NCBI RefSeq assembly: GCF_018069875.1
Contig: NZ_JAGQDF010000003.1
Coordinates: 62,001-126,000, forward strand
Direction of reading: 5' to 3'
DNA length: 64,000 nucleotides
DNA from: Ideonella alba
GTDB lineage: Bacteria > Pseudomonadota > Gammaproteobacteria > Burkholderiales > Burkholderiaceae_C
Shown here: piece by piece, positions 1 through 64,000 of the stretch
Numbering within the stretch: the first letter of the stretch is position 1
Layout of the letters: each line of letters begins with the position of its first letter
Position numbers and translations under genes: made by a program
The notes under the pieces: generated by a model
The model's database searches: none
What the model was told of the DNA's origin: nothing
The model's input: only the letters and a program-made list of their open reading frames with translations

Positions 1-674
1 CCGACGAATTCCAGCGCCGGGTAATGGGCGATGATGCCCTGGTAGTCGCGTGGGTAGCGCTGCGCCACCGACAGCGCCTCGCGCCCGCCGGTCGAGCCAC
101 CGGCAAAGTAGGTGAGCGAGGGCAGCCGGCCATAGCGCCGCAGCAGCAGCGCCTGCGCCGTGTCGTGCACCTTCTTCAGCGCCTCGCCGGTGAAGTTGCG
201 CAGCGCCTCGTCGTTGCGGGCGAACGAGGCGTCGGGGTCGCTGCCGCTGTGGCCGCCGTCGCTGCCATAGGTGGCGTAGCCGCGCTGCAGCGGCGTGCTG
301 CTGCCGGGCCAGGCGTGCGGCACGTTGCCGGTGGCGCTGACCACGCTGCCATCGAAGCCGCCACCGCCGAAGTGCAGCGCCTTGCCATTCCAGTGGGCGG
401 GCAGGTTGAGCTGGAATCGGATCGGTGGCGCGGCCGGATCGACCGGAGCGATCTCGCCGGCCAGCTCGCAATGGTCGGGCGACTGGCCCAGCGGGCCCAC
501 CGCGCGTGCGCTGCGCACCACGGCCCCCGAGGTGGGCAGGCCGATCTGGTCGGCCGGCACGCGGGCATTGGCCAGGCCGGCGCAGACGTCGGCTGCGTGG
601 GCGGGCAGCGTCGCCAGCCACAGGCTGCCCAGCAGGGTGCGCAGCAGCCGGGAACAGGACAGGAGCAGTTTCAT
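1..674 (-). CDS. tannase/feruloyl esterase family protein, N-terminal part (cut by window edge)
   Basis: Reading the minus strand from an ATG at 674 gives about 224 residues that run off the left edge of the window. Residues 1-27 form a signal peptide ending in AHA, so the enzyme is secreted to the periplasm or beyond. The segment around residues 191-200 reads AGGSTGGREA, the nucleophile-elbow Ser (Ser194) typical of the tannase/feruloyl esterase family; the Asp and His of the triad would lie outside the window. Members hydrolyse ester bonds of gallate or hydroxycinnamates, including ferulate on plant cell-wall arabinoxylan, which fits the plant-polysaccharide theme further right. The exact substrate cannot be told from this fragment. 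It is divergent from the Crp-type regulator, with a 154-base gap. Confidence 0.85.
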   Translation of the reverse strand, partial: MKLLLSCSRLLRTLLGSLWLATLPAHAADVCAGLANARVPADQIGLPTSGAVVRSARAVGPLGQSPDHCELAGEIAPVDPAAPPIRFQLNLPAHWNGKALHFGGGGFDGSVVSATGNVPHAWPGSSTPLQRGYATYGSDGGHSGSDPDASFARNDEALRNFTGEALKKVHDTAQALLLRRYGRLPSLTYFAGGSTGGREALSVAQRYPRDYQGIIAHYPALEFV

Positions 675-828
675 CGCAGGGTCTCCTCAACAGCGGGGCG
701 GCCGGATCCGCCGTGGCGGTCCGGGTCTTGTTCGCAGCGCTTGGATTTCACGGATGCGCTGCGCTGGCTTCCAGCTTAGATTCGGGGGCCTGGACGCCGA
801 GTCGTCGCGATGACACTGGAGGCGCCGC

Positions 829-1545
829 ATGGACCGTACTTTCCCTGAAGCTGCCACCCCTCACGACCCGCTGGAGGCCTTCCTGCGCTCGGCGGGCTGG
901 TCGCGCGCGCTGACCAGCGAGCAGCTGTCGGTGGTACTGGCGCACACCGAGCAACGCCGCTGCGACAGCGGGCAGTGGGTGCTGCGCGCCGGCGAGGTGG
1001 TCGAGCACTGGTGCGGCGTGGTCGAGGGCTTCGCGAAGATGTCGGTGGCCTCGGCCGACGGCAAGGTGTCGACGCTGACCGGCGTCTGCGCCGGGGCCTG
1101 GTTCGGCGAGGGCTCGCTGATGAAGCACGAGGCCCGGCGCTACGACGTCTATGCGCTGCGTCCGCTGCGGCTGGCACTGGTGCCGCGCGCCATCTTCGAG
1201 TGGTTGCGCCACACCAGCATTCCCTTCAACCACTGCCTGCAGGATCTGCTGAACGCGCGCCTGGCCCACTTCATCGGCACGCTCTCGGACGACCGCCTGC
1301 TCGACACCGATGCGCGCGTTGCGCGGGCGCTGGCCGGGCTGTACGACGAAGACCTGTATCCGGGCACCGGCAGCCACCTGGACATCGACCAGCGCGAGGT
1401 GGGCCTGCTGGCCAATGTGTCGCGCCAGCGGGCCCATGTGGCGCTGCACCGGTTGCAGGCGCAGGGCGTGCTCAGTCTGGCGCGCCGCGGGCTGACGGTG
1501 CTGGATCTGTGTGCGCTGCGCCGGGCGGCCACCGCGCCTGGCTGA
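829..1545 (+). CDS. Crp/Fnr family transcriptional regulator
   Basis: A 238-residue protein with an N-terminal cyclic-nucleotide-binding-type beta-roll (about residues 20-130) and a C-terminal winged helix-turn-helix around REVGLLANVSRQRAHVAL and the following recognition segment. No Cys cluster of the FNR iron-sulfur type is visible, so it is not an oxygen-sensing FNR. A GGAGG Shine-Dalgarno sequence lies a few bases before the ATG. It is divergent from the tannase-family esterase gene, which makes that gene a candidate target. The ligand is unknown: the pocket lacks an obvious signature I can use to assign cAMP. Confidence 0.85.
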   Translation: MDRTFPEAATPHDPLEAFLRSAGWSRALTSEQLSVVLAHTEQRRCDSGQWVLRAGEVVEHWCGVVEGFAKMSVASADGKVSTLTGVCAGAWFGEGSLMKHEARRYDVYALRPLRLALVPRAIFEWLRHTSIPFNHCLQDLLNARLAHFIGTLSDDRLLDTDARVARALAGLYDEDLYPGTGSHLDIDQREVGLLANVSRQRAHVALHRLQAQGVLSLARRGLTVLDLCALRRAATAPG

Positions 1546-1571
1546 GCCGCGGGCCCCGCCCGAACGCGATG

Positions 1572-1597
1572 AAAAAAGGCCACCCTCGGGTGGCCTT
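1572..1597 (-). terminator. Rho-independent terminator of pckG
   Basis: On the minus strand a 9-bp stem (AAGGCCACC / GGTGGCCTT) with a 4-base loop runs straight into six T residues, about 20 bases after the pckG stop codon. On the plus strand it lacks a clean T-run, so it mainly serves pckG. Confidence 0.85.
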
Positions 1598-1617
1598 GGT
1601 CGCGGGTGCGGCGGGGC

Positions 1618-3483
1618 TTACTTGGCCAGCGCCGCTTCCATCTTCTGCTTGGTGGCGGTCAGCTCGGCCGGCAGGTGATAGGCCAGGGTCTTGAACAGCT
1701 CGTCGTGCAGCTTCAGCTCGGCCTGCCAGGCCGTGGGGTCGGCGTCGATGATGCTGTCGAACTGGGCCTTGCTGAAGTCCAGACCGGTCCAGTCCAGGTC
1801 CTCGTAGCGCGGGCTGATGCCGAAGAAGTGGCCTTCGCCCTGGGCCTGGCCTTCGATGCGGCCGATCATCCACTTCAGCACGCGGGCGTTGTCGCCGTAG
1901 CCGGGCCAGACGAACTTGCCGTCGGCGCCCTTGCGGAACCAGTTGACGCAGAAGATCTTGGGCAGGTTCGAGCCCTGGCCCTGCAGCTTGTGCTCCATGT
2001 CCAGCCAGTGCTGGAAGTAGTCGCTCATGTTGTAGCCGCAGAAGGGCAGCATGGCGAACGGGTCGCGGCGCACCACGCCCTGCGCACCGAAGGCGGCGGC
2101 GGTGGTCTCGGAGCCCATGGTGGCGGCCATGTAGACGCCTTCCATCCAGTTGCGGGCCTCGGTCACCAGCGGAACGGTGGTGCTGCGGCGGCCGCCGAAG
2201 ATGAAGGCGTCGATGGCCACGCCCTTGGCGTCGTCCCAGGCCGGGTCGAGCGCGGGGTTGTTGGTGGCGGCCACGGTGAAGCGGGCGTTCGGATGGGCGG
2301 CCTTGGCGCCGGTTTCCTTGGCGATCTGCGGCGTCCAGTCCTTGCCCTGCCAGTCGATGGCGTGGGCCGGCGGCTCGCCGTCCATGCCTTCCCACCAGAC
2401 ATCGCCGTCGTCGGTGAGGGCGACGTTGGTGAAGATGACGTCCTGCTTCAGCGAATCCATGCAGTTCGGGTTCGTCTTGAAGTTGGTGCCCGGGGCGACG
2501 CCGAAGTAGCCGGCTTCCGGGTTGATGGCGTAGAGCTTGCCGTCGGCGCCCGGCTTGATCCAGGCGATGTCGTCACCGATGGTGGTGACCTTCCAGCCGC
2601 CCAGCGCGGCCGGCGGGATCAGCATCGCGAAGTTGGTCTTGCCGCAGGCGCTGGGGAAGGCGGCGGCGACGTGGTACTTCTTGCCGGCCGGGTTGGTCAC
2701 GCCCAGGATCAGCATGTGCTCGGCCAGCCAGCCCTGCTGGCGGCCCATGGTGCTGGCGATGCGCAGCGCGAAGCACTTCTTGCCCAGCAGCGCGTTGCCG
2801 CCATAGCCCGAGCCGTAGGACCAGATCTCCTGGGTCTCGGGGTAATGGACGATGTACTTGACGGTGGGGTTGCAGGGCCAGGCGGTGGTGTCCTTGGCGC
2901 CCTCGGCCAGCGGGGCGCCGACGGTGTGCACGCAGGGGACGAAGTCGCCGTCGGTGCCCAGCAGGTCGACCACGGCGCGACCCATGCGGGTCATCAGCTT
3001 CATGTTCACGGCCACGTAGGCCGAGTCGGACAGCTCGACGCCGATGTGGGCGATCGGCGAGCCCAGCGGGCCCATGCTGAAGGGGATCACGTACAGCGTG
3101 CGGCCGGCCATGCAGCCCTTGAACAGCGCCTTGTCACCGGTCTGCAGCAGCGCGCGCATCTCGGCCGGGTCCATCCAGTTGTTGGTGGGGCCGGCGTCTT
3201 CCTTCTTCTGCGAGCAGATGTAGGTGCGGTCTTCGACGCGCGCCACGTCGGACGGGTCGGTCACGGCCAGGTAGGAGCCGGGGCGCTTGGGCAGCTTCTT
3301 GAAGGTGCCGGCGTCCACCAGCTGCTGGCACAGGCGGTCGTATTCTTCCTGGGTGCCGTCGCACCAGTAGACATCGGCGGCTTCGGTCAGCGCGGCGATC
3401 TGGCCCACCCATTCGATCAGGCGGGCGTTCTTCACATAGGCCGGCGCTTTGGCGCGCAGCTCGGGCGTCAGGGGGCGGTTCAT
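1618..3483 (-). CDS. pckG: phosphoenolpyruvate carboxykinase (GTP)
   Basis: A 621-residue cytoplasmic enzyme converting oxaloacetate plus GTP to phosphoenolpyruvate, GDP and CO2, the entry step of gluconeogenesis. The phosphate-binding loop [12 protein letters not shown] identifies the GTP-dependent family, and the length is normal for it. The ATG at 3483 was chosen because GGAG lies a few bases upstream and the protein then starts MNRPLTPEL; the open frame continues upstream but without a good start. A strong terminator follows. It lies divergently from the alpha-xylosidase operon across a 514-base gap, and its presence beside a sugar-uptake locus is probably incidental. Confidence 0.96.
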
Positions 3484-3705
3484 CGGGGGCTCCAAGGTTG
3501 CAAAGACAAAAAAGGCATTGGGCGAACCCCCTGGCAGCGCAACCCCTGGCACAGCCGTCTGGACGCTCGCCCAATGCCCGGTCCGCGTGTCGGGACCGAC
3601 CTCGTCGCGGGTACCGATGGGTTACATCGGGGCCGCGGCCACGCACCCCGCGCCACCGGGGATGACCGGGGCCGAGCGCCTCCGATCGAGTGTAACGATC
3701 CGGTA

Positions 3706-3718
3706 ATTCCGACGGAAT
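3706..3718. promoter_or_regulatory. perfect 13-bp palindrome, candidate operator
   Basis: ATTCCG-A-CGGAAT is a perfect inverted repeat with a single central base. It lies 223 bases upstream of pckG and 280 bases upstream of the GH31 gene. The binding protein is unknown; it may serve pckG. Confidence 0.4.
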
Positions 3719-3725
3719 GGGAAAC

Positions 3726-3742
3726 TATGCACATCCTGCATA
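3726..3742. promoter_or_regulatory. inverted repeat TATGCA-N5-TGCATA, candidate operator
   Basis: Two perfect 6-base arms with a 5-base spacer, only 7 bases from the neighbouring palindrome at 3706-3718. On the minus strand the arm TATGCA could also act as a weak -10 element toward pckG. Binding protein unknown. Confidence 0.4.
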
Positions 3743-3919
3743 AGTAGATGCGAAGCTGGCAAGACACTGGCTGTGGCGCCGCCGGGTGTGCACTCTGCAC
3801 TCCCTCGATCGTGGGCGGCCCAGGCCGGCGCGCTGGCCCTGGATCTCAGGGTTCTGCCGGAGGTGCTGCCGGCAGCTGACGCGCCTACACTGCGGCCCAG
3901 AGCGCTTGGCGCTCCTTTT

Positions 3920-3946
3920 TTGACGCGATTGATTTATCGGTAAATT
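3920..3946 (+). promoter_or_regulatory. promoter of the GH31 operon with LacI-type operator at 3932-3945
   Basis: A -35-like TTGACG (3920-3925) is followed by the near-palindrome ATTTATCGGTAAAT (3932-3945; 12 of 14 positions symmetric, central CG). Its right half, TAAATT (3941-3946), sits at the -10 position with a short spacer of 15. The same TTTA-NCGN-TAAA core occurs at 36418-36429 upstream of xylA with similar geometry. A central CG palindrome is typical of LacI-family operators, so the LacI regulator at 21283-22377 is the obvious candidate repressor. Confidence 0.55.
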
Positions 3947-3997
3947 TCCGCCGACCCGGGCCAGCGAACCGGTGCGGCCCCTGCCCGAGACCCCGCC

Positions 3998-6280
3998 ATG
4001 AAATTCACCGACGGCCAGTGGCTGCTGCAGCCCGGCCTGAGCGCCCACTACGCCTGCGAGGCCTACCGCATCGACGTGCAGGCCGCCCGCATCGTGGTGC
4101 TGGCCACCACCCGAGCGATCAAGCACCGCGGCGACACGCTGCAGGGCCCGGTGCTGAGCCTGACGCTCAGCTCGCCGCTGGAGGGCGTGATCCGCGTGGC
4201 GGTGGCGCACTTCGCCGAGGGCGAGCCGCCTCGGCTGCATGTGCCGATGCCCGGCGCCACCGCACCGGCCGTGCGCATCGAGGAGGACGAGCGCTGCGTG
4301 CGTCTGCACTCGGGCACGGCCTCGGTCGAGCTGCGCAAGGGCGAGGGCTGGCAGCTCACCTTCCGCGATGGCGACAGGCTGCTCACCCGCAGCGACTGGC
4401 GCAGCCTGGGCTACCTGCAGTGGGGCGAGCGCGGCAGCTTCATGCACGAGCAGCTGACGCTGTCGGTGGGTGAGACGGTCTACGGCCTGGGCGAGCGCTT
4501 CACGCCCTTCGTGAAGAACGGCCAGGTGGTGGAGAACACCAACAAGGACGGCGGCACCGCCTGCGAGCAGGCCTACAAGAGCGTGCCCTTCTACCTCAGC
4601 AGCCGCGGCTACGGGGTGCTGGTGGATGAGGCCGGGCCGGTCTCGTTCGAGGTCGCCTCGGAGAAGACCACCCGCGTGCAGTTCAGCCGTGCGGGCGAGA
4701 GCCTGGCCTACTGCGTGATCGCCGGCCCCACGCCCAAGGCCGCGGTGCAGCGCCTGACCGCGCTGACCGGCCGCGCCCCGCTGCCGCCGGCCTGGAGCTT
4801 CGGGCTGTGGATGACCACCTCGTTCACCACCCAGTACGACGAGGCCACCGCCACCCACTTCATCGACGAGATGGCCCGCCGGGAGCTGCCGCTGGCGGTG
4901 TTCCACTTCGACTGCTTCTGGATGCGCGAGTTCGAGTGGGTGAACTTCCAGTGGGACCCGCGCGGCTTTCCCGACCCCGAAGGCATGCTGGCCCGGCTGC
5001 ATGCCAAGGGGCTGAAGATCAGCCTCTGGATCAACCCCTACGTGGCGCAGAAGTCGCCGCTGTTCGACGAGGGCGTGCGCGGCGGCTTCTTCCTGAAGCG
5101 GCCGGACGGCCGCACCTGGCAGACCGACCTGTGGCAGCCCGGCATGGCCATCGTCGACTTCACCCACCCGGGCGCGGTGCGCTGGTACCAGAACCACCTG
5201 CGCCGGCTGCTGGCCCAGGGCGTGGACTGCTTCAAGACCGACTTCGGCGAGCGCATCCCCAGCGAGGGCGTGGTCTACCACGACGGCTCGGACCCGGTGG
5301 AGATGCACAACCTCTACGCGCTGAAGTACAACGAGGTGGTGTTCAATCTGCTGCGCGAGGAGAAGGGCGAGGACGCCGTGGTCTTCGCCCGCAGCACCTA
5401 CGCCAGCGGCCAGCGCTTCCCGGTGCACTGGGGCGGCGACTGCTGGAGCACCTTCGAGTCGATGGCCGAGAGCCTGCGCGGCGGCCTGTCGCTGACCAGT
5501 TGCGGCTTTGCCTACTGGAGCCACGACATCGGCGGCTTCGAGGGCCACCCGCCGCCGGCCGTCTACAAGCGCTGGATCCAGTTCGGCCTGCTGTCCTCGC
5601 ACAGCCGCCTGCATGGCAGCAGCAGCTACCGGGTGCCCTGGCTGGTCGACGAGGAAAGCTGCGACGTGCTGCGCCGCTTCACCCGCCTGAAGCACCGGCT
5701 GATGCCCTACCTCTATGCCCAGGCGATCGCCGCCAGCGCCACCGGCGTGCCGATGATGCGCTCGATGCTGCTGGAGCACCCCGACGACCCGGCCTGCGCC
5801 GCGCTGGACCGCCAGTACCACCTGGGCGACGCGCTGCTGGTGGCGCCGGTGTTCACCGAGAGCGGCGAGGTCGAGGTCTACCTGCCCGACACCGGCCGCG
5901 GCGACTGGACCGATCTGCTCAGCGGCCAGCGCCGCCCCGGCGGCCGCTGGGTGCGCGAGGTGCACGACTTCATGAGCCTGCCGCTGTACGTGGCCCCGGG
6001 CAGCGTGCTGCCCTTCAGCGACGAGGACAGCCGCCCCGACCACGACTACGCCCGCGGTCTGGTGCTGCGCGTGTTCGCGCTGGCCGACGGCGCCAGCGCG
6101 CCCTTCGAGGTGCCGTCGGTCGACGGCCGCATCGCCGTGCGCGGGCGGGTGCACCGCCAGGGCATGCGCTACACCGCCACCGTGGAGCAGGGCGCGCTGT
6201 ACGACTGGGGCCTGGAGGTCGACGGCCTGTCCAGCCCGCGCCACGCCGGTGCGGGCCAGATCACATGGTCCGCCGCCTGA
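3998..6280 (+). CDS. yicI: GH31 alpha-xylosidase (YicI type)
   Basis: A 760-residue enzyme without a signal peptide, so cytoplasmic. It removes non-reducing alpha-1,6-linked xylose from xyloglucan oligosaccharides or isoprimeverose. The core domain contains FHFDCFWM near residue 305, the nucleophile motif FKTDFGE (Asp415) and the acid/base WGGDCW (Asp481), which align with the known catalytic pair of Escherichia coli YicI; the length is also close to that enzyme. It is the first gene of a five-gene operon whose members overlap each other. The next gene begins inside its last codons. Its placement with GH9, GH39 and GH74 genes supports a xyloglucan role rather than alpha-glucosidase activity. 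Confidence 0.93.
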   Translation: MKFTDGQWLLQPGLSAHYACEAYRIDVQAARIVVLATTRAIKHRGDTLQGPVLSLTLSSPLEGVIRVAVAHFAEGEPPRLHVPMPGATAPAVRIEEDERCVRLHSGTASVELRKGEGWQLTFRDGDRLLTRSDWRSLGYLQWGERGSFMHEQLTLSVGETVYGLGERFTPFVKNGQVVENTNKDGGTACEQAYKSVPFYLSSRGYGVLVDEAGPVSFEVASEKTTRVQFSRAGESLAYCVIAGPTPKAAVQRLTALTGRAPLPPAWSFGLWMTTSFTTQYDEATATHFIDEMARRELPLAVFHFDCFWMREFEWVNFQWDPRGFPDPEGMLARLHAKGLKISLWINPYVAQKSPLFDEGVRGGFFLKRPDGRTWQTDLWQPGMAIVDFTHPGAVRWYQNHLRRLLAQGVDCFKTDFGERIPSEGVVYHDGSDPVEMHNLYALKYNEVVFNLLREEKGEDAVVFARSTYASGQRFPVHWGGDCWSTFESMAESLRGGLSLTSCGFAYWSHDIGGFEGHPPPAVYKRWIQFGLLSSHSRLHGSSSYRVPWLVDEESCDVLRRFTRLKHRLMPYLYAQAIAASATGVPMMRSMLLEHPDDPACAALDRQYHLGDALLVAPVFTESGEVEVYLPDTGRGDWTDLLSGQRRPGGRWVREVHDFMSLPLYVAPGSVLPFSDEDSRPDHDYARGLVLRVFALADGASAPFEVPSVDGRIAVRGRVHRQGMRYTATVEQGALYDWGLEVDGLSSPRHAGAGQITWSAA

Positions 6281-7038
6281 GTGTCTCGCGTGCCATGAGC
6301 GCCATGGGCGCGATGGGCGCTCTGGCCGGCCTGCTGCTCGCTGCCTCGGCCTGCGCGGCCGAGCCGGCGTGCCCGCCCGGCGCGCTGGGCACCGCCCGCG
6401 TGCTCACGCTGCCACGCGCCGCGGTCGCCTATGGCACGCTGCAGCACGAACCGCTGCCGCTGGCCGAGGGCGAGCTGGTGCTGAGCTTCGACGACGGTCC
6501 CGAGCCCGGCGCCACCGAGGCGGTGCTGTCCGCGCTGGCCGCGCAGTGCGTGCGCGCCAGCTTCCTGGTCACCGGCCAGCAGCTCGAGCGCGCCCCGGCA
6601 CTGGCCCGTCGCCTGCGCGACGAGGGCCACTCGGTGGGCCTGCACAGCCACGCCCACCAGCCGCCGGACACGCTCTCGCCCGCCGAGCAGCTGGCCGACC
6701 TGCGGCGCGCCCAGGCGCTGTTCGAGCAGGTCTATGGCCAGCCCGCGCGCTTCTGGCGCTACCCCTTCCTGGCCGAGACCGACACGCTGCGCGCCGCGCT
6801 GGCCGCCGAGCGCATCACCGTGCTGTCGGCCGACCTGGGCATCGAGGACTGGGTGCCGGCCGGATCGACCGAGGCCCTGGCCGCGCGCCTGACACAGGCG
6901 CTGGCCACGCAGCGCCGCGGCATCGTGCTGCTGCACGACGCCCAGCGGCAGACGGCCCAGGCGCTGCCGGCCCTGCTGGCGCTGCTGCAGCGCCAGGGCT
7001 TTCGCATCGTCCACCTGCGCTGGCAGGACGCGCCGTGA
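6265..7038 (+). CDS. secreted polysaccharide deacetylase family protein (NodB/CE4 fold)
   Basis: A 257-residue protein with an N-terminal signal peptide (RR near the start, hydrophobic stretch, cut near CAAEP). The NodB domain shows the metal-binding motif SFDDGP near residue 76, the second motif HSHAH, and RYPF. Such proteins remove acetyl groups from xylan, chitin oligomers or peptidoglycan. The context suggests removal of O-acetyl groups from hemicellulose, but this is inference. I used the ATG at 6265, which overlaps the end of the GH31 gene by 16 bases. An ATG at 6295 would give a shorter but still complete signal peptide. Its stop overlaps the GTG start of the GH9 gene by four bases. 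Confidence 0.82.
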   Translation: MVRRLSVSRAMSAMGAMGALAGLLLAASACAAEPACPPGALGTARVLTLPRAAVAYGTLQHEPLPLAEGELVLSFDDGPEPGATEAVLSALAAQCVRASFLVTGQQLERAPALARRLRDEGHSVGLHSHAHQPPDTLSPAEQLADLRRAQALFEQVYGQPARFWRYPFLAETDTLRAALAAERITVLSADLGIEDWVPAGSTEALAARLTQALATQRRGIVLLHDAQRQTAQALPALLALLQRQGFRIVHLRWQDAP

Positions 7039-8768
7039 CGCCGCGGATTCATGCCACAACCGGCCTGCTGGCCGCCTGCCTGATGGCAGGCCAGGCAGTG
7101 GCGGCCCCCGTGCTGCCCGAGGCCATCGCCATCAATCAGGTGGGCTTCACCCCGCTGGCCACCAAACAGGCGCTGCTGCCGGCCACCGTGCGCGGGCCGG
7201 TCGAGGTGATCGACCTGGACAGCGGACGGCGCGTGCTGAGCCGCTGGCCCGGGCCGGCGCGCCACTGGGCGCCGGCGGGCCAGGCGGTGCGGCTGGTCGA
7301 CCTCTCGGCGTTGCGGCAACCGGGCCGCTACCGGCTGCGCGCGGCGGGCGTGGCCGACTCGCCCAGCTGGCGCGTCGACCCCCAGGCCTACGTCGCGCTC
7401 AACGCCGCGGCGATCCGGGCCTTCACCTTCAACCGCGCCTCGATCGCCCTGACCCCCGAGGTCGCCGGCCGCTGGGCGCGCGCCGCCGGCCACCCCGACA
7501 CCGAGGTGCTGGTGCACGCATCGGCCGCCGGCCCGAGCCGGCCCGAGGGCAGCCGGGTCAGCAGCCCGGGCGGCTGGTACGACGCCGGCGACTACAACAA
7601 GTACGTCGTCAACTCGGCCATCAGCGTGGCCACGCTGCTGCTGGCGCAGGCGCATTTCCCGGCCTTCTTCGCCACCCAGCGGGTGGGGCTGCCCGACAGC
7701 ACACCCGGCCAGCCCGACCTGGTGCAGGAGCTGCGCTGGAACCTGGACTGGATGCTCAGCATGCAGGACCCGACCGACGGCGGCGTGTATCACAAGCTCA
7801 GCAACGCCGGCTTCGACGGCGTGGTGATGCCGGCCGAGGCCACCGCGCCGCGCTACCTGGTGGCCAAGAGCAGCGCCGCGGCGCTGGACCTGGCCGCCAC
7901 CGCGGCGCTGGCTGCGCGGGTGCTGGGCGCGCAGCGCCTGCTGCGCGAGGGCGAGGGCGCCCGGCTGCGCCTGGCCGCCGAGCGCGCCTGGACCTGGGCA
8001 CAGTCCCACCCGCGCCAGGGCTTTCGCCAGCCCGAGGGCATCCACACCGGCGGCTACGGTGACGAGCAACTGGACGATGAGCAGGCCTGGGCCGCCGCCG
8101 AGCTGTTCGCGCTGACCGGCGAGGCGCGCTACCGCGCCGCGCTGGACCTGCCGCGCCTGGGCATCGAGGTGCCCGGCTGGAACCAGGTCAGCGCGCTGGC
8201 CTGGCTGGCGCTGGCCGACGCGCGCACACGCCTGCCCGCGCCGCAGCGCGCGCTGCCGGCGCAGCGCCTGCGCGGCCTGGCCGACACGCTGGCCGCCCGC
8301 TGGCGCGACTCGGCCGCCGGCGTGAGCCTTCAGGTCACGGACTTCGGATGGGGCAGCAATGGCGGCGCGCTGAACCAGGCGCTGGTGCTGCTGCAGTCGG
8401 CGCGCCAGGGCGGGCCACGCGCCCACCTCGATGCCGCCCAGGCCCTGCTCGACCATGTGCTGGGCCGCAACCTGCTGGGCCACAGCCAGGTCACCGGCTT
8501 TGGCAGCCGCTCGCCGCAGCACCCGCACCACCGGCCGTCGATGGCTGACGGCATCGACGCGCCGGTGCCGGGCTTCGTCGTCGGCGGCCCCAATGCCGGC
8601 CGCGACGACGCGGCCCACTGTCCCGTGCCCTACGCCCGCACCGAGCCGGCGCTGGCCTGGCTGGACCATGACTGCAGCTACGCCAGCAACGAGGTGGCGA
8701 TCAACTGGAATGCACCGCTGGTGTATGTCACGGCGGCCCTGCAGGTGCTGGGCGGGAGGTCGCGATGA
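7035..8768 (+). CDS. GH9 endoglucanase/cellobiosidase-type glycoside hydrolase
   Basis: A 577-residue secreted protein starting at GTG in a GTGA overlap with the previous stop; no ATG gives a complete signal peptide. After the signal peptide comes an Ig-like CelD_N domain (about residues 28-115, with AINQVGF), then the GH9 (alpha/alpha)6 barrel. The motif GGWYDAGDYNKY carries the catalytic base aspartates (Asp183, Asp186) and NEVAINWN carries the proton donor Glu553. GH9 enzymes invert beta-1,4-glucan bonds in cellulose, mixed-linkage glucan or xyloglucan. In this operon it probably cuts the glucan backbone of imported oligosaccharides. The start of the permease gene overlaps its stop by four bases. 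Confidence 0.92.
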   Translation: MTPRIHATTGLLAACLMAGQAVAAPVLPEAIAINQVGFTPLATKQALLPATVRGPVEVIDLDSGRRVLSRWPGPARHWAPAGQAVRLVDLSALRQPGRYRLRAAGVADSPSWRVDPQAYVALNAAAIRAFTFNRASIALTPEVAGRWARAAGHPDTEVLVHASAAGPSRPEGSRVSSPGGWYDAGDYNKYVVNSAISVATLLLAQAHFPAFFATQRVGLPDSTPGQPDLVQELRWNLDWMLSMQDPTDGGVYHKLSNAGFDGVVMPAEATAPRYLVAKSSAAALDLAATAALAARVLGAQRLLREGEGARLRLAAERAWTWAQSHPRQGFRQPEGIHTGGYGDEQLDDEQAWAAAELFALTGEARYRAALDLPRLGIEVPGWNQVSALAWLALADARTRLPAPQRALPAQRLRGLADTLAARWRDSAAGVSLQVTDFGWGSNGGALNQALVLLQSARQGGPRAHLDAAQALLDHVLGRNLLGHSQVTGFGSRSPQHPHHRPSMADGIDAPVPGFVVGGPNAGRDDAAHCPVPYARTEPALAWLDHDCSYASNEVAINWNAPLVYVTAALQVLGGRSR

Positions 8769-10054
8769 GTGCGCCGCGCCGCCCGCTGCTGGCCTGGGTG
8801 CCCACGCTGTACCTGGCGATGGGCCTGCCCAATGTGATGGTGGGCGTGGTGGCGGCCATCGTCTACAAGAACCTGGGCGTCGACAACGAAACCATCGCGC
8901 TGGCCACCTCGCAGCTCTACCTGCCCTGGGTGCTCAAGCCGCTGTGGGCACCGCTGCTGGAGGCCTGGCGCAGCAAGCGCTGGTGGGTGATCTCGATGGA
9001 GTTCACGATGGCCGGCCTGCTGGGCCTGGTGGCGCTGAGCCTGCCGCTGGAGGGCTTCTTCCGGCTGTCCTTGTGGCTGTTCTGGATGATCGGCTTTGCC
9101 TCGGCCACGCAGGACACGGTGGCCGATGGCGTCTTCATGGGCACCGCCACGCCGCGCGAGCAGGCGCGCTACGCCGGCCTGCAGGGCATGTGCTGGAACC
9201 TGGGCGCGGTGCTGGGCTCGGGCCTGCTGGTGTCGCTGACCGGCTGGCTGCACGAGGCCCACGGCCTGCCCTGGGTGCAGTGCTGGATGCTGGTGATGGG
9301 CCTGGCCGGCACGCTGATGGCGCTGGCCGGGGTCTGGCACTGGCGCGTGTTGCCTGCGGGTGCGCTGGCGCCGCTGCAGGCGCGTGGCGCGGCCGATGCC
9401 TGGCGCGCGGTGCGCGAGGCCTGGGCCAGCTTCTTCGCCAAGCCGGCGATCTGGCCGATGCTGACGGTGGTCTTCTTCTACCGCTTCGGCGAGGGCTTCA
9501 TCGAGAAGTTCGGCCCGCTGTTCCTGCTGGACGCGCGCAGCGCCGGCGGCCTGGGCCTGGACAACGCCGCGCTGGGGACCCTGGCGGGCACGATCGGCAC
9601 GCTGGCCTTCATCGCCGGAGCCTTTGCCGGCGGCGCGGTGGTGGCCCGCTTCACGCTGCGGCGCAGCTTCCTGTGGCTGGCGCTGGCGCTGAACCTGCCG
9701 CACCTGACCTACTTCTGGCTCAGCCAGGCGATGCCCACCGAGATGGTGAGCATCGGCGCGCTGGTGGCGCTGGAGAAGTTCGGCTTCGGCATGGGCTCGG
9801 TGGGCCACATGCTCTACATGATGCAGCAGGTCTCGCCCGGGCCGTTTCGCATGGCCCACTACGCCATGGCCACCGGCGTGATGGCGATGACCAAGTGGGC
9901 CACCGGCACCGCCAGCGCGGCGCTGTGGGCCGCCTGCGGCCACGCCTATCCGCTGTTCTTCGGTGCCGTGCTGCTGCTGTCGGTGCCGCCGATCTGGCTG
10001 GCCTGGCGCGCCCCGTTCCCCCATGCCACCGAACCCGACGAGGCCGACCGATGA
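8765..10054 (+). CDS. AmpG-like major facilitator permease
   Basis: A 429-residue inner-membrane protein with about twelve hydrophobic segments. The N-terminal part (YLAMGLPN, the KPLWAPLLEAW loop, the SATQDTVADG segment) resembles AmpG, the muropeptide permease of the major facilitator superfamily. It lies between GH9 and GH39 genes with 4-base overlaps on both sides, so the sensible substrate here is a periplasmic plant oligosaccharide rather than anhydro-muropeptide. This would move xyloglucan or xylan fragments to the cytoplasmic GH31 and GH1 enzymes. The family call is firm; the substrate is inferred from context. Confidence 0.8.
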   Translation: MSAPRRPLLAWVPTLYLAMGLPNVMVGVVAAIVYKNLGVDNETIALATSQLYLPWVLKPLWAPLLEAWRSKRWWVISMEFTMAGLLGLVALSLPLEGFFRLSLWLFWMIGFASATQDTVADGVFMGTATPREQARYAGLQGMCWNLGAVLGSGLLVSLTGWLHEAHGLPWVQCWMLVMGLAGTLMALAGVWHWRVLPAGALAPLQARGAADAWRAVREAWASFFAKPAIWPMLTVVFFYRFGEGFIEKFGPLFLLDARSAGGLGLDNAALGTLAGTIGTLAFIAGAFAGGAVVARFTLRRSFLWLALALNLPHLTYFWLSQAMPTEMVSIGALVALEKFGFGMGSVGHMLYMMQQVSPGPFRMAHYAMATGVMAMTKWATGTASAALWAACGHAYPLFFGAVLLLSVPPIWLAWRAPFPHATEPDEADR

Positions 10055-11631
10055 CCCCACTGCTGGGCCGCGCGCTCCATGCCCTGCTGGCCCTGTTCGC
10101 GCTGGGCTCCACCAGTACGCTGGCTGCTGGCGCCGCCCCCGCCCAGCGCGTGCTCACCCTGGATGTGGCGCGCGCCGGTGCGCCGCTGGACCGCTTCTTC
10201 GACCTGGCCGTGGGCGCCGACTTCCCCGGCACCACCGGCCGGCCCGAGGCGCTGGCGCAGCTGAAGACCGCGGTGGACGAGCTGGGCTTTCGCTCGCTGC
10301 GCCTGCACGCCATCTTCCACGACGTGCTGGGCACGGTGAAGAAGGACGGCGAGCGACTGGTGTTCGACTTCAGCGGCATCGACCGCTTCTACGACGCGCT
10401 GCTGGCACGCGGCATCCAGCCCTATGTGGAGCTGGGCTTCACGCCGCAGGCGCTGGCCACCTCGGGGCTGAAGATCTTCCACTGGCAGGGCCTGACCTCG
10501 CACCCCGAGCCCGAGGGCTGGAAGCAGCTGGTCGAGGCCTTCGCGCGCCACCTGATCCAGCGCTATGGCGCCGAGCAGGTGCGCCAGTGGCACTTCGAGG
10601 TCTGGAACGAGCCCAACCTGGACGGCTTCTGGGAGCGTGCCGACCAGGCCGCCTACTTCCGCCTGTATGCCGACACCGCGCGCGTGCTCAAGCGCGTCGA
10701 CCCGGGCCTGCGCGTGGGCGGGCCGGGCACCGCCGGCGCCGACTGGGTCGTGCCCTTCCTGGCCTTCGTCTGGGCCGAGGGCGTGGCGGTGGACTTCGTC
10801 AGCACCCACACCTACGGCGTCGACGGCGGCTTCCTCGACGAATACGGCCAGGACGACAACCGCCTCTCGCGCTCGCCCGACAGCATCGTCGGCGATGTGC
10901 GGCGGGTGCGTGCGCAGATCGACGCCTCGGCCTTCCCCGGCCTGCCGCTGCACATCACCGAGTGGAGCACCAGCTACAACCCGCGCGACCCGGTGCACGA
11001 CCACTACATCGGCGCCGCCTATGTGCTGGAGAAGCTGCGCGCGGTGCGCGGCCTGGCGCAGGCGATGAGCTACTGGACCTACAGCGACCTCTTCGAGGAA
11101 GCCGGCCCGCCCCCCGCCACCTTCCATGGCGGCTTCGGCCTGATGACCCGCGAAGGCCTGCGCAAACCCGCCTGGTTCGCCTACCGCTACCTGCATGCGC
11201 TGCGCGGCCGCGAACTGCCGGCCGACGATGGCGCCACCTGGGCCGCGGTGGACGGCCGGCGACTCGCCGCCGTGGTCTGGGACTGGCGCCTGCCCGAACA
11301 GACCGACAGCAACCGCCCGCACTTCACCCGCCTGCACCCGGCGGTGCGCGCCGCCCCGGTGGCGCTGCGCGTCGAGGGCCTGGCGCCCGGCCGCTACCGC
11401 CTGCGGCTGCAGCGCACCGGCTTCGATGCCAACGACGCGCACAGCGCCTGGATCCGCCTGGGCAAGCCGGCCCAGCCCAGTGCGGCGCAGTTGCAGCGGC
11501 TGCGCGCGCTGACCACCGACCGGCCCGAGCGCGACCTCACCGTGCGCGTGGGCGCCGATGGCCGGCTGCGCTGGCGCTGGCCGATGCGCAGCCACGACGT
11601 GGTGCTGCTGACGCTGGAGCCGCTGCGTTGA
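10051..11631 (+). CDS. GH39 beta-xylosidase
   Basis: A 526-residue protein with a signal peptide (residues 1-26), so probably periplasmic. The TIM barrel shows the acid/base motif EVWNEPNLDGFW (Glu187) and the nucleophile motif HITEWSTSY (Glu304), both characteristic of GH39 retaining beta-xylosidases. A C-terminal beta-sandwich follows from about residue 400. It would release xylose from xylo-oligosaccharides. It is the last gene of the GH31 operon and ends seven bases before the converging galM gene, with no terminator in between. Confidence 0.92.
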   Translation: MTPLLGRALHALLALFALGSTSTLAAGAAPAQRVLTLDVARAGAPLDRFFDLAVGADFPGTTGRPEALAQLKTAVDELGFRSLRLHAIFHDVLGTVKKDGERLVFDFSGIDRFYDALLARGIQPYVELGFTPQALATSGLKIFHWQGLTSHPEPEGWKQLVEAFARHLIQRYGAEQVRQWHFEVWNEPNLDGFWERADQAAYFRLYADTARVLKRVDPGLRVGGPGTAGADWVVPFLAFVWAEGVAVDFVSTHTYGVDGGFLDEYGQDDNRLSRSPDSIVGDVRRVRAQIDASAFPGLPLHITEWSTSYNPRDPVHDHYIGAAYVLEKLRAVRGLAQAMSYWTYSDLFEEAGPPPATFHGGFGLMTREGLRKPAWFAYRYLHALRGRELPADDGATWAAVDGRRLAAVVWDWRLPEQTDSNRPHFTRLHPAVRAAPVALRVEGLAPGRYRLRLQRTGFDANDAHSAWIRLGKPAQPSAAQLQRLRALTTDRPERDLTVRVGADGRLRWRWPMRSHDVVLLTLEPLR

Positions 11632-11638
11632 CGAGCCC

Positions 11639-12757
11639 TCAGCGCAGGCAACGCAGTCGATGCAGGGTGCGGCTGTGCCAGGTCTGGCCCGGACGCAGCA
11701 CGGTGGACGGAAAGTCCGGCCGGTTCGGCGCATCGGCCGGATGCTGGGTTTCCAGGCACAGCGCGTCGCCCGCACGCAGCAGGTCGCCATGGGTGCCGGC
11801 CAGGCGGCCGTCCAGCCAGTTCGCGCTGTAGACCTGCAGGCCAGGCTCGGTGGTCTCGACCTCCAGCACGCGGCCGCTGACAGGGTCCTCCAGCCGCGCA
11901 GCCAGCGCCAGACCCGGCGCGCTGCGGTCCACCCACAGGTAGTGGTCCAGGCCGCGGCCGTGCTGCAGTTGCGGGTGCACCGTGCGCAGCCGTGGGCCCA
12001 GTACCGCGCCGCCCCGGAAGTCCAGCGGCGTGCCATCGACCGGCGCGCTGTGCTGCGGGATGCCCTCGGCGTCGATCGGCAGGTAGCGGCTGGCCATCAG
12101 CGTGAGCCGGTGGCCGTCCACCGCACCGCAGCCGGCGAGGTTCCAGTAGGCGTGCTGGGTCAGGTTGAGCACCGTCGGCCGGTCGGTGTGCGCGCTGTAG
12201 TCGACGATCCAGCAGTCGTCGGGCGTCAGCGTGTAGCGCACCTCGACCGACAGCCGGCCTGGAAAGCCCTGGTCGCCGTCCGGGCTGTCCAGGCGCAGCA
12301 CCACCGCCACCGCGCCGTCGGGCGACCGGGGCCCGGGCGCCACCTGCCAGAAGCGTGCGCCAAAGCCCTGCGCGCCGCCATGCAGGCAGTGGCGGCTGCC
12401 GCCGCTGTCCAGGTCGACGCGGCGGCCGTCCAGCATGAAGCGGCTGTCGGCAATCCGGTTGGCATAGCGGCCCACCAGGCTGCCGAAAGTGGGGTTGTGG
12501 CGCAGCTGATCGTCGGGCGAGGCCAGCGCCAGCACGATGTTGTCGAAGTGACCGTGGCGGTCGGGCATGCGCAGCGCCACCACCGTGCCGCCCAGGTCCA
12601 GCAGCGTCAGCTGCAGCTGGCCCCCGGCGTCCAGCGTCCAGGCGGTGACCGGGCGTCCATCGGCCAGCCGCGCCCAGGGTGCGCTGCGCACGCCAGGCAC
12701 CTTGGCGGCCGGGTTCATCCGGGGAAATCCCGCTTCACTGACACCGTCCTTGTTCAT
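11639..12757 (-). CDS. galM: aldose 1-epimerase
   Basis: A mutarotase of up to 372 residues interconverting alpha and beta anomers of hexoses or xylose, useful where retaining and inverting glycosidases release different anomers. Family motifs seen are GRYANRIADSRF, the HGG-QGF segment, LTQHAYWNLAG and the base Glu in CLETQHP near the C-terminus. No signal peptide. The ATG at 12757 lies almost against the candidate ROK operator and has no Shine-Dalgarno. The in-frame ATG at 12718 (359 residues) would leave room for a promoter and fits the family N-terminus at least as well. Confidence 0.88.
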   Translation of the reverse strand: MNKDGVSEAGFPRMNPAAKVPGVRSAPWARLADGRPVTAWTLDAGGQLQLTLLDLGGTVVALRMPDRHGHFDNIVLALASPDDQLRHNPTFGSLVGRYANRIADSRFMLDGRRVDLDSGGSRHCLHGGAQGFGARFWQVAPGPRSPDGAVAVVLRLDSPDGDQGFPGRLSVEVRYTLTPDDCWIVDYSAHTDRPTVLNLTQHAYWNLAGCGAVDGHRLTLMASRYLPIDAEGIPQHSAPVDGTPLDFRGGAVLGPRLRTVHPQLQHGRGLDHYLWVDRSAPGLALAARLEDPVSGRVLEVETTEPGLQVYSANWLDGRLAGTHGDLLRAGDALCLETQHPADAPNRPDFPSTVLRPGQTWHSRTLHRLRCLR

Positions 12758-12760
12758 AAA

Positions 12761-12775
12761 GTTCGTTCGTCGAAC
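12761..12775. promoter_or_regulatory. candidate ROK-regulator (XylR) operator between galM and xylF
   Basis: GTTCG-TTCGT-CGAAC is an inverted repeat with 5-base arms and 5-base spacer. The same arms and spacer length occur at 39242-39256 inside the promoter of the ROK gene, and the three bases after the C of the right arm differ in only one position (AAA here, GAA there). It lies in the 74-base gap that holds the start signals of both galM and the xylFGH operon. Confidence 0.65.
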
Positions 12776-12831
12776 AAATTAGATCGCAGCATCGCAGGTC
12801 CGCGTCCTGCCGTCGATCCAGGAGACTCCCG

Positions 12832-13904
12832 ATGATCACCCCCCGACGCCACCTTCTCCGCGGCCTGGGTGCCGCCAGCCTGCTGGCGGGCCTGGGCCTG
12901 CGGGCACGGGCCCAGGACAAGGGCCTGGTGGGCATCTCCATGCCCACCAAGAGCGCCGCACGCTGGATCGCCGACGGCGAGCACATGCTCAAGGTCTTCA
13001 AGACCAAGGGCTACCGCGCCGACCTGCAGTTCGCCGACGACGACATCCCCAACCAGCTGGCGCAGATCGAGAACCTGGTCACCAAGGGCGCGCGCGTGCT
13101 GGTGATCGCACCGATCGACGGCAGCACGCTGGGCAACGTGCTGCGCAAGGCCGCCGAGCGCCAGATCAAGGTCATCGCCTACGACCGGCTGATCCGCGGC
13201 ACGCCGCATGTCGACGCCTATGCCACCTTCGACAACTTCCAGGTCGGCGTGATGCAGGGCCAGTCGATCATCGACCGCCTGGGCGTGGCGCAGGGCAAGG
13301 GGCCGTTCAACATCGAGCTCTTCGGTGGCTCGCCCGACGACAACAACGCCCAGGTCTTCTACGACGGCGCGATGAGTGTGCTCAAGCCACTCATCGACAG
13401 CGGTCGCCTGGTGGTGCGCAGCCGCCAGATGGGCATGGACAAGGTGGGCACGCTGCGCTGGGACGCCAGCGTGGCGCAGGCGCGCATGGACAACCTGCTG
13501 TCGGCGCACTACGGCAAGGAGCGCCTGCATGCGGTGCTCAGCCCCTACGACGGCCTGTCGATCGGCGTGCTCTCGTCGCTCAAGGGGGTGGGCTACTGCA
13601 CGCCGCGCCAGCCCTGCCCGGTAGTCACCGGCCAGGATGCCGAGCTGCCCTCGGTGAAGTCCATCATCCGCGGCGAGCAGGCCTCCACGGTGTTCAAGGA
13701 CACGCGCGAGCTGGCGCGGGTGGCGGCCGAACTGGCCGATGCGCTGCTGGCCGGCAAGGCGCCCGAGTTCAACGACCGCAAGACCTACCACAACGGGGTC
13801 AAGGTGGTGCCGGCGCAGCTGCTCAAGCCGGTGGCGGTGGACGCCGGTAACTGGCAGCAGGTGCTGGTCGCCAGCGGCTACTACCAGGCGGGCCAGCTGC
13901 GCTG

Positions 13905-13905
<1 letters not shown>
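12832..13905 (+). CDS. xylF: D-xylose ABC transporter, periplasmic binding protein
   Basis: A 357-residue protein of the type-1 periplasmic binding family closest to XylF: the mature part starts [15 protein letters not shown] and contains the ribose/xylose-type hinge segments AYDRLI and [12 protein letters not shown]. The N-terminus has twin arginines followed by LL and a hydrophobic stretch ending in ARAQD, so Tat export is possible, which would be unusual for XylF. AGGAG lies about nine bases before the ATG. It captures D-xylose for XylG/XylH and is the first gene of a four-gene operon (xylF-xylG-xylH-halogenase). Confidence 0.94.
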
Positions 13906-15428
<1,523 letters not shown>

Positions 15429-15429
15429 C

Positions 15430-16617
15430 ATGAACACCACCTCCATGGCGCCCGCCGCGCCCCCCGCCCCGGCCCTGCTGGCGCGCCTGCGCGAACACGG
15501 CCTGGTGCTGGCCCTGGTGGCCATCACCGGCCTGTTCCAGTGGCTCACCGACGGCACGCTGCTGCAGCCGCTGAACCTGACCAACCTGGTGCTGCAGAAC
15601 AGCTTCATCGTGGTGATGGCGCTGGGCATGCTGCTGGTCATCGTGGCCGGCCACATCGACCTGTCGGTGGGTTCGGTGTGCGGCTTCACCGGCGCGCTGG
15701 CGGCGGTGCTGATGGTGCAGCACGACTGGCCGGTGCTGCCGGCGGTGGCGGCCTGCCTGGCCGCCGGCGCGCTGATCGGCGCGCTGCAGGGCTGGTTCGT
15801 GGCCTACCTGGCGATCCCGTCCTTCATCGTCACGCTGGGGGGCATGCTGGTCTTCAAGGGCCTGGCGCTGGCGCTGCTGCAGGGCCAGTCGCTGGGGCCG
15901 TTCCCGGACGGCTTCCAGGCGCTGTCCACCGGCTTCCTGCCCGACCTGGGGGCGGACGACGAGGCCCCGCATGCGAGCACACTGGGGCTGGCCGTGCTGC
16001 TGGCCGTGGCGGCGGTGCTGCTGCCCTGGCGCCGTCGCGCGCAGCGCCTGCGCCATGGCATGGCGGTCGAGCCGCTGGCCACGCTGCTGCCGCGCCAGGC
16101 CGGGCTGCTGGCGGCGGTGCTGGGCGGGGGCTGGCTGATGGCCTCGTACAAGGGCGCCCCGCTGGTGCTGCTGCTCTTGCTGGTGCTGGTGGCGGTGTAC
16201 GAGCTGCTGGCCTCGCGCAGCGTGCTCGGGCGCCAGCTCTATGCGCTGGGCGGCAACGCCAAGGCGGCGCGGCTGTCGGGCATCCGCACCGAGCGCCTGG
16301 CCTTTGCCGCCTTCGTCAACATGGGCGTGCTGGCGGCGCTGGCCGGCCTGGTGTTCGCAGCGCGGCTCAACAGCGCCACGCCCAAGGCGGGCCTGGGCTT
16401 CGAGCTGGATGTGATCGCCGCCTGCTTCATTGGCGGGGCCTCGGCCTCGGGGGGCGTGGGGCGCATCGGCGGTGCGGTGATCGGCGCTTTCGTGATGGGC
16501 GTGATGAACAACGGCATGTCGATCCTGGGCATCGGCATCGACTACCAGCAGGTCATCAAGGGCGTGGTGCTGCTGGCCGCGGTCTGTGTGGATGCCCGCA
16601 ACCGGCACGGCGCATGA
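15430..16617 (+). CDS. xylH: D-xylose ABC transporter, permease subunit
   Basis: A 395-residue inner-membrane protein with about ten hydrophobic segments. It contains the sugar-permease motifs AGHIDLSVGSVCGF and ALGGNAKAARLSGI. The central part is longer and loop-rich (residues about 180-215), as in XylH compared with the shorter RbsC. It starts one base after the xylG stop and its own stop overlaps the start of the halogenase-family gene (ATGA). Confidence 0.95.
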   Translation: MNTTSMAPAAPPAPALLARLREHGLVLALVAITGLFQWLTDGTLLQPLNLTNLVLQNSFIVVMALGMLLVIVAGHIDLSVGSVCGFTGALAAVLMVQHDWPVLPAVAACLAAGALIGALQGWFVAYLAIPSFIVTLGGMLVFKGLALALLQGQSLGPFPDGFQALSTGFLPDLGADDEAPHASTLGLAVLLAVAAVLLPWRRRAQRLRHGMAVEPLATLLPRQAGLLAAVLGGGWLMASYKGAPLVLLLLLVLVAVYELLASRSVLGRQLYALGGNAKAARLSGIRTERLAFAAFVNMGVLAALAGLVFAARLNSATPKAGLGFELDVIAACFIGGASASGGVGRIGGAVIGAFVMGVMNNGMSILGIGIDYQQVIKGVVLLAAVCVDARNRHGA

Positions 16618-18131
16618 ATCCCACCGACAGCATCGTCATCGCCGGGGGCGGCGCCGCCGGCTGGATGGCCGCCGCCGCGCTGGCCACGGCGCGGCCGGGC
16701 CGGCCGCTGACGCTGGTGGAGTCGCCGGAGATCGGCATCATCGGTGTGGGCGAGGCCAGCTTCCCGTCGATCCGCGCCTTCAACCGCCTGCTGGGCATCG
16801 ACGAGGTCGACTTCCTGCGCGCCACCGGCGGCACCTTCAAGCTGGGCATCCGCTTCGACGACTGGCTGCAGCCCGGCCACCACTACTTCCACACCTTTGG
16901 CGATCTGGGCACGCTCGATGGCCCGATGGCGCTGTGGGCGCAGTACCTGCGCTTGCGCCATCGCCTGCCCGTCGGCCTGGCGCTGACCGACCTCAGCCTG
17001 CCCGGCGCGATGGCGCGCGGCGGCCAGTTCCTGCCGCCGCAGCCCGGCGCCGGCCTGGCCGGCCGCTACGATCACGCCTACCACTTTGATGCGCAGCGCT
17101 ATGCCAGCTTCCTGCAGGCGCTGGCGATCTCGCGCGGCGTGCAGCATGTGCAGGGCCGCATCGCCGGGGTGCAGCAAGCCGCCGACGGCCAGGTGCAGGC
17201 CCTGCGCCTGGACGATGGCCGTGCGCTGCACGCCAGCCTGTTCATCGACTGCACCGGCTTTGCCTCGCGCCTGCTGGGCCAGGCGATGGCCGTGCCCTTC
17301 CTGGACCAGAGCCACCTGCTGCCGGTGGACCGCGCCTGGGCGGTGCCCGCAGCGCGCAATGATGGTCCGCTGACGCCCTACACCACCGCCACGGCCATGG
17401 AGGCCGGCTGGACCTGGCGCATCCCGCTGCAGGAGCGCACCGGCCACGGCCATGTGTTCAGCAGCCGCCACATCGACGAGCAGCGTGCGCTGGCGCAGCT
17501 GCTGGCGCGGCTGGACGGCCCGCCGCTGGCCGAGCCGCGCCTGCTGCGCTTCACCACCGGCTACCGCGAGCGGCTGTGGGAGCGCAACGTGGTGGCGATC
17601 GGCCTGGCCGGCGGCTTCCTCGAGCCGCTGGAGTCCACCGCGATCTTCCTGGTGCAGTCGGGCATCGGCCACCTGGTGTCGCTGCTCGACCACCCGCAGC
17701 GCGAGCCGGCGCGTGCCGGCTACAACACCCTGATGCGGCGCCAGTACGAGCGCATCCGCGACTTCATCGTGCTGCACTACCGCCTGAGCCGCCGCCGCGA
17801 CAGCCGGCTGTGGCAGGAGATGGCCGCGATGGACCTGCCCGACACCCTGGCCCACAAGATCGACGCCTGGCGCGCCGCCGGCGTGCTGGCGGTCTACGAC
17901 CAGGAGGGCTTCGACGCCAACAGCTGGCTGGCCATCCACGCCGGCATGGAGCACTGGCCGCAGCGCGCGCTGCCCTGGCCGGCCGAGGTGCCCGAGGACA
18001 TCGCCGCCGAGCTGCTGCTGCAGCGCCGGCACGAGGTCGAGGCGCTGCTGGCGCGCATGCCGATGCACGAGGCGCTGCTGGCACAGGCCATGGCTCACAA
18101 GTCGTCGCAGGGCCGCCCCAAGACGACTTGA
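16614..18131 (+). CDS. tryptophan-halogenase family flavoprotein, last gene of the xylFGH operon
   Basis: A 505-residue protein without signal peptide. It has an N-terminal FAD site GGGAAGWM (residues 11-18), GVGEASFPS, a Lys in TFKLGI (Lys76) at the position of the catalytic lysine of PrnA-type halogenases, the family signature WTWRIP (267-272), and FLEPLEST with two conserved glutamates (337, 340). All hallmarks for hypohalous-acid chemistry are therefore present. The gene overlaps xylH by four bases, so it is co-transcribed with xylose import. Halogenases of this clade are known beside TonB receptors in Xanthomonas and Caulobacter-type loci, where their natural substrate is unknown. The last ten or so residues (KSSQGRPKTT) are encoded by an intergenic repeat element and are probably non-conserved. 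Confidence 0.85.
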   Translation: MNPTDSIVIAGGGAAGWMAAAALATARPGRPLTLVESPEIGIIGVGEASFPSIRAFNRLLGIDEVDFLRATGGTFKLGIRFDDWLQPGHHYFHTFGDLGTLDGPMALWAQYLRLRHRLPVGLALTDLSLPGAMARGGQFLPPQPGAGLAGRYDHAYHFDAQRYASFLQALAISRGVQHVQGRIAGVQQAADGQVQALRLDDGRALHASLFIDCTGFASRLLGQAMAVPFLDQSHLLPVDRAWAVPAARNDGPLTPYTTATAMEAGWTWRIPLQERTGHGHVFSSRHIDEQRALAQLLARLDGPPLAEPRLLRFTTGYRERLWERNVVAIGLAGGFLEPLESTAIFLVQSGIGHLVSLLDHPQREPARAGYNTLMRRQYERIRDFIVLHYRLSRRRDSRLWQEMAAMDLPDTLAHKIDAWRAAGVLAVYDQEGFDANSWLAIHAGMEHWPQRALPWPAEVPEDIAAELLLQRRHEVEALLARMPMHEALLAQAMAHKSSQGRPKTT

Positions 18132-18260
18132 CCCCCTCGGGGGGCGGGCTGGGCGCAGCCCGGGCCTGGGGGCGCTGGCAAGCTGTCGCAGGGCCGCCCC
18201 AGGACGACTTGATCCCCTCGGGGGGGGGCGGGCTGGGCGCAGCCCGGCCCTGGGGGCGCT
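18098..18260. repeat. two tandem copies of an about 80-bp palindromic intergenic repeat
   Basis: Copy 1 (18098-18176) and copy 2 (18179-18260) are nearly identical. Each begins with a CGCAGGGCCGCCCC block followed by GACGACTTGA, then a short C/G hairpin (CCCCTC-GGGG), then the hairpin GGGCTGGGCGCAGCCC, and ends GGGGGCGCT. The array fills the gap between the converging halogenase and GH43 genes. Copy 1 supplies the halogenase stop codon and copy 2 touches the GH43 stop, so the element may act as a bidirectional terminator. Confidence 0.85.
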
Positions 18261-19828
18261 CAGAGTGCGCGGTAGCGCAGCCTCCGGAACCGCAGCTCGC
18301 CCTCGCCCGCACTGAACAGCGCCAGACGCAGGCTGGTGAAGCCGCCGAAGACGTTGTGGTGCAGGCCCGAGACCTCCATCTGCCAGGGCAGCTGCTGCCA
18401 CTGCCGACCGTCCGCGGACCTGAACCAGGTCAGCACGTTGTCGCGGTTGAGCAGGCGCAGGTGCAGGCGCGGCGTGGTCAGCGGCTGGCGCATCCAGCGC
18501 TGTTCCTGGCCGTAGCCGTAGGTCAACAGCTCGCCGCCGCCCAGGCCGATGCCGGCATGGCCGCGCTCGTCGTAGAACAGCGCCAGCCCGCCGTGGGCGG
18601 CGCCGTGGGCCTCGACCTCGACCGTGACCTCGTAGCGGTGGTCACCCACCACGCAGCACAGGGGCGAGCAGTCGGCCAGCGCCTGGCCCTTGCCGCGCAG
18701 GCGCAGCTCGCCACCGCCCACCTGCACGCGCTGCGCCAACTCGCCGGGCGCGGCACCGTGCAGGCTCCACGGCAGGCCCAGCGTCGGGCGCTCGAAGTCG
18801 TCCGACAGCGCCAGGCCGGTGGGTCCGGCCTGGCCGCCGCGCGGCGCCGGCAGCGGACGCGACAGCGTGCCACCGCGGGCACGCAGCCAGCCGTCGCGCG
18901 TCCAGGCCACCGGCTCCAGCAGGGCCTGACGGCCCAGGGTGCGAAAGCCGTTTTCGTAGCCGTGGTAGACCATCCACCAGTCGCCCGCCGGGCCTTCGAC
19001 CAGGCTGGCGTGGCCGCGCGACCACCAGGGCTCATCGGCGCTGCGGGTGCGCACGATCGGGTTGTGCGGGCAGTGCTCCCAGGGCCCGTGCACCGAGCGT
19101 GAACGCGACAGCGTGACCATGTGGCTGGTCGGCGGACCGGCCGTGCCGCCCACCGCCGAGACCAGGTAGAACCAGCCGCCGTGGCGCAGCAGCTTGGGGC
19201 CCTCGGGGGCGAACATCTCGACCACCCAGTCCTCGGGGTAGCGCCAGGCTTCCCAGGCGCCCTCCTGCAGCGGGCCGTCGGTGCGCAGGCCGTCATCGCT
19301 CAGCCGCACGCGCCGCCCGCCATTGAGGAACAGGTAGCGCCGGCCGTCCTCGCCCACCACATGGCCGGGGTCGATGCAGCCGGGCAGGCCCAGGTCGATG
19401 GGTGCGCTCCAGGGGCCGCGGATGTCGTCGGCCCAGACCACGTAGACCGCGGTGCCCTGCGCCTGCAGCACCGGGATGTAGAGGAAGTAGCGGCCCTGGT
19501 GGCGCACCAGGTCCATCGCCCACACGGTGCCCGGCGGCTCGGGCAGGGCGGCGGTGATCGGCACCCAGTTGAACAGATCGCGCGAATGCCAGATCACCGC
19601 CCCCGGCGTGGCCGCGAAGGACGAGAAGCTCAGGTAGTAGTCGGCGCCGTCCTTCAGCACCGTCGGGTCGGCGTGGTCGCCGGGCACGATCGGGTTGAGG
19701 TAGCGGCCATCGCCCAGGTCGGCGCAGCGCTGGCCTTCGGGCCCGCGCCCGCGTGCCGCGGCGGCGCCGGCCGGCAGCGCGGCCCCGCCCAGGGCGGCGG
19801 TGAGCGCCTCACGTCGGGTCAGGGCCAT
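18260..19828 (-). CDS. GH43 beta-xylosidase/arabinofuranosidase with C-terminal beta-sandwich
   Basis: A 522-residue protein with a Tat-like signal (LTRREAL followed by a hydrophobic stretch, cut near residue 25). The five-bladed propeller shows the base Asp54 in HADPTVL, the Asp in WAMDLV and the acid Glu in PEGPKLL. A concanavalin-like C-terminal domain begins near residue 330, as in the XynB3-type beta-xylosidases. It would remove terminal xylose or arabinose from hemicellulose oligomers in the periplasm. It is the last gene of the long minus-strand block, two bases after the permease stop, and its own stop abuts the repeat array. Confidence 0.88.
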   Translation of the reverse strand: MALTRREALTAALGGAALPAGAAAARGRGPEGQRCADLGDGRYLNPIVPGDHADPTVLKDGADYYLSFSSFAATPGAVIWHSRDLFNWVPITAALPEPPGTVWAMDLVRHQGRYFLYIPVLQAQGTAVYVVWADDIRGPWSAPIDLGLPGCIDPGHVVGEDGRRYLFLNGGRRVRLSDDGLRTDGPLQEGAWEAWRYPEDWVVEMFAPEGPKLLRHGGWFYLVSAVGGTAGPPTSHMVTLSRSRSVHGPWEHCPHNPIVRTRSADEPWWSRGHASLVEGPAGDWWMVYHGYENGFRTLGRQALLEPVAWTRDGWLRARGGTLSRPLPAPRGGQAGPTGLALSDDFERPTLGLPWSLHGAAPGELAQRVQVGGGELRLRGKGQALADCSPLCCVVGDHRYEVTVEVEAHGAAHGGLALFYDERGHAGIGLGGGELLTYGYGQEQRWMRQPLTTPRLHLRLLNRDNVLTWFRSADGRQWQQLPWQMEVSGLHHNVFGGFTSLRLALFSAGEGELRFRRLRYRAL

Positions 19829-19830
19829 GC

Positions 19831-21240
19831 TCAGACCGCGCCGCGGCGCGCCTCCAGCAGGCCGCGGGTGCGCCCGGCGCCGGCCTCGTCGATCGGGAAG
19901 CGGGCGATCAGCACCAACGCGATCAGCAGGCCCAGCGCCGGGATGCCGCTGAGCAGCAGGCGGATCAGCGTGATCGCTTCCTCGCTCTGCACCGGCAGCT
20001 TGGCGTCAAAGCCGGTGAACTGCAGGATCCAGCCCGAGGCGCCATTGCCCAGGCCGATGCCCACCTTGCTGATCCAGGACTGGCAGGCGGCGAACGAGCC
20101 CTCGCGGCGCTGGCCGGTTTCCAGCTCGTCATGGTCGATCACGTCGGCCAGCGTGGAGCCGTACAGCGTCCAGAAGCCGGCGCCGGTGAAGGCCACGAAG
20201 CCGCAGGCCAGCAGCTGCAGCCACGGGTAGCGCGGGTCGTAGAGCCACCAGTCGCCGATGAAGGCGCACACCGCCAGCGCCAGCACCGCCATCAGCCCGA
20301 GGCGCTTGCCGTAGCGCCGCGCCAGCATGCCGAAGAAGGGGATGCCGGCGAAGCCGAAGGCCATGCCGGCCAGGCCCATGGCCGAGTTCCAGCGCGTGCC
20401 CAGCGCCACGTCGCCGCCGCAGACGTAGTAGAGCGTGGTGTAGTAGCCCAGCAGGCCGACCATCGCGGTGGCAATGCCATACGCCAGCATCATGCCCAGC
20501 AGCGAGCGGAAGGGCTTGTTCTGCAGCGTGCGGTACAGCGTGTCGCGCAGCGGCACCTTGGCCTGGCGCACCACCACGCTCTCGTAGTAGCGCTCGCGCA
20601 CCAGCAGGAAGATCGCCACCGACATGCCCACCATCACCGCACCCAGGATGCTGCAGTAGACCTGCGCGCCCAGCAGGATGTCGGGCTTGCCGTTGGCGTC
20701 GTTGAAGATCGACAGCGTGGTGAACTGGGCCGCCACGAACATCGTCAGCTCGGGCACCTTCTGGATCGCGTTCTTCACCTGCATGACGCTGGTGCGCTCG
20801 TGGTAGTCGGGCGTCATCTCGGTGCCCAGGCTGGTCCAGGGCATGTTGAAGCAGCTCATCACCGGCACGTAGACCAGCGTGGAGGCCAGCATGAAGATGA
20901 AGTACTGGGTGTCGCTCCAGCCGCGGCCCACCGCGAACATCAGCGGCAGGCCGATGCCCGCCAGCACGCCACCCACCAGGATGAAGGGGCGGCGCCGGCC
21001 ATGGCGGGTGCGGGTGTTGTCCGACAGCCAGCCGAACACCGCGTCCGAGGCGGCGTCGATGAAGATCTTGATCATCAGCGCCGTCGAGATCAGCCCCGGC
21101 GCCATGCCCAGGAAGACGTTGAAGACGTGGAAGGCCAGCGACTGGTAGAGCCAGTGGCCCCACAGGTCGACGAAGGCGCCCAGGCCGTAGCCCACCTTCT
21201 GGGGCATCGGAACGCGGTCGGCGGGGGCGGTGGTGCTCAT
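19831..21240 (-). CDS. GPH-family glycoside/pentoside:cation symporter
   Basis: A 469-residue inner-membrane protein with twelve hydrophobic segments. The motif GWLSDNTRTRHGRRRPFIL after the second segment identifies the glycoside-pentoside-hexuronide family (XynP, YicJ, MelB). In E. coli yicJ stands beside the alpha-xylosidase yicI, so isoprimeverose or other xylosides are likely cargo here too. It lies between the LacI regulator and GH43. Together with the AmpG-like permease it gives the locus two non-ABC inner-membrane routes. Confidence 0.9.
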   Translation of the reverse strand: MSTTAPADRVPMPQKVGYGLGAFVDLWGHWLYQSLAFHVFNVFLGMAPGLISTALMIKIFIDAASDAVFGWLSDNTRTRHGRRRPFILVGGVLAGIGLPLMFAVGRGWSDTQYFIFMLASTLVYVPVMSCFNMPWTSLGTEMTPDYHERTSVMQVKNAIQKVPELTMFVAAQFTTLSIFNDANGKPDILLGAQVYCSILGAVMVGMSVAIFLLVRERYYESVVVRQAKVPLRDTLYRTLQNKPFRSLLGMMLAYGIATAMVGLLGYYTTLYYVCGGDVALGTRWNSAMGLAGMAFGFAGIPFFGMLARRYGKRLGLMAVLALAVCAFIGDWWLYDPRYPWLQLLACGFVAFTGAGFWTLYGSTLADVIDHDELETGQRREGSFAACQSWISKVGIGLGNGASGWILQFTGFDAKLPVQSEEAITLIRLLLSGIPALGLLIALVLIARFPIDEAGAGRTRGLLEARRGAV

Positions 21241-21282
21241 CAGCGGTCTCTCGGGCAGGCCGGCGGCACCGCCGGCGCGGGG

Positions 21283-22377
21283 TCAGGGAATGGCCAGCGG
21301 CCCCGGTCGCACCGGGGCCAGGCTGGGTTGCAGGACGGTCTCGGTGGGCAGCACCTGCGAGGCGATCGGCTGCGGCGGCGCCAGGCCCAGCTTGGCGTCC
21401 ACGGCGGCGAGCAGCAGGCGCACCGCCAGGTGGCCCATCTCGCGCAGCGGCTGGTGCACCGTGGCCAGGCGGGCCGAGCGGGCCAGCAAGGTGTCATCGA
21501 ATCCCACCACCGACAGGTCGCGCGGCACCTGCAGGCCGCGCGCGCCCAGCACCTCGAAGCAGCCCAGCGCGACGGCGTCGCTGACGGCGAAGATGGCGTG
21601 CGGCACCTCGTCGCCGCGGTGGGCATCGAACCAGTCGGCGAGCTGGCGCCGGCTGGCCTCGGCACTGAAGCCGCCGCGCACCAGCAGGTCCTCGTCCAGC
21701 GGCACGCCGGCCTCGGCGTGGGCGCGGCGCCAGCCGGCGACACGCCGGTTGGCGCCGATCGAGTCGGCCGGGCCGGCCAGGTGCAGGATGCGGCGGTGAC
21801 CCAGGGCCAGCATCTGCCGCACCATCTCGAAGGCGCCGCGCTCTTCGTCGGACTCGATGTTGGGCACCCCCGGCAGCGCATGGTTGGCGTGTACCGAGAC
21901 CACCGGCGTGTGCTCGGGCAGGGCCTGGGCGTCATCCGGGCCCAGCAGCGGCGCCAGCAGGATCAGGCCGTCGATGCGGCCATCGCAGATCGAGGCCATG
22001 CGCCGCGCCACCTCGGGCCAGGTGTCGAAGGCGAAGACGGTGGTGTTCTGGCCCGCCGCCGCCGCGGCCTCGATGACGCCGTTGAACACTTCCAGGAAGT
22101 ACTGGTTCAGCTCGTTGCCCGACAGCGTGGTGGCCAGACCCAGCGTGTTCATGCGCCGCTCGGCCAGGCCGCGCGCGGTGGCGTTGGGTCGGTAGCGCAG
22201 TTGCTCGGCGGCCTCCAGGATGCGCTGGCGCGTCTCGTCGGAGATGCGCGAGGAGGTCTTGGCGCCATTGAGCACCGCCGACGCCGCCATCGCCGACACG
22301 CCGGCGGCGCGTCCCACGTCAGCCAGGGTGGCGGCGTGGCGGGCGCGGGTGCTGCGTTTGGCGGTGGGCTGCGTCAT
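21283..22377 (-). CDS. LacI family transcriptional regulator
   Basis: A 364-residue repressor. The N-terminal helix-turn-helix reads ATLADVGRAAGVSAMAAS and is followed by the hinge helix segment NATARGLAERR; residues 75-340 form a sugar-binding periplasmic-protein-like domain. It sits inside the glycosidase block between GH1 and the GPH permease. Two LacI-type palindromes with the same core (3932-3945, 36418-36429) lie upstream of the GH31 operon and of xylA, so it probably represses both and, through the second, its own expression. The inducer is probably a xyloglucan-derived di- or oligosaccharide (inference). Confidence 0.92.
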   Translation of the reverse strand: MTQPTAKRSTRARHAATLADVGRAAGVSAMAASAVLNGAKTSSRISDETRQRILEAAEQLRYRPNATARGLAERRMNTLGLATTLSGNELNQYFLEVFNGVIEAAAAAGQNTTVFAFDTWPEVARRMASICDGRIDGLILLAPLLGPDDAQALPEHTPVVSVHANHALPGVPNIESDEERGAFEMVRQMLALGHRRILHLAGPADSIGANRRVAGWRRAHAEAGVPLDEDLLVRGGFSAEASRRQLADWFDAHRGDEVPHAIFAVSDAVALGCFEVLGARGLQVPRDLSVVGFDDTLLARSARLATVHQPLREMGHLAVRLLLAAVDAKLGLAPPQPIASQVLPTETVLQPSLAPVRPGPLAIP

Positions 22378-22387
22378 GGCGATGGTC

Positions 22388-23743
22388 TCAGAGGATGCGT
22401 CGGTGTCGGATCACCTCGGCGTACCAGCGCGCCGAGAGCTTGGGCGTGCGCACCTGGGTCTCAAAGTCGCAATGGACGATGCCGAAGCGCCGCGCGTAGC
22501 CGTCCTCCCACTCGAAGTTGTCGATGAAGGACCACAGGAAGTAGCCGTCGATCGGCACCCCATCGGCCAGCGCGCGGTGCACCTCGCGGAGGTGGTTGCG
22601 CACGTAGTCACGCCGGTGCAGGTCGATCACCTCGCCACCCTCCACCGGCTCCGCATCGTAGCCGCAGCCGTTCTCGGTGATCAGGATCGAGCGGTGGCCA
22701 TACAGCTCGCGGCACATGCGCGGCGCCCAGTAGATGGCCTGTGGCACCAGGTTCAGCCAGGGGCTGTCGGCGCGCGGGTAGTTCGCCGGCAGCGACAGGG
22801 CCTCGGGCCGGCCATCGGCGCCGGCACGCACATAGGTGGCGGTGTAGATGTTCAGGCCCAGGTGGTCGGTGGGCAGGCTGATCAGGTCGAAGTCGCCCGG
22901 CTCGACATGCGGTGCCGCGTCGCCGACGCGGGCCAGGTACTCGGCCGAGTAGCCGCCGCCATGGATGGCCCCCAGGATGTGGGCGTTCTTCTGGACGAAC
23001 CAGGCGGTGGCGGCGGCGATGTCGGCGGGGGTCTCGGTCACCGGCACCGCCACGTCGCAGTTGTCGGTCAGGCCGACCTGGGCGTCGTCGCTGCCGTGCA
23101 GGCGCACCGCGCGCACCGCCAGGCCATGGGCCAGCAGCGCGTGGTGGATGGTCTGGTTGACCACCTGCTCGGGCTCGCGCCGGCCCGGCGCCTTGCTGCC
23201 CACGCCGTAGGCCAGCCAGGTGAAGCAGCGGATCTCGTTGAGCGTGATCCAGTGCCGCACCCAGGGCGACAGCGCCTTGACCACGGTGTCGGCGTAGTGG
23301 GCGAAGGCCTCGACGGTGCTGCGCACGGTCCAGCCGCCCTCGTCCTCCAGCGCCTGCGGCAGGTCCCAGTGGAACAGCGTGACCCAGGGGGTGATGCCGT
23401 GGCGGTGCAGGCTGGCCAGCAGGCGGCGGTAGAAGTCCAGGCCGGCTGGGTTGGGCTCACCGCGGCCCTGCGGGAAGATGCGCGGCCAGGCGATCGACAG
23501 CCGGTAGTGGCGGATGCCCATCGAGGCCATCAGCGCGAAGTCCTCGTCGAAGCGGTGGTAGTGGTCGCAGGCGGTGTCCAGCGTGTCGCCGTTGTGCACC
23601 GAGCCCGGCACGCGGGCGAAGCGGTCCCAGATCGACTCGCCCTTGCCGTCGGTGAAGGCGGCGCCCTCGATCTGCGCCGAGGCGGCGGCGACACCGAAGA
23701 CGAAATGGTCGGGGAAGGGGCTGGCGTAGGTCAGGGGGCTCAT
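22388..23743 (-). CDS. GH1 beta-glucosidase family enzyme
   Basis: A 451-residue protein of usual GH1 length without a signal peptide, so cytoplasmic. The nucleophile motif ITENG (Glu357) is intact. The acid/base motif normally read as TxNEP is TLNEI here (Glu170, Ile171): the catalytic Glu is kept but Pro is replaced. It would remove the glucose residues exposed after GH31 removes xylose, working down isoprimeverose or cellobiose units. It overlaps the upstream esterase gene by four bases. Confidence 0.9.
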   Translation of the reverse strand: MSPLTYASPFPDHFVFGVAAASAQIEGAAFTDGKGESIWDRFARVPGSVHNGDTLDTACDHYHRFDEDFALMASMGIRHYRLSIAWPRIFPQGRGEPNPAGLDFYRRLLASLHRHGITPWVTLFHWDLPQALEDEGGWTVRSTVEAFAHYADTVVKALSPWVRHWITLNEIRCFTWLAYGVGSKAPGRREPEQVVNQTIHHALLAHGLAVRAVRLHGSDDAQVGLTDNCDVAVPVTETPADIAAATAWFVQKNAHILGAIHGGGYSAEYLARVGDAAPHVEPGDFDLISLPTDHLGLNIYTATYVRAGADGRPEALSLPANYPRADSPWLNLVPQAIYWAPRMCRELYGHRSILITENGCGYDAEPVEGGEVIDLHRRDYVRNHLREVHRALADGVPIDGYFLWSFIDNFEWEDGYARRFGIVHCDFETQVRTPKLSARWYAEVIRHRRIL

Positions 23744-24465
23744 GGGCAGGATGCGTCCAGGGGGGCGGCCGCCAGCAGGCGGTCCAGGGTGGGATCGATC
23801 GCGTCGGCGAGCCGGTGGTAGCCGGCCTCGCTGAGATGCAGCTGGTCCGGCAGCAGCGCGGGGTCCAGCCAGTCGGCGGCGTCGGTCAGCGCTGCGCCGA
23901 CGTCGAGGAAGTGCACCCGCTGGCCGTCGGCCAGTGCGCGCAGCCGGGTGTTGACCGCCTCGTTGAGCTGGCGCAGCGGCGCCTCCGGCGCGTGCTCGCG
24001 CGGCAGCAGGGCCAGCAGCAGCACGCGGCTGGCGGGCAGGCGACGCTGCAGCTCATCGAGCAGGCGCCAGACGCCGGCTGCGGTGCGCGCCGGCGGCGCC
24101 TGCAGGTCGCCGCTGTCGTTGGTGCCGATCAGCAGCACCAGCAGCCGCGGCGCCAGGTTGTCTAGTGCGCCATGCTGCAGCCGCCACAGCAGGTGCTCGG
24201 TGCGGTCGCCCCAGCAGCCCATGGCCAGCGCCGGCCGCGCGGCGTAGCGGGCCTGCCAGACCGGCTGGCCCACATCGTCCCAGCCGTGGGTGATCGAGTC
24301 GCCCAGGAAGACCAGCTGCGGTGCCTGGCCGGCCGCCCGCATGGCCTGGGCCTGCGCGCGCAGCGCGGCATGGCGCGCGGTCCACCAGGGCAGCGCCTCG
24401 GGCTTGTCCAGCGGCACCGGGGCCGGCAGCTCGGCCAGCTCGGGCGGGGGTGGCGGCAGGCTCAT
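23740..24465 (-). CDS. SGNH/GDSL hydrolase, cytoplasmic paralogue
   Basis: A 241-residue hydrolase without signal peptide. The SGNH blocks are FLGDSITHGW (Ser57), the glycine block near YAARPALAMGCWGD, GTNDSGD, and DQLHLSEAGY with the Asp-x-x-His pair. It is clearly related to the C-terminal half of its upstream neighbour (same motifs, same spacing), suggesting an old tandem duplication with loss of the export signal and accessory domain. Likely an acetylesterase acting on imported, acetylated oligosaccharides. Overlaps both neighbours by four bases. Confidence 0.83.
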   Translation of the reverse strand: MSLPPPPPELAELPAPVPLDKPEALPWWTARHAALRAQAQAMRAAGQAPQLVFLGDSITHGWDDVGQPVWQARYAARPALAMGCWGDRTEHLLWRLQHGALDNLAPRLLVLLIGTNDSGDLQAPPARTAAGVWRLLDELQRRLPASRVLLLALLPREHAPEAPLRQLNEAVNTRLRALADGQRVHFLDVGAALTDAADWLDPALLPDQLHLSEAGYHRLADAIDPTLDRLLAAAPLDASCP

Positions 24466-25775
24466 CGCAGGGGGCCGGCGGACAGCAGCCGCTGCAGCGT
24501 GGGGGCCATGCCGTCGGCCCAGCGGCGGTAGCCGTCCTCGCTGAGGTGCAGCAGGTCGGGGAAGATGGCGGTGGACAGGCGGCCATCGGGCTCGGCCAGC
24601 ACCGGCTGCAGGTCCAGGAAGCTGATCCGCTCGCCATCGGCGAAGCCGGCCAGGTGCTGGTTGAGGCGGTCGTTGAGGCGGCGCAGCCGGGTGCCGGGCT
24701 CGGCGTCGCGCGGGAACACCGCCAGCAGCAGCACCCGCGCGGCGGGCTGGCGGGCGCGGATCTCGTCCAGCAGGCGGCGCACACCGGCCGCCGTGGTGGC
24801 CGGATCCTCCTGGCGGTCGCCGGTGTTGTTGGTGCCGATCATCAGCACCACCACGCGGGCCTGGAAACCGTCGATCTCGCCGTGCTGCAGCCGCCACAGC
24901 ACGTTCTCGGTCTTGTCGCCGCCATAGCCCAGGTCCAGCGCGTCAAGCGGTGCATAGCGCTCGTCCCAGATGCGGCGGCCGGCATCCTCCCAGCCGTGGG
25001 TGATCGAGTCGCCGATGAAGACCAGCTGCGGCGGGCGGCCGGCAGCCACCGCCTCGCGCACCGCCTGCAGCTTCTTCTCGTGGCGCGGCATCCACCAGTC
25101 CATCGCCCAGACCTGGTCCAGCGTGACCGGCGTGACCGATTCGCTGCGGTAGTCGGGGCAGCCGGTGCTGGGGCGGCCCTGGCGCACCAGGCGCACGCGC
25201 GCCACCTGCACCGTGCCGCTGCCGCTGCTGTCGAGGAAGAAGGGCTGGGCGATCGCGCGGAAGTCGGCACCGTCGCGCACGAAACAGCGCAGCGGCAGCG
25301 CCAGCTGCTGCCAGTCCTGGCCCTGGGCCGCGCGCGAGGCGCGCAGCAGGTTGACCTTGCGCACGCAGTCGGGGCCGCAGGCCATGCCCACATGCAGGCC
25401 GGCGCGGGCCATGTCGTCGCTGCGCCAGTCCAGTTCCAGCGTCGCGTCGTCCAGCGCGCCACGCAGGTCCAGCGGCTGCGTCAGGTGCAGGCGCAGCGCG
25501 GCATACCAGGCCTCGCGCCACTGCAGCGTGAGGCTGCCGTCGGTTTCGCGGCGGGCGCGCACGTCACTGGCGGGCACGCGCGGCTGGGCCGGCTTGGGGA
25601 CCACCACGGTGTCGCCGACCAGCGGCGTGGCGGCCTCCATGTCGGCCACCTCCCAGCGGGCACCGGGCATCAGCTCGGTCACGTCGCCGGTCGGCGCGCG
25701 GCCGGCGGGCAGGCTGCTGCAGGCGCTCAGGCCGACCAGCGCGGCCAGGCAGATCAGGGGGTGCAGTGGGCTCAT
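24462..25775 (-). CDS. lipoprotein SGNH esterase with N-terminal beta-sandwich (ExoP-C-like) domain
   Basis: A 437-residue protein with a lipoprotein signal (lipobox LSAC, Cys19), so anchored in a membrane facing the periplasm. Residues about 55-205 form a beta-rich domain that resembles the C-terminal ExoP domain of GH3 exo-glucosidases (WREAWYAALRL, LELDWRS, WQQLALPLRCF, FFLDSSGSGTV). Residues 230-437 are an SGNH hydrolase: FIGDSITHGW (Ser257), GTNNTGD and DLLHLSEDGY. Xyloglucan-utilisation loci in Xanthomonas also carry SGNH-type acetylesterases. The most likely job is removal of O-acetyl groups from galactosyl residues of xyloglucan oligosaccharides before GH35 acts. The start overlaps the GH95 stop. 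Confidence 0.82.
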   Translation of the reverse strand: MSPLHPLICLAALVGLSACSSLPAGRAPTGDVTELMPGARWEVADMEAATPLVGDTVVVPKPAQPRVPASDVRARRETDGSLTLQWREAWYAALRLHLTQPLDLRGALDDATLELDWRSDDMARAGLHVGMACGPDCVRKVNLLRASRAAQGQDWQQLALPLRCFVRDGADFRAIAQPFFLDSSGSGTVQVARVRLVRQGRPSTGCPDYRSESVTPVTLDQVWAMDWWMPRHEKKLQAVREAVAAGRPPQLVFIGDSITHGWEDAGRRIWDERYAPLDALDLGYGGDKTENVLWRLQHGEIDGFQARVVVLMIGTNNTGDRQEDPATTAAGVRRLLDEIRARQPAARVLLLAVFPRDAEPGTRLRRLNDRLNQHLAGFADGERISFLDLQPVLAEPDGRLSTAIFPDLLHLSEDGYRRWADGMAPTLQRLLSAGPLR

Positions 25776-28156
25776 GGTGCGGTGCTGAACTGTTCAGGCG
25801 AGAGGGTACGGCGCTCGCCGGCGGCCAGCCGCAGTTGCAGCCGGCGCTCGCCCCAGCGCAGCTGCACCGGGCCGGCACGTTCGGCCTGCAGCGTCACCGA
25901 CTGCAGCTGGCCGCCCCGCCAGGCCAGGTCCACGCCCAGCGCGCCGCGGGCGCGCAGGCCGCGCACCCGGCCGTCGGGCCAGGCCGGCGGCAGGGCGGGC
26001 AGCAGCGTGATCTCGTCCTCGTGCGACTGCAGCAGCATCTCGCAGAAGGCCGCCACCGCGCCGAAGTTGCCGTCGATCTGGAACGGCGGGTGGGCGTCGA
26101 GCAGGTTGTCGTAGGTGCCGCCGGCGTTGTTGGCTTCGCTGAAGCGACCGGCCTGCTCGGCGGCGCGGGCGCCGGGCGTGGCCAGCAGGCCGCGCAGCAT
26201 GCGGTGGGCGCGCGCGCCGTCGTGCAGGCGGGCCCAGAAGGCCATCTTCCAGGCCATCGACCAGCCGGTGCCGGCGTCGCCGCGCGCCTGCAGCGAGGTG
26301 CGCGCCGCTGCGGCCAGCGCGGGCGTGCGGATGGGCGAAATCTGCCAGCCCGGGTACACGGCGAACAGGTGCGAGACATGGCGGTGGGTGTCCTGCGGCG
26401 TGTCCAGCACCGGGTCGTTCTTCTCGTCCAGCCACTCCAGCAGCTGCCCCCAGCGCCCGATGCGCGGGCCGGCCAGGCGATCGCGCGTCTCGCGCAGGCG
26501 GCGTGCGAAGGCGGTGTCCTGGCGCAGCAGCCCGGCGGCGCGGGCGGTGGCGTCGAACAGCGCCCAGAGGATCTGCTGGTCGTAGCTGACGCCGTCTTCC
26601 TGCGGCCCGTGCTCGGGCGACCAGCCCATGGGGGCCACCAGGCGGCCGTCGGGCAGGGTCTTCAGGTGGTCCAGCCAGAACAGGCAGACCTCCTTCATCA
26701 GCGGGTAGGCGCGCTGTCGCAGGAAGGCCCGGTCCTGACCGAAGGCAAAGTGCTCCCAGAAGTGCAGCGCGTACCAGGCATTGCCGGTCTTGTTCCAGAG
26801 GTAGCCCATGGCGCCGAACGGGCTGGTCTCGGTGCGCACCGTCCAGCCGCGCACCGGCTGGCCGTCGGCGCGCAGGAAACTTTCCTCGACGGTGCGAAAA
26901 CGCTCGCCCCAGGGCGTGATGCCGGGGCGTTGCAGGCCCGGATGGGCCCGCGCGTCGGCGGCGCGCTCGCGCACCGCGCGGCGGTACATCGGGCGCTGGG
27001 CCTCGATGAAGCGCAGCAGCGGCTCCTGCAGCGCCAGCAGGTGGGCCGGCCCGGCCAGCCAGTAGTTCATCTGCAGGTTGATGTTGCTGTGGTAATCGCT
27101 GTTCCACGGCGGCGTGAGGCTGTGGTTCCACAGGCCCTGCAGATTGGCCGGCAGCGCATCGCGCGAGCTGGCGGTGAGCAGGTAGCGGCCGTACTGCAGG
27201 TACAGCGCCTCCAGCTCGGGATCGGCGCCGTCGGCGGTGTGGGCGTGCAGGCGCTGGTCGGTGGGCAGGGCGCGGCGCGCGGCGTCGGTGGCCCCCAGGT
27301 CGATCTCGACGCGGCCCATCAGCGCGGCGATGTCGCGCCGGTGCGCCGAGCGCAGTGCCGACAGGCCCTGGCGCAGCGCCGCGGCCACGCGCGCGGCCAC
27401 CGCCGGCGCCGGGTCGCGGCCGCTGTCGAAGCGGCGCGCCGCATCGGCCAGGTAGCTGGTGCCGGCCGCCAGCACCAGCGTCAGGGCGTCGCAGCCCTCG
27501 AAGACCAGGCTGTCGCCGTCGACGCGCAGGTGCCCGCCCTGGGCCTGCACCGCCACCCGGCTGGCGTAGCGCAGGCGGTTGCGGCTGGGGGTGTCGCCGC
27601 TCTGGCCGCCGGCCTCGGGCGGCAGCACCCAGCCGGCCAGGCTGCCGTCGGCGCGCAGCACGCCGGCCTCGGCGCGCAGGCGCGCACCATGGCGGTCGCC
27701 CAGGCGGATGCGGCCGCTGTGGCGGCCCGGGGTGTCGGCCTGCAGGTGCAGCACGATGACGCCGGCCGGGTGGCTGGCGAAGGCCTCGCGCGTGAAGTGC
27801 ACGCCGTGTTGCGTGTACTGCACCCGGTGGGTGGCGTCGCTCAGGTCCAGCGAGCGCTCGTAGTCCTGCACTGGCGCGTCGCCGCCGTCCAGCTCGACCC
27901 ACAGGTCGCCAAAGGGCTGGTAGGCGCCCATCTGGCGGTCGTCGCCGCTCCACAGCGTGATCTCGTTGAACTGCAGGCGCTCGCGCGCGGGCTGGCCGAA
28001 CAGCATCGCGCCGACGCGGCCGTTGCCAATGGGGAGGGCCTGGCGCTCCCAGCCGTCGGCGGTCTCGGGCGCGGGCGCGGTGTAGCGCAGGCGCAGCTCG
28101 GCCGCGCCGACACCCAGCGCCCACAGCAGCCCCAGCAGCGCCAGCAGGGCCTTCAT
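25772..28156 (-). CDS. GH95 alpha-L-fucosidase
   Basis: A 794-residue protein with a signal peptide (residues 1-19, ending VGAA), so periplasmic. The N-terminal beta domain carries PIGNGRVGAMLFG and NEITLWSG. The (alpha/alpha)6 barrel carries NLQGLWNHS with Asn344 and the region WNSDYHSNINLQMNYW, and FQIDGNFG with Asp695; these match the unusual Asn-activated inverting mechanism of the 1,2-alpha-L-fucosidases. It removes the terminal alpha-1,2-fucose from galactose on xyloglucan side chains, the step before GH35. The start was chosen at 28156, a 4-base overlap with the GH74 stop. Confidence 0.93.
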   Translation of the reverse strand: MKALLALLGLLWALGVGAAELRLRYTAPAPETADGWERQALPIGNGRVGAMLFGQPARERLQFNEITLWSGDDRQMGAYQPFGDLWVELDGGDAPVQDYERSLDLSDATHRVQYTQHGVHFTREAFASHPAGVIVLHLQADTPGRHSGRIRLGDRHGARLRAEAGVLRADGSLAGWVLPPEAGGQSGDTPSRNRLRYASRVAVQAQGGHLRVDGDSLVFEGCDALTLVLAAGTSYLADAARRFDSGRDPAPAVAARVAAALRQGLSALRSAHRRDIAALMGRVEIDLGATDAARRALPTDQRLHAHTADGADPELEALYLQYGRYLLTASSRDALPANLQGLWNHSLTPPWNSDYHSNINLQMNYWLAGPAHLLALQEPLLRFIEAQRPMYRRAVRERAADARAHPGLQRPGITPWGERFRTVEESFLRADGQPVRGWTVRTETSPFGAMGYLWNKTGNAWYALHFWEHFAFGQDRAFLRQRAYPLMKEVCLFWLDHLKTLPDGRLVAPMGWSPEHGPQEDGVSYDQQILWALFDATARAAGLLRQDTAFARRLRETRDRLAGPRIGRWGQLLEWLDEKNDPVLDTPQDTHRHVSHLFAVYPGWQISPIRTPALAAAARTSLQARGDAGTGWSMAWKMAFWARLHDGARAHRMLRGLLATPGARAAEQAGRFSEANNAGGTYDNLLDAHPPFQIDGNFGAVAAFCEMLLQSHEDEITLLPALPPAWPDGRVRGLRARGALGVDLAWRGGQLQSVTLQAERAGPVQLRWGERRLQLRLAAGERRTLSPEQFSTAP

Positions 28157-30330
28157 CCGGCCCCTCCGGTGCGCGGCCGGCCCATGACCACGCCGCGGCC
28201 GTGCGGCGCCAGGTAGACCGTGCCGTGCTGCAGCGGGTCGCCCTCGATCGACAGCAGGCGGCCGTAGCGGTGCTGCGGGTCGTCGATGCGCAGCCAGCTG
28301 CGGCCCTCGTCGTCGGAGCGGAACAGGCCCTCGGCGCCGTCGCCGCGCAGCTGGCCCCACAGGAACAGCGCTGGCTCGCGACGGCCCGGTGCGGGCGCGC
28401 CGGTGGTGATGCACCACGCCGCCTGCACCGTGGGCAGCGGGCGCGGCCGGCCCTCGCCGCCCAGGAACCACAGGCCGTCGGGCAGCGCCAGCCACAGGGC
28501 GCGCGGCGCGGCCGGCGAACAATGCAGCTGGGCGGATTGCCAGTCGGCCAGCACCGGCAGGCCGGTGATGATGGGCGTGAAGCGGGCGCCACCATCGGTG
28601 CTGCCCAGCACCTGGCCCCGATCCGGGTCGAAAGCGTAGAAGACGCCCTCGACGCTGCGCTCGGCCACCGGCGCGCCGCGCGCCGGCCAGCCCTCGCAGG
28701 GCGCCCAGCGGCGGCCGCGGTCGGCGCTGGTCACCGCGCCGCGGCCCGCCAGCGCGCAGAGCCAGAAGCCGCCGCGCGCCGACACCGCCAGCTCGCCGGC
28801 CAGCGGGCGCTGGCCACCCTGCGGTGCGAAGGGCGCGGTGGGAAACGGGCGCCAGCTGGCGCCGCCGTCGGCGCTCCAGTAGCCCCCGGTGGCGGCCTGG
28901 TCGGCGGTGCGCACGACGATGGCCGGGGTCTGCCAGGCGGCATCGACAGCGCGGTTGGTCTCGCGGCAGGGTTGGAACAGGCCGGCCGACGGCGCGCGCG
29001 CGGTGTCCTCCCAGGCGCCGCCGCCAACATCACCCATCGCGGCCAGCAGCGTGGCGCCGCCGGACGGACTGCGCAGGCCCAGCACCGCGGTCTCCTCCAG
29101 GCCATCGACCTCGAAGCGCCAGTCGATGCGCGGCGCGCGCAACTGGTCGGTCATCCACAGACCATAGCCGGTGCCATAGACGGCGCGGTCGCCCTGGAAG
29201 GGGTCGATCTTCAGGTCGGCGATCCAGTGACCCAAGCGGTCGCCATGGCGCCGGTAGTCGGCCGGCCAGGGGTGGCGGCTGTCGTCGTGGCGCGAGCGCG
29301 GGCCCAGCGGTTGCCAGTGGACACCGTCGTCGTCGCTGACGAAGAGCTCGTCGCCCTCGGCCCAGCGCTCGATCGTGGCCACCACCAGGCGGCCAGGACG
29401 CTGGCGGTCGACGTCCAGGCCGGACCAGCCGAAGCGGCCGGCAGGCCGCGGGCTGATCTCGCTCCAGCGGCCGGCGCTGTCGCGCTTCCAGACGCTGCCG
29501 CCGTCGAGCTCGCCCGGGTTGGCCAGCGTGGCGCCGCGCGGCCGCGCGAAGCTGACGTAGAGCGTGCCCTGCGGCCCCAGCACGGCGCGCTGCGGCACCT
29601 GGCCGGGCGCCACGGGCTCGCGCTCGAAATGATCGCCGCCGTCGCTCGACACCCACAGCCCCGGTTGGTCGTGGCAGCCCACCCACAGGCGGCGGCAGGG
29701 CTGGCCGGCGCCGCCGCTGGTCGGGTCCAGCAGCACCAGCGTGGGCTGCTGGCCGGGACAGCCCGCCACGCGGCTGAAGCGTCGGCCGTGGTCGTCGCTG
29801 CGGTGCAGACCATCGCGGGCGCTGCCCAGCCACAGGCGCTCACCGCGCCAGGGATCGACCTGCAGCCGCTCGCCGCTGCCGCGGCCGGGCTCGTTGCCGC
29901 CCAGGCCGATGCCCAGTTCATGCACCTGCCAGCGCGCACCGCGGTCGTGGGAGGCGAGCAGCGCGCCGGTGCGCGACCAGCGGCCGGTGTAGAGCCCGCA
30001 GGCGGCGTACAGCCGGTCCGGGTCGGCGGGGTCGACGGCGATGGACAGTACGCCCATCAGGTCGGCGTCGGCGCGGCCCAGGTGGTCCAGCAGGGGCAGC
30101 CAGCGGCCGGCCGACGGGTCGTGGCGGTACAGGCCGCCGATGTCGGTGCGGGCGTACAGCAGACCGCGCTCGCGCGGGTGGAAGACAAAGCCGTCGACGA
30201 AGCCGCCCCCGCCAAAGGGCAGGCTGCGCCAGTCGTAGGCCGCAGCGGCTGGCGCCTGGGTGCGGCCGATCAGGGGCGTGGCCAGGCAGGCCGCGACGCC
30301 TTGTCGCAGCAGGTCTCGGCGGCGGGTCAT
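28153..30330 (-). CDS. GH74 xyloglucanase
   Basis: A 725-residue protein with a Tat-type leader (TRRRDLLRQG, hydrophobic stretch, cut near residue 31). The two seven-bladed propellers typical of GH74 are visible as repeated GG-x-W/F-x-x-L and SxDxGxxW-like blades. ARTDIGGLYR (Asp63) holds the first catalytic Asp. No carbohydrate-binding module is attached. GH74 enzymes are endo-acting and highly specific for the xyloglucan backbone, so this gene is the best single indicator of the substrate of the locus. Its start overlaps the GH35 stop by one base. Confidence 0.93.
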   Translation of the reverse strand: MTRRRDLLRQGVAACLATPLIGRTQAPAAAAYDWRSLPFGGGGFVDGFVFHPRERGLLYARTDIGGLYRHDPSAGRWLPLLDHLGRADADLMGVLSIAVDPADPDRLYAACGLYTGRWSRTGALLASHDRGARWQVHELGIGLGGNEPGRGSGERLQVDPWRGERLWLGSARDGLHRSDDHGRRFSRVAGCPGQQPTLVLLDPTSGGAGQPCRRLWVGCHDQPGLWVSSDGGDHFEREPVAPGQVPQRAVLGPQGTLYVSFARPRGATLANPGELDGGSVWKRDSAGRWSEISPRPAGRFGWSGLDVDRQRPGRLVVATIERWAEGDELFVSDDDGVHWQPLGPRSRHDDSRHPWPADYRRHGDRLGHWIADLKIDPFQGDRAVYGTGYGLWMTDQLRAPRIDWRFEVDGLEETAVLGLRSPSGGATLLAAMGDVGGGAWEDTARAPSAGLFQPCRETNRAVDAAWQTPAIVVRTADQAATGGYWSADGGASWRPFPTAPFAPQGGQRPLAGELAVSARGGFWLCALAGRGAVTSADRGRRWAPCEGWPARGAPVAERSVEGVFYAFDPDRGQVLGSTDGGARFTPIITGLPVLADWQSAQLHCSPAAPRALWLALPDGLWFLGGEGRPRPLPTVQAAWCITTGAPAPGRREPALFLWGQLRGDGAEGLFRSDDEGRSWLRIDDPQHRYGRLLSIEGDPLQHGTVYLAPHGRGVVMGRPRTGGAG

Positions 30331-31985
30331 CAGTGCGGTCCCTTGTCTGGCAGGCGTGCCATGCGCACGCGCAGCACCACCGGCGTGGCCGGCAGGTTCA
30401 GGCCGTAGTCGACCTGGTCGCCATTCCAGCGGCGCTCGCTCACCCAGCGGCCCTGCGCGTCGAATCGGCCCTGCTCGGCCGACAGCAGCACGGCGCGCTC
30501 GGCCGGTTGGGTCGGCTCGATGCGCACGCGGGTGCGCTGACCCACCAGGATGAACTCGTCATCACCGATCTGCGCCACGGCCGCGCCGCCGGTGCGCGCG
30601 CCCGCCCAGGGCGGCGGCGGGGCGCCCGGAAACCAGGCCTTCTCGCCGAACATCCACTCGCCGAAGGCCAGGCGCAGCTGCCAGCCCTGGAGCGTCAGAC
30701 GGCGCTCCTGGCCGTCGTCGGGCTCACTGGCGCCGGCGGTGCGGCCCTCCAGCGCCCAGCGCGCCCAGGACCGCTGCATCGGCGCGAAGGCCGCATACAC
30801 CTGGGCAAAGGGCTGGACCATGCTGCGGTCGGTGGCCATGGCGCCCAGCGGCGCATTGCTGTAGTTGAAATAGTCGATGCCGAAGGGCACCACACCCAGG
30901 CTGCCGCGGCCCAGGATGGCCCACAGGTAGCGCGCATAGGCCGGGGCGTTGCTGATCTCGGGAATGAACAGCGGGTTGTCGCGGCGCTGGAACTGGCCCA
31001 GCGTGGCCTCCACCTTGGGCGTTTCGGCGTGGTAGAGGTCGGCGCCCACCACGTCGATGTGCGGGGCGGCGGCCTTGTAGATGGCGATCACCTCGGGCGT
31101 CGGGCCGCCGGCGGCGAAGTTGTTCTTCCAGGGCTGGGGCGGCTGCTCCAGCGGGTCGCGCAGCGCGGCGTTCACGTACATCGGCAGATCGTGCTCGCGG
31201 CGCCCCGAGGCCGCGACGGTGTCGATGTAGCGGGCGATGGCCCAGGCGTGGAAGTACTCGTCGGCGTAGTCGCCGTAGACCTCGCGCCAGGTGCCGCTGG
31301 CGGGCCGGCCGGGCAGGGCCGGCTGGCGCGCCAGCACGGCGCTGGGCACCGGCTGGGCGAAGGCGGCCTCGGCCTGGGGACCGTGGTCGCGCGCCAGCCC
31401 GTGGGTGCCGACCTCGTTCTCGACCTGCACCATGATCACGGTGTGCCGTTGGCCGTCCACCTTCTTCAGGTGGGCCATCAGCGCCGTGAAGGCGCGGCGG
31501 TCGCGGTCAAGCGTGGCCTCGCCGAAGGGCGACAGGCAGTAGCTGGCCTGGCCCTGGGCATCGACCATCGGCGGGAAGCGCTTCGGGTCCAGCTTCACCC
31601 AGGCCGGCGTGTACTGCGCGCTGGTGTTCTTCCAGGTGCCGAACCACAGCAGCACCACCCGCAGCCCGCGCTGGCGCGCCTGCGCCAGCAGGGTGTCGAC
31701 GAAGCGGAAGTCGAAGCGGCCCTCGACCGGCTCCACCTGCTCCCAGGCCACCGGCACCGACACGGTGTTGGCGCCCAGATCCTTCACGGCCGGCCACACC
31801 TGCGACAGGGCCGCGGGGTAGTTGCTGCTGTTGTGGACCTGGGCGCCCAGCATCAGGTAGGGCTGGTCATCCACCACCAGGGCCGCGCGACCGTCCCGGT
31901 GCACCAGGTGCGGCGGCGAACCCGCCGCCGCGCTGGTGACCAGGGCGGCCAGCGCCGTGGCCCGGAGCATGCGCAGTGCAGACAT
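30330..31985 (-). CDS. GH35 beta-galactosidase (Bgl35A type)
   Basis: A 551-residue protein with a signal peptide (residues 1-21), so periplasmic. The TIM barrel carries VQVENEVG with acid/base Glu191 and FIPEISNAP with nucleophile Glu343; the C-terminal beta domain matches the extension of the Cellvibrio Bgl35A group rather than the long LacZ family. Bgl35A removes beta-1,2-galactose from xyloglucan oligosaccharides after the fucosidase has acted. It starts 19 bases downstream of the TonB receptor stop codon. Confidence 0.9.
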   Translation of the reverse strand: MSALRMLRATALAALVTSAAAGSPPHLVHRDGRAALVVDDQPYLMLGAQVHNSSNYPAALSQVWPAVKDLGANTVSVPVAWEQVEPVEGRFDFRFVDTLLAQARQRGLRVVLLWFGTWKNTSAQYTPAWVKLDPKRFPPMVDAQGQASYCLSPFGEATLDRDRRAFTALMAHLKKVDGQRHTVIMVQVENEVGTHGLARDHGPQAEAAFAQPVPSAVLARQPALPGRPASGTWREVYGDYADEYFHAWAIARYIDTVAASGRREHDLPMYVNAALRDPLEQPPQPWKNNFAAGGPTPEVIAIYKAAAPHIDVVGADLYHAETPKVEATLGQFQRRDNPLFIPEISNAPAYARYLWAILGRGSLGVVPFGIDYFNYSNAPLGAMATDRSMVQPFAQVYAAFAPMQRSWARWALEGRTAGASEPDDGQERRLTLQGWQLRLAFGEWMFGEKAWFPGAPPPPWAGARTGGAAVAQIGDDEFILVGQRTRVRIEPTQPAERAVLLSAEQGRFDAQGRWVSERRWNGDQVDYGLNLPATPVVLRVRMARLPDKGPH

Positions 31986-32004
31986 GGCGCAATGGTGCCC
32001 TGGA

Positions 32005-35000
32005 TCAGAACGTGTAGCGCGCCGTGACCGTGTAACGCGGGCCGGTGTAGAACAGGCCGCGCGTCATGTAGCCGATGTGCTGCTGCATCAGCTGGCGCTG
32101 GCGCGCCGAGGTCAGGTTCTGCGCCTCCAGGCCCAGGGTCAGCTGGTCGTTGAGCAGCTTGTAGAACACGCCGCCGTCGACCTGGCCATAGGCGTCCGCC
32201 CACACCGGCAGGCCCCAGGCCACGTTGCGCTGGCCGACCGTCGGGCTGTTCGGGTTGGTGTCGGTGCCGTCGCCACCCTGCGTGCCATTGACGTTGACCG
32301 CCTGCAGGTACTTGCCGCGCCAGCTGTAGGCCAGGCGCGCCGACAGCGGCCCCTGGTCATACATCAGCGCCAGCGAGAAGGCGTTGCGCGAGAGGTTCTG
32401 CAGCGGCAGGTCGCCGAAGCTGCGGCCGTCGGTGTCGCAGCCGTTGAGGTTCAGGTTGAAGTTGGTGGCCGAGTTGCCGCCGCTGCAGTAGGCGGCGTTG
32501 ACCGGGTTGTAGAGCTTGGTCTTGCTGTCGACGTAGGTGTAGTTGGCCTGCACGCCGAAGCCCGACATCCAGCCCGGCAGGCTGTCGAAGTAGGTCTGGA
32601 AGGCCAGCTCGAAGCCGCGCGCATAGCCCTTGGCGCCGTTGACCGGGCTGGTGACGACGAAGGTCTGCGGGTTGCCGCTGGTGTCCGGGATCTGGAAGGC
32701 GGTGGACTGCCGGATGATGACGTCCTTGAGCTCCTTGTCGAACAGCGCCACGGTGAACGAGCCGGCCTTGCTGAAGTACCACTCGGCGGTCAGGTCGGCC
32801 TGGGTGGACCTGATCGGCTTGAGCATCGGGTTGCCCAGCGCCTCGCCGGTCTGCGTGACCGAGGTCACGACGGTGCCGTTGCGCTGCACGTCCTGGCTCA
32901 GCTTGGTGTAGGCCTGCATGTCGGTGAAGTCGGGGCGCGACATCGCCTTGGCCAGCGCGAAGCGGAACTGCAGATCACTGCCCGCCTTCATGCGCAGGTT
33001 CAGGCTGGGCAGGACGTTGGTGTAGGTGTTCTCGAAGTCCACCGGCTTGTTGTAGGCGGCGATCACCGGCACCGTCACGCCGCTGTCGGTGGGCGAGTTC
33101 TTGCTGCCGTCGAAGGCGACGTAGCCGTGCGCGGTGACCTTGGTGTTGACCAGACGCACACCGATGTTGCCGTCGACCGGGTACTTCCAGTCGTCGAAGC
33201 CGAAGCGCAGCTGCGCGTAGGCCGCCTGCGAGCGCTCCTGCAGCACGTTGGTGCCCGGGCTGTTGGCGTCCTCGGAGATCGACTCCGGCGAGAAGACGAA
33301 GGGCCAGCCGTCGCAGGTGGGGTTGTTGGCGCCCAGCTGCTTCTTGCAGTGGTCGCGGGTGTAGCCGTAGAGCGTCTGGTAGCTGGCCGGGAAGCCCTGG
33401 GCCAGCGAGGAGTTCGGGAAGATCACGGCCGGCGGCGCGGAAACGCTGCCGCCGAAGAAGTTGCCGAACTGCTGCAGGTGGGTGTTGCCCGGGTAGTCGC
33501 TCAGGTAGGCCGGGCCGCCAGCGGTCCAGGGCTGGGTCAGGGCCTGCCAGTGGTAGTTGCTGGGGTTGCGGTAGGACAGGGCCTCGCGGTCGTTCAGGCG
33601 GATGCCGAAGCGCAGGTCCTGCAGCACCGGGTCGTCGAAGGTGTACTTGGCGTCCGCGCGGCCGGCCTTCTCGGTGGCCTTGCTGCGGTCCAGGTGCTCC
33701 ATCGTGAAGGCCCAGTAGTAGTTCTTCGGGTCGGCCAGGTGGGCGCGGTCGGCGGCGTCGAAGATCAGCGTCGGCGTGGCGCCGCGCAGGTCCAGCGTCT
33801 CCTTGGGCATGCCCACGCCGGTGGCGACGGTGGAGTCGAAGCCGTCGGTGCGGGCGCGGATGTACTGCAGGTCGGTGCTGAAGCTCCAGCGGTCGCTGGC
33901 CTTCCACTTGGCCTTCCAGGCGAACTCCTCGGTCTTGGAGTCGCGGGTGGCAAAGCGGGTGTCGTTGTTGAAGTTGAACAGGCCGCCGTTGTCGGTGGTG
34001 GTCAGCGTGCCATAGACCAGCGCGCCCTTGTCGTTGAACTGGCCGTTGGTGACGGTGACCGAGTAGGGGTTCTGCTGGGCGAAGATCGCCTGCTCGTCCC
34101 ACTGCATGTGGTACTTCGACTGGAAGTAGGTCAGCGCGGTCTCGAAGTCGTTCTTCTTCCACTGCAGCGCACCGTACAGGCCGTCACGCTGACGCTCGAA
34201 CTCCAGCGTGCGCCACTGTGCGCCCTTGGGGATCCAGACCGTCGTCGCCGGGTCCTGGCCGGCATAGGCGTCGGTGCGCGGGTAGTAGGGCTCGACCTGG
34301 AAGAAGTCGGAGCGGGTGCGGCTCTCGGAATGCGCCAGGTTCAGCAGCGCGCCGAACTGGCCGAGGTCGGTGTCCCAGCGGTTGCTCAGCAGCAGCGAAC
34401 CCGAGGGCGACTGCTTGCTGTTGAGCTTGTTGTAGGTGTTCTCCAGCGACACCGCACCCTTGAAGCCCTTGAAGTCCAGCGGCAGTGCGGTGCGCAGGTT
34501 GACCAGACCGCCGACGGCGCCCTCGATCTGTTCGGCCGAGGGGTTCTTGTAGACGTCCACGCCGGCCATCAGCTCGGGCGGCACGTCCTCGAAGTTCAGC
34601 GCGCGGCCGCCGTTGGCCGAGAAGGAGTCGCGGCCGTTGAGCTCGGAGCGCACCCAGGACAGGCCGCGGATCGAGACGCCCGAGCCCTCGACCGAGTAGT
34701 GCTCGGGATCGCCCTTGGCCATGGTGCGGTCCATGGTGACGCCCACCACGCGCTGCAGCACCTCGGTGATCGAGCGGTCGGGCAGCTTGCCGATGTCGTC
34801 GGCGACGATCGAGTCGACGATCTCGTCGGACTCCTGCTTGATCTTCTGCGCGCTTTGCAGGGCGGCGCGCTGGCCCGTGACGACGATCGCGGTGGCGGCA
34901 CTGGCGGCGGGGGCCGGGGCAGGCGCCTGCTGGGCGCTGGCCAGGCCGGTCCACATCAGGGCCACCTGGGCGGCCGCGAGCGAGAGCGCCGTGCGCTGGG

Positions 35001-35010
35001 GTTTCTTCAT
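32005..35010 (-). CDS. TonB-dependent receptor for oligosaccharides
   Basis: A 1001-residue outer-membrane protein: signal peptide (residues 1-26), Ala/Pro-rich linker, TonB box near IVVTGQR (42-48), plug domain (about 50-190, with DIGKLPDRSITEVLQRVVGV and SIRGL), then a beta barrel ending in the C-terminal aromatic signature RYTF. The plug begins like the receptors of carbohydrate-utilisation loci in Xanthomonas and Caulobacter. It most likely imports xyloglucan oligosaccharides made by GH74. It follows xylA by 70 bases. There is no paired SusD-like protein, as expected in Proteobacteria. Confidence 0.93.
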   Translation of the reverse strand: MKKPQRTALSLAAAQVALMWTGLASAQQAPAPAPAASAATAIVVTGQRAALQSAQKIKQESDEIVDSIVADDIGKLPDRSITEVLQRVVGVTMDRTMAKGDPEHYSVEGSGVSIRGLSWVRSELNGRDSFSANGGRALNFEDVPPELMAGVDVYKNPSAEQIEGAVGGLVNLRTALPLDFKGFKGAVSLENTYNKLNSKQSPSGSLLLSNRWDTDLGQFGALLNLAHSESRTRSDFFQVEPYYPRTDAYAGQDPATTVWIPKGAQWRTLEFERQRDGLYGALQWKKNDFETALTYFQSKYHMQWDEQAIFAQQNPYSVTVTNGQFNDKGALVYGTLTTTDNGGLFNFNNDTRFATRDSKTEEFAWKAKWKASDRWSFSTDLQYIRARTDGFDSTVATGVGMPKETLDLRGATPTLIFDAADRAHLADPKNYYWAFTMEHLDRSKATEKAGRADAKYTFDDPVLQDLRFGIRLNDREALSYRNPSNYHWQALTQPWTAGGPAYLSDYPGNTHLQQFGNFFGGSVSAPPAVIFPNSSLAQGFPASYQTLYGYTRDHCKKQLGANNPTCDGWPFVFSPESISEDANSPGTNVLQERSQAAYAQLRFGFDDWKYPVDGNIGVRLVNTKVTAHGYVAFDGSKNSPTDSGVTVPVIAAYNKPVDFENTYTNVLPSLNLRMKAGSDLQFRFALAKAMSRPDFTDMQAYTKLSQDVQRNGTVVTSVTQTGEALGNPMLKPIRSTQADLTAEWYFSKAGSFTVALFDKELKDVIIRQSTAFQIPDTSGNPQTFVVTSPVNGAKGYARGFELAFQTYFDSLPGWMSGFGVQANYTYVDSKTKLYNPVNAAYCSGGNSATNFNLNLNGCDTDGRSFGDLPLQNLSRNAFSLALMYDQGPLSARLAYSWRGKYLQAVNVNGTQGGDGTDTNPNSPTVGQRNVAWGLPVWADAYGQVDGGVFYKLLNDQLTLGLEAQNLTSARQRQLMQQHIGYMTRGLFYTGPRYTVTARYTF

Positions 35011-35080
35011 GGCTTGTCTCCGGTTGCTGTGTCGAGAGGGTGGGGCGGTGCGGCTGTCTCGCCGCTCGGTGAAAGTCGGC

Positions 35081-36400
35081 TCAGGGTTCGCAGAAGCGAT
35101 TGACGAGGTTCTCCAGGTATTCCTGGCGGCCCGACACCGGCGCGGTGTCGGTGTTGTGTTGCAGCACCGCGTCGGCCAGGTCGGCCAGCGTCAGCTGTCC
35201 GCCCAGAATGGCCTGGCCACGTGCGCTGTCCCAGCCGGCGTAGCGCTGCGCCAGCGCGGCCTGCAGGCGGCCGTCGGTGATCATCTTCTCGGCCACCAGC
35301 AGCGCGCGCGCGCAGGCGTCCATGCCGCCGATGTGGCCGTGGAACAGATCGGCCGCGTCGATCGACTGGCGGCGCACCTTGGCGTCGAAGTTCAGGCCGC
35401 CAGTGCCCAGGCCGCCGGCCTGCAGGATGTGGTAGAGCGCCAGCGCCAGCTCGGGCACGTTGTTGGGGAACTGGTCGGTGTCCCAGCCCAGCTGGGGGTC
35501 ACCGCGGTTCATGTCGATGCTACCCAGGATGCCCAGCGCGGCGGCGGTGGCGATCTCGTGCTCGAAGCTGTGACCCGAGAGCGTGGCGTGGTTGGCCTCG
35601 ATGTTGACCTTGATCTCCTTGTCCAGGCCGTGGCGGGCCAGGAAGCCGTAGACCGTGGCGGTGTCGAAGTCGTACTGGTGCTTGGACGGCTCGCGCGGCT
35701 TGGGCTCGATCAGCAGCGTGCCGGTGAAGCCGATGCGGTGCTTGTGCTCGACCACCAGGTGCAGGAAGCGGGCGAACTGGTCGAGCTCCTGGCCGACGCG
35801 GGTGTTGAGCAGGGTCTCGTAGCCTTCGCGGCCGCCCCACAGCACATAGTTCTCGCCGCCCAGGCGCAGCGTGGCGTCCAGGGCGTCGCGCACCTGCAGC
35901 GCGGCCAGCTCGAAGATGCGCGGATCGGGGTTGGTGGCGGCCCCCGACATGAAGCGGCGGTGGCTGAACAGGTTGGCCGTGCCCCACAGCAGCTTCATGC
36001 CGGTGCGCTGCTGGTGCTCGCCCAGCACATCGACCATGCGCAGGAAGTTCTCGTGGCTCTCGCGCGGGGTGGCGCCTTCCGGGGCGACATCGCGGTCATG
36101 GAAGCAGTAATAGGGCGCGCCCAGGCGCTCGAAGAAGTCGAAGGCGGCCTGCGCCTTGCGCTCGGCCAGCACCATCGGCGCCGCGCCCTCGAACCAGGGG
36201 CGCTCGAAGGTGCCGCCGCCGAAGGGGTCCAGGCCGGTCCAGCAGAAGCTGTGCCAGTAGCAGACGGCAAAGCGCAGGTGATCGGCCATGCGCCGACCCA
36301 GCACCAGGCGGTCGGCGTCGTAGTGGCGGAAGGACAGGGGGTCCTCGCTGGCCGCTCCGGCAAAGCGGATGGGCGGGATGTCCTGGAAGTAGCTGCTCAT
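35081..36400 (-). CDS. xylA: xylose isomerase
   Basis: A 439-residue cytoplasmic enzyme converting D-xylose to D-xylulose, of the long class-II length. Seen are the catalytic His/Asp segment [11 protein letters not shown], the metal ligands in GGREGYE and [17 protein letters not shown], and [16 protein letters not shown]. It lies downstream of xylB after 49 bases and upstream of the TonB receptor. A LacI-type palindrome lies 17 bases before its start, so it may be expressed both from the ROK promoter and from its own promoter. Confidence 0.97.
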
Positions 36401-36415
36401 GGGTGGCTTCAGTGG

Positions 36416-36443
36416 GCTTTAGCGTTAAATCAGCGGCTTGAAA
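36416..36443 (-). promoter_or_regulatory. candidate promoter and LacI-type operator upstream of xylA
   Basis: The palindrome TTTAGCGTTAAA (36418-36429; 10 of 12 positions symmetric, central CG) matches the core of the one at 3933-3944. On the minus strand TTTCAA (36443-36438) and TAAAGC (36421-36416), 16 bases apart, could be weak -35 and -10 elements, with the operator overlapping the -10 as it does at the GH31 promoter. The hexamers are poor, so the operator is better supported than the promoter. Confidence 0.5.
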
Positions 36444-36449
36444 AGAGGC

Positions 36450-37979
36450 TCAGGCGGTCATCGCGAGCGCCTGCCGCGGTGTCGTGGACGGTGCGCGCAG
36501 GCGCTGGTACAGGCTCTGGAAGCGGGCGCGCCGCTCGGCCAGGCGCGCGGCGGCGCCGGGCGTGGGGTGGAAACGGGCCGTCACGGCCAGGGGGGTGCAG
36601 ACGCGGGCCGGGTCGGCGCCGGCGGCCAGCCAGCCCAGGCGGGCGGCGCCCAGCGCGGCGCCGGTCTCGGCGCCGTCGAGCTGACGCAGCTCCAGCCCCA
36701 GCACATCGGCCAGCAGCTGGGCCCACAGCGCGCTGCGGGCGCCGCCGCCCACCAGCGCCAGCGGGCCGACCTCGGTGCCGGCGGCGCGCAGCGCGTCGAG
36801 GGCATCGGCCAGACCGAAGGCCACGCCTTCGAGCACTGCGTAGCCGCCGTGCGCGCGGGTGCTGGCGTGGGTCAGCCCGTGCAGCACGCCGGGCGCGAAG
36901 GGATCGTTGTGGGGCGTGCGCTCACCGGCCAGGTAGGGCAGGAACAGCGGCGCCTCGGTGCGCTGGGCGGGACTGAGCCGGGCCACCTCGTCGAGCAGCG
37001 TGGTTTCGTGACCGGCGCCGCTGAACGACGTGAACCAGCGCAGGCAGCTGGCCGCCGACAGCATCACGCCCATCTGGTGCCAGCGCTGCGGCAGCGCGTG
37101 GCAGAAGGCGTGCACGGCGCTGGCCGGGTTGGGGCGGTAGCGGTCGTTGACGACGAACAACACGCCCGACGTGCCCAGCGACAGGAAGCCCTGCCCCGGC
37201 TCGGTGGCGCCGATGCCGATGGCGCTGGCGGCGTTGTCGCCGGCCCCGCCGGCGATCACCACGCCCGCCGGCAGGCCCCAGGCGGCTGCCAGCGCCGGCC
37301 GCAGCGTGGCCGACGGCGCGCCGCTGTCGACCAGGCGCGGCATCTGGGCGCGGCTCAGGCCACACGCGGCCAGCAGTTCGTCGGACCAGTCGCGCCGGGC
37401 CACGTCCAGCCACAGCGTGCCGGCGGCATCAGAGGCCTCGCTGACCTTGTCGCCCGACAGGCACCAGCGCAGATAGTCCTTGGGCAGCAGTACGCTGCGG
37501 ATGCGCGCGAACAAGGCCGGCTCATGGCGCTTCACCCACAGCAGCTTGGGCGCGGTGAAGCCCGGCATCGCCAGGTTGCCGGCGATGGCATGCAGGTTGG
37601 GCGCGCGGGACGACAGCTCGGCACACTCGGCGTGGCTGCGGCCGTCGTTCCAGAGGATGGCCGGACGCAGCACCATGTCGTCACCGTCCAGCAGCACGGC
37701 GCCGTGCATCTGGCCGGACAGGCCGATCGCGCGCACCGCGGCAAAGGCCTGCGGATGGGCCGCGCGCAACTCGGCCACCGCCAGCTGGGTGGCGTTCCAC
37801 CAGTCCTGCGGCAGCTGTTCGGACCACAGCGGCTGCGGCTGCGACAGCGACAGCGGCGCCCCCGCCTGGCCGATCACGCTGCCCTGCGCATCCAGCAGCA
37901 GCAGCTTGACCTCGGAGGTGCCCAGGTCGATGCCCAGCGAGCAGCCCTCGGCCGGATGCAGCGGTGCGCCCGCGCTCAT
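36450..37979 (-). CDS. xylB: xylulokinase
   Basis: A 509-residue FGGY-family kinase phosphorylating D-xylulose to xylulose-5-phosphate. The N-terminal phosphate loop GIDLGTSEVKLLLLD, the GLSGQMHG segment (typical of xylulokinase) and the second ATP-site motif GGGARSALWAQLLADVL are present. Its start overlaps the ROK regulator stop by four bases. Confidence 0.95.
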   Translation of the reverse strand: MSAGAPLHPAEGCSLGIDLGTSEVKLLLLDAQGSVIGQAGAPLSLSQPQPLWSEQLPQDWWNATQLAVAELRAAHPQAFAAVRAIGLSGQMHGAVLLDGDDMVLRPAILWNDGRSHAECAELSSRAPNLHAIAGNLAMPGFTAPKLLWVKRHEPALFARIRSVLLPKDYLRWCLSGDKVSEASDAAGTLWLDVARRDWSDELLAACGLSRAQMPRLVDSGAPSATLRPALAAAWGLPAGVVIAGGAGDNAASAIGIGATEPGQGFLSLGTSGVLFVVNDRYRPNPASAVHAFCHALPQRWHQMGVMLSAASCLRWFTSFSGAGHETTLLDEVARLSPAQRTEAPLFLPYLAGERTPHNDPFAPGVLHGLTHASTRAHGGYAVLEGVAFGLADALDALRAAGTEVGPLALVGGGARSALWAQLLADVLGLELRQLDGAETGAALGAARLGWLAAGADPARVCTPLAVTARFHPTPGAAARLAERRARFQSLYQRLRAPSTTPRQALAMTA

Positions 37980-39196
37980 GCGGCGTCCTTCAGCGCGGGC
38001 ATGGTCAGCGGCCGGGTCAGGCGGTAGCGCGCCAGCGCCGCCGCACCGATGGCCACCGCGTCGGCGCCATGGCGGCTGATGCGCAGCGCCGGCGGGGCCA
38101 GACCGGCAGCGGCGGCGTGCTCGGTCAGCGTGCGCAGCGCGGGCTGCAGGAAGGGATCGCCCAGGCTGACCAGCGCGCCGCCCAGCACGATGCAGCCGGG
38201 GTCGTAGGCCGCAGCCAGGTTCTGCAGCAGCACGCCCAGGTAGGCGCCTGACCTGGCGACCGCGCGCAGCGTGCCGCGCTCGCCCGCCTGCACCCGCGCC
38301 GCCAGCACCGACAGGTGGCGCTGCTCGTCGTCGTCGGACTGCGGGCCCAGCATCGCGCGCAGGCCGATCAGCGCTTCGGCACAGCCACGGCGACCACAGC
38401 TGCAGGGGGGGCCGTTGAGCTGTAGCACGATGTGGCCGACCTCGCCGGCAAAGCCGCGGTGCCCGGTGAGCAGGCGCTCGCCCACCACGACCCCGGCGCC
38501 AACGCCCTCGTTGAGGCTGACGTAGAGCAGCGGATCGGCCACCTCGTGGCGATTGAACTCGAGCTCGCCCAGCGCCGCGACATCGGCCTCGTTCTGCACG
38601 AACAGCGGCACGCCATCCAGCGCGGTGCCGGCCAGGCGTTCGCCGAGCAGGGCGCCGACGGGCACATCGCGCCAGCCCAGGTTGGGGGCGAAATGCAGGT
38701 GGCCGCTGGCCTCGTCGACACCGCCGGGCAGCCCGATGCCGATGCCGATGATGTGCTGGCGCGGCGTGTCGATGCGCTGCGCCAGCTTCAGCATCGTCTG
38801 GGACAGCTGGCCCAGGCAGGCTTTGGCACCACGGCCGGGCGTCATGGGCACCGAGGCCGACTGCTGCACCTCGCCGGTCAGCGACGTCAGCACCAGGCGC
38901 AGCGACTCGATGCCGACCTCCACGCCCAGCAGCAGCTTGCGCTCGGGGTCGACGAACAGCGGCGTCGGGCGCCGGCCCAGCTCGCCGGTGGCCACCACCT
39001 CGCGCTCGACCAGCCAGCCCTCGTCCAGCAGCTCGCGCGCCAGGGTGCTGACCGTGGACTTGGTCAGGCCGACGGCCGCCGCCAGCTCCACCCGGGACAA
39101 ACCCGGATGGGTGCAGAGGTGGCGCACCAGGGACATGCGGTTGATGCCCTTGAGCAGTTGCTGGTGGCCGGCGGCGTGGGTGAGATCGGCGAGCAA
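37976..39196 (-). CDS. xylR: ROK-family xylose repressor
   Basis: A 406-residue regulator with an N-terminal winged helix (LSRVELAAAVGLTKSTVSTL, residues about 33-52) and a C-terminal ROK sugar-binding domain with the zinc motif CSCGRRGCAE. It overlaps xylB. The promoter driving it (39236-39263) holds a palindrome in its spacer, which is also found upstream of xylFGH. Hence it likely represses xylBA, xylFGH and the two halogenase genes, with xylose as inducer. The symbol is by analogy with the ROK-type XylR of Firmicutes, which is a different protein from the AraC-type XylR of E. coli. Confidence 0.88.
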   Translation of the reverse strand: MLADLTHAAGHQQLLKGINRMSLVRHLCTHPGLSRVELAAAVGLTKSTVSTLARELLDEGWLVEREVVATGELGRRPTPLFVDPERKLLLGVEVGIESLRLVLTSLTGEVQQSASVPMTPGRGAKACLGQLSQTMLKLAQRIDTPRQHIIGIGIGLPGGVDEASGHLHFAPNLGWRDVPVGALLGERLAGTALDGVPLFVQNEADVAALGELEFNRHEVADPLLYVSLNEGVGAGVVVGERLLTGHRGFAGEVGHIVLQLNGPPCSCGRRGCAEALIGLRAMLGPQSDDDEQRHLSVLAARVQAGERGTLRAVARSGAYLGVLLQNLAAAYDPGCIVLGGALVSLGDPFLQPALRTLTEHAAAAGLAPPALRISRHGADAVAIGAAALARYRLTRPLTMPALKDAA

Positions 39197-39235
39197 GACA
39201 GGAGGCCGGTAGGACGATGGCAGAATCGTGGGGCG

Positions 39236-39263
39236 ACTATAGTTCGATCGTCGAACGAATCAA
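39236..39263 (-). promoter_or_regulatory. promoter of xylR-xylB-xylA with operator in the spacer
   Basis: On the minus strand TTGATT (39263-39258) and TATAGT (39241-39236) are 16 bases apart. The spacer contains GTTCG-N5-CGAAC (39242-39256), the same inverted repeat as at 12761-12775. The start of transcription would be about 33 bases before the xylR ATG. Because ACTATAGT is itself palindromic, a TATAGT also exists on the plus strand toward the divergent halogenase gene. Confidence 0.7.
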
Positions 39264-39339
39264 TCCAGGGGAAATACCAAGCCACCACCAGGCGCCTTCG
39301 GGCCCATGATGGCGCCCCGTCACACCCCCTGCGCGCCCC

Positions 39340-40848
39340 ATGCACGACCCCCAGGCCCTGCGCAAGATCGTCATCCTCGGCGGCGGCACCGCCGGCTGGA
39401 TGGCGGCGCTGCCGCTGGCGCAGCGCCTGCGGCGCGGCGGTGCGGCGCCGGTGATCGAGCTGGTGGAGTCGGCCGAGATCGGCACCATCGGCGTCGGCGA
39501 GGCCACGCTGCCGCCGATCCGCTTCTTCAATGCCAGCCTGGGCCTGGACAACGCCGAGTTCATTCGCCGCACGCAGGCCAGCTTCAAGCTGGGCATCGAG
39601 TTCGCGGACTGGGGCAAGGTGGGTGAGTCCTTCTTCCACGGCTTTGGCGACCATGGCCCGCCGATCGACACCCGCTCGTCCTACGCCTACTGGCTGCGCC
39701 TGCGCCACGAAGGCGCGATCGGTGCGCTGGCCGACTGGTCGGTGCCCACCGAGATGGCGCGCCAGGGCCGCTTCACGCCGCCGCTGGAGGGGCCGCCCAG
39801 CGCCGCCAATGCCTACGCCTACGCCTTTCATTTCGATGCCGGCCTGTACGCCGCCTACCTGCGCGAGCACGCGCTGGCCGCCGGCGTGGTGCGCACGGAG
39901 GGCCAGGTGGTCGAGGTCGAGCGCCGGCCTGGCGACGGCTTCGTCAGCGCCCTGCGCCTGGCCGATGGCCGGCGTGTCGAGGGAGACCTGTTCATCGACT
40001 GCTCGGGCTTTCGCGCGCTGCTGATCGAGGGCGTGATGCAGGCCGGCTTCGAGGACTGGAGCCACTGGCTGCCCTGCGACCGCGCGCTGGCCGTGCCCAG
40101 CGGCCGCATGGCGCAACTGCCGCCCTTCACCCGCAGCGCCGCCACCCCGGCCGGCTGGACCTGGCGCATCCCCCTGCAGCACCGCACCGGCAACGGCCAT
40201 GTCTACTGCAGCCGCTTCATGGACGACGACGAGGCCGCGCGCCTGCTGCTGGCCGGCCTGCCGACGCCGGCCACCGATGTGCCGCGGCCGATCCGCTTCA
40301 CCGCTGGCCGGCGGCGCCGGTGCTGGGTGGGCAATGTGGTGGCGGTGGGCCTGTCCTCGGGCTTCCTCGAACCCTTGGAGTCGACCAGCATCCAGCTGAT
40401 CCTGGACGCGGTGGGCCGGCTGCTGATGCTGCTGCCCGACCGCAGCTTCGAGCCACACCTGGCGGCCGAGTTCAACCGGCTGATGGCGCGCCAGTACGAA
40501 TCCATCCGCGACTTCATCATCCTGCACTACACGCTGAGCCGGCGCGATGACCAACCGTTCTGGCGCGAACTGCGCACGATGCCGCTGCCCGACACGCTGG
40601 CGCACCAGATCGCGCTGTTCCGCGACAGCGGCCGCGTGGCGGTGCTCGACCCGGACGGTTTTGCCGAGCCCTCGTGGGTGGCGATCATGAACGGCATGGG
40701 CGTGCTGCCGCGGCGCCACGACCCGCTCACGCACGGCATCGACGCGGCAGCGCTGCGCGGCCACTTCGCGCGGCTGCGCGAGGCCATTGTCGGCACGGTG
40801 CGGACAATGCCCAGCCATGACGCCTTTCTGGCCGCGCTGGCCGCCTGA
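39340..40848 (+). CDS. tryptophan-halogenase family flavoprotein, divergent from xylR
   Basis: A 502-residue protein without signal peptide, a paralogue of the product of 16614-18131. It shows the FAD site GGGTAGWM (14-21), GVGEATLPP, Lys83 in SFKLGIEF, the halogenase signature WTWRIP (273-278), and FLEPLEST. The two paralogues share segment order throughout but differ enough to be an old duplication. It reads away from xylR across the ROK operator, so xylose control is likely. No flavin reductase, which these enzymes need for reduced FAD, is found in the window. The natural substrate is unknown. Confidence 0.85.
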   Translation: MHDPQALRKIVILGGGTAGWMAALPLAQRLRRGGAAPVIELVESAEIGTIGVGEATLPPIRFFNASLGLDNAEFIRRTQASFKLGIEFADWGKVGESFFHGFGDHGPPIDTRSSYAYWLRLRHEGAIGALADWSVPTEMARQGRFTPPLEGPPSAANAYAYAFHFDAGLYAAYLREHALAAGVVRTEGQVVEVERRPGDGFVSALRLADGRRVEGDLFIDCSGFRALLIEGVMQAGFEDWSHWLPCDRALAVPSGRMAQLPPFTRSAATPAGWTWRIPLQHRTGNGHVYCSRFMDDDEAARLLLAGLPTPATDVPRPIRFTAGRRRRCWVGNVVAVGLSSGFLEPLESTSIQLILDAVGRLLMLLPDRSFEPHLAAEFNRLMARQYESIRDFIILHYTLSRRDDQPFWRELRTMPLPDTLAHQIALFRDSGRVAVLDPDGFAEPSWVAIMNGMGVLPRRHDPLTHGIDAAALRGHFARLREAIVGTVRTMPSHDAFLAALAA

Positions 40849-40860
40849 CAGCCTGAGACC

Positions 40861-41211
40861 ATGATTCCTGCGCTCAACGGCTTTCGCTCCACCACCGGCA
40901 TCGCAGTGGCGCGAGCCCGTCCGGCGCCGCGGCCGCGGCCGCCGCAGCCGGCCCGCTTCCGCCCGGCCGAGCGCGCACTGCTGCTGGCGCAGCCAGGCAT
41001 CGGTCGGCGCACGCTGGCCGTGCTGGAGGCGGCTGGCGTCGGCTCGCTGTTGGAGCTGCTGCTGCTGGAGCCGGCGGAGATTGCCGGGCTGGCGCTGACC
41101 CGGCCGGCACCGCTGCTGCAGTTCCTGGATGGCTGCCGCTCGGCCGAACTGGTGGTTCAGTCGCTGGTAGCCACCCGCACGCAGTCGCGTCCTGCCGCCT
41201 TGGCGGCATAG
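40861..41211 (+). CDS. small helix-hairpin-helix protein
   Basis: A 116-residue protein starting 12 bases after the halogenase gene, probably in the same transcript. Residues 1-30 are Pro/Arg-rich and disordered. Residues about 42-75 contain LLLAQPGIGRRTLAVLEAAG and the following helix, a helix-hairpin-helix pattern of the non-specific DNA-binding kind. The last 18 codons overlap the 3' end of the converging diguanylate cyclase gene. I do not recognise a named family; it could be a chance open frame. Confidence 0.45.
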   Translation: MIPALNGFRSTTGIAVARARPAPRPRPPQPARFRPAERALLLAQPGIGRRTLAVLEAAGVGSLLELLLLEPAEIAGLALTRPAPLLQFLDGCRSAELVVQSLVATRTQSRPAALAA

Positions 41212-42713
41212 AGGGCCGCGTCAGCGGCGGCCAGGCCGTCGGCGGCGCTGGCATGGTCGGCCAGATCGGCCAGGCCGACACTCACCGTCACCCGCAGGCC
41301 CGAGGCCAGGACGCCCCAGTCCTCGGCGGCCACCTGGGCGCGCAGGCGCTCGGCCACCTGGCGCGCGGCCGGCAGGTCCAGCGCGGGCCAGGCCAGCACG
41401 AACTCCTCGCCGCCGAAGCGGGCGCACAGGTCGGCGTCGCGCGCGCCGGCCTGCAGCAGTTGCGCCAGGCGGCGCAGCACCGCATCGCCCACCAGGTGCG
41501 AGTGCCGGTCGTTGATCTGCTTGAAGTGGTCGATGTCCAGCAGTGCCAGCGGCAGCGGCCGGCCCCGCTCGCGCGCCTGGGCATGCCAGGGTGCCAGGCG
41601 CTGGTCCAGGTAGCGGCGGTTGCCCAGGCCGGTGAGGGCGTCCGCCAGGGCCTCGCGGCGGGCGCGCTCCAGTTCCACCCGCAGCGCCAGCGCGGCGGCC
41701 TTGCGCTGCGCCAGGTCGACCGCGCATTCCTCGCGCAGCGCATGGAAGCGCTTGTGGTGCTGCAAGGCTTCACGCCAGTGAGCGCCGGCTTCCTCGATCG
41801 CGCAGGCCTGTTCGTGCAGGGCCGCGGCGCGCGCCTTGGCCCCCAGGGCGGCGCAGGCCGCCAGGCCGTCGTTGATGGCGCGCCGCGCGGCCGCCAGATC
41901 CCCTGCGGCGGCGTGCAGCCGCGCCAGCCAGCCGGCGGCATGCGGCAGGCTGCTGCGGTCGGGCCAGGCCGCGACGATGCGCGCCTGGCGCGCGAACACC
42001 GCCAGGGCCTCGTCGCGCCGGTCGCGCAGGACCAGCGACGCGCCCAGCGCCACCAGCAGGTGTGGCAGCGTCAGCTCCTGGTCATGGGCGCAGGCCAGCG
42101 CATCGGCCTCGGCGGCCAGCTGGTCCAGCTCGGCCCAGGCCGCGGCGGCGGTGTCGGGGTGCTGGGTCTGCGCCGCCTCGCCGCGGGCCAGCACACGGCC
42201 GGCCAGGTTGGTCAGCGCGATCAGGCGCAGGTCCACGCAGCCGCTGCGGCGGGCGCTGTCCAGGGCCTGGCGCTGGTAGGTTTCGGCGGCCTCGGCCTGG
42301 CCCAGGTCGGCATGCACCAGGCCCAGCAGGTTGAACAGGTGCAGCTGCAGGCGCGGCTCGGCGGGCGACAGGCGGTGCACCGCCTTCAGCTCGGCAAGGG
42401 CCTCGTCCAGATCGCCCAGCGCCCAGCAGATGCGAGCCCAGGCCAGGCCGGCGTGGGCGGTGGCGGGGGCGTCGCTGGCCAGGTCGGCCGCGGCGCGCGC
42501 CTCGCTGGCCAGGCGCGAGGCCTGGGCCAGGTCATTGCGCCGGTAGTGGCCATGCGAGGCGATGGCCAGCGCCTGCGCCTGCAGGTGGGCAGGCAGGCCG
42601 GGGTGTTGCAGCAGGGCCTGCAGACAGGCGTCGGTGGCCGCGTGCTCGGTGCGGTCCACGCTGTCCTGCAGCGCGCGCAGCAGGTCGGCGGGGGCGGCGG
42701 GGAGCGCGATCAT
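41157..42713 (-). CDS. TPR-repeat diguanylate cyclase (GGDEF)
   Basis: A 518-residue protein making cyclic di-GMP. Residues 1-320 are all-helical with TPR-like repeats (several A-x-x-Y/L-x-x-A-L pairs), a coiled-coil linker follows, and residues about 345-515 form the GGDEF domain, starting DALTGLGNRRYL. The active-site motif is GGEEF, a functional variant. RDAD five residues before it is a good product-inhibition I-site (RxxD). No transmembrane segment is apparent, so it is cytoplasmic and probably responds to a protein partner bound by the TPR part. Confidence 0.92.
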   Translation of the reverse strand: MIALPAAPADLLRALQDSVDRTEHAATDACLQALLQHPGLPAHLQAQALAIASHGHYRRNDLAQASRLASEARAAADLASDAPATAHAGLAWARICWALGDLDEALAELKAVHRLSPAEPRLQLHLFNLLGLVHADLGQAEAAETYQRQALDSARRSGCVDLRLIALTNLAGRVLARGEAAQTQHPDTAAAAWAELDQLAAEADALACAHDQELTLPHLLVALGASLVLRDRRDEALAVFARQARIVAAWPDRSSLPHAAGWLARLHAAAGDLAAARRAINDGLAACAALGAKARAAALHEQACAIEEAGAHWREALQHHKRFHALREECAVDLAQRKAAALALRVELERARREALADALTGLGNRRYLDQRLAPWHAQARERGRPLPLALLDIDHFKQINDRHSHLVGDAVLRRLAQLLQAGARDADLCARFGGEEFVLAWPALDLPAARQVAERLRAQVAAEDWGVLASGLRVTVSVGLADLADHASAADGLAAADAALYAAKAAGRDCVRVATSD

Positions 42714-42770
42714 GCCAGCGATTGTCGCGGGTCGACCCCCGCCGGGCGAGCGCTGCCGCGGCCCCGGCGC

Positions 42771-43352
42771 TCAGTCGCCAAGGTACCAGTGGTGGGCCAG
42801 CGGCACCCCGTCCAGGCCGGGTGGCAGCAGGTAGTCGGCCACGACCCAGGCGCTGCGCGCGCTCTGGGCCGCGTCGCCCAGCAGTTCATCGACCACGCGG
42901 CAGGAGCGCGCATCCAGCGCCGCCCAGGGCTGGTCGAGCAGCACCAGATCGGCGCCACTGGCCGCAGCGCCCAGCAGACCCAGCTTGCGGCGGCTGCCCC
43001 GCGAGAGCATGTACAGCGGCTTGGGCAGGTGCTCGTCCAGGCCCAGCGCCTGGGCCAGCTCGGCGGCCACGGTCGCGTCCCAGCCGGGGTGGGCGGCGCA
43101 GCGCGCGGCCAGCCAGTCGGTGGCCACCACGGCGTCGTCGGCAGGGTCGTCGGTCGGGGCGTACCAGACCGGGCCGTGCTGCCGCTCGATCCGGCCCTGC
43201 GCCGGCGCCACCTCACCGGCCAGCAGGCGCAGCAGCAGCGTCTTGCCGCGGCCTTCGCCGCCGGTGATGGTCGACAGCCCCGGGCGCAGCTCGGCCGTCA
43301 GGCCCTGCAGCGGGCCCAGGCAACAGTCCACCAGGCGCAGCCGTGTCGTCAT
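42771..43352 (-). CDS. orphan ABC-type ATP-binding protein
   Basis: A short 193-residue ATPase. It has Walker A GGEGRGKT, the signature-like LSRGSRRKLGLLGAAA and Walker B ADLVLLDQPWAALD; there is no permease gene nearby. The size and the LSRGSRRKL signature are reminiscent of CcmA-like small exporters, but nothing more specific can be said. It begins 19 bases after the beta-lactamase stop, in the same direction. The ATG at 43352 was chosen because upstream in-frame codons would run into the beta-lactamase gene. Confidence 0.75.
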   Translation of the reverse strand: MTTRLRLVDCCLGPLQGLTAELRPGLSTITGGEGRGKTLLLRLLAGEVAPAQGRIERQHGPVWYAPTDDPADDAVVATDWLAARCAAHPGWDATVAAELAQALGLDEHLPKPLYMLSRGSRRKLGLLGAAASGADLVLLDQPWAALDARSCRVVDELLGDAAQSARSAWVVADYLLPPGLDGVPLAHHWYLGD

Positions 43353-43371
43353 CGCCGTGATTGTGGCCTGC

Positions 43372-44253
43372 TCAACGGCTGGCCAGCCGGCCCACCGCCG
43401 CCAGCACCGCCTCGTCCTGCGGGCGGGGGTCGCGGCTGCCGCGCTGCGGGCCCTCGTAGTAGACCGCCACCACGCGCGGCGCACGGCCGCCGGGGGGCCA
43501 GACGATGCCGACGTCGTTGAGGCGGTCGGGCAGGCCGTCGTCCAGGCCGGTGCCGGTCTTGTGGCCCAGGGTCCAGCCGCTGGGCAGTCCGGCGCGCAGG
43601 CGGCGTGGGCCGGTGCGCGTGGTGCGCATCCAGCCCAGCAGGCGATCGCGGCTGCTGGCGCTGTGCAGGTCGCCCCTGAGCAGTCGGGTCAGGTTGGCGG
43701 CGATGGCGGCCGGCGAGGTGCTGTCCTGCGCCTCGCCGGCGCGGACCTGATTCATCGCCGGTTCGGTGCGGTCCAGGCGCGTGACGCTGTCGCCCTGCCG
43801 GCGCAACCAGTCGGTCAGTGCGGCGGGCCCGCCCAGATGGCGCAGCAGCAGGTTGGCGGCCAGGTTGTCGCTGTGGCACTGGGCGGCTTCGGCCAATGCC
43901 GACAGCGTCATGCCGGCGCGTGCATCGTGGGTGGCGGTGACGGGGCTGTTCGGCACGGCGTCGGCCGCCTGCCAGTGCAGGCGGTCGTCGAGCCGCCAGC
44001 GCCCGGCGTCGGCTTCGGCCAGCACGGCGGCCGCCAGCCACAGCTTGAAGGTGGAGCACAGCGCGAAGCGCTCATCGGCGCGGTGCGTCAGGCCCGGGCC
44101 ACCGCCCAGGTCCTGCATCACCACGCCCAGGCGGCCGCCGTGGCGGCGCTCCAGGGCGGCCAGGGTGTCGGGGGCGGCCTGTGCGCTGCCCAGGCCCAGG
44201 CTGCCCAGGCCGGCCAGGGCCTGTTGCAGCACGCGGCGACGGGATCTGTCCAT
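43372..44253 (-). CDS. bla: class A beta-lactamase, probably Tat-exported
   Basis: A 293-residue serine beta-lactamase acting in the periplasm. All catalytic motifs are present: STFK (Ser67, Lys70), SDN (128-130), the omega-loop Glu164 in RTEPAMN, and KTG (232-234). The leader SRRRVLQQAL fits Tat export. Cys66 stands directly before the catalytic Ser as in class A carbapenemases, but the partner Cys after KTG is missing (KTGTGLDDG), so their disulfide cannot form. The start at 44253 is set by GAGGAAA eight bases upstream. It is divergent from an AmpR-like regulator, the usual arrangement for inducible beta-lactamase. Confidence 0.93.
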   Translation of the reverse strand: MDRSRRRVLQQALAGLGSLGLGSAQAAPDTLAALERRHGGRLGVVMQDLGGGPGLTHRADERFALCSTFKLWLAAAVLAEADAGRWRLDDRLHWQAADAVPNSPVTATHDARAGMTLSALAEAAQCHSDNLAANLLLRHLGGPAALTDWLRRQGDSVTRLDRTEPAMNQVRAGEAQDSTSPAAIAANLTRLLRGDLHSASSRDRLLGWMRTTRTGPRRLRAGLPSGWTLGHKTGTGLDDGLPDRLNDVGIVWPPGGRAPRVVAVYYEGPQRGSRDPRPQDEAVLAAVGRLASR

Positions 44254-44351
44254 AGCTTTCCTCATCAATGGGGGGTGGTGCGGCGGTATTCTTGGGCTCC
44301 TGTCATCCCTTGCCCAACGACATGTGCTGGGCACTGGCATGAGGAAATCTC
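44254..44351. promoter_or_regulatory. bla/ampR divergent control region
   Basis: The 98 bases between the divergent genes carry a Shine-Dalgarno GAGGAAA for each gene at either end. Because both are preceded by AT, they form an inverted repeat of about nine bases (TTTCCTCAT and ATGAGGAAA). Two overlapping promoters and an AmpR site are expected here, but I could not identify a convincing T-N11-A site. Confidence 0.5.
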
Positions 44352-45248
44352 ATGGCATTGACCCATCTGTCACTGAACCACCTGCATGCGTTCGCGGCCG
44401 CCTCGCGGCACCTGAACTTCACCCGCGCGGCCGACGAGCTGTGCGTGACCCAGGCCGCGGTGAGCCACCAGATCAAGGCGCTGGAGGCGCAGATCGGCCA
44501 GCGCCTGTTCCTGCGCACCGCGCGCGGCCTGCAGCTCAGCGACGAGGGCGCGCGCCTGGCGCCGCTGGTGCAGCAAGCCTTTGCGCTGCTGGACAAGGCG
44601 GTGCAACTGCTGGACGAGCGCTCCCCGCCCGAGCGCCTGACGGTGGCCGTGGTGGGCACCTACGCCCAGGGCTGGCTGCTGGAGCGGCTGCCGCAGTTCC
44701 AGGCCGAACACCCGCACATCGAGCTGCGCCTGCAGACCCACAACAACAAGCTGGACCTGGCCACCGAAACCATCGACGCGGCGATCCGCTTTGGCGACGG
44801 CGCCTGGCGCAGCACCCACGCCGTGCCACTGCAGGCCGCGCCGCTCACCCCCTTGTGCGCGCCCGCGCTGGCCGCCACGCTGGCGCGCCCCGCCGACCTG
44901 CGCCGCTGCACGCTGCTGCGCAGCTACCGCACCGAGGACTGGCCCGCCTGGTCACGCGCCGCCGGCCTGGAGCCGCTGAACGCCCGCGGTCCGCAGTTCG
45001 ATTCGTCGGTGCTGATGGTGCAGGCGGCGCTGCTGGGCAGCGGCGTGGCGCTGGCCCCGGCGGCCATGTTCCCCCGCGAGCTGGCCGAGGGGCGGCTGGT
45101 GCAGCCCTTCGGGGTGGCGGTGGACGTGGGGCGCTACTGGCTGACGCGGCCGCTGGGGCGGGAGCCTTCTGCGGCGCTGCGGGCGTTTGAAGCCTGGCTG
45201 CAGGCCGAGGCGGTCCGCGACGGCGCTCAGCCGCCCGCGCTGAGCTGA
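44352..45248 (+). CDS. ampR: LysR-type regulator, AmpR-like
   Basis: A 298-residue LysR-family regulator. The N-terminal winged helix reads LNFTRAADELCVTQAAVSHQIKAL region-wise, the AmpR/GcvA type. The effector domain is of normal length. AmpR proteins sense muropeptides (anhydro-MurNAc-pentapeptide versus UDP-MurNAc-pentapeptide) and switch on an adjacent beta-lactamase. The divergent bla gene supports the assignment. Its 3' end overlaps the 3' end of the CHAT gene by 22 bases. Confidence 0.85.
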   Translation: MALTHLSLNHLHAFAAASRHLNFTRAADELCVTQAAVSHQIKALEAQIGQRLFLRTARGLQLSDEGARLAPLVQQAFALLDKAVQLLDERSPPERLTVAVVGTYAQGWLLERLPQFQAEHPHIELRLQTHNNKLDLATETIDAAIRFGDGAWRSTHAVPLQAAPLTPLCAPALAATLARPADLRRCTLLRSYRTEDWPAWSRAAGLEPLNARGPQFDSSVLMVQAALLGSGVALAPAAMFPRELAEGRLVQPFGVAVDVGRYWLTRPLGREPSAALRAFEAWLQAEAVRDGAQPPALS

Positions 45249-47257
45249 TCCACCGCCAGCTGTGCCAGCGCGCTCCAGCGATCGTCGGCCCACTGCTCGC
45301 AGTAGCGCTGGAACTGGCGCCGGGTGGATTGCACCGGGAACGGATCGGAGCCGGCCGAGGCGATGATCGCCTGGCAGGCCTCGGTGATCGTGTTCTGGGC
45401 CTGGCCCAGGCGGAACTGTCGACCGGCATACACGCTGCCCAGCATGGTCAGCTCGGCCACCGTGCCCCAGGCCCAGGCCAGGTCCTTGCCCTTGGCGCTC
45501 AGCTGCTCAAGGCGAGCCAGTTGCGTTGTGAGCTCCCAGCGCAGCTTGCCGGCCGAGACCAGGGCCGCCAGCGCGGCCTTGTCACCGCGGGCGGCGATCA
45601 CGCCCATCGACAGGTACTGGGTGCTGACCCAGTGGTTGTGCGGCTCCTCGCGCGAGGCCTCCAGGTAAAGGTCTCGGGCGCGCCGGTAGGCCTCCTGAGC
45701 ACGCGGGTCAGGGGCGCCGGTGTCTGCATCCTTCTGCGCAGTCTCGGCATCGGCCACGCGCTGGTAGGCAATCCCCAGGCGCTTTTCGCTGGCGGCCGTC
45801 ATGCCCAGCCATTCGGCCCGCAGGGCACGGCGCGCGCGCTCGCTGCTGAAGCTGGCATCGACCCGGTCGGCGGCCGCTGTCTGGCGGCGCAGCATCTCGC
45901 GGATGTCCTCGGCCTGCGGCGCGATGCGCGCGCGCAGCTCGGCGCCGGTGGTGCCCTGGGCCAGCATCTCGTCGATCATCGAGAAGCGGGCCTCCAGCAG
46001 CGCGCGCGTCTGGCGCTCGCGGAAGTCGGCCACCTGGCGGTCCAGGTCGAAGGGAATGGTGGCATAGGCCACCAGGCTGGCCCAGTCGAAGGTGTCGGGC
46101 ACCTCGGCGGCCAGGCGGCGGCGCACCTCCAGCAGCACACGACGCGGGTCGTGTCCGACCAGCACGCCGGCATACAGCGACTCGGCCAGCAGCACCGACG
46201 CGTCCATCCACAGCGGGAACTGCGAGGCCACCACCCAGGGCACGCCGGCTTCGTGCAGCTCGTGAGCCAGGCTGCCACCGGGCATCAGCACCGAATCGAC
46301 CGCGCCCGAGTCGCAGGTGGCCAGGCTGACCAGGGTGGGCATGCAGTTGTCGTCGGCATCGATGCCACCGCGCAGTGCGCCCACCAGCTGGGCTGCGTCC
46401 ACCGTGGCCAGTGTCAGCGGTTCGCCGTCGCGGCACAGGGCCATGCCGTAGCGGTCGCCACCGGCCATCTGGATCGGTAGGCCATGGGCCAGGATGTGGA
46501 CATGGGTGAAGGACTGGCTGCGGCAGGCCTCGGTGAGCGAGCGCAGGCTGGCATTGGGCAGCACGTGCAGCAGCTCGCCCACCTTGAGCAGGCGTTCCTT
46601 CTTGTTCTTCTCGGGGTCGGTCTCGGTGCTGCGCCGCACCAGCGGCTCGATCGCCCGGCGCAGCGCATTGAGGTGTTCCTGGGCCGGCACCGGTGCCAGA
46701 CCGCCGGGCGACGCAAAGGCGAACAGCACCTTGGGCGGGCGGTTCCAGCGCACGGCAGCGCGCTGCGCGCGGCGCACCTCGCGCGTGACCACCATGGGCG
46801 AGTGCAGCAGCATCGGCTTGTTGCCGCCGGGGAAATGGTCGGGGGCCACCACCGCCTCGAAGGGCAGCATCGACAGCTCCAGCGCCGACAGCGCCAGCTG
46901 CACATGCAGCAGCGGCTCCTCGTCGCGCGTCATCGCCGCGTACAGCGAGGGCACCGTGCCCAGCACCTGTCCCAGCGGCTCGCCCAGGTCGCGCAGCACC
47001 GCCTCGCGCTCCATTGCCGGCATCGTCCTGTCGGCCTGGCGCAGGCGTCCCAGGCGCGACAGCAGCTGCCGGTGCTCGAACGGGAAGTACAGCGTCTGCG
47101 GCGGCGCGTTGCCGCTGAGCGCCAGGTAGGGCGTGATCGGCGACATCAGCTGGTTGTGCGCCGGGCCCTGGCGCAGCAGCTCGAGCTTGAAGGGGTGCAC
47201 GCGGGTGGCCGCATGGCGTGAAGCGGCGCAGCGGCTGTCGGCCTTGTCCTGGCTCAT
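45227..47257 (-). CDS. CHAT-domain peptidase with C-terminal helical (TPR-like) region
   Basis: A 676-residue soluble protein. Residues about 110-385 form a caspase-like CHAT domain: catalytic His258 in HILAHG and Cys315 in LATCDSG, followed by VPWVVASQFPLWMDAS. The remainder (390-676) is all-helical and TPR-like. The CHAT domain at the N-terminal side with repeats after it reverses the usual order. CHAT proteases are known as effectors in type III-E CRISPR (TPR-CHAT) and in other defence or stress systems. The gene overlaps the upstream metallophosphoesterase by four bases, so the two are translationally coupled. Substrate unknown. Confidence 0.85.
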   Translation of the reverse strand: MSQDKADSRCAASRHAATRVHPFKLELLRQGPAHNQLMSPITPYLALSGNAPPQTLYFPFEHRQLLSRLGRLRQADRTMPAMEREAVLRDLGEPLGQVLGTVPSLYAAMTRDEEPLLHVQLALSALELSMLPFEAVVAPDHFPGGNKPMLLHSPMVVTREVRRAQRAAVRWNRPPKVLFAFASPGGLAPVPAQEHLNALRRAIEPLVRRSTETDPEKNKKERLLKVGELLHVLPNASLRSLTEACRSQSFTHVHILAHGLPIQMAGGDRYGMALCRDGEPLTLATVDAAQLVGALRGGIDADDNCMPTLVSLATCDSGAVDSVLMPGGSLAHELHEAGVPWVVASQFPLWMDASVLLAESLYAGVLVGHDPRRVLLEVRRRLAAEVPDTFDWASLVAYATIPFDLDRQVADFRERQTRALLEARFSMIDEMLAQGTTGAELRARIAPQAEDIREMLRRQTAAADRVDASFSSERARRALRAEWLGMTAASEKRLGIAYQRVADAETAQKDADTGAPDPRAQEAYRRARDLYLEASREEPHNHWVSTQYLSMGVIAARGDKAALAALVSAGKLRWELTTQLARLEQLSAKGKDLAWAWGTVAELTMLGSVYAGRQFRLGQAQNTITEACQAIIASAGSDPFPVQSTRRQFQRYCEQWADDRWSALAQLAVDQLSAGG

Positions 47258-48738
47258 GCGAGGGCCCTCGTGTAGCGCTTCAGCGCCTTGCCTTGCTGGC
47301 GGCCATCGCCGTTGATCTGCACCAACTGGCCGACCACCTGTTTCCCGTCTTCATCGACCGAGACCTCGATCGCGGTGGTCATGTCCATGACCAGCTTCTC
47401 GGCGCCGAAGCTCGCTTGATCCAGATCGCTCATCGCCCCCTTCTCCAGCACCTCCCAGACCGCGCGGAACGAGGCCTCGCTGCGCAGCATGGCCTCGGTG
47501 AAACGCATCAACCGGATCCAGGTGCCGCTGTTGAAGTACATGCGCCCGGCGCCCAGGTCGATCGCCCGCGCCAGGTGGGTGTGGCCGGTGATGATGATGT
47601 CCACATCGGCGCCCACGGCCTTCAGCACGTCGGAACAGGTGGGGTCGCGGTCGGTGGTGTCCCAGGTCTTGTCGCCCTTGAGCCAGTCGAGCAGCGCGCG
47701 GCGCAGCGCCTCGGGCCGGTCGATGCCGCGGATCCAGCCGGTCAGGCGGTCCCAGACCAGGCCGGCGGTGCCCAGCTGGCCTGTCGGGACGCCCGTGGGC
47801 GCGGCGGTGGCGTACTGGTCCTCAGCGGCGGACAGCATGTCCTGGGCGGTGTCGCGCGCCGGCGCCTGGCGCAGGTTCGGGCCCAGCAACTGCTCCAGCG
47901 TCTGGCTGGCGGGTGCGGCGGCTGGCGCATCGCCGGCCGACAGACGCCTGGGCGCCTGGTACTCGCCCGCGGTCTTCACGCCGACGATGCCCAGCAGATC
48001 GCCCAGCTGGTTCATCTTCTCGGGCGCCATCACCAGCAGCGTGCCCACCGCGGCCTGGGTCTCGGGCTTGAGCAGGTCGATCCACGGGTACTGCTTCTTC
48101 ACGCTGTTCATCACCTCCTTGACCATGCGCGTGCCGGCGTTGGGCGTCCACTCGGCGGGCTCCATGCGCTGGCCGGCGTTGAGCCGGCGGCCGGCGCGGG
48201 CCAGGTCTTCGTAGCGGTTGAAGTTCCAGGCATCGACCTCGTTGCCGTGGGTGCAGTAGACGCGCGCGCCGCCCACCAGGCAGGTCCAGCCGCCGCCGGT
48301 GGTGGAGAACTCCACCCGCGAGCGCGCCGCCAGGTCGTCGCCCGCCAGCACCTGCAGCAGGTAGCGCTGCACCGGTGGCAGCGCCACCTCGATGTCGTGG
48401 TTGCCGATCACCACCACCAGGTGGCGCCCTTCGGTCTTGACGAAGGCCGCCAGCGCCTGCCAGATGCCGCCGAACGAGGGCCCTTCGACGATGCGCTGCA
48501 GCGTGGGCAGCGCGTCGTTGATCGCCACATAGCCCTCGATGTCCTCGGCCAGCGTGTCGACCACGTCGCCGTTGAGCACCAGGGCCAGGCGCTGACCGGT
48601 GCGCTCGGTGCGCAGGCGGTCGACAAAGCCGGCCAGGCGCGCGGTCTCCTTCAGGATCTGGAAGCCGGGCTTGCCGCCCATGTGGATGTCGGAGATGACG
48701 TGGATGGCGTCGAAGCGGGCGATCGGGTCGTTGGTCAT
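47254..48738 (-). CDS. calcineurin-like metallophosphoesterase coupled to the CHAT protein
   Basis: A 494-residue protein with the metal-binding blocks of the superfamily: DIHMGG, NGDVVD, IGNHDIE and GHTHLARAI. A long insertion (about residues 190-345), Pro/Ala-rich in part, separates the GNHD and GHTH halves. No signal peptide. The first gene of a two-gene operon with the CHAT protease. Targets could be nucleotides, nucleic acid or phosphoproteins; the sequence does not decide. The start ATG at 48738 gives MTNDPIARFDAIHVISDIH, leaving the first metal motif close to the N-terminus as usual. Confidence 0.85.
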   Translation of the reverse strand: MTNDPIARFDAIHVISDIHMGGKPGFQILKETARLAGFVDRLRTERTGQRLALVLNGDVVDTLAEDIEGYVAINDALPTLQRIVEGPSFGGIWQALAAFVKTEGRHLVVVIGNHDIEVALPPVQRYLLQVLAGDDLAARSRVEFSTTGGGWTCLVGGARVYCTHGNEVDAWNFNRYEDLARAGRRLNAGQRMEPAEWTPNAGTRMVKEVMNSVKKQYPWIDLLKPETQAAVGTLLVMAPEKMNQLGDLLGIVGVKTAGEYQAPRRLSAGDAPAAAPASQTLEQLLGPNLRQAPARDTAQDMLSAAEDQYATAAPTGVPTGQLGTAGLVWDRLTGWIRGIDRPEALRRALLDWLKGDKTWDTTDRDPTCSDVLKAVGADVDIIITGHTHLARAIDLGAGRMYFNSGTWIRLMRFTEAMLRSEASFRAVWEVLEKGAMSDLDQASFGAEKLVMDMTTAIEVSVDEDGKQVVGQLVQINGDGRQQGKALKRYTRALA

Positions 48739-48850
48739 GCGGTGTCTCCCTGGGCGCAGTCGCGGCAGCGGCCGATCTTCGCCCAGTGCGCAGGCCTGTC
48801 AAGAGCCGGACTGGGGAGAAGGCGTCCCGCAGTTGAGGCACCATCGCGCC

Positions 48851-49573
48851 ATGTCCGCCGAACCCCTGCCCCCCACGCCGACGACCGACTTCATCGCGGT
48901 GATCGATGACGCGCTGGACCCGGCCTTCTGCCGCGCCCTGATCGAGCGCTTCGAGGCCAGCCCGCACCGCCACCCGGGGCGCACCGGCGCCGGGGTGGAC
49001 ACGGCCAAGAAGATCTCCACCGACCTGCACCTGGGCGAGCACGCCGACTGGCAGGCACCGCTGCAGGCGCTGCTGCAGACCGTGCGGCGCCATCTGCGCG
49101 ATTACCTGCGCCAGCACCACTTCGCGCTGATCGCCCCGGTCACGCTGACCGTGCGCCACCCCGCCACCGGCCAGCCGGTGGCGCTGGGCCACGACAACTT
49201 CGACGAGGTGGGCGCGCCGATCGCCGGCGAGCTGATGGGCGCGGTGTTCCGCATCGGCGGCGTGCAGCTGCAGAAGTACGACGCCGGCCTGGGCAACTAC
49301 AACTACTGGCACTGCGAGGTCTACCCCGAGCCCGGCCACGAGGCGGTGCACCGCACGCTGCTGTGGATGGTCTACCTGAACGATGTGGCCGAGGGCGGCG
49401 AGACCGACTTCTACTACCAGCGCCGCTCGGTGCAGCCGCGGGCCGGGCGCATGGTGATCGCACCGGCCTACTTCACCCACACCCACCGCGGGCGCACACC
49501 GGTCTCGGGCGACAAGTACATCGTCACCAGCTGGCTGCTGATGGCGCGGCCGGAGCAGCTGTACGGCGCCTGA
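48851..49573 (+). CDS. 2-oxoglutarate/Fe(II)-dependent oxygenase (prolyl-4-hydroxylase-like)
   Basis: A 240-residue cytoplasmic protein with the double-stranded beta-helix of P4H-type oxygenases. YWHCEVYPE gives the first metal His and an acidic residue as an HxE variant of the usual HxD; THTHRGRTPVSG gives the distal His, followed by KYIVTSW with the oxoglutarate-binding Lys. The start at 48851 (MSAEPLPP) gives a protein of usual length. Possible substrates are prolyl residues or small molecules. It stands alone, divergent from the metallophosphoesterase operon and converging on the TauE/SafE gene. Confidence 0.82.
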   Translation: MSAEPLPPTPTTDFIAVIDDALDPAFCRALIERFEASPHRHPGRTGAGVDTAKKISTDLHLGEHADWQAPLQALLQTVRRHLRDYLRQHHFALIAPVTLTVRHPATGQPVALGHDNFDEVGAPIAGELMGAVFRIGGVQLQKYDAGLGNYNYWHCEVYPEPGHEAVHRTLLWMVYLNDVAEGGETDFYYQRRSVQPRAGRMVIAPAYFTHTHRGRTPVSGDKYIVTSWLLMARPEQLYGA

Positions 49574-49578
49574 AACGG

Positions 49579-50340
49579 TCAGCGCAGGAACGCGTCCCAG
49601 GCGGTCTTGGCGATCAGCGCGCCCACCACCACGATGAACACGCCGCGCACGAAGCCGGCGCCATGCTTCAGCGCCAGCCGCGTGCCCAGCAGGCTGCCGG
49701 CGATGTTGGCCACCGCCAGCACCGCGGCCACGTGCCACCAGACATGGCCGGTCCAGCCGAACAGCGCCAGCGCGGCCAGGTTGGTGGCCACGTTCAGCAG
49801 CTTGGCGGCGGCTGAGGCGTGCAGGAAGTCGTAGCCCAGCAGCCGCACGAAGGCAAAGACCAGGAAGCTGCCGGTGCCGGGGCCGAAGAAGCCGTCGTAC
49901 AGGCCGATCGTGGCGCCGATCGTGCCGCCCAGCAGCGCCTCGCGCTGCGGCGTGTGCAGCGGTGCGTGGGCGCGGCCCAGTTCCTTCTTCGCCAGTGTGT
50001 ACAGCAGGATCGCGCCCAGCACGAAGGGCAGGGCCTTGCGCAGGCCCGAGCCGTCGATCTGCGTCAGCAGCCAGGCGCCCGCCAAGCTGCCGGCGAAGGC
50101 CAGCGCGGTGGCGGGCAGCAGCGTGCGCCAGTTCATCGTCACGCGGCGGGCGTACTGCTGCGCTGCCCAGGCCGTGCCCCAGACCGCTGCGCCCTTGTTG
50201 GTGCCGGACAGCGTGGCTGGCGCCGCCGCGGGGTAGGCGGCGAACAGCGCGGGCAGCAGCACCAGGCCGCCACCGCCGACGATGGCATCGACGAAACCGG
50301 CCAGCAGCGAGGCGGCGGCGGAGAACAACAACTCAAGCAT
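49579..50340 (-). CDS. TauE/SafE (TSUP) family permease, YfcA-like
   Basis: A 253-residue inner-membrane protein of eight hydrophobic segments. It begins MLELLFSAAASLLAGFVDAI and has the family motif GGGGLVLLPAL near residue 24 and GLYDGFFGPGTGSFLVF in the second half. Members export sulfite, sulfoacetate or organosulfonates; the substrate of YfcA itself is not known. The ATG at 50340 was chosen because the extra upstream frame is low in family similarity. Confidence 0.88.
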   Translation of the reverse strand: MLELLFSAAASLLAGFVDAIVGGGGLVLLPALFAAYPAAAPATLSGTNKGAAVWGTAWAAQQYARRVTMNWRTLLPATALAFAGSLAGAWLLTQIDGSGLRKALPFVLGAILLYTLAKKELGRAHAPLHTPQREALLGGTIGATIGLYDGFFGPGTGSFLVFAFVRLLGYDFLHASAAAKLLNVATNLAALALFGWTGHVWWHVAAVLAVANIAGSLLGTRLALKHGAGFVRGVFIVVVGALIAKTAWDAFLR

Positions 50341-50666
50341 GGCGGGCGGACAGGGCAGACAGGCGACCGGGAGGGCACTGGCGCAGCAAAGCAAACCGAC
50401 GCCAGCGGTCACTGGCGCGGCAAAGCAAAAGGGCGCCAGTGGTAACTGGCGCCCTTTGGCATTTTTGCTCAACAACGTGGCAAGTTCAGCGGTCAGGTTC
50501 CGGATAGGGCCCCCGCTGGGCTCGATGCATTCTGGTTATCGGCCCGGTTTGTCTCCTCGGACCCCCTCACGCAGCCTGTCTCCTGGGAGACAGGGCAGAG
50601 AGTGCACGCACTGTAATGGGGCCCCGGGATGGTGCGAATCCGGGCAAACCCCCCGTTAGGAGACAC
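50341..50666. other. gene-free interval with several strong inverted repeats
   Basis: No coding sequence is apparent in these 326 bases. Left part: a 13-bp terminator-like hairpin (50428-50457). Right part: a dense set of inverted repeats, including CCTGTCTCC/GGAGACAGG around 50575-50594, a CCCGG...CCGGG pair around 50623-50644 and distant GTCTCCT/AGGAGAC arms at about 50551 and 50657. This may be a structured RNA leader or small RNA, but it matches no riboswitch or RNA family I know. Confidence 0.5.
50428..50457. terminator. bidirectional terminator-like hairpin after the GMC gene
   Basis: A perfect 13-bp stem (AAAGGGCGCCAGT / ACTGGCGCCCTTT) with a 4-base loop. On both strands the descending arm ends in T residues. 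It lies downstream of the minus-strand GMC gene and upstream of the TauE/SafE gene. Confidence 0.75.
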
Positions 50667-52334
50667 TCACTGTGGCCCGGCCCGCAGCCACTCGGCGGCC
50701 CGTTCGGCGATCATCAGCGTGGGCGAATTGGTGTTGCCGCTGGTGATGCGCGGCATCACGCTGGCGTCGGCCACCCGCAGCCCGGCCACGCCGCGCACCC
50801 GCAGCCGGCTGTCCACCACCGCGGCGGGGTCGTCGTCGCGGCCCATCGCGCAGGTGCCCACCGGGTGGAAGATGGTGGTGCCGATGTCGCCGGCCAGGCG
50901 GGCCAGGTCGGCGTCGCTCTGGTACTGCACGCCGGGCTTCCATTCCTCGGGGCGGTACTTCTGCAGCGCCGGCTGGGCGGCAATGCGGCGGGTCAGCCGC
51001 AGCGAATCGGCGGCCACCTGGCGGTCCTCGGGCGTGCTCAGGTAGTTGGCCAGGATGGAGGGCGCAGCCTCGGCCTCGGGGCTGGTGATGTCGATGCGCC
51101 CGCGCGACGTGGGATTCAGGTTGCAGACGCTGGCGGTGAAGGCATTGAAGCGGTGCAGTGGCTCGCCAAACGCGTCCAGCGACAGCGGCTGCACGTGGTA
51201 CTCCACGTTCGGCCAGGCGTGTTCGGGCGAGGAGCGGGTGAAGGCGCCCAGCTGCGAGGGCGCCATGCTCATCGGGCCGCTGCGGCGCAGCAGGTATTCC
51301 AGGCCGATCTTGGCCTTGCCCCAGGGCGTGGCGGCCAGGGTGTTGAGGGTGGTCACGCCCTGCACCTTGAAGACCGCGCGGATCTGCAGGTGGTCCTGCA
51401 GGTTGCCGCCCACGCCGGGCAGGTCTTGCTGGACCGGGATGCCCAGGCGCTGCAACAGCGGCGCCGGGCCGATGCCGCTGCGCTGCAGGATGGCCGGCGT
51501 GCCCACCGCGCCAGCGGCCATCACCACCTCGCCGCGGCAGTGGGCGATCACTGGCTCGCCGCCGTTGACCGGCCGGCACTCCACCCCGGCCGCGCGCAGC
51601 GCGCCGTCGGCGCCGCGTTCCAGCAGCAGGCGCTGCACGGTGGCGCCGGTCCACAGCTGCAGATTGGGCCGGCCGATCACCGGGCGCAGAAAGGCCTTGC
51701 TGGCGTTCCAGCGCAGGCCCGAACGCTGGTTGACCTCGAAGTAGCCCACGCCTTCGTTGCTGCCGCGGTTGAAGTCGTCGGTGGCGGGGATGCCGGCCTG
51801 CTGCGCGGCGGCGGCAAAGGCATCCAGGATCTCCCAGGACAGGCGCTGCTTCTCCACCCGCCACTCGCCGCCGGCGCGCGCGCCGGTGGGGTCGAAGCCG
51901 GGCGCGGCGTGCAGCGCGTTGGCGCCCTTCCAGTGGTCCTCGTGCTTCAGGAAGTAGGGCAGGCAGTGTTCCCAGCGCCAGTTGGCGTCGCCGCAGTCCA
52001 GCGCCCAGGCGTCGTAGTCGCGGCTCTGGCCGCGCATGTAGATCATGCCGTTGATGCTGGAGCAGCCGCCCAGCACCTTGCCGCGCGGGTAGCGCAGGCG
52101 CCGGCCGTTGAGGCCCGGGTCGGCGTCGGTCTGGTAGAGCCAGTCGGTGCGCGGGTTGCCGATGCAGTACAGGTAACCCACCGGGATGTGGATCCAGGCG
52201 TAGTCGTCGTGACCGCCGGCCTCGATCAGCAGCACGCGGCGCTTCGGGTCGGCCGACAGCCGGTTGGCCAGCAGGCAGCCGGCGGTGCCGGCGCCAATCA
52301 CGATGTGGTCGTAGGTGGGGATGTCGGTGCTCAT
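50667..52334 (-). CDS. GMC-family FAD-dependent alcohol/choline dehydrogenase
   Basis: A 555-residue flavoenzyme. The N-terminal FAD motif is GAGTAGCLLANRLS; PRGKVLGGCSSINGM and GAVGTPAILQRSGIGP are the two GMC signatures; the C-terminus carries HPVGTCAMG with the catalytic His and NTNSPTLMIAERAAEWL. It is close to the BetA/alkanol dehydrogenase branch. No signal peptide. The ATG at 52334 is preceded by AGGCGAG; the open frame continues upstream without similarity. No betB or transporter is adjacent, so the alcohol substrate is unknown. Confidence 0.9.
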   Translation of the reverse strand: MSTDIPTYDHIVIGAGTAGCLLANRLSADPKRRVLLIEAGGHDDYAWIHIPVGYLYCIGNPRTDWLYQTDADPGLNGRRLRYPRGKVLGGCSSINGMIYMRGQSRDYDAWALDCGDANWRWEHCLPYFLKHEDHWKGANALHAAPGFDPTGARAGGEWRVEKQRLSWEILDAFAAAAQQAGIPATDDFNRGSNEGVGYFEVNQRSGLRWNASKAFLRPVIGRPNLQLWTGATVQRLLLERGADGALRAAGVECRPVNGGEPVIAHCRGEVVMAAGAVGTPAILQRSGIGPAPLLQRLGIPVQQDLPGVGGNLQDHLQIRAVFKVQGVTTLNTLAATPWGKAKIGLEYLLRRSGPMSMAPSQLGAFTRSSPEHAWPNVEYHVQPLSLDAFGEPLHRFNAFTASVCNLNPTSRGRIDITSPEAEAAPSILANYLSTPEDRQVAADSLRLTRRIAAQPALQKYRPEEWKPGVQYQSDADLARLAGDIGTTIFHPVGTCAMGRDDDPAAVVDSRLRVRGVAGLRVADASVMPRITSGNTNSPTLMIAERAAEWLRAGPQ

Positions 52335-52388
52335 CTCGCCTGCGACTGTAGACGCAGCGGCGGGCGCCGGGCCCGCCGGCAAACCCGA

Positions 52389-53744
52389 TCAGGCGCTCGG
52401 GGCCTCCGGACGCGCCAGGGCGAACCAGTCGATGCGCCGCGTCAGCCACATCACCGCAGCCAGCACGGCCAGCGCCGCCACCGAGCCGATGGCCAGCGCG
52501 GTCTGCTCGCGCATCAGCAGCCAGTACAGCAGGCCCAGCGTGAAGGCCCCCGCGCCGCCAAACACCAGGCCACCGCGCCAGCCGCCCAGCACCGTGCTGA
52601 CATAGCCCGACATCACGCCCAGGCAGGCCAGGCCCGAGGCGGCGTAGGCCCAGCCGAAGGGCAGGTGCTCGGACAGGCTCAGCAGCAGCAGGAAGAAGGT
52701 GGCCAGCGCCAGACCCACCAGCGCGTACTGAACCGGGTGCACCGGCCGCCGCTGGCGCGACAGCAGCTCGCACAGGCCCAGACCGGTGAAGGCCAGTGCC
52801 ACGAAGAGCAGGCCGTAGCGCACCGCGCGGTCGCTCATCACATACGGGTTGACCGGGTCGATCAGCGACACCGCGAGCGTCTCCAGGCAGCCGCGGCTGG
52901 CGTCGCCATCAGCACCGCAGACCGGCGCGTCCTTGAGCAGCGCCGCGGTGGCCCCCGAGGCCAGCTGGCTGACGCGCCAGGTGGCCTCGAAGCCGCTGTC
53001 GCGCACCGTGCGCTGCACCGGCAGGAACTGGCCGCCGAAGGAGGGATGCGGCCAGTCGGCGTTCAGCGTCCACTGCACATCGGCTGCGGCCGGCACCAGG
53101 GCCAGATCGCTGCTGCCCACCAGCTCCAGCTCGGCGTCCAGCTGCAGCGCCTCGCCGGGCTTCGGGGCGGCCAGCGTGGCCTGCAGGCCCTGGGTGTAAG
53201 CCGGGTGGCCGGTGCCGCCGCTGACCGTCAGCGCCTGCCCGCCCGCCTGCAGCGTGGCGCGCCGCACGCCGCGCACATCGTGCAGCGCGATCCACACCCG
53301 CGGGGCTTCGCACTGCACCTGGCCGTCGGCATGCAGCGCGGCGGGCGCGGCCGGCAAGCCCTGCGGCCAGCGGGCCTGCAGCGTCCAGCGCGACAGGTAG
53401 GCGTTGACCTTGTAGAGGCCGCGGTAGCGTGGCTCCATCGCCAGCTGGGTGCTGGCCACCAGCTGCTCGGCGGGCCAGCGCTGCACGATCAGGCGTGATT
53501 CGGCCACGCTCGTGCGCTCGCGCCCTTCGCCGCGCAGCGCCTCCCAGCGCTCGGTGCACTGGCGCTCGAGCATCGGGCCGATCAGGTGCTGGTTGGCGGC
53601 TGAGGCCTGCTGCACGCTGCGCACCGCCTCGGCCTGTCGGGCCGAGCGCTCGCTGACCAGGCCTTCGATGCTCGACAGCAGCAGCGCCAGCGCGCAGAAC
53701 ACCGCCAGCACCCAGGCCAGGGTGGACGACAGGATCTTCTTCAT
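52389..53744 (-). CDS. creD: inner membrane protein CreD
   Basis: A 451-residue membrane protein with one N-terminal hydrophobic segment, a periplasmic domain of about 260 residues (with FEATWRVSQLASG) and a bundle of five hydrophobic segments in the C-terminal third, the CreD architecture. CreD is an inner-membrane protein induced by CreBC and linked to envelope stress and beta-lactam tolerance in Pseudomonas and Stenotrophomonas. It follows creC with a 76-base gap. Confidence 0.9.
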   Translation of the reverse strand: MKKILSSTLAWVLAVFCALALLLSSIEGLVSERSARQAEAVRSVQQASAANQHLIGPMLERQCTERWEALRGEGRERTSVAESRLIVQRWPAEQLVASTQLAMEPRYRGLYKVNAYLSRWTLQARWPQGLPAAPAALHADGQVQCEAPRVWIALHDVRGVRRATLQAGGQALTVSGGTGHPAYTQGLQATLAAPKPGEALQLDAELELVGSSDLALVPAAADVQWTLNADWPHPSFGGQFLPVQRTVRDSGFEATWRVSQLASGATAALLKDAPVCGADGDASRGCLETLAVSLIDPVNPYVMSDRAVRYGLLFVALAFTGLGLCELLSRQRRPVHPVQYALVGLALATFFLLLLSLSEHLPFGWAYAASGLACLGVMSGYVSTVLGGWRGGLVFGGAGAFTLGLLYWLLMREQTALAIGSVAALAVLAAVMWLTRRIDWFALARPEAPSA

Positions 53745-53820
53745 GGGGAACGCCTCTCGCTTGTGGGGACAGGCGTCCAGCATCGGCGCCCTGCGTGAGG
53801 CGACGATGGGCTGTGTGAAG

Positions 53821-55274
53821 TCAGTGTGAAGCCGCCGGCAGGCGCAGGCGCACGCGCAGCCCGGGCGAGGCCGCCTCGGCCTGCCACTGGCCGCCGTGCA
53901 GCGCCACCACCTGGGCCACGATCGCCAGGCCCAGGCCGCTGCCCTTGCGGCCATCCACCGGGTTGGGCGTCGAGAAGAAGCGCTGGCCCAGCTGCGGCAG
54001 CGCGAAGTCGGGCACGCCCGGTCCCTCGTCGCGCAGCGACCAGGCCAGGGTGTCGCCGTCGCGGTGGGCGTCCAGCGTCAGCACGCTGCCCTCGGGCGCG
54101 TGTTGCAGCGCATTGAGCAGCAGGTTGGACAGCGCCAGCTCCAGCGCGGGGGCGTCGCCGCGCAGTGGCAGCGGCTCACGGCGCTGCCACACCAGGTGCA
54201 GGCGGCGCTGCGCCAGCGCCGGCGCCAGGCGCTGGGTCACCTGCTCGCTCAGGGCGGTCAGGTCCACCGGCTCGGTGCGAGCGGGCGCCTCCAGGCCCTG
54301 CAGCGTGGACAGCATCAGCAGGCGGTCGACCAGGTCCTGCTGGCGGCGCACCTGGTCCTCGATCTGGCCGGCGAAGTGCTGGCGGTCGGCCGCCGGCAGA
54401 TCGTCGCGCAGCAGCTCGGCGGCGCCGCGGATGGCGGCCATCGGCGCCTTGAGCTCGTGGGTCAGCGCGCGCACGTCGTTCTCCAGCCGGGCGCGGCCGG
54501 CCAGGCGCTGGCGCATCGCGTCCATCGCACCGGCCAGTTCGCCCAGCTCGCCCGGCAGCGCGGGTGGGCGCAGGCGGGCGCCAGCGTCGTCGGCGGGGTC
54601 GCCCACGTGGCGGGCGTAGTCGCGCAGCTGGCGCACCGAGCGCACGGTCCAGAAGGTGACCGCCAGGCCCACCAGCGCCGACACGCCGATCAGCAGCGTA
54701 CCGGCCTGCAGAATCTTGCGCTCGGCGCGATCGATGAAGGGCTGCACCGTGGCATTGGGCTTGGCCACGGTGAGCACGCCCAGCAGACGGCCGTCGCGCT
54801 GCACCGGTGCGGCCACATGCATCACGGTGCTGAGCTCATCGTCGGGGCTGTCGCGGGTGGTGCGCGCGCCGTATTCGCCTTTCAGCGTGCGGGCCACGTC
54901 GCGCCAGCGCGAGTAGTCGGCCCCCACCATCGACGGCGTGCCCGAGTCGAACACCACCCGGCCCTGCGCATCGGTCACATAGATGCGGAAATCCAGGCTG
55001 CGCTTGTGCAGGCCCCAGATCTGCGCCTGCACCGGGCGCCGGGCGTAGTCGTGCACCGAGCGGGCGAAGGCGCTGTCGCGCAGGTCGCCGCCGGGCGGCA
55101 TGGCGGCCAGGTCGTCGGCCGCGGCCTCGGCCAGCAGGTTGGCGCTGTCGACCAGCACGTCCTCCATGACCTCGCGCACGCTGGGCTTGACCTCGACCAG
55201 GAAGACCCGCATGACCAGCAGGCTCGCCAGCCCGGTGATCAGCAGGAAGGCGAACAGCAGGCGCAGGCCCAGCC

Positions 55275-55278
<4 letters not shown>
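53821..55278 (-). CDS. creC: sensor histidine kinase CreC
   Basis: A 485-residue membrane kinase: N-terminal membrane segment (about residues 5-28), periplasmic sensor domain to about 190, second membrane segment, HAMP-like linker, then the H-box THELKAPMAAI, N-box NLLLNALQHAPEG and G-box GSGLGLAIV. It phosphorylates CreB. The start overlaps the creB stop (ATGA), fixing the ATG at 55278. Confidence 0.92.
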
Positions 55279-55984
<706 letters not shown>

Positions 55985-55985
<1 letters not shown>

Positions 55986-56626
55986 CAGTTCGGCACGTGC
56001 GCCGCCAGGATCGGGAACAGCTTGACCAGGCCGTCGGCCAGCAGCTCCACCGCCATCGCGGCCAGGATCAGGCCCATCAGCCGGGTCATCACGTTGATGC
56101 CGGTGGAACCCAGCACCTTGGCGATGCGGCCCGAGGCCGAGAAGACGATGAAGGTGGCCAGGCCGATCACCACGCCGTAGCCCACCAGCACCGCGTGCTC
56201 CCAGAAGGTGCGGGTCTTCTCGGCGTAGATGACCATGGTGGAGATGGTGGCCGGGCCGGTGAGCAGCGGCACGGTCAGCGGCACCACGGCGATCGAGGCG
56301 CCGGCGTCGGCCTTGGCCTGGCCCTCATCCACGTCGTCCTTGCGCCCTTCCGCCGGCTGGGCGTTGAGCATGTGGATCGACGAGACCAGCAGCAGCAGCC
56401 CGCCGCCCACCTGGAACGAGGCGATCGAGATGCCGAAGAACTCGATGATCTTCAGCCCGGCCAGGCCGCTGATGGCGATCACCGCGAAGGCGGTGGTGGC
56501 GCTGACCTGGATGGTGCGGCGGCGCTGGGTGCGGTCCATCGCCTGGGTGAAGTGGATGAAGAAGGGCACCACGCCGATCGGGTTGACGATCGCCAGCAGC
56601 GCGATCAGCGGCTTGAGCAGGTCCAT
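55985..56626 (-). CDS. marC: MarC family integral membrane protein
   Basis: A 213-residue protein with six hydrophobic segments and the motifs AIVNPIGVVPFF and VPLTVPLLTGPATIS of the MarC/YhgN family. The function of the family is not settled; the old link to multiple antibiotic resistance has not held. Here it is translationally coupled to creB, which is an unusual neighbour. Confidence 0.9.
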
Positions 56627-56659
56627 GGCGCGATTGTGGCCGCGCCGGGCGGCGTGCCC

Positions 56660-57430
56660 TCAGGGGCTTTCACGCAAGGCGCGCAGCGCCCGCAGGGCCG
56701 CCGCGGCGCGCGGGCCGTACCAGCTGAGCCATTCGCCATCGACCAGGCGCACACGCGCCTGCGGGCACAGCGCCTGGACCTCGGCCACGTGGTGCGCGTC
56801 GAAGCGGTAGGGCTCGCTGGGCAGCAGCACGTGGCGCACCGAGGCGAGCCAGGGCTCGGTGCCGGTCATCACCGGGTAGCGCGCGGCGCCGCTGGGGCCG
56901 CCGAGCTGGTCGGGCAGCGTCTGCCAGCCGACGCGGGCGAGCAGGCGCGAGATGTAGGTGTCGCGCGACACCGTCATCCAGGGCTCGCGCCAGATCGGCA
57001 CCCAGACCGGCTCGGGCGGGTGGCGGCCGGGGGGCGTGGCGTCCAGCTCGGCCTGCAGCGCCAGGCTCAGCTGCGCGGCGGCGGCGTGCACGCCGGGCTG
57101 GTCGCCAAAGACCTGGGCGAACTGGGCGTACAGGGCCAGGTTGTCCTCGGGCGCGCAGGGGTGGGTGACCACGACCTCGGGGACGAAGGCGCGCAGCGCC
57201 TGCACGGTCTCCAGGCGGTTCTCGTCCACATTCACCAGCACGTGGGTGGGCCGCAGGGCCCGCAGGCGCTCCAGACGCACATCCTTGGTGCCTCCGACCT
57301 TGGGCACTTCGGCCAGGTCGGTGGGGTGGATGCAGAAGCCGGTGCGGGCCACCAGCGCCTGGCGCAGGCCCAGCGCGCAGACCAGCTCGGTCAGGCTGGG
57401 CACGAGGCTGGCGATGCGGGGGCGCGACAT
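56660..57430 (-). CDS. cobalamin/siderophore-binding-protein-like (BtuF type), no signal peptide
   Basis: A 256-residue protein of the helical-backbone metal-receptor (type III binding-protein) superfamily. The start RIASLVPSLTELVCALG, the turn VGGTKDVRLERLRALRPTHVLV and the C-terminal lobe PWMTVSRDTYISRLLARVGW fit BtuF-like proteins. It lacks an export signal and there is no ABC permease or ATPase nearby, so it is either cytoplasmic or not a transporter component. ATG 57430 is preceded directly by AGGGGG; an upstream TTG at 57451 has GGAG at better spacing and would add seven residues. Confidence 0.78.
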   Translation of the reverse strand: MSRPRIASLVPSLTELVCALGLRQALVARTGFCIHPTDLAEVPKVGGTKDVRLERLRALRPTHVLVNVDENRLETVQALRAFVPEVVVTHPCAPEDNLALYAQFAQVFGDQPGVHAAAAQLSLALQAELDATPPGRHPPEPVWVPIWREPWMTVSRDTYISRLLARVGWQTLPDQLGGPSGAARYPVMTGTEPWLASVRHVLLPSEPYRFDAHHVAEVQALCPQARVRLVDGEWLSWYGPRAAAALRALRALRESP

Positions 57431-57477
57431 CCCCCTATTCTCGTGGGCCAAAACGCAACACTCCGAGACAAACGTGC

Positions 57478-57508
57478 TTTACGTCACGCGCCGATCTGTG
57501 CTCATAAT
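57478..57508 (+). promoter_or_regulatory. probable sigma-70 promoter of the RRM gene
   Basis: TTTACG/TTACGT (57478-57484) and CATAAT (57503-57508) are 18-19 bases apart on the plus strand. The resulting 5' untranslated leader would be about 120 bases, long for a bacterial gene but usual for cold-shock-type RNA-binding proteins. Confidence 0.5.
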
Positions 57509-57636
57509 GCCCGCGCAGGCCGCGGACTCCCGCGGACACTGCTGTCTGCTGTGTCTGGACGCGGCACCTTCGCTTGATGGTTCACGCTGGGTTGAAGCTC
57601 CACATGGTCTTGTGCGTTAGTTGAGGAGCTTCCCCC

Positions 57637-58137
57637 ATGGGAAACAAGCTTTACGTTGGCAACCTGGCCTACAGCGTGCGTGATGACGCGCTGCAACAAG
57701 CCTTTGCCGCCTTTGGTTCGGTGACCTCTGCGAAGGTCATGATGGACCGCGAAACCGGCCGCTCCAAGGGCTTTGGTTTCGTTGAAATGGGCTCGGATGC
57801 CGAAGCCCAGGCCGCGATCAACGGCATGAACGGTCAGCCGCTGGAAGGCCGCTCGATCGTCGTCAACGAAGCCCGTCCCCGTGAAGAGCGTCCGGGCGGC
57901 TTCCGCAGCGGCGGCGGCGGTGGCGGCTACGGTGGTGGCGGCGGCGGCGGTGGCTACGGCGGTGGTGGCGGCGGCGGTGGCCGCAGCCCCTACGGTGGTG
58001 GCGGCGGCGGCGGTCGCAGCCCCTACGGCGGTGGCGGCGGCGGCGGTGGCCGTGGCGGCTACGGCGGTGGTGGCGGCGGCGGTGGCCGTGGCGGCTACGG
58101 CGGTGGCCGTGGCGGCGACGGCGGCTACGGCTACTGA
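57637..58137 (+). CDS. glycine-rich RNA-binding protein (single RRM)
   Basis: A 166-residue protein. Residues 1-80 form one RRM with RNP-2 LYVGNLAY and RNP-1 KGFGFVEM. The rest is a low-complexity Gly tail with repeated Arg-Ser-Pro-Tyr and Arg-Gly-Gly-Tyr blocks. This is the architecture of the Rbp proteins of cyanobacteria and proteobacteria, often induced by cold and acting as RNA chaperones. GAGGAG lies before the ATG and a strong terminator follows. The codon repetition in the tail (mostly GGC/GGT) makes it prone to length change. Confidence 0.93.
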   Translation: MGNKLYVGNLAYSVRDDALQQAFAAFGSVTSAKVMMDRETGRSKGFGFVEMGSDAEAQAAINGMNGQPLEGRSIVVNEARPREERPGGFRSGGGGGGYGGGGGGGGYGGGGGGGGRSPYGGGGGGGRSPYGGGGGGGGRGGYGGGGGGGGRGGYGGGRGGDGGYGY

Positions 58138-58172
58138 TCGACGGCGGGGCACGCGCCCCGCACCCCCTGATG

Positions 58173-58200
58173 AAGGCACGGCAACCGCCGTGCCTTTGTC
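58173..58200 (+). terminator. Rho-independent terminator of the RRM gene
   Basis: A 10-bp stem (AAGGCACGGC / GCCGTGCCTT, 58173-58196) with loop AACC, followed by TGTCGTTT, 36 bases after the stop codon. Confidence 0.8.
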
Positions 58201-58283
58201 GTTTCAGGGCCCGATCGCGCCACGGGCGCCGTGTCGGCTGCCTGTGCACTGCGCCGCCCGGGGCACCGCCCGAGCGGAGGCGT

Positions 58284-59066
58284 TCAAGGCACGCGCCGCT
58301 TCTTGCGCCCGCGCCCGGCCAGCAGGCGGTCGAACAGCGGGTTGGGCAGCAGCCGCAGCAGCTTGGCGACCACGCCCATCTGCCACGGAATGACACGGTA
58401 GCTGTCACCGGCGGCGATCGCCTGGAAGGCGCGCTCGGCAAACACCTCGGGCGCCATCAGGAAGGGCATCGGGTAGGTGTTGCCGGCGGTCAGCGGCGTG
58501 GCGATGTAGCCCGGCACCAGCGTCACCACCCGCACACCGCTGCCGCGGCACTCGCCGCGCAGGCTCTCGCAGTAGGCGACCACGCCGGCCTTGCTGGCGC
58601 AGTAGGCGCCGTGGCCCGGCAGACCGCGGATCGCGGCCACGCTGGCGACGCCCACCAGCGTGCCCTGGCCGGCCGCGCGCATCGGGGCCAGGAAGGGGTG
58701 GAAGGTGGCGGCCAGGCCCAGGTTGTTGGTGGCCAGGGTCTCGCGCATCACGTCCAGGTCGGCGCGCTCGGCGGTGTCCATGCCCACGCTGATGCCGGCA
58801 TTGGCGATCACCACCGCGGGCAGGCCCTGGCTGGCCAGACAGCGCTGGCCGGCGCCGACGATGCTGTCCACGTCCTGCACATCGGCCGCATAGGCCTGCC
58901 AGCGCTCGGCGGGCAGGCCCGCGGCCGACGCCCAGGCGGCGATCGCCTCGGTGCGCCGGGCCACCAGGGCCAGGCGCCAGCCGGCGGCGGCGTAGCGCGC
59001 CGCCAGGGCCTGGCCGATGCCGCTGGAGGCACCGGTGATGAAGACCAGCGGGGCCGTCGTGCTCAT
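58284..59066 (-). CDS. short-chain dehydrogenase/reductase
   Basis: A 260-residue NAD(P)-dependent oxidoreductase: cofactor motif TGASSGIG (residues 11-18), NAG, catalytic Ser in VASVAAI, and YCASK with Tyr and Lys. A basic C-terminus GRGRKKRRVP is unusual for the family. It overlaps lptC by four bases and is the last gene of the kdsD-kdsC-lptC unit, but a link to lipopolysaccharide is not shown by the sequence. Confidence 0.88.
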   Translation of the reverse strand: MSTTAPLVFITGASSGIGQALAARYAAAGWRLALVARRTEAIAAWASAAGLPAERWQAYAADVQDVDSIVGAGQRCLASQGLPAVVIANAGISVGMDTAERADLDVMRETLATNNLGLAATFHPFLAPMRAAGQGTLVGVASVAAIRGLPGHGAYCASKAGVVAYCESLRGECRGSGVRVVTLVPGYIATPLTAGNTYPMPFLMAPEVFAERAFQAIAAGDSYRVIPWQMGVVAKLLRLLPNPLFDRLLAGRGRKKRRVP

Positions 59067-59758
59067 CGACGGGCACCCTTGTCCGGCGTCAGCGTCGCCC
59101 GCAGCCGGCCCTGCAGTTCCAGCGTGCGGCGGGTCTCGTCAAAGACCAGTGCGGCGGCGGTGAACTCGCTGTGGCCCTGGCGCACCTTCACCGGCTGATC
59201 GGTGCGCAACTGGCGCTCGGGCACCAGCACCAGCAGCTGCTGGCCCTCGAACCACAGCGGCACCTCGTCGCCGGCCTGCGAGCGCACCTGCACATCGCCG
59301 GCCAGGCGCACCCGGTTGCCGTCGCCGTCGACCACGGCCTGGCGCGCCGTGGCCTCGGTCTGGCGGCCGTCGGTGCCGGTCAGCCACAGGCGCACCGCGT
59401 CGATCTCGTGCTGGTCGGTGTCGGGGTAGTGGCGCAGCTTGTCGCCCTCCAGCCGCACGGTGGGCCGGCCCTCGGCGTCGTAGCGCTGCAGATGGAAGCG
59501 CTCGAGCTGGTAATCGGCCAGGTGCCGCACGGCGCCCGGCGCGGTGGTGCTGTCGGGGCGCGGCGTGCTGCGCACCAGCCACCAGCTGAGCAGGGCCGCC
59601 AGCACCATCAGCGCCAGCGGCAGGTAGTTGAGCAGGGCCTGGCGCAGGCGTTCGGTCCAGGGCAGCTGCACCGGCCGGGCCGCCACCGGCTCGGGGCCGA
59701 TCACCACCGGCACCTCGGGCAGGTCGGGCAGGTGGAGTTCGGCGCTGACCGGCTTCAA
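59063..59758 (-). CDS. lptC: LPS export protein LptC
   Basis: A 231-residue bitopic membrane protein. After about 40 cytoplasmic residues a single hydrophobic segment (LPLALMVLAALLSWWLV) precedes a periplasmic beta-jellyroll that hands lipopolysaccharide from LptB2FG to LptA. It sits downstream of kdsC as in many proteobacteria. No ATG is available before the membrane segment; the only start is TTG at 59758, within a TTGA overlap with the kdsC stop. The cytoplasmic N-terminus is longer than in E. coli. Confidence 0.87.
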   Translation of the reverse strand: MKPVSAELHLPDLPEVPVVIGPEPVAARPVQLPWTERLRQALLNYLPLALMVLAALLSWWLVRSTPRPDSTTAPGAVRHLADYQLERFHLQRYDAEGRPTVRLEGDKLRHYPDTDQHEIDAVRLWLTGTDGRQTEATARQAVVDGDGNRVRLAGDVQVRSQAGDEVPLWFEGQQLLVLVPERQLRTDQPVKVRQGHSEFTAAALVFDETRRTLELQGRLRATLTPDKGARR

Positions 59759-60327
59759 CGCCCGTCCAGTGTGGCCAGGTGGCCGTCGAGCAGCCGTGCG
59801 TAGTGGCCGGCCGCCATCAGCAGCAGGTCGCAGAACTCGCGCGCGGCGCCGTCACCGCCCCTGCGCGCCGTGATGTGGTGGGCCACCGCCTGCACCTCGA
59901 CGTGGGCGTTGGCCGGCGCGCAGGCGAAGCCGGCGCGGGTCAGCAGCGGCAGGTCGGGCCAGTCGTCGCCGATCGCGGCCACCTCGGGCCAGTCGACGCC
60001 CAGCGCCGCCAGCAGCGGCGCGGCGGCGGCCAGCTTGTCCTCGGCGCCGAAGACGGCGTGCGTCAGCCCCAGGTCGGCCACGCGGCGGCGCACCGCCGGC
60101 GAGTCGCGGCCGGTGATCACCAGCGGCGTGATGCCGGCGCGCGCCAGCAGCTTCAGGCCATGGCCGTCCAGCGTGCTGAAGGCCTTGAAGGGCTCGCCGC
60201 TCTCGCCGATGTAGAGCCGGCCGTCGGTGAGCACGCCATCGACATCGAAGATCGCCGCCTTCATGCCCAGGTTCGGGCCTTGGGCCTGGAGCAGCAGCTC
60301 GGCGGGAAAATTGAGCGCCGGGGACAT
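59755..60327 (-). CDS. kdsC: KDO-8-phosphate phosphatase
   Basis: A 190-residue HAD-family phosphatase releasing phosphate from KDO-8-P. The motif FDVDGVLTDG carries the nucleophile Asp, followed by GRDSPAV and GDDWPDLPLL, as in KdsC. The N-terminal 22 residues precede the catalytic core as usual. Start and upstream stop overlap (TGATG). Confidence 0.95.
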   Translation of the reverse strand: MSPALNFPAELLLQAQGPNLGMKAAIFDVDGVLTDGRLYIGESGEPFKAFSTLDGHGLKLLARAGITPLVITGRDSPAVRRRVADLGLTHAVFGAEDKLAAAAPLLAALGVDWPEVAAIGDDWPDLPLLTRAGFACAPANAHVEVQAVAHHITARRGGDGAAREFCDLLLMAAGHYARLLDGHLATLDGR

Positions 60328-61313
60328 CAGATGACTTTCGCGCGCAGCAGGTCGTTGGTGTTGATCGCACCCACCAGTGCGTCGTCGTCGTCCACCACCA
60401 GCAGGCAGTTCACGCGGTGCTGCTCCATCAGCGCGGCGGCGTCCACCGCCAGCGCATCGGCGCGCACGCGCCGCGGGTTGGCGTGCATCACCTCGGTGGC
60501 CTTGAGGGCGCGCAGGTCGGCGCCGGTCTCGATCAGGCGGCGCAGGTCGCCGTCGGTGAAGATGCCCAGCAGCTGCGGGCCGTCGACCACCGCGGTGGCG
60601 CCCAGGCCCTTGCGGGTCATCTCGTGCACCAGCTCCGAGAAGCTGGCGCCGGGCGCGACGCGCGGCACGGCCTCGCCGCTGCGCATCAGGTCGCGCACAT
60701 GCATCAGCAGCTTGCGGCCCAGCGAGCCGCCGGGGTGCGACTGCGCGAAATCGCGTTCGCGAAAGCCCCGGGCATCCAGCAGCGCCACGGCCAGCGCATC
60801 GCCCAGCGCCATCTGCGCGGTGGTGCTGGCGGTGGGCGCCAGGTTCAGCGGGCAGGCCTCCTGGCCCACGGCGCACAGCAGCGCGATGTCGGCGTGGCGC
60901 GCCAGCGTGGACTGCGGCTTGCCGGTCATGCCCACCAGGGTCACGTCCAGCCGGCGCAGCGCGGGCAGCACGGCGTTGATCTCGTCGCTCTCGCCCGAGT
61001 TGGAGATGGCCAGCACCACGTCGCCGGGCTGCACCATGCCCAGGTCGCCGTGGCTGGCCTCGCCGGGGTGGACGAAAAAGGCCGGGGTGCCTGTGGAGGC
61101 CAGCGTGGCGGCGATCTTGCGGCCCACGTGCCCGCTCTTGCCCATGCCCATCACGACCACGCGGCCGCGGGTGGACAGCATCGCGCCGACGGCGGCAGTG
61201 AAGGCCTCGCCCAGGCTGTCGCGCACCTCGCGCAGCGCCTGCGCCTCGATGTCGAAGGTCTGGCGCGCCAGCTCAAGCGCGCGGGTGTGACTGAATGCAG
61301 TGGCTGAGTCCAA
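60327..61313 (-). CDS. kdsD: D-arabinose 5-phosphate isomerase
   Basis: A 328-residue enzyme making arabinose-5-phosphate for KDO synthesis. The SIS domain (about residues 35-185) has GMGKSGHVGRKIAATLASTG and SNSGESDE; two CBS domains follow, with the last near VNCLLVVDDDDALVGAINTNDLLRAKV. No ATG exists at a sensible place. The TTG at 61313 gives exactly the length of E. coli KdsD, with GGAG about eleven bases upstream. First gene of the kdsD-kdsC-lptC-SDR operon, divergent from the antiporter. Confidence 0.92.
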   Translation of the reverse strand: MDSATAFSHTRALELARQTFDIEAQALREVRDSLGEAFTAAVGAMLSTRGRVVVMGMGKSGHVGRKIAATLASTGTPAFFVHPGEASHGDLGMVQPGDVVLAISNSGESDEINAVLPALRRLDVTLVGMTGKPQSTLARHADIALLCAVGQEACPLNLAPTASTTAQMALGDALAVALLDARGFRERDFAQSHPGGSLGRKLLMHVRDLMRSGEAVPRVAPGASFSELVHEMTRKGLGATAVVDGPQLLGIFTDGDLRRLIETGADLRALKATEVMHANPRRVRADALAVDAAALMEQHRVNCLLVVDDDDALVGAINTNDLLRAKVI

Positions 61314-61394
61314 GACGGCACGGGCTCCGGGCGACAATGGGGCGGATTCTAGGCGTGACCCCTGTCGCCACCGAACGCCCGCCCCACTCCGCCG

Positions 61395-63389
61395 ATGGCC
61401 ACCACCCTCGAAGTCGTCCTGCTCTACCTGATCGCCGCGGTGGCCGGCGTGGTGGCCTGCCGCAGCCTGCGGCTGCCGCCGATGCTGGGCTACCTGGCGG
61501 TGGGCGTGCTGATCGGGCCCAATGCGCTGGCGCTGGCCCGCGATTCGGCCGGCGTGAAGTACCTGGCCGAATTCGGCGTGGTCTTCCTGATGTTCGTCAT
61601 CGGGCTGGAATTCAACCTGCCCAAGCTGCGCAGCATGCGCAAGCTGGTCTTCGGCCTGGGCCTGTCGCAGGTGGCGCTGACCATGCTGGGCGCGCTGGTC
61701 GGCAACCTGTTGCTGGCGGGGGGCTTCGCGATGGTCGGCGTGGCCTGGGAGCTGGACTGGCCGGGCGCGCTGGTGCTGGGCAGCGCGGTGGCGATGTCGT
61801 CCACCGCCATCGTCGTGAAGATGATGGCCGAGCGGCTGGAGCTGGAGAGCGAGCACGGCAAGCGCGTGATGGGCGTGCTGCTGTTCCAGGATCTGGCGGT
61901 GGTGCCGCTGCTGGTGCTGATCCCGGCGCTGGGCGACAGCGGCCAGGACATGGCGCGTGCGATGGGCCTGGCGGTGCTCAAGGCCGCCGTGCTGCTGACG
62001 CTGCTGCTGGTGGGCGGCCAGCGCGTGATGCGCTGGTGGCTGACCCTGGTGGCGCGGCGCAAGAGCGAGGAGCTCTTCGTGCTGAACCTGCTGCTGGTCA
62101 CGCTGGGCCTGTCCTGGCTGACCGAGCACGCCGGCCTGAGCCTGGCACTGGGCGCGTTCGTCGCCGGCATGCTGGTGGCCGAGACCGAATACAAGCACCA
62201 GGTGGAGACCGACATCCGGCCCTTCCACGACGTGCTGCTGGGCCTGTTCTTCATCACCATCGGCATGAAGCTCGACTGGCGCCCGGTGGCCGACCAGTGG
62301 CTGCTGGTGCTGCTGCTGACGCTGGGCCCGGTGCTGGCCAAGGCGGTGCTGGTGGCGCTGCTGGCGCGCGGCTTCGGCTCGGCGCCGGGCGTGGCCATCC
62401 GCACCGGCCTGTACCTGGCGCAGGCCGGCGAGTTCGGCTTCGTGCTGCTGACGCTGGGCGCCGAGCAGCAGCTGATCGCCGCGCAATGGCAAAGCCCGGT
62501 GCTGGCGGCCATGGTGCTGTCGATGCTGGCCACGCCGCTGGTCATCCTGCAGAGCGACCGCATCGTGATGCGCCTGTCGGCCAACGACTGGCTGATGCAG
62601 TCGGTGGCGCTGACCACCATCGCCAAGAAGTCCATCCGCACCGAGAGCCACGTGATCATCTGCGGCTACGGCCGCAGCGGCCAGAACCTGGCGCGCATGC
62701 TGGCGCTGGAGCAGATCCCCTACATGGCGCTGGACCTCGACCCCGACCGCGTGCGCCAGGCCGCCGCCGCCGGCCAGAGCGTGGTCTTCGGCGACGCCGC
62801 GCGCCTGCAGAGCCTGATGGCCGCCGGCCTGGCGCGCGCCGCCGCGGTGGTGGTGACCTACCCCGACACCCCGTCGGCGCTGAAGATCCTGCACCTGGTG
62901 GGCACCCACGCGCCCAAGGTGCCGGTGGTGGTGCGCACGATCGACGACAGCGACCTCGAGAAACTGCGCGAGGCCGGCGCCACCGGGGTGGTGCCCGAGG
63001 CCATCGAAGGCTCGCTGATGCTGGCCAGCCACGCGCTGGCCCTGGTGGGCGTGCCGATGCGCCGCGTGATCCGCCTGACGCGCGACGCCCGCGATGCGCG
63101 CTACGGCCTGCTGCGCGGCTACTTCCACGGCGCCGACGACGACACCGTGGAAGAGCTGCAGCAGGCCCGCCTGCACAGCGTGACGCTGCCGCCCGGCGCG
63201 AAGTGCCTGGGCAGCACGCTGGGCGATCAGGCGCTGGCGGTGCTGGAAGTCAATGTGGCCTCGGTGCGCCAGGCCGGCGGCCGGGTGATCGAGCCCGACG
63301 ACGCGCTGGTGCTGCGCGCCGGCGACACGCTGGTGCTCTCGGGCCTGCCCGAGGCGCTGGCGGTGGCCGAGAAGAAGCTGCTGGGCTGA
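61395..63389 (+). CDS. Kef-type CPA2 cation:proton antiporter with RCK domain
   Basis: A 664-residue membrane protein. Residues 1-390 hold the CPA2 antiporter domain (about twelve segments; MFVIGLEFN, AMSSTAIVVK, LFFITIGMKLDW). Residues about 415-535 are a TrkA-N/RCK domain with HVIICGYGRSGQNLARML, and residues 570-660 a TrkA-C domain. It resembles KefB, KefC and YbaL, which export K+ in exchange for H+. A missing glutathione-linked ancillary gene (KefF/KefG) argues for a YbaL-like branch. Confidence 0.9.
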   Translation: MATTLEVVLLYLIAAVAGVVACRSLRLPPMLGYLAVGVLIGPNALALARDSAGVKYLAEFGVVFLMFVIGLEFNLPKLRSMRKLVFGLGLSQVALTMLGALVGNLLLAGGFAMVGVAWELDWPGALVLGSAVAMSSTAIVVKMMAERLELESEHGKRVMGVLLFQDLAVVPLLVLIPALGDSGQDMARAMGLAVLKAAVLLTLLLVGGQRVMRWWLTLVARRKSEELFVLNLLLVTLGLSWLTEHAGLSLALGAFVAGMLVAETEYKHQVETDIRPFHDVLLGLFFITIGMKLDWRPVADQWLLVLLLTLGPVLAKAVLVALLARGFGSAPGVAIRTGLYLAQAGEFGFVLLTLGAEQQLIAAQWQSPVLAAMVLSMLATPLVILQSDRIVMRLSANDWLMQSVALTTIAKKSIRTESHVIICGYGRSGQNLARMLALEQIPYMALDLDPDRVRQAAAAGQSVVFGDAARLQSLMAAGLARAAAVVVTYPDTPSALKILHLVGTHAPKVPVVVRTIDDSDLEKLREAGATGVVPEAIEGSLMLASHALALVGVPMRRVIRLTRDARDARYGLLRGYFHGADDDTVEELQQARLHSVTLPPGAKCLGSTLGDQALAVLEVNVASVRQAGGRVIEPDDALVLRAGDTLVLSGLPEALAVAEKKLLG

Positions 63390-63410
63390 GAGGCCGAGCG
63401 TTCCAGGCGG

Positions 63411-63893
63411 TCAGGCCACCGGCAGCCCGCGCTCCAGGTTCAGGCGCATGCGCTCGGCCATCACCGCGCCGCAGGCGCGCAGCAATTCCAGCGCCAGCTC
63501 GGGCTGGCGGGCCGCCATTTCCTCGAAGCGGTTGCGGGTGAGCGCCCACACCGTGACAGCGCTCATCGCCTCGACCTGGGCCATGCGCGGCGTGTCGCCG
63601 AACAGGCTGGGCTCGCCGACCACTGCGCCCGGGCGCAGGATGGCCACCGGCCGGCGCACCGGCCCGCCATCGGGCACATAGACCTGCAGCGTGCCCGATT
63701 CCAGCAGGTACAGCGCGCGGTCCATGTCCTGGTAGCGGATCACCACGTCGCCCGCGCGCAGCGTGTGCTGCTGCAGGAAGCTGCCCAGCATCCGCCATTC
63801 GTCCTTGTTGAACCGCAGCCGAAGCGCGTCATCCGCGTTCAGCGACAACACCAGTTCACTCAGCTTGTCGATGTTCACCCGAGTCTCTCCCAT
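63411..63893 (-). CDS. stand-alone cyclic-nucleotide-binding-domain protein
   Basis: A 160-residue protein consisting of one Crp-type beta-roll (about residues 28-140, with GAVVGEPSLFGDTPR in the place of the phosphate-binding cassette) and no DNA-binding domain. The cassette lacks the typical GELxxxxxxxR-A spacing in part, so ligand binding is uncertain. Such proteins regulate a partner in trans. It converges on the antiporter gene. Upstream sequence to the window end (63894-64000) shows no further gene. Confidence 0.78.
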   Translation of the reverse strand: MGETRVNIDKLSELVLSLNADDALRLRFNKDEWRMLGSFLQQHTLRAGDVVIRYQDMDRALYLLESGTLQVYVPDGGPVRRPVAILRPGAVVGEPSLFGDTPRMAQVEAMSAVTVWALTRNRFEEMAARQPELALELLRACGAVMAERMRLNLERGLPVA

Positions 63894-64000
63894 CCATGGG
63901 TCGACCCCACCCTCGCCGCGGGCCGACCGACCTGTCGATTATCCAGAGCGACGGGCCCGCGTCCATCGGCCGCGGTGCCTTCCATCCCCCCAGGTTCGCC

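Follow-up and report, generated by a model that had tools for sequence, protein, structure and literature searches.

A halogenase homologue in a ChvE-GguAB-like sugar transporter operon of Ideonella alba, and its relatives at TonB-receptor glycan loci

A gene for a flavin-dependent halogenase homologue, here called HAL, closes a sugar ABC transporter operon in a 64,000-nucleotide stretch of the Ideonella alba genome (the window, to which all coordinates refer). HAL is a BrvH/Xcc4156-type enzyme and not of the type that acts on free tryptophan. On balance, we favor a reading in which it is a cytosolic two-component halogenase of a xylose/xyloglucan regulon, with a substrate that is common to receptor-mediated glycan uptake.

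Results

HAL and the transporter operon

The operon consists of four co-directional genes, of which HAL is the last:

12832–13905, + strand: ChvE-type sugar-binding protein (NF040907, 515.5 bits; cut-off 460)
13905–15428, + strand: GguA-type sugar ABC ATPase (best NCBIfam match NF040905, 743 bits, below the cut-off of 810)
15430–16617, + strand: GguB-type sugar ABC permease (NF040906, 532 bits; cut-off 450), its stop overlapping the HAL start by 4 bases
16614–18131, + strand: HAL, flavin-dependent halogenase homologue of the BrvH/Xcc4156 group, 505 aa, with Lys76 and Glu340

HAL is a single intact open reading frame with its ATG at 16614, and the tetranucleotide ATGA (16614–16617) holds both its start codon and the permease stop. 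The initial annotation had thus correctly described a real gene, fourth in its row, that overlaps a sugar ABC permease gene by 4 bases and keeps the catalytic Lys. It had also called the operon xylFGH, for D-xylose. That name is ruled out by the XylF and XylG scores (198.5 bits against a cut-off of 389.55, and 518 against 723.65, respectively), together with ChvE and GguB scores above their cut-offs; by these profile matches the transporter is ChvE-GguAB-like, a type for multiple monosaccharides, rather than XylFGH. A sigma-70 scan of 12600–18400 for a separate HAL promoter gave no match, an uninformative result since only 0.1 was expected.

The product scores 523 bits against PF04820 (cut-off 21), and no signal peptide was seen in it by eye. 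Three of its motifs, GxGxxG (residues 11–16, within GGGAAGW at 11–17), the catalytic Lys (Lys76) and WxWxIP (WTWRIP, 266–271), are named as halogenase motifs in PMC5945002, and FLEPLEST follows at 335–342. In an alignment of 161 homologues, with rows from overlapping loci not thinned, Lys76 is kept in 159 and Glu340 in 160. The Gly of the Fx.Px.Sx.G motif is replaced by Ala343; this column holds Ser in 82 homologues, Ala in 66, Gly in 6, Asn in 5 and other residues in 2. BrvH and the Xanthomonas enzymes are likewise exceptions to the Gly of this proposed motif (PMC7336383).

The predicted HAL model (pLDDT 91.6) has the halogenase fold, with TM scores of 0.91–0.92 to the nearest solved halogenases. 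Its best matches are BrvH (0.91/0.94), Xcc4156 (0.92/0.92–0.94) and the Pseudoalteromonas halogenase 9luq (0.92/0.95), and the tryptophan halogenases rank below these three. Sequence scores fall in the same order, with 364–373 bits for BrvH, 9luq and Xcc4156, 286 for AbeH, 282 for PyrH and 251 for PrnA, so that by neither sequence nor fold is HAL closest to PrnA, RebH or PyrH. The BrvH and Xcc enzymes have also been grouped apart from the tryptophan halogenases (PMC8269204). The earlier statement that HAL has every diagnostic residue of tryptophan-type halogenases holds for the four motifs but is too strong, given Ala343 and the pull of sequence and fold toward a non-tryptophan group; its mention of Xanthomonas halogenases of the same clade was sound, the nearest characterized enzymes being the bromide-preferring BrvH and the Xanthomonas group. 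Neither the homologue alignment nor the tree places HAL with monooxygenases that lack the Lys, an outcome that the initial annotation had named as a refutation.

In the tree, HAL and eight relatives form a clade with support of 1.0. Xylan/xyloglucan-type hydrolases are commoner in the wider clade (9 of 16 loci versus 6 of 64). Four orthologues of HAL (at loci L037, L038, L139 and L140) lie directly downstream of a TonB-dependent receptor gene of the TIGR01782 kind. At L139 and L140 the same strand continues to a binding protein above the XylF cut-off.

It is unlikely that HAL is a dead or repurposed flavoprotein, whether a decayed remnant or a monooxygenase without halogenating activity that travels with the locus. 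In favor of this reading, a halogenase gene directly behind gguB was seen only in this genome (0 of 29 gguB loci of relatives), and the last residues of HAL extend into locally duplicated sequence. BrvH brominates indole and loses this activity when Lys83, the equivalent of Lys76, is changed, but the activity is low (PMC5945002), so that indole bromination need not be what the group does naturally. Against such a reading, the Lys, the Glu, the FAD motif and WxWxIP are all intact, and the gene overlap and an operator-like site have been kept. The distance from HAL to the clade root (0.435) is moreover the second shortest of nine (range 0.369–0.681), and relaxed selection on HAL is accordingly unsupported.

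The surrounding locus and a candidate operator

The genes around the operon make up a xyloglucan/xylose locus:

3998–11631, + strand: GH31, polysaccharide deacetylase, GH9, MFS and GH39 genes
11639–12718, − strand: aldose 1-epimerase, transcribed away from chvE (with either 12718 or 12757 as its possible start position)
18260–31970, − strand: GH43, MFS, LacI, GH1, two GDSL-type hydrolases, GH95, a BNR-repeat protein (presumably GH74-type) and a GH35/42-type protein
32005–35010, − strand: TonB-dependent receptor (TIGR01782, 639 bits; cut-off 310)
35081–36400, − strand: XylA xylose isomerase (TIGR02630, 670 bits; cut-off 533)
36450–37979, − strand: XylB xylulokinase (TIGR01312, 566 bits; cut-off 380)
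37976–39196, − strand: ROK-family regulator (PF00480, 175 bits)
39340–40848, + strand: HAL2, a second halogenase homologue, 48–49% identical to HAL

The second halogenase gene and the locus around both copies are absent from the initial annotation. The nearest TIGR01782 receptor gene is 14 kb from HAL and thus not within 10 kb of it, though in the same locus.

Two promoter regions of the locus share a palindrome-like core:

12761–12775, + strand: candidate operator GTTCGTTCGTCGAAC, chvE promoter region
39242–39256, + strand: candidate operator GTTCGATCGTCGAAC, between the ROK regulator gene and HAL2

In a pattern scan these are the only two mismatch-free sites of the genome, the pattern having been derived from the very two sites matched. 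Weaker sites occur in eight relatives, where 8 of 17 precede a halogenase gene or a run of receptor and halogenase genes; the reversed control pattern gave 10 matches in the same relatives versus the 17. We infer from these sites that HAL belongs to the xylose/xyloglucan regulon through the candidate operator.

The initial annotation had connected HAL with plant compounds released together with hemicellulose. In its explicit form, this scenario has HAL halogenate or hydroxylate plant aromatics that arrive with hemicellulose (ferulate, coumarate or aryl glucosides), for detoxification or signaling. The locus does hold xylan/xyloglucan-type hydrolases, a GH1 enzyme and two GDSL-type hydrolases, the last of which would be compatible with side groups that are acyl or even aromatic, and at L134, L135 and L137 a GH1 gene that could free aglycones stands directly before the HAL orthologue. 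However, members of the same family are found in this genome beside alpha-amylase/glucokinase, GH32 and NagA genes (NagA confirmed by model) and, across several classes of bacteria, next to receptor genes. A hemicellulose-released substrate is weakened thereby, because plant phenolics are not expected at such loci. Furthermore, no aromatic-ring degradation gene was recognized among the locus genes covered by a general profile scan. We therefore regard a plant-aromatic role as improbable; what stands of the earlier proposal is the link to xylose, through XylA and XylB here and the XylF-type protein at L139 and L140.

Halogenase genes at receptor loci

The genome has eight halogenase genes of this type, spread over six sugar-import loci (alpha-glucan, GH32, GlcNAc, GH1/GH30, xyloglucan and one unassigned), five of which have a TIGR01782 receptor. 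HAL is hence one more representative of a known type of enzyme, and the suggestion that it forms an undescribed system of its own is not upheld. The founding members of the family, PrnA, RebH and PyrH, serve natural-product clusters, and by that precedent HAL could be a secondary-metabolite halogenase placed here by chance and unrelated to sugar uptake. We give this very little credence: no biosynthetic gene was found among the neighbors scanned, all eight copies lie in the six sugar-gene loci, and the family is linked to glycan-type receptors.

That linkage extends well beyond the window, in agreement with the initial annotation's remark that related genes lie in sugar loci with TonB receptors. 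A receptor of the TIGR01782 kind is near the halogenase in 70 of 80 named loci (stretches reaching at most about 8 kb to each side). Such a receptor lies within 10 kb of 31 of 39 halogenases in this genome and four family members, and of 43 of 50 in six other whole genomes, where about 5.3 of 50 would be expected. Multiple 'tryptophan halogenase' genes are usual in many Proteobacteria, with 2 to 19 matches in each of the six genomes, and the linkage occurs in several bacterial classes.

A less likely but plausible alternative is that HAL is a polypeptide-modifying enzyme, joined at other loci by Cupin_8 and SapC proteins, and that its target is the receptor or some other protein that is altered before being exported. 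Cupin_8 relatives hydroxylate proteins, and the 80 loci include 25 with Cupin_8 and 11 with SapC (both by single-sequence profiles) and 45 with further halogenases; at L013 there are matches to PF13621 and PF07277. The open active site of Xcc4156 and BrvH (PMC7336383) would suit a polypeptide. On the other hand, most of the 80 loci are without Cupin_8 and SapC by these single-sequence profiles, and 71 of 102 TIGR01782 receptors in the six genomes have no halogenase within 10 kb.

The receptor as substrate, in simple form, was rejected. An alignment of 104 halogenase-linked and 28 unlinked receptors, not thinned for relatedness (94 and 11 in a first pass), showed no aromatic residue that is both near-invariant and specific to linked receptors, the best Trp being W897 (68% of linked versus 21% of unlinked). 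Halogenase and receptor do covary (r = 0.81 over 61 pairs, and 0.90–0.93 within three bacterial groups, with 1000 of 1000 permutations lower each time). Across 19 LacI-bearing loci, however, the halogenase-LacI correlation (0.83) nearly matches that of halogenase and receptor (0.88), and receptor-LacI reaches 0.88. Covariation is therefore a sign of co-inheritance, and was discarded as proof of contact.

Discussion

The gene itself, its motifs, predicted fold and clade, the linkage counts and the operator-like sequence at two promoters are established here, whereas we infer what HAL does, with which halide, flavin partner and substrate, where in the cell it works and how it is regulated and coupled to gguB. 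The scenario that we prefer is as follows. A general flavin reductase would supply FADH2, from which HAL, with O2 and a halide (bromide being preferred by analogy), would form HOX. The HOX would then move to Lys76 and react, with the help of Glu340, with an aromatic substrate in an active site that is open. Translation would be coupled to that of gguB, and expression would follow the xylose/xyloglucan regulon by way of an operator that the chvE promoter shares with the ROK regulator gene and HAL2. Within a family found at many kinds of TonB-receptor glycan loci, HAL would be the copy that belongs to the xyloglucan locus. Because of this wide company, it probably acts on something that receptor-mediated glycan uptake systems have in common, either an aromatic residue in a polypeptide destined for export or a small aromatic signal, and not on a phenolic from hemicellulose.

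More speculatively, TonB-dependent glycan import in Proteobacteria may include an oxidative modification module, made up of flavin halogenases and, at some loci, a Cupin_8 oxygenase and SapC. The module would act by halogenating or hydroxylating either a dedicated signal or a polypeptide that is exported, and each such locus would have one or more halogenase copies of its own; the xyloglucan copy would have moved into an inner-membrane sugar transporter operon and stayed in the regulon.

The counts indicate that BrvH/Xcc4156-type halogenases belong with glycan receptors. Those relatives that have been characterized act only weakly on the substrates tried, and their native substrates are unknown, as has been stated for Xcc4156 and its sisters (PMC7336383). 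The window offers a tractable case: one predicted operator precedes two halogenases, which opens the induction of their expression by sugars and the phenotypes of deletions to direct testing. A substrate among the envelope proteins, if it were found, would add a new type to the protein modifications of bacteria. Work on Xanthomonas GlcNAc loci reportedly mentions such halogenase genes. The word 'halogenase' is absent from the main text of a Shewanella sugar paper (PMC2996990), and the passages on halogenases in PMC11337851 deal with phage and Colwellia halogenase transcripts and not with glycan loci.

Comparison with known systems

PrnA, RebH and PyrH share with HAL the PF04820 family, the fold (TM about 0.88) and the catalytic Lys; unlike the BrvH group, they are only 30–34% identical to it, with rmsd values of 2.9–3.7 versus 1.8–2.2, and PrnA matches its sequence about 120 bits below BrvH. 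Two of the three subunits of the HAL operon pass the NCBIfam equivalog cut-offs for the ChvE-GguAB multiple-sugar transporter, but its fourth gene is a halogenase gene, which none of the 29 gguB loci of relatives has. The Xanthomonas CUT loci resemble the HAL locus in bringing together a receptor, an inner-membrane transporter, a regulator and hydrolases (PMC1790865); the main text of that paper has no word starting with 'halogen', and the halogenase is a part that goes undiscussed there.

BrvH (Brevundimonas BAL3, PDB 6frl) is 41% identical to HAL over the structural alignment and has the same GxGxxG, catalytic Lys and WxWxIP, as well as the deviation from the motif Gly; it brominates indole, not tryptophan. 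Xcc4156 (Xanthomonas campestris B100, PDB 6y1w) is 42% identical. At five Xanthomonas loci (L091, L106, L109, L113 and L114, with orthology to Xcc4156 not assumed), receptor, SapC, Cupin_8 and halogenase genes follow one another in this order, whereas HAL stands instead behind an ABC transporter.

Organization of the locus

The region from about 4 to about 41 kb of the window is a single hemicellulose locus, bordered on the outside by genes for PEP carboxykinase and a GGDEF protein. Its gene set would fit xyloglucan breakdown, and the BNR-repeat protein is presumably a GH74 enzyme.

Features of the window locus
+ strand, first block: GH31, polysaccharide deacetylase, GH9, MFS, GH39
minus strand, between the GH39 block and chvE: epimerase
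12761-12775: operator-like site, chvE promoter region
+ strand, next block: chvE-gguA-gguB-HAL
16614-18131, + strand: HAL, the halogenase homologue under study (505 residues; PF04820)
minus strand, after HAL: GH43, MFS, LacI, GH1, two GDSL-type hydrolases, GH95
minus strand, after GH95: BNR-repeat protein, GH35/42-type protein
minus strand: TonB-dependent receptor (TIGR01782, 639 bits)
minus strand: XylA (670 bits; cut-off 533)
minus strand: XylB (566 bits; cut-off 380)
minus strand, after XylB: ROK regulator
39242-39256: operator-like site between ROK and HAL2
39340-40848, + strand: HAL2, the second halogenase homologue

The HAL gene is real and its product is an ordinary kind of enzyme; the interest lies in its genomic context. 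HAL starts inside the upstream gene's stop codon, in an ATGA at 16614-16617, and PF04820 is matched over its full length (523 bits; cut-off 21). The 3′ end enters a duplicated sequence (18105-18223) with two copies lying 81 bases apart; no third copy turns up in the genome when up to three mismatches are allowed. This sequence encodes the last HAL residues, which have no counterpart in the relatives compared.

HAL was initially annotated as the fourth gene of a D-xylose xylFGH operon, an identity that is not borne out by the NCBIfam scores. The operon reaches 198.5 bits for XylF (cut-off 389.55) and 518 for XylG (723.65), as against 515.5 bits for ChvE (460) with its binding protein and 532 for GguB (450) with its permease; the GguA score of the ATPase, 743 bits, is below the cut-off of 810. 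NCBIfam thus places the genes as a putative ChvE-GguA-GguB operon, and by analogy with the named families the transporter may accept multiple sugars.

Halogenases and TonB-dependent receptors

The genome contains eight full PF04820 genes, a count that leaves out a ninth match of 24.5 bits. HAL and HAL2 share the window locus, and the remaining six are at five other loci.

Other halogenase loci of the genome
L010: two alpha-amylase-family genes and glucokinase; one halogenase
L011: GH1/ABC/GH30 locus; one halogenase
L012: GH32 locus; one halogenase
L013: SapC, Cupin_8, LacI, solute-binding protein; two halogenases
L014: NagA/GH3 locus; one halogenase

The eight copies are thus spread over six sugar loci, five of which have a TIGR01782 receptor. 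The receptor of L012 (L012:3476-6016) is not of this family, its best NCBIfam match being a siderophore type at 94 bits, below cut-off, so the halogenase link extends beyond one receptor family. The same-strand order in L011 is receptor, GH1, binding protein, two permeases (one assigned by similarity only), ATPase, halogenase and GH30; together with gguB-HAL, a halogenase therefore directly follows ABC transporter genes twice in this genome. L013:7029-14958 (G000:C31) is a run of receptor, halogenase, SapC (PF07277, 202 bits), Cupin_8 (PF13621, 218 bits) and halogenase, with short gaps or overlaps.

When this genome and four others of the family are taken together, a TIGR01782 receptor is found no more than 10 kb from 31 of 39 halogenases; about 2-5% of each genome is that close to such a receptor. 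Conversely, a halogenase lies within 10 kb of all five such receptors in the own genome and of 24 of 39 over the five. In six other genomes, chosen through named halogenase loci rather than drawn at random, a receptor lies within 10 kb of 43 of 50 halogenases (5.3 expected), and a halogenase within 10 kb of 31 of the 102 receptors. Halogenases are therefore mostly close to a receptor, yet most receptors of these six genomes have no halogenase. Among 80 named loci retained from 252 candidates, with flanks of at most about 8 kb on each side, our own profile found a receptor in 70; at least four of the other ten are short contigs. Two or more halogenases occur in 45 of the 80, and single-sequence profiles detected Cupin_8 in 25 and SapC in 11.

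HAL orthologues in relatives

The best HAL match in 15 other genomes of the genus has 48% identity. Six of the 398 remaining family genomes searched have closer matches (57-62%; E 1e-130 or better, a limit met by 13 of 399 with the own genome included), as do Roseateles caseinilyticus and Pelomonas sp. Root1444, the latter probably among the six. HAL and these matches form a clade of nine (support 1.0) with weakly resolved sister relations (0.24); a 29-tip clade with HAL2 and sphingomonad genes has support 0.95. Homologues of the window's xylan/xyloglucan genes are found in 9/16 named loci of the 30-tip HAL/HAL2 clade versus 6/64 outside (Fisher p 1.4e-4, a value made too small by relatedness among the loci and by the short flanks); xylA, xylB and ROK had no match in the 80 named loci.

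The orthologue is immediately downstream of a receptor in L037, L038, L139 and L140, and follows a GH1 gene, paired with a second halogenase, in L134, L135 and L137; in L136 it adjoins neither receptor nor GH1, and a GH2-type gene is there instead. In L134, L135 and L137, which represent a galactoside-type locus with two halogenases, the tandem follows GH1 and a PfkB kinase; LacI, MFS and an alpha-galactosidase-type gene are also present. Further along this strand, L139 and L140 carry GH9, then an XylF-type binding protein (401 and 407 bits; cut-off 389.55), a GguB-like permease scoring below GguB's threshold and a short ABC ATPase. In L140 a 1255-aa protein (L140:3183-6950) is encoded between this transporter and the halogenase-GH9 genes; with its Ig/PKD, MauG-like di-haem peroxidase and cytochrome c domains it is a further redox protein of a receptor-halogenase locus. 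Genes upstream of the receptor (L037:3180-4541, L139:4332-5723, L140:13871-15244) encode a Gly-rich, lipoprotein-like family (about 460 aa), which is perhaps a surface glycan-binding partner; Pfam gave no match for the L139 copy.

The exact gguB-HAL junction is absent from all 29 relatives' gguB loci examined, out of 31 relatives matching, with flanks of at most 1.5 kb, some ended by contig ends. Two relatives have a closer gguB, at a distance from the orthologue of about 13 kb in G170 and 30 kb in G157. Identity to the window receptor is 40-44% for the receptors adjoining the orthologues in L037, L038, L139 and L140, versus 60-71% for those of the xylA-xylB-ROK-halogenase loci L141, L142 and L144; HAL, it seems, either no longer has its original receptor or shares the one of HAL2.

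A candidate operator

The chvE promoter region and the ROK-HAL2 gap have in common a 15-base palindrome-like sequence, GTTCG(T/A)TCGTCGAAC. A 23-base pattern derived from these two sites themselves occurs without mismatch at those positions only, and the sole further genome site has three mismatches. At up to three mismatches the core has seven matches in the window, two of them exact, versus 3.5 expected, and eight relatives have 17 sites, the reversed control giving 10. Judged from their coordinates, eight of the 17 are placed by halogenase genes and nine elsewhere: one precedes a halogenase gene in each of G318, G045, G170, G157 and G240, and two in G157 and one in G240 lie between GH74-like genes and lipoprotein-receptor-halogenase runs, while G001, G009 and G251 have none before a halogenase at this threshold. 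The whole-genome site count is therefore near background and the placement is not. ROK xylose-repressor sites resemble this sequence, and the ROK protein may be its binder.

Catalytic residues and probable role

HAL has GGGAAGW at residues 11-17, Lys76, WTWRIP at 266-271 and FLEPLEST at 335-342, including Glu340, which we take to be catalytic after work on PrnA and BrvH. Among 161 homologous domains from the fetched loci, overlapping loci included, Lys76 is conserved in 159, Glu340 in 160 and the two Trp of WxWxIP in 161 and 158; the Lys and Glu are invariant in a 37-row alignment. The AlphaFold2 model (pLDDT 91.6, pTM 0.90) matches BrvH, the Pseudoalteromonas enzyme 9luq and Xcc4156 with TM 0.91-0.92 and rmsd 1.8-2.2, and PyrH, PrnA and RebH rank lower (rmsd 2.9-3.7). 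The conserved Lys, Glu and predicted fold argue for HOX chemistry. No signal peptide was seen by eye, so HAL would be cytosolic.

The substrate had been tentatively tied to hemicellulose. For the family as a whole a hemicellulose phenolic is an unlikely substrate, because its members are also at alpha-glucan, GH32 and GlcNAc loci; a substrate common to receptor-type uptake is more likely, and we lean slightly towards it as a general statement of HAL's role. A polypeptide substrate, which overlaps with this statement, is attractive because of the Cupin_8 and SapC partners and the open site, but is rather improbable. An aromatic residue restricted to halogenase-linked receptors was searched for and not found, and halogenase-receptor covariation barely exceeds that of halogenase and LacI regulator.

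Comparison with known halogenases

By sequence, the closest solved proteins are BrvH (6frl, 373 bits), 9luq (373) and Xcc4156 (6y1w, 365), with PrnA at 251 bits. The catalytic Lys is assigned from work on BrvH, which brominates indole at low activity, refuses tryptophan, prefers bromide and requires Lys83 (PMC5945002). PMC7336383 describes an open substrate site and solvent-accessible Lys in Xcc4156 and BrvH, and states that what BrvH and three Xanthomonas enzymes act on natively is not known; PMC8269204 places BrvH and the Xcc enzymes apart from the tryptophan enzymes. Residue 343 of HAL is Ala, whereas most known halogenases have Gly there, and BrvH and two Xanthomonas enzymes are listed as exceptions (PMC7336383). 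The two short motifs that PMC8269204 gives for Xcc4156, ATIPSL and HSFGH, have ASFPSI and HTFGD as their HAL counterparts.
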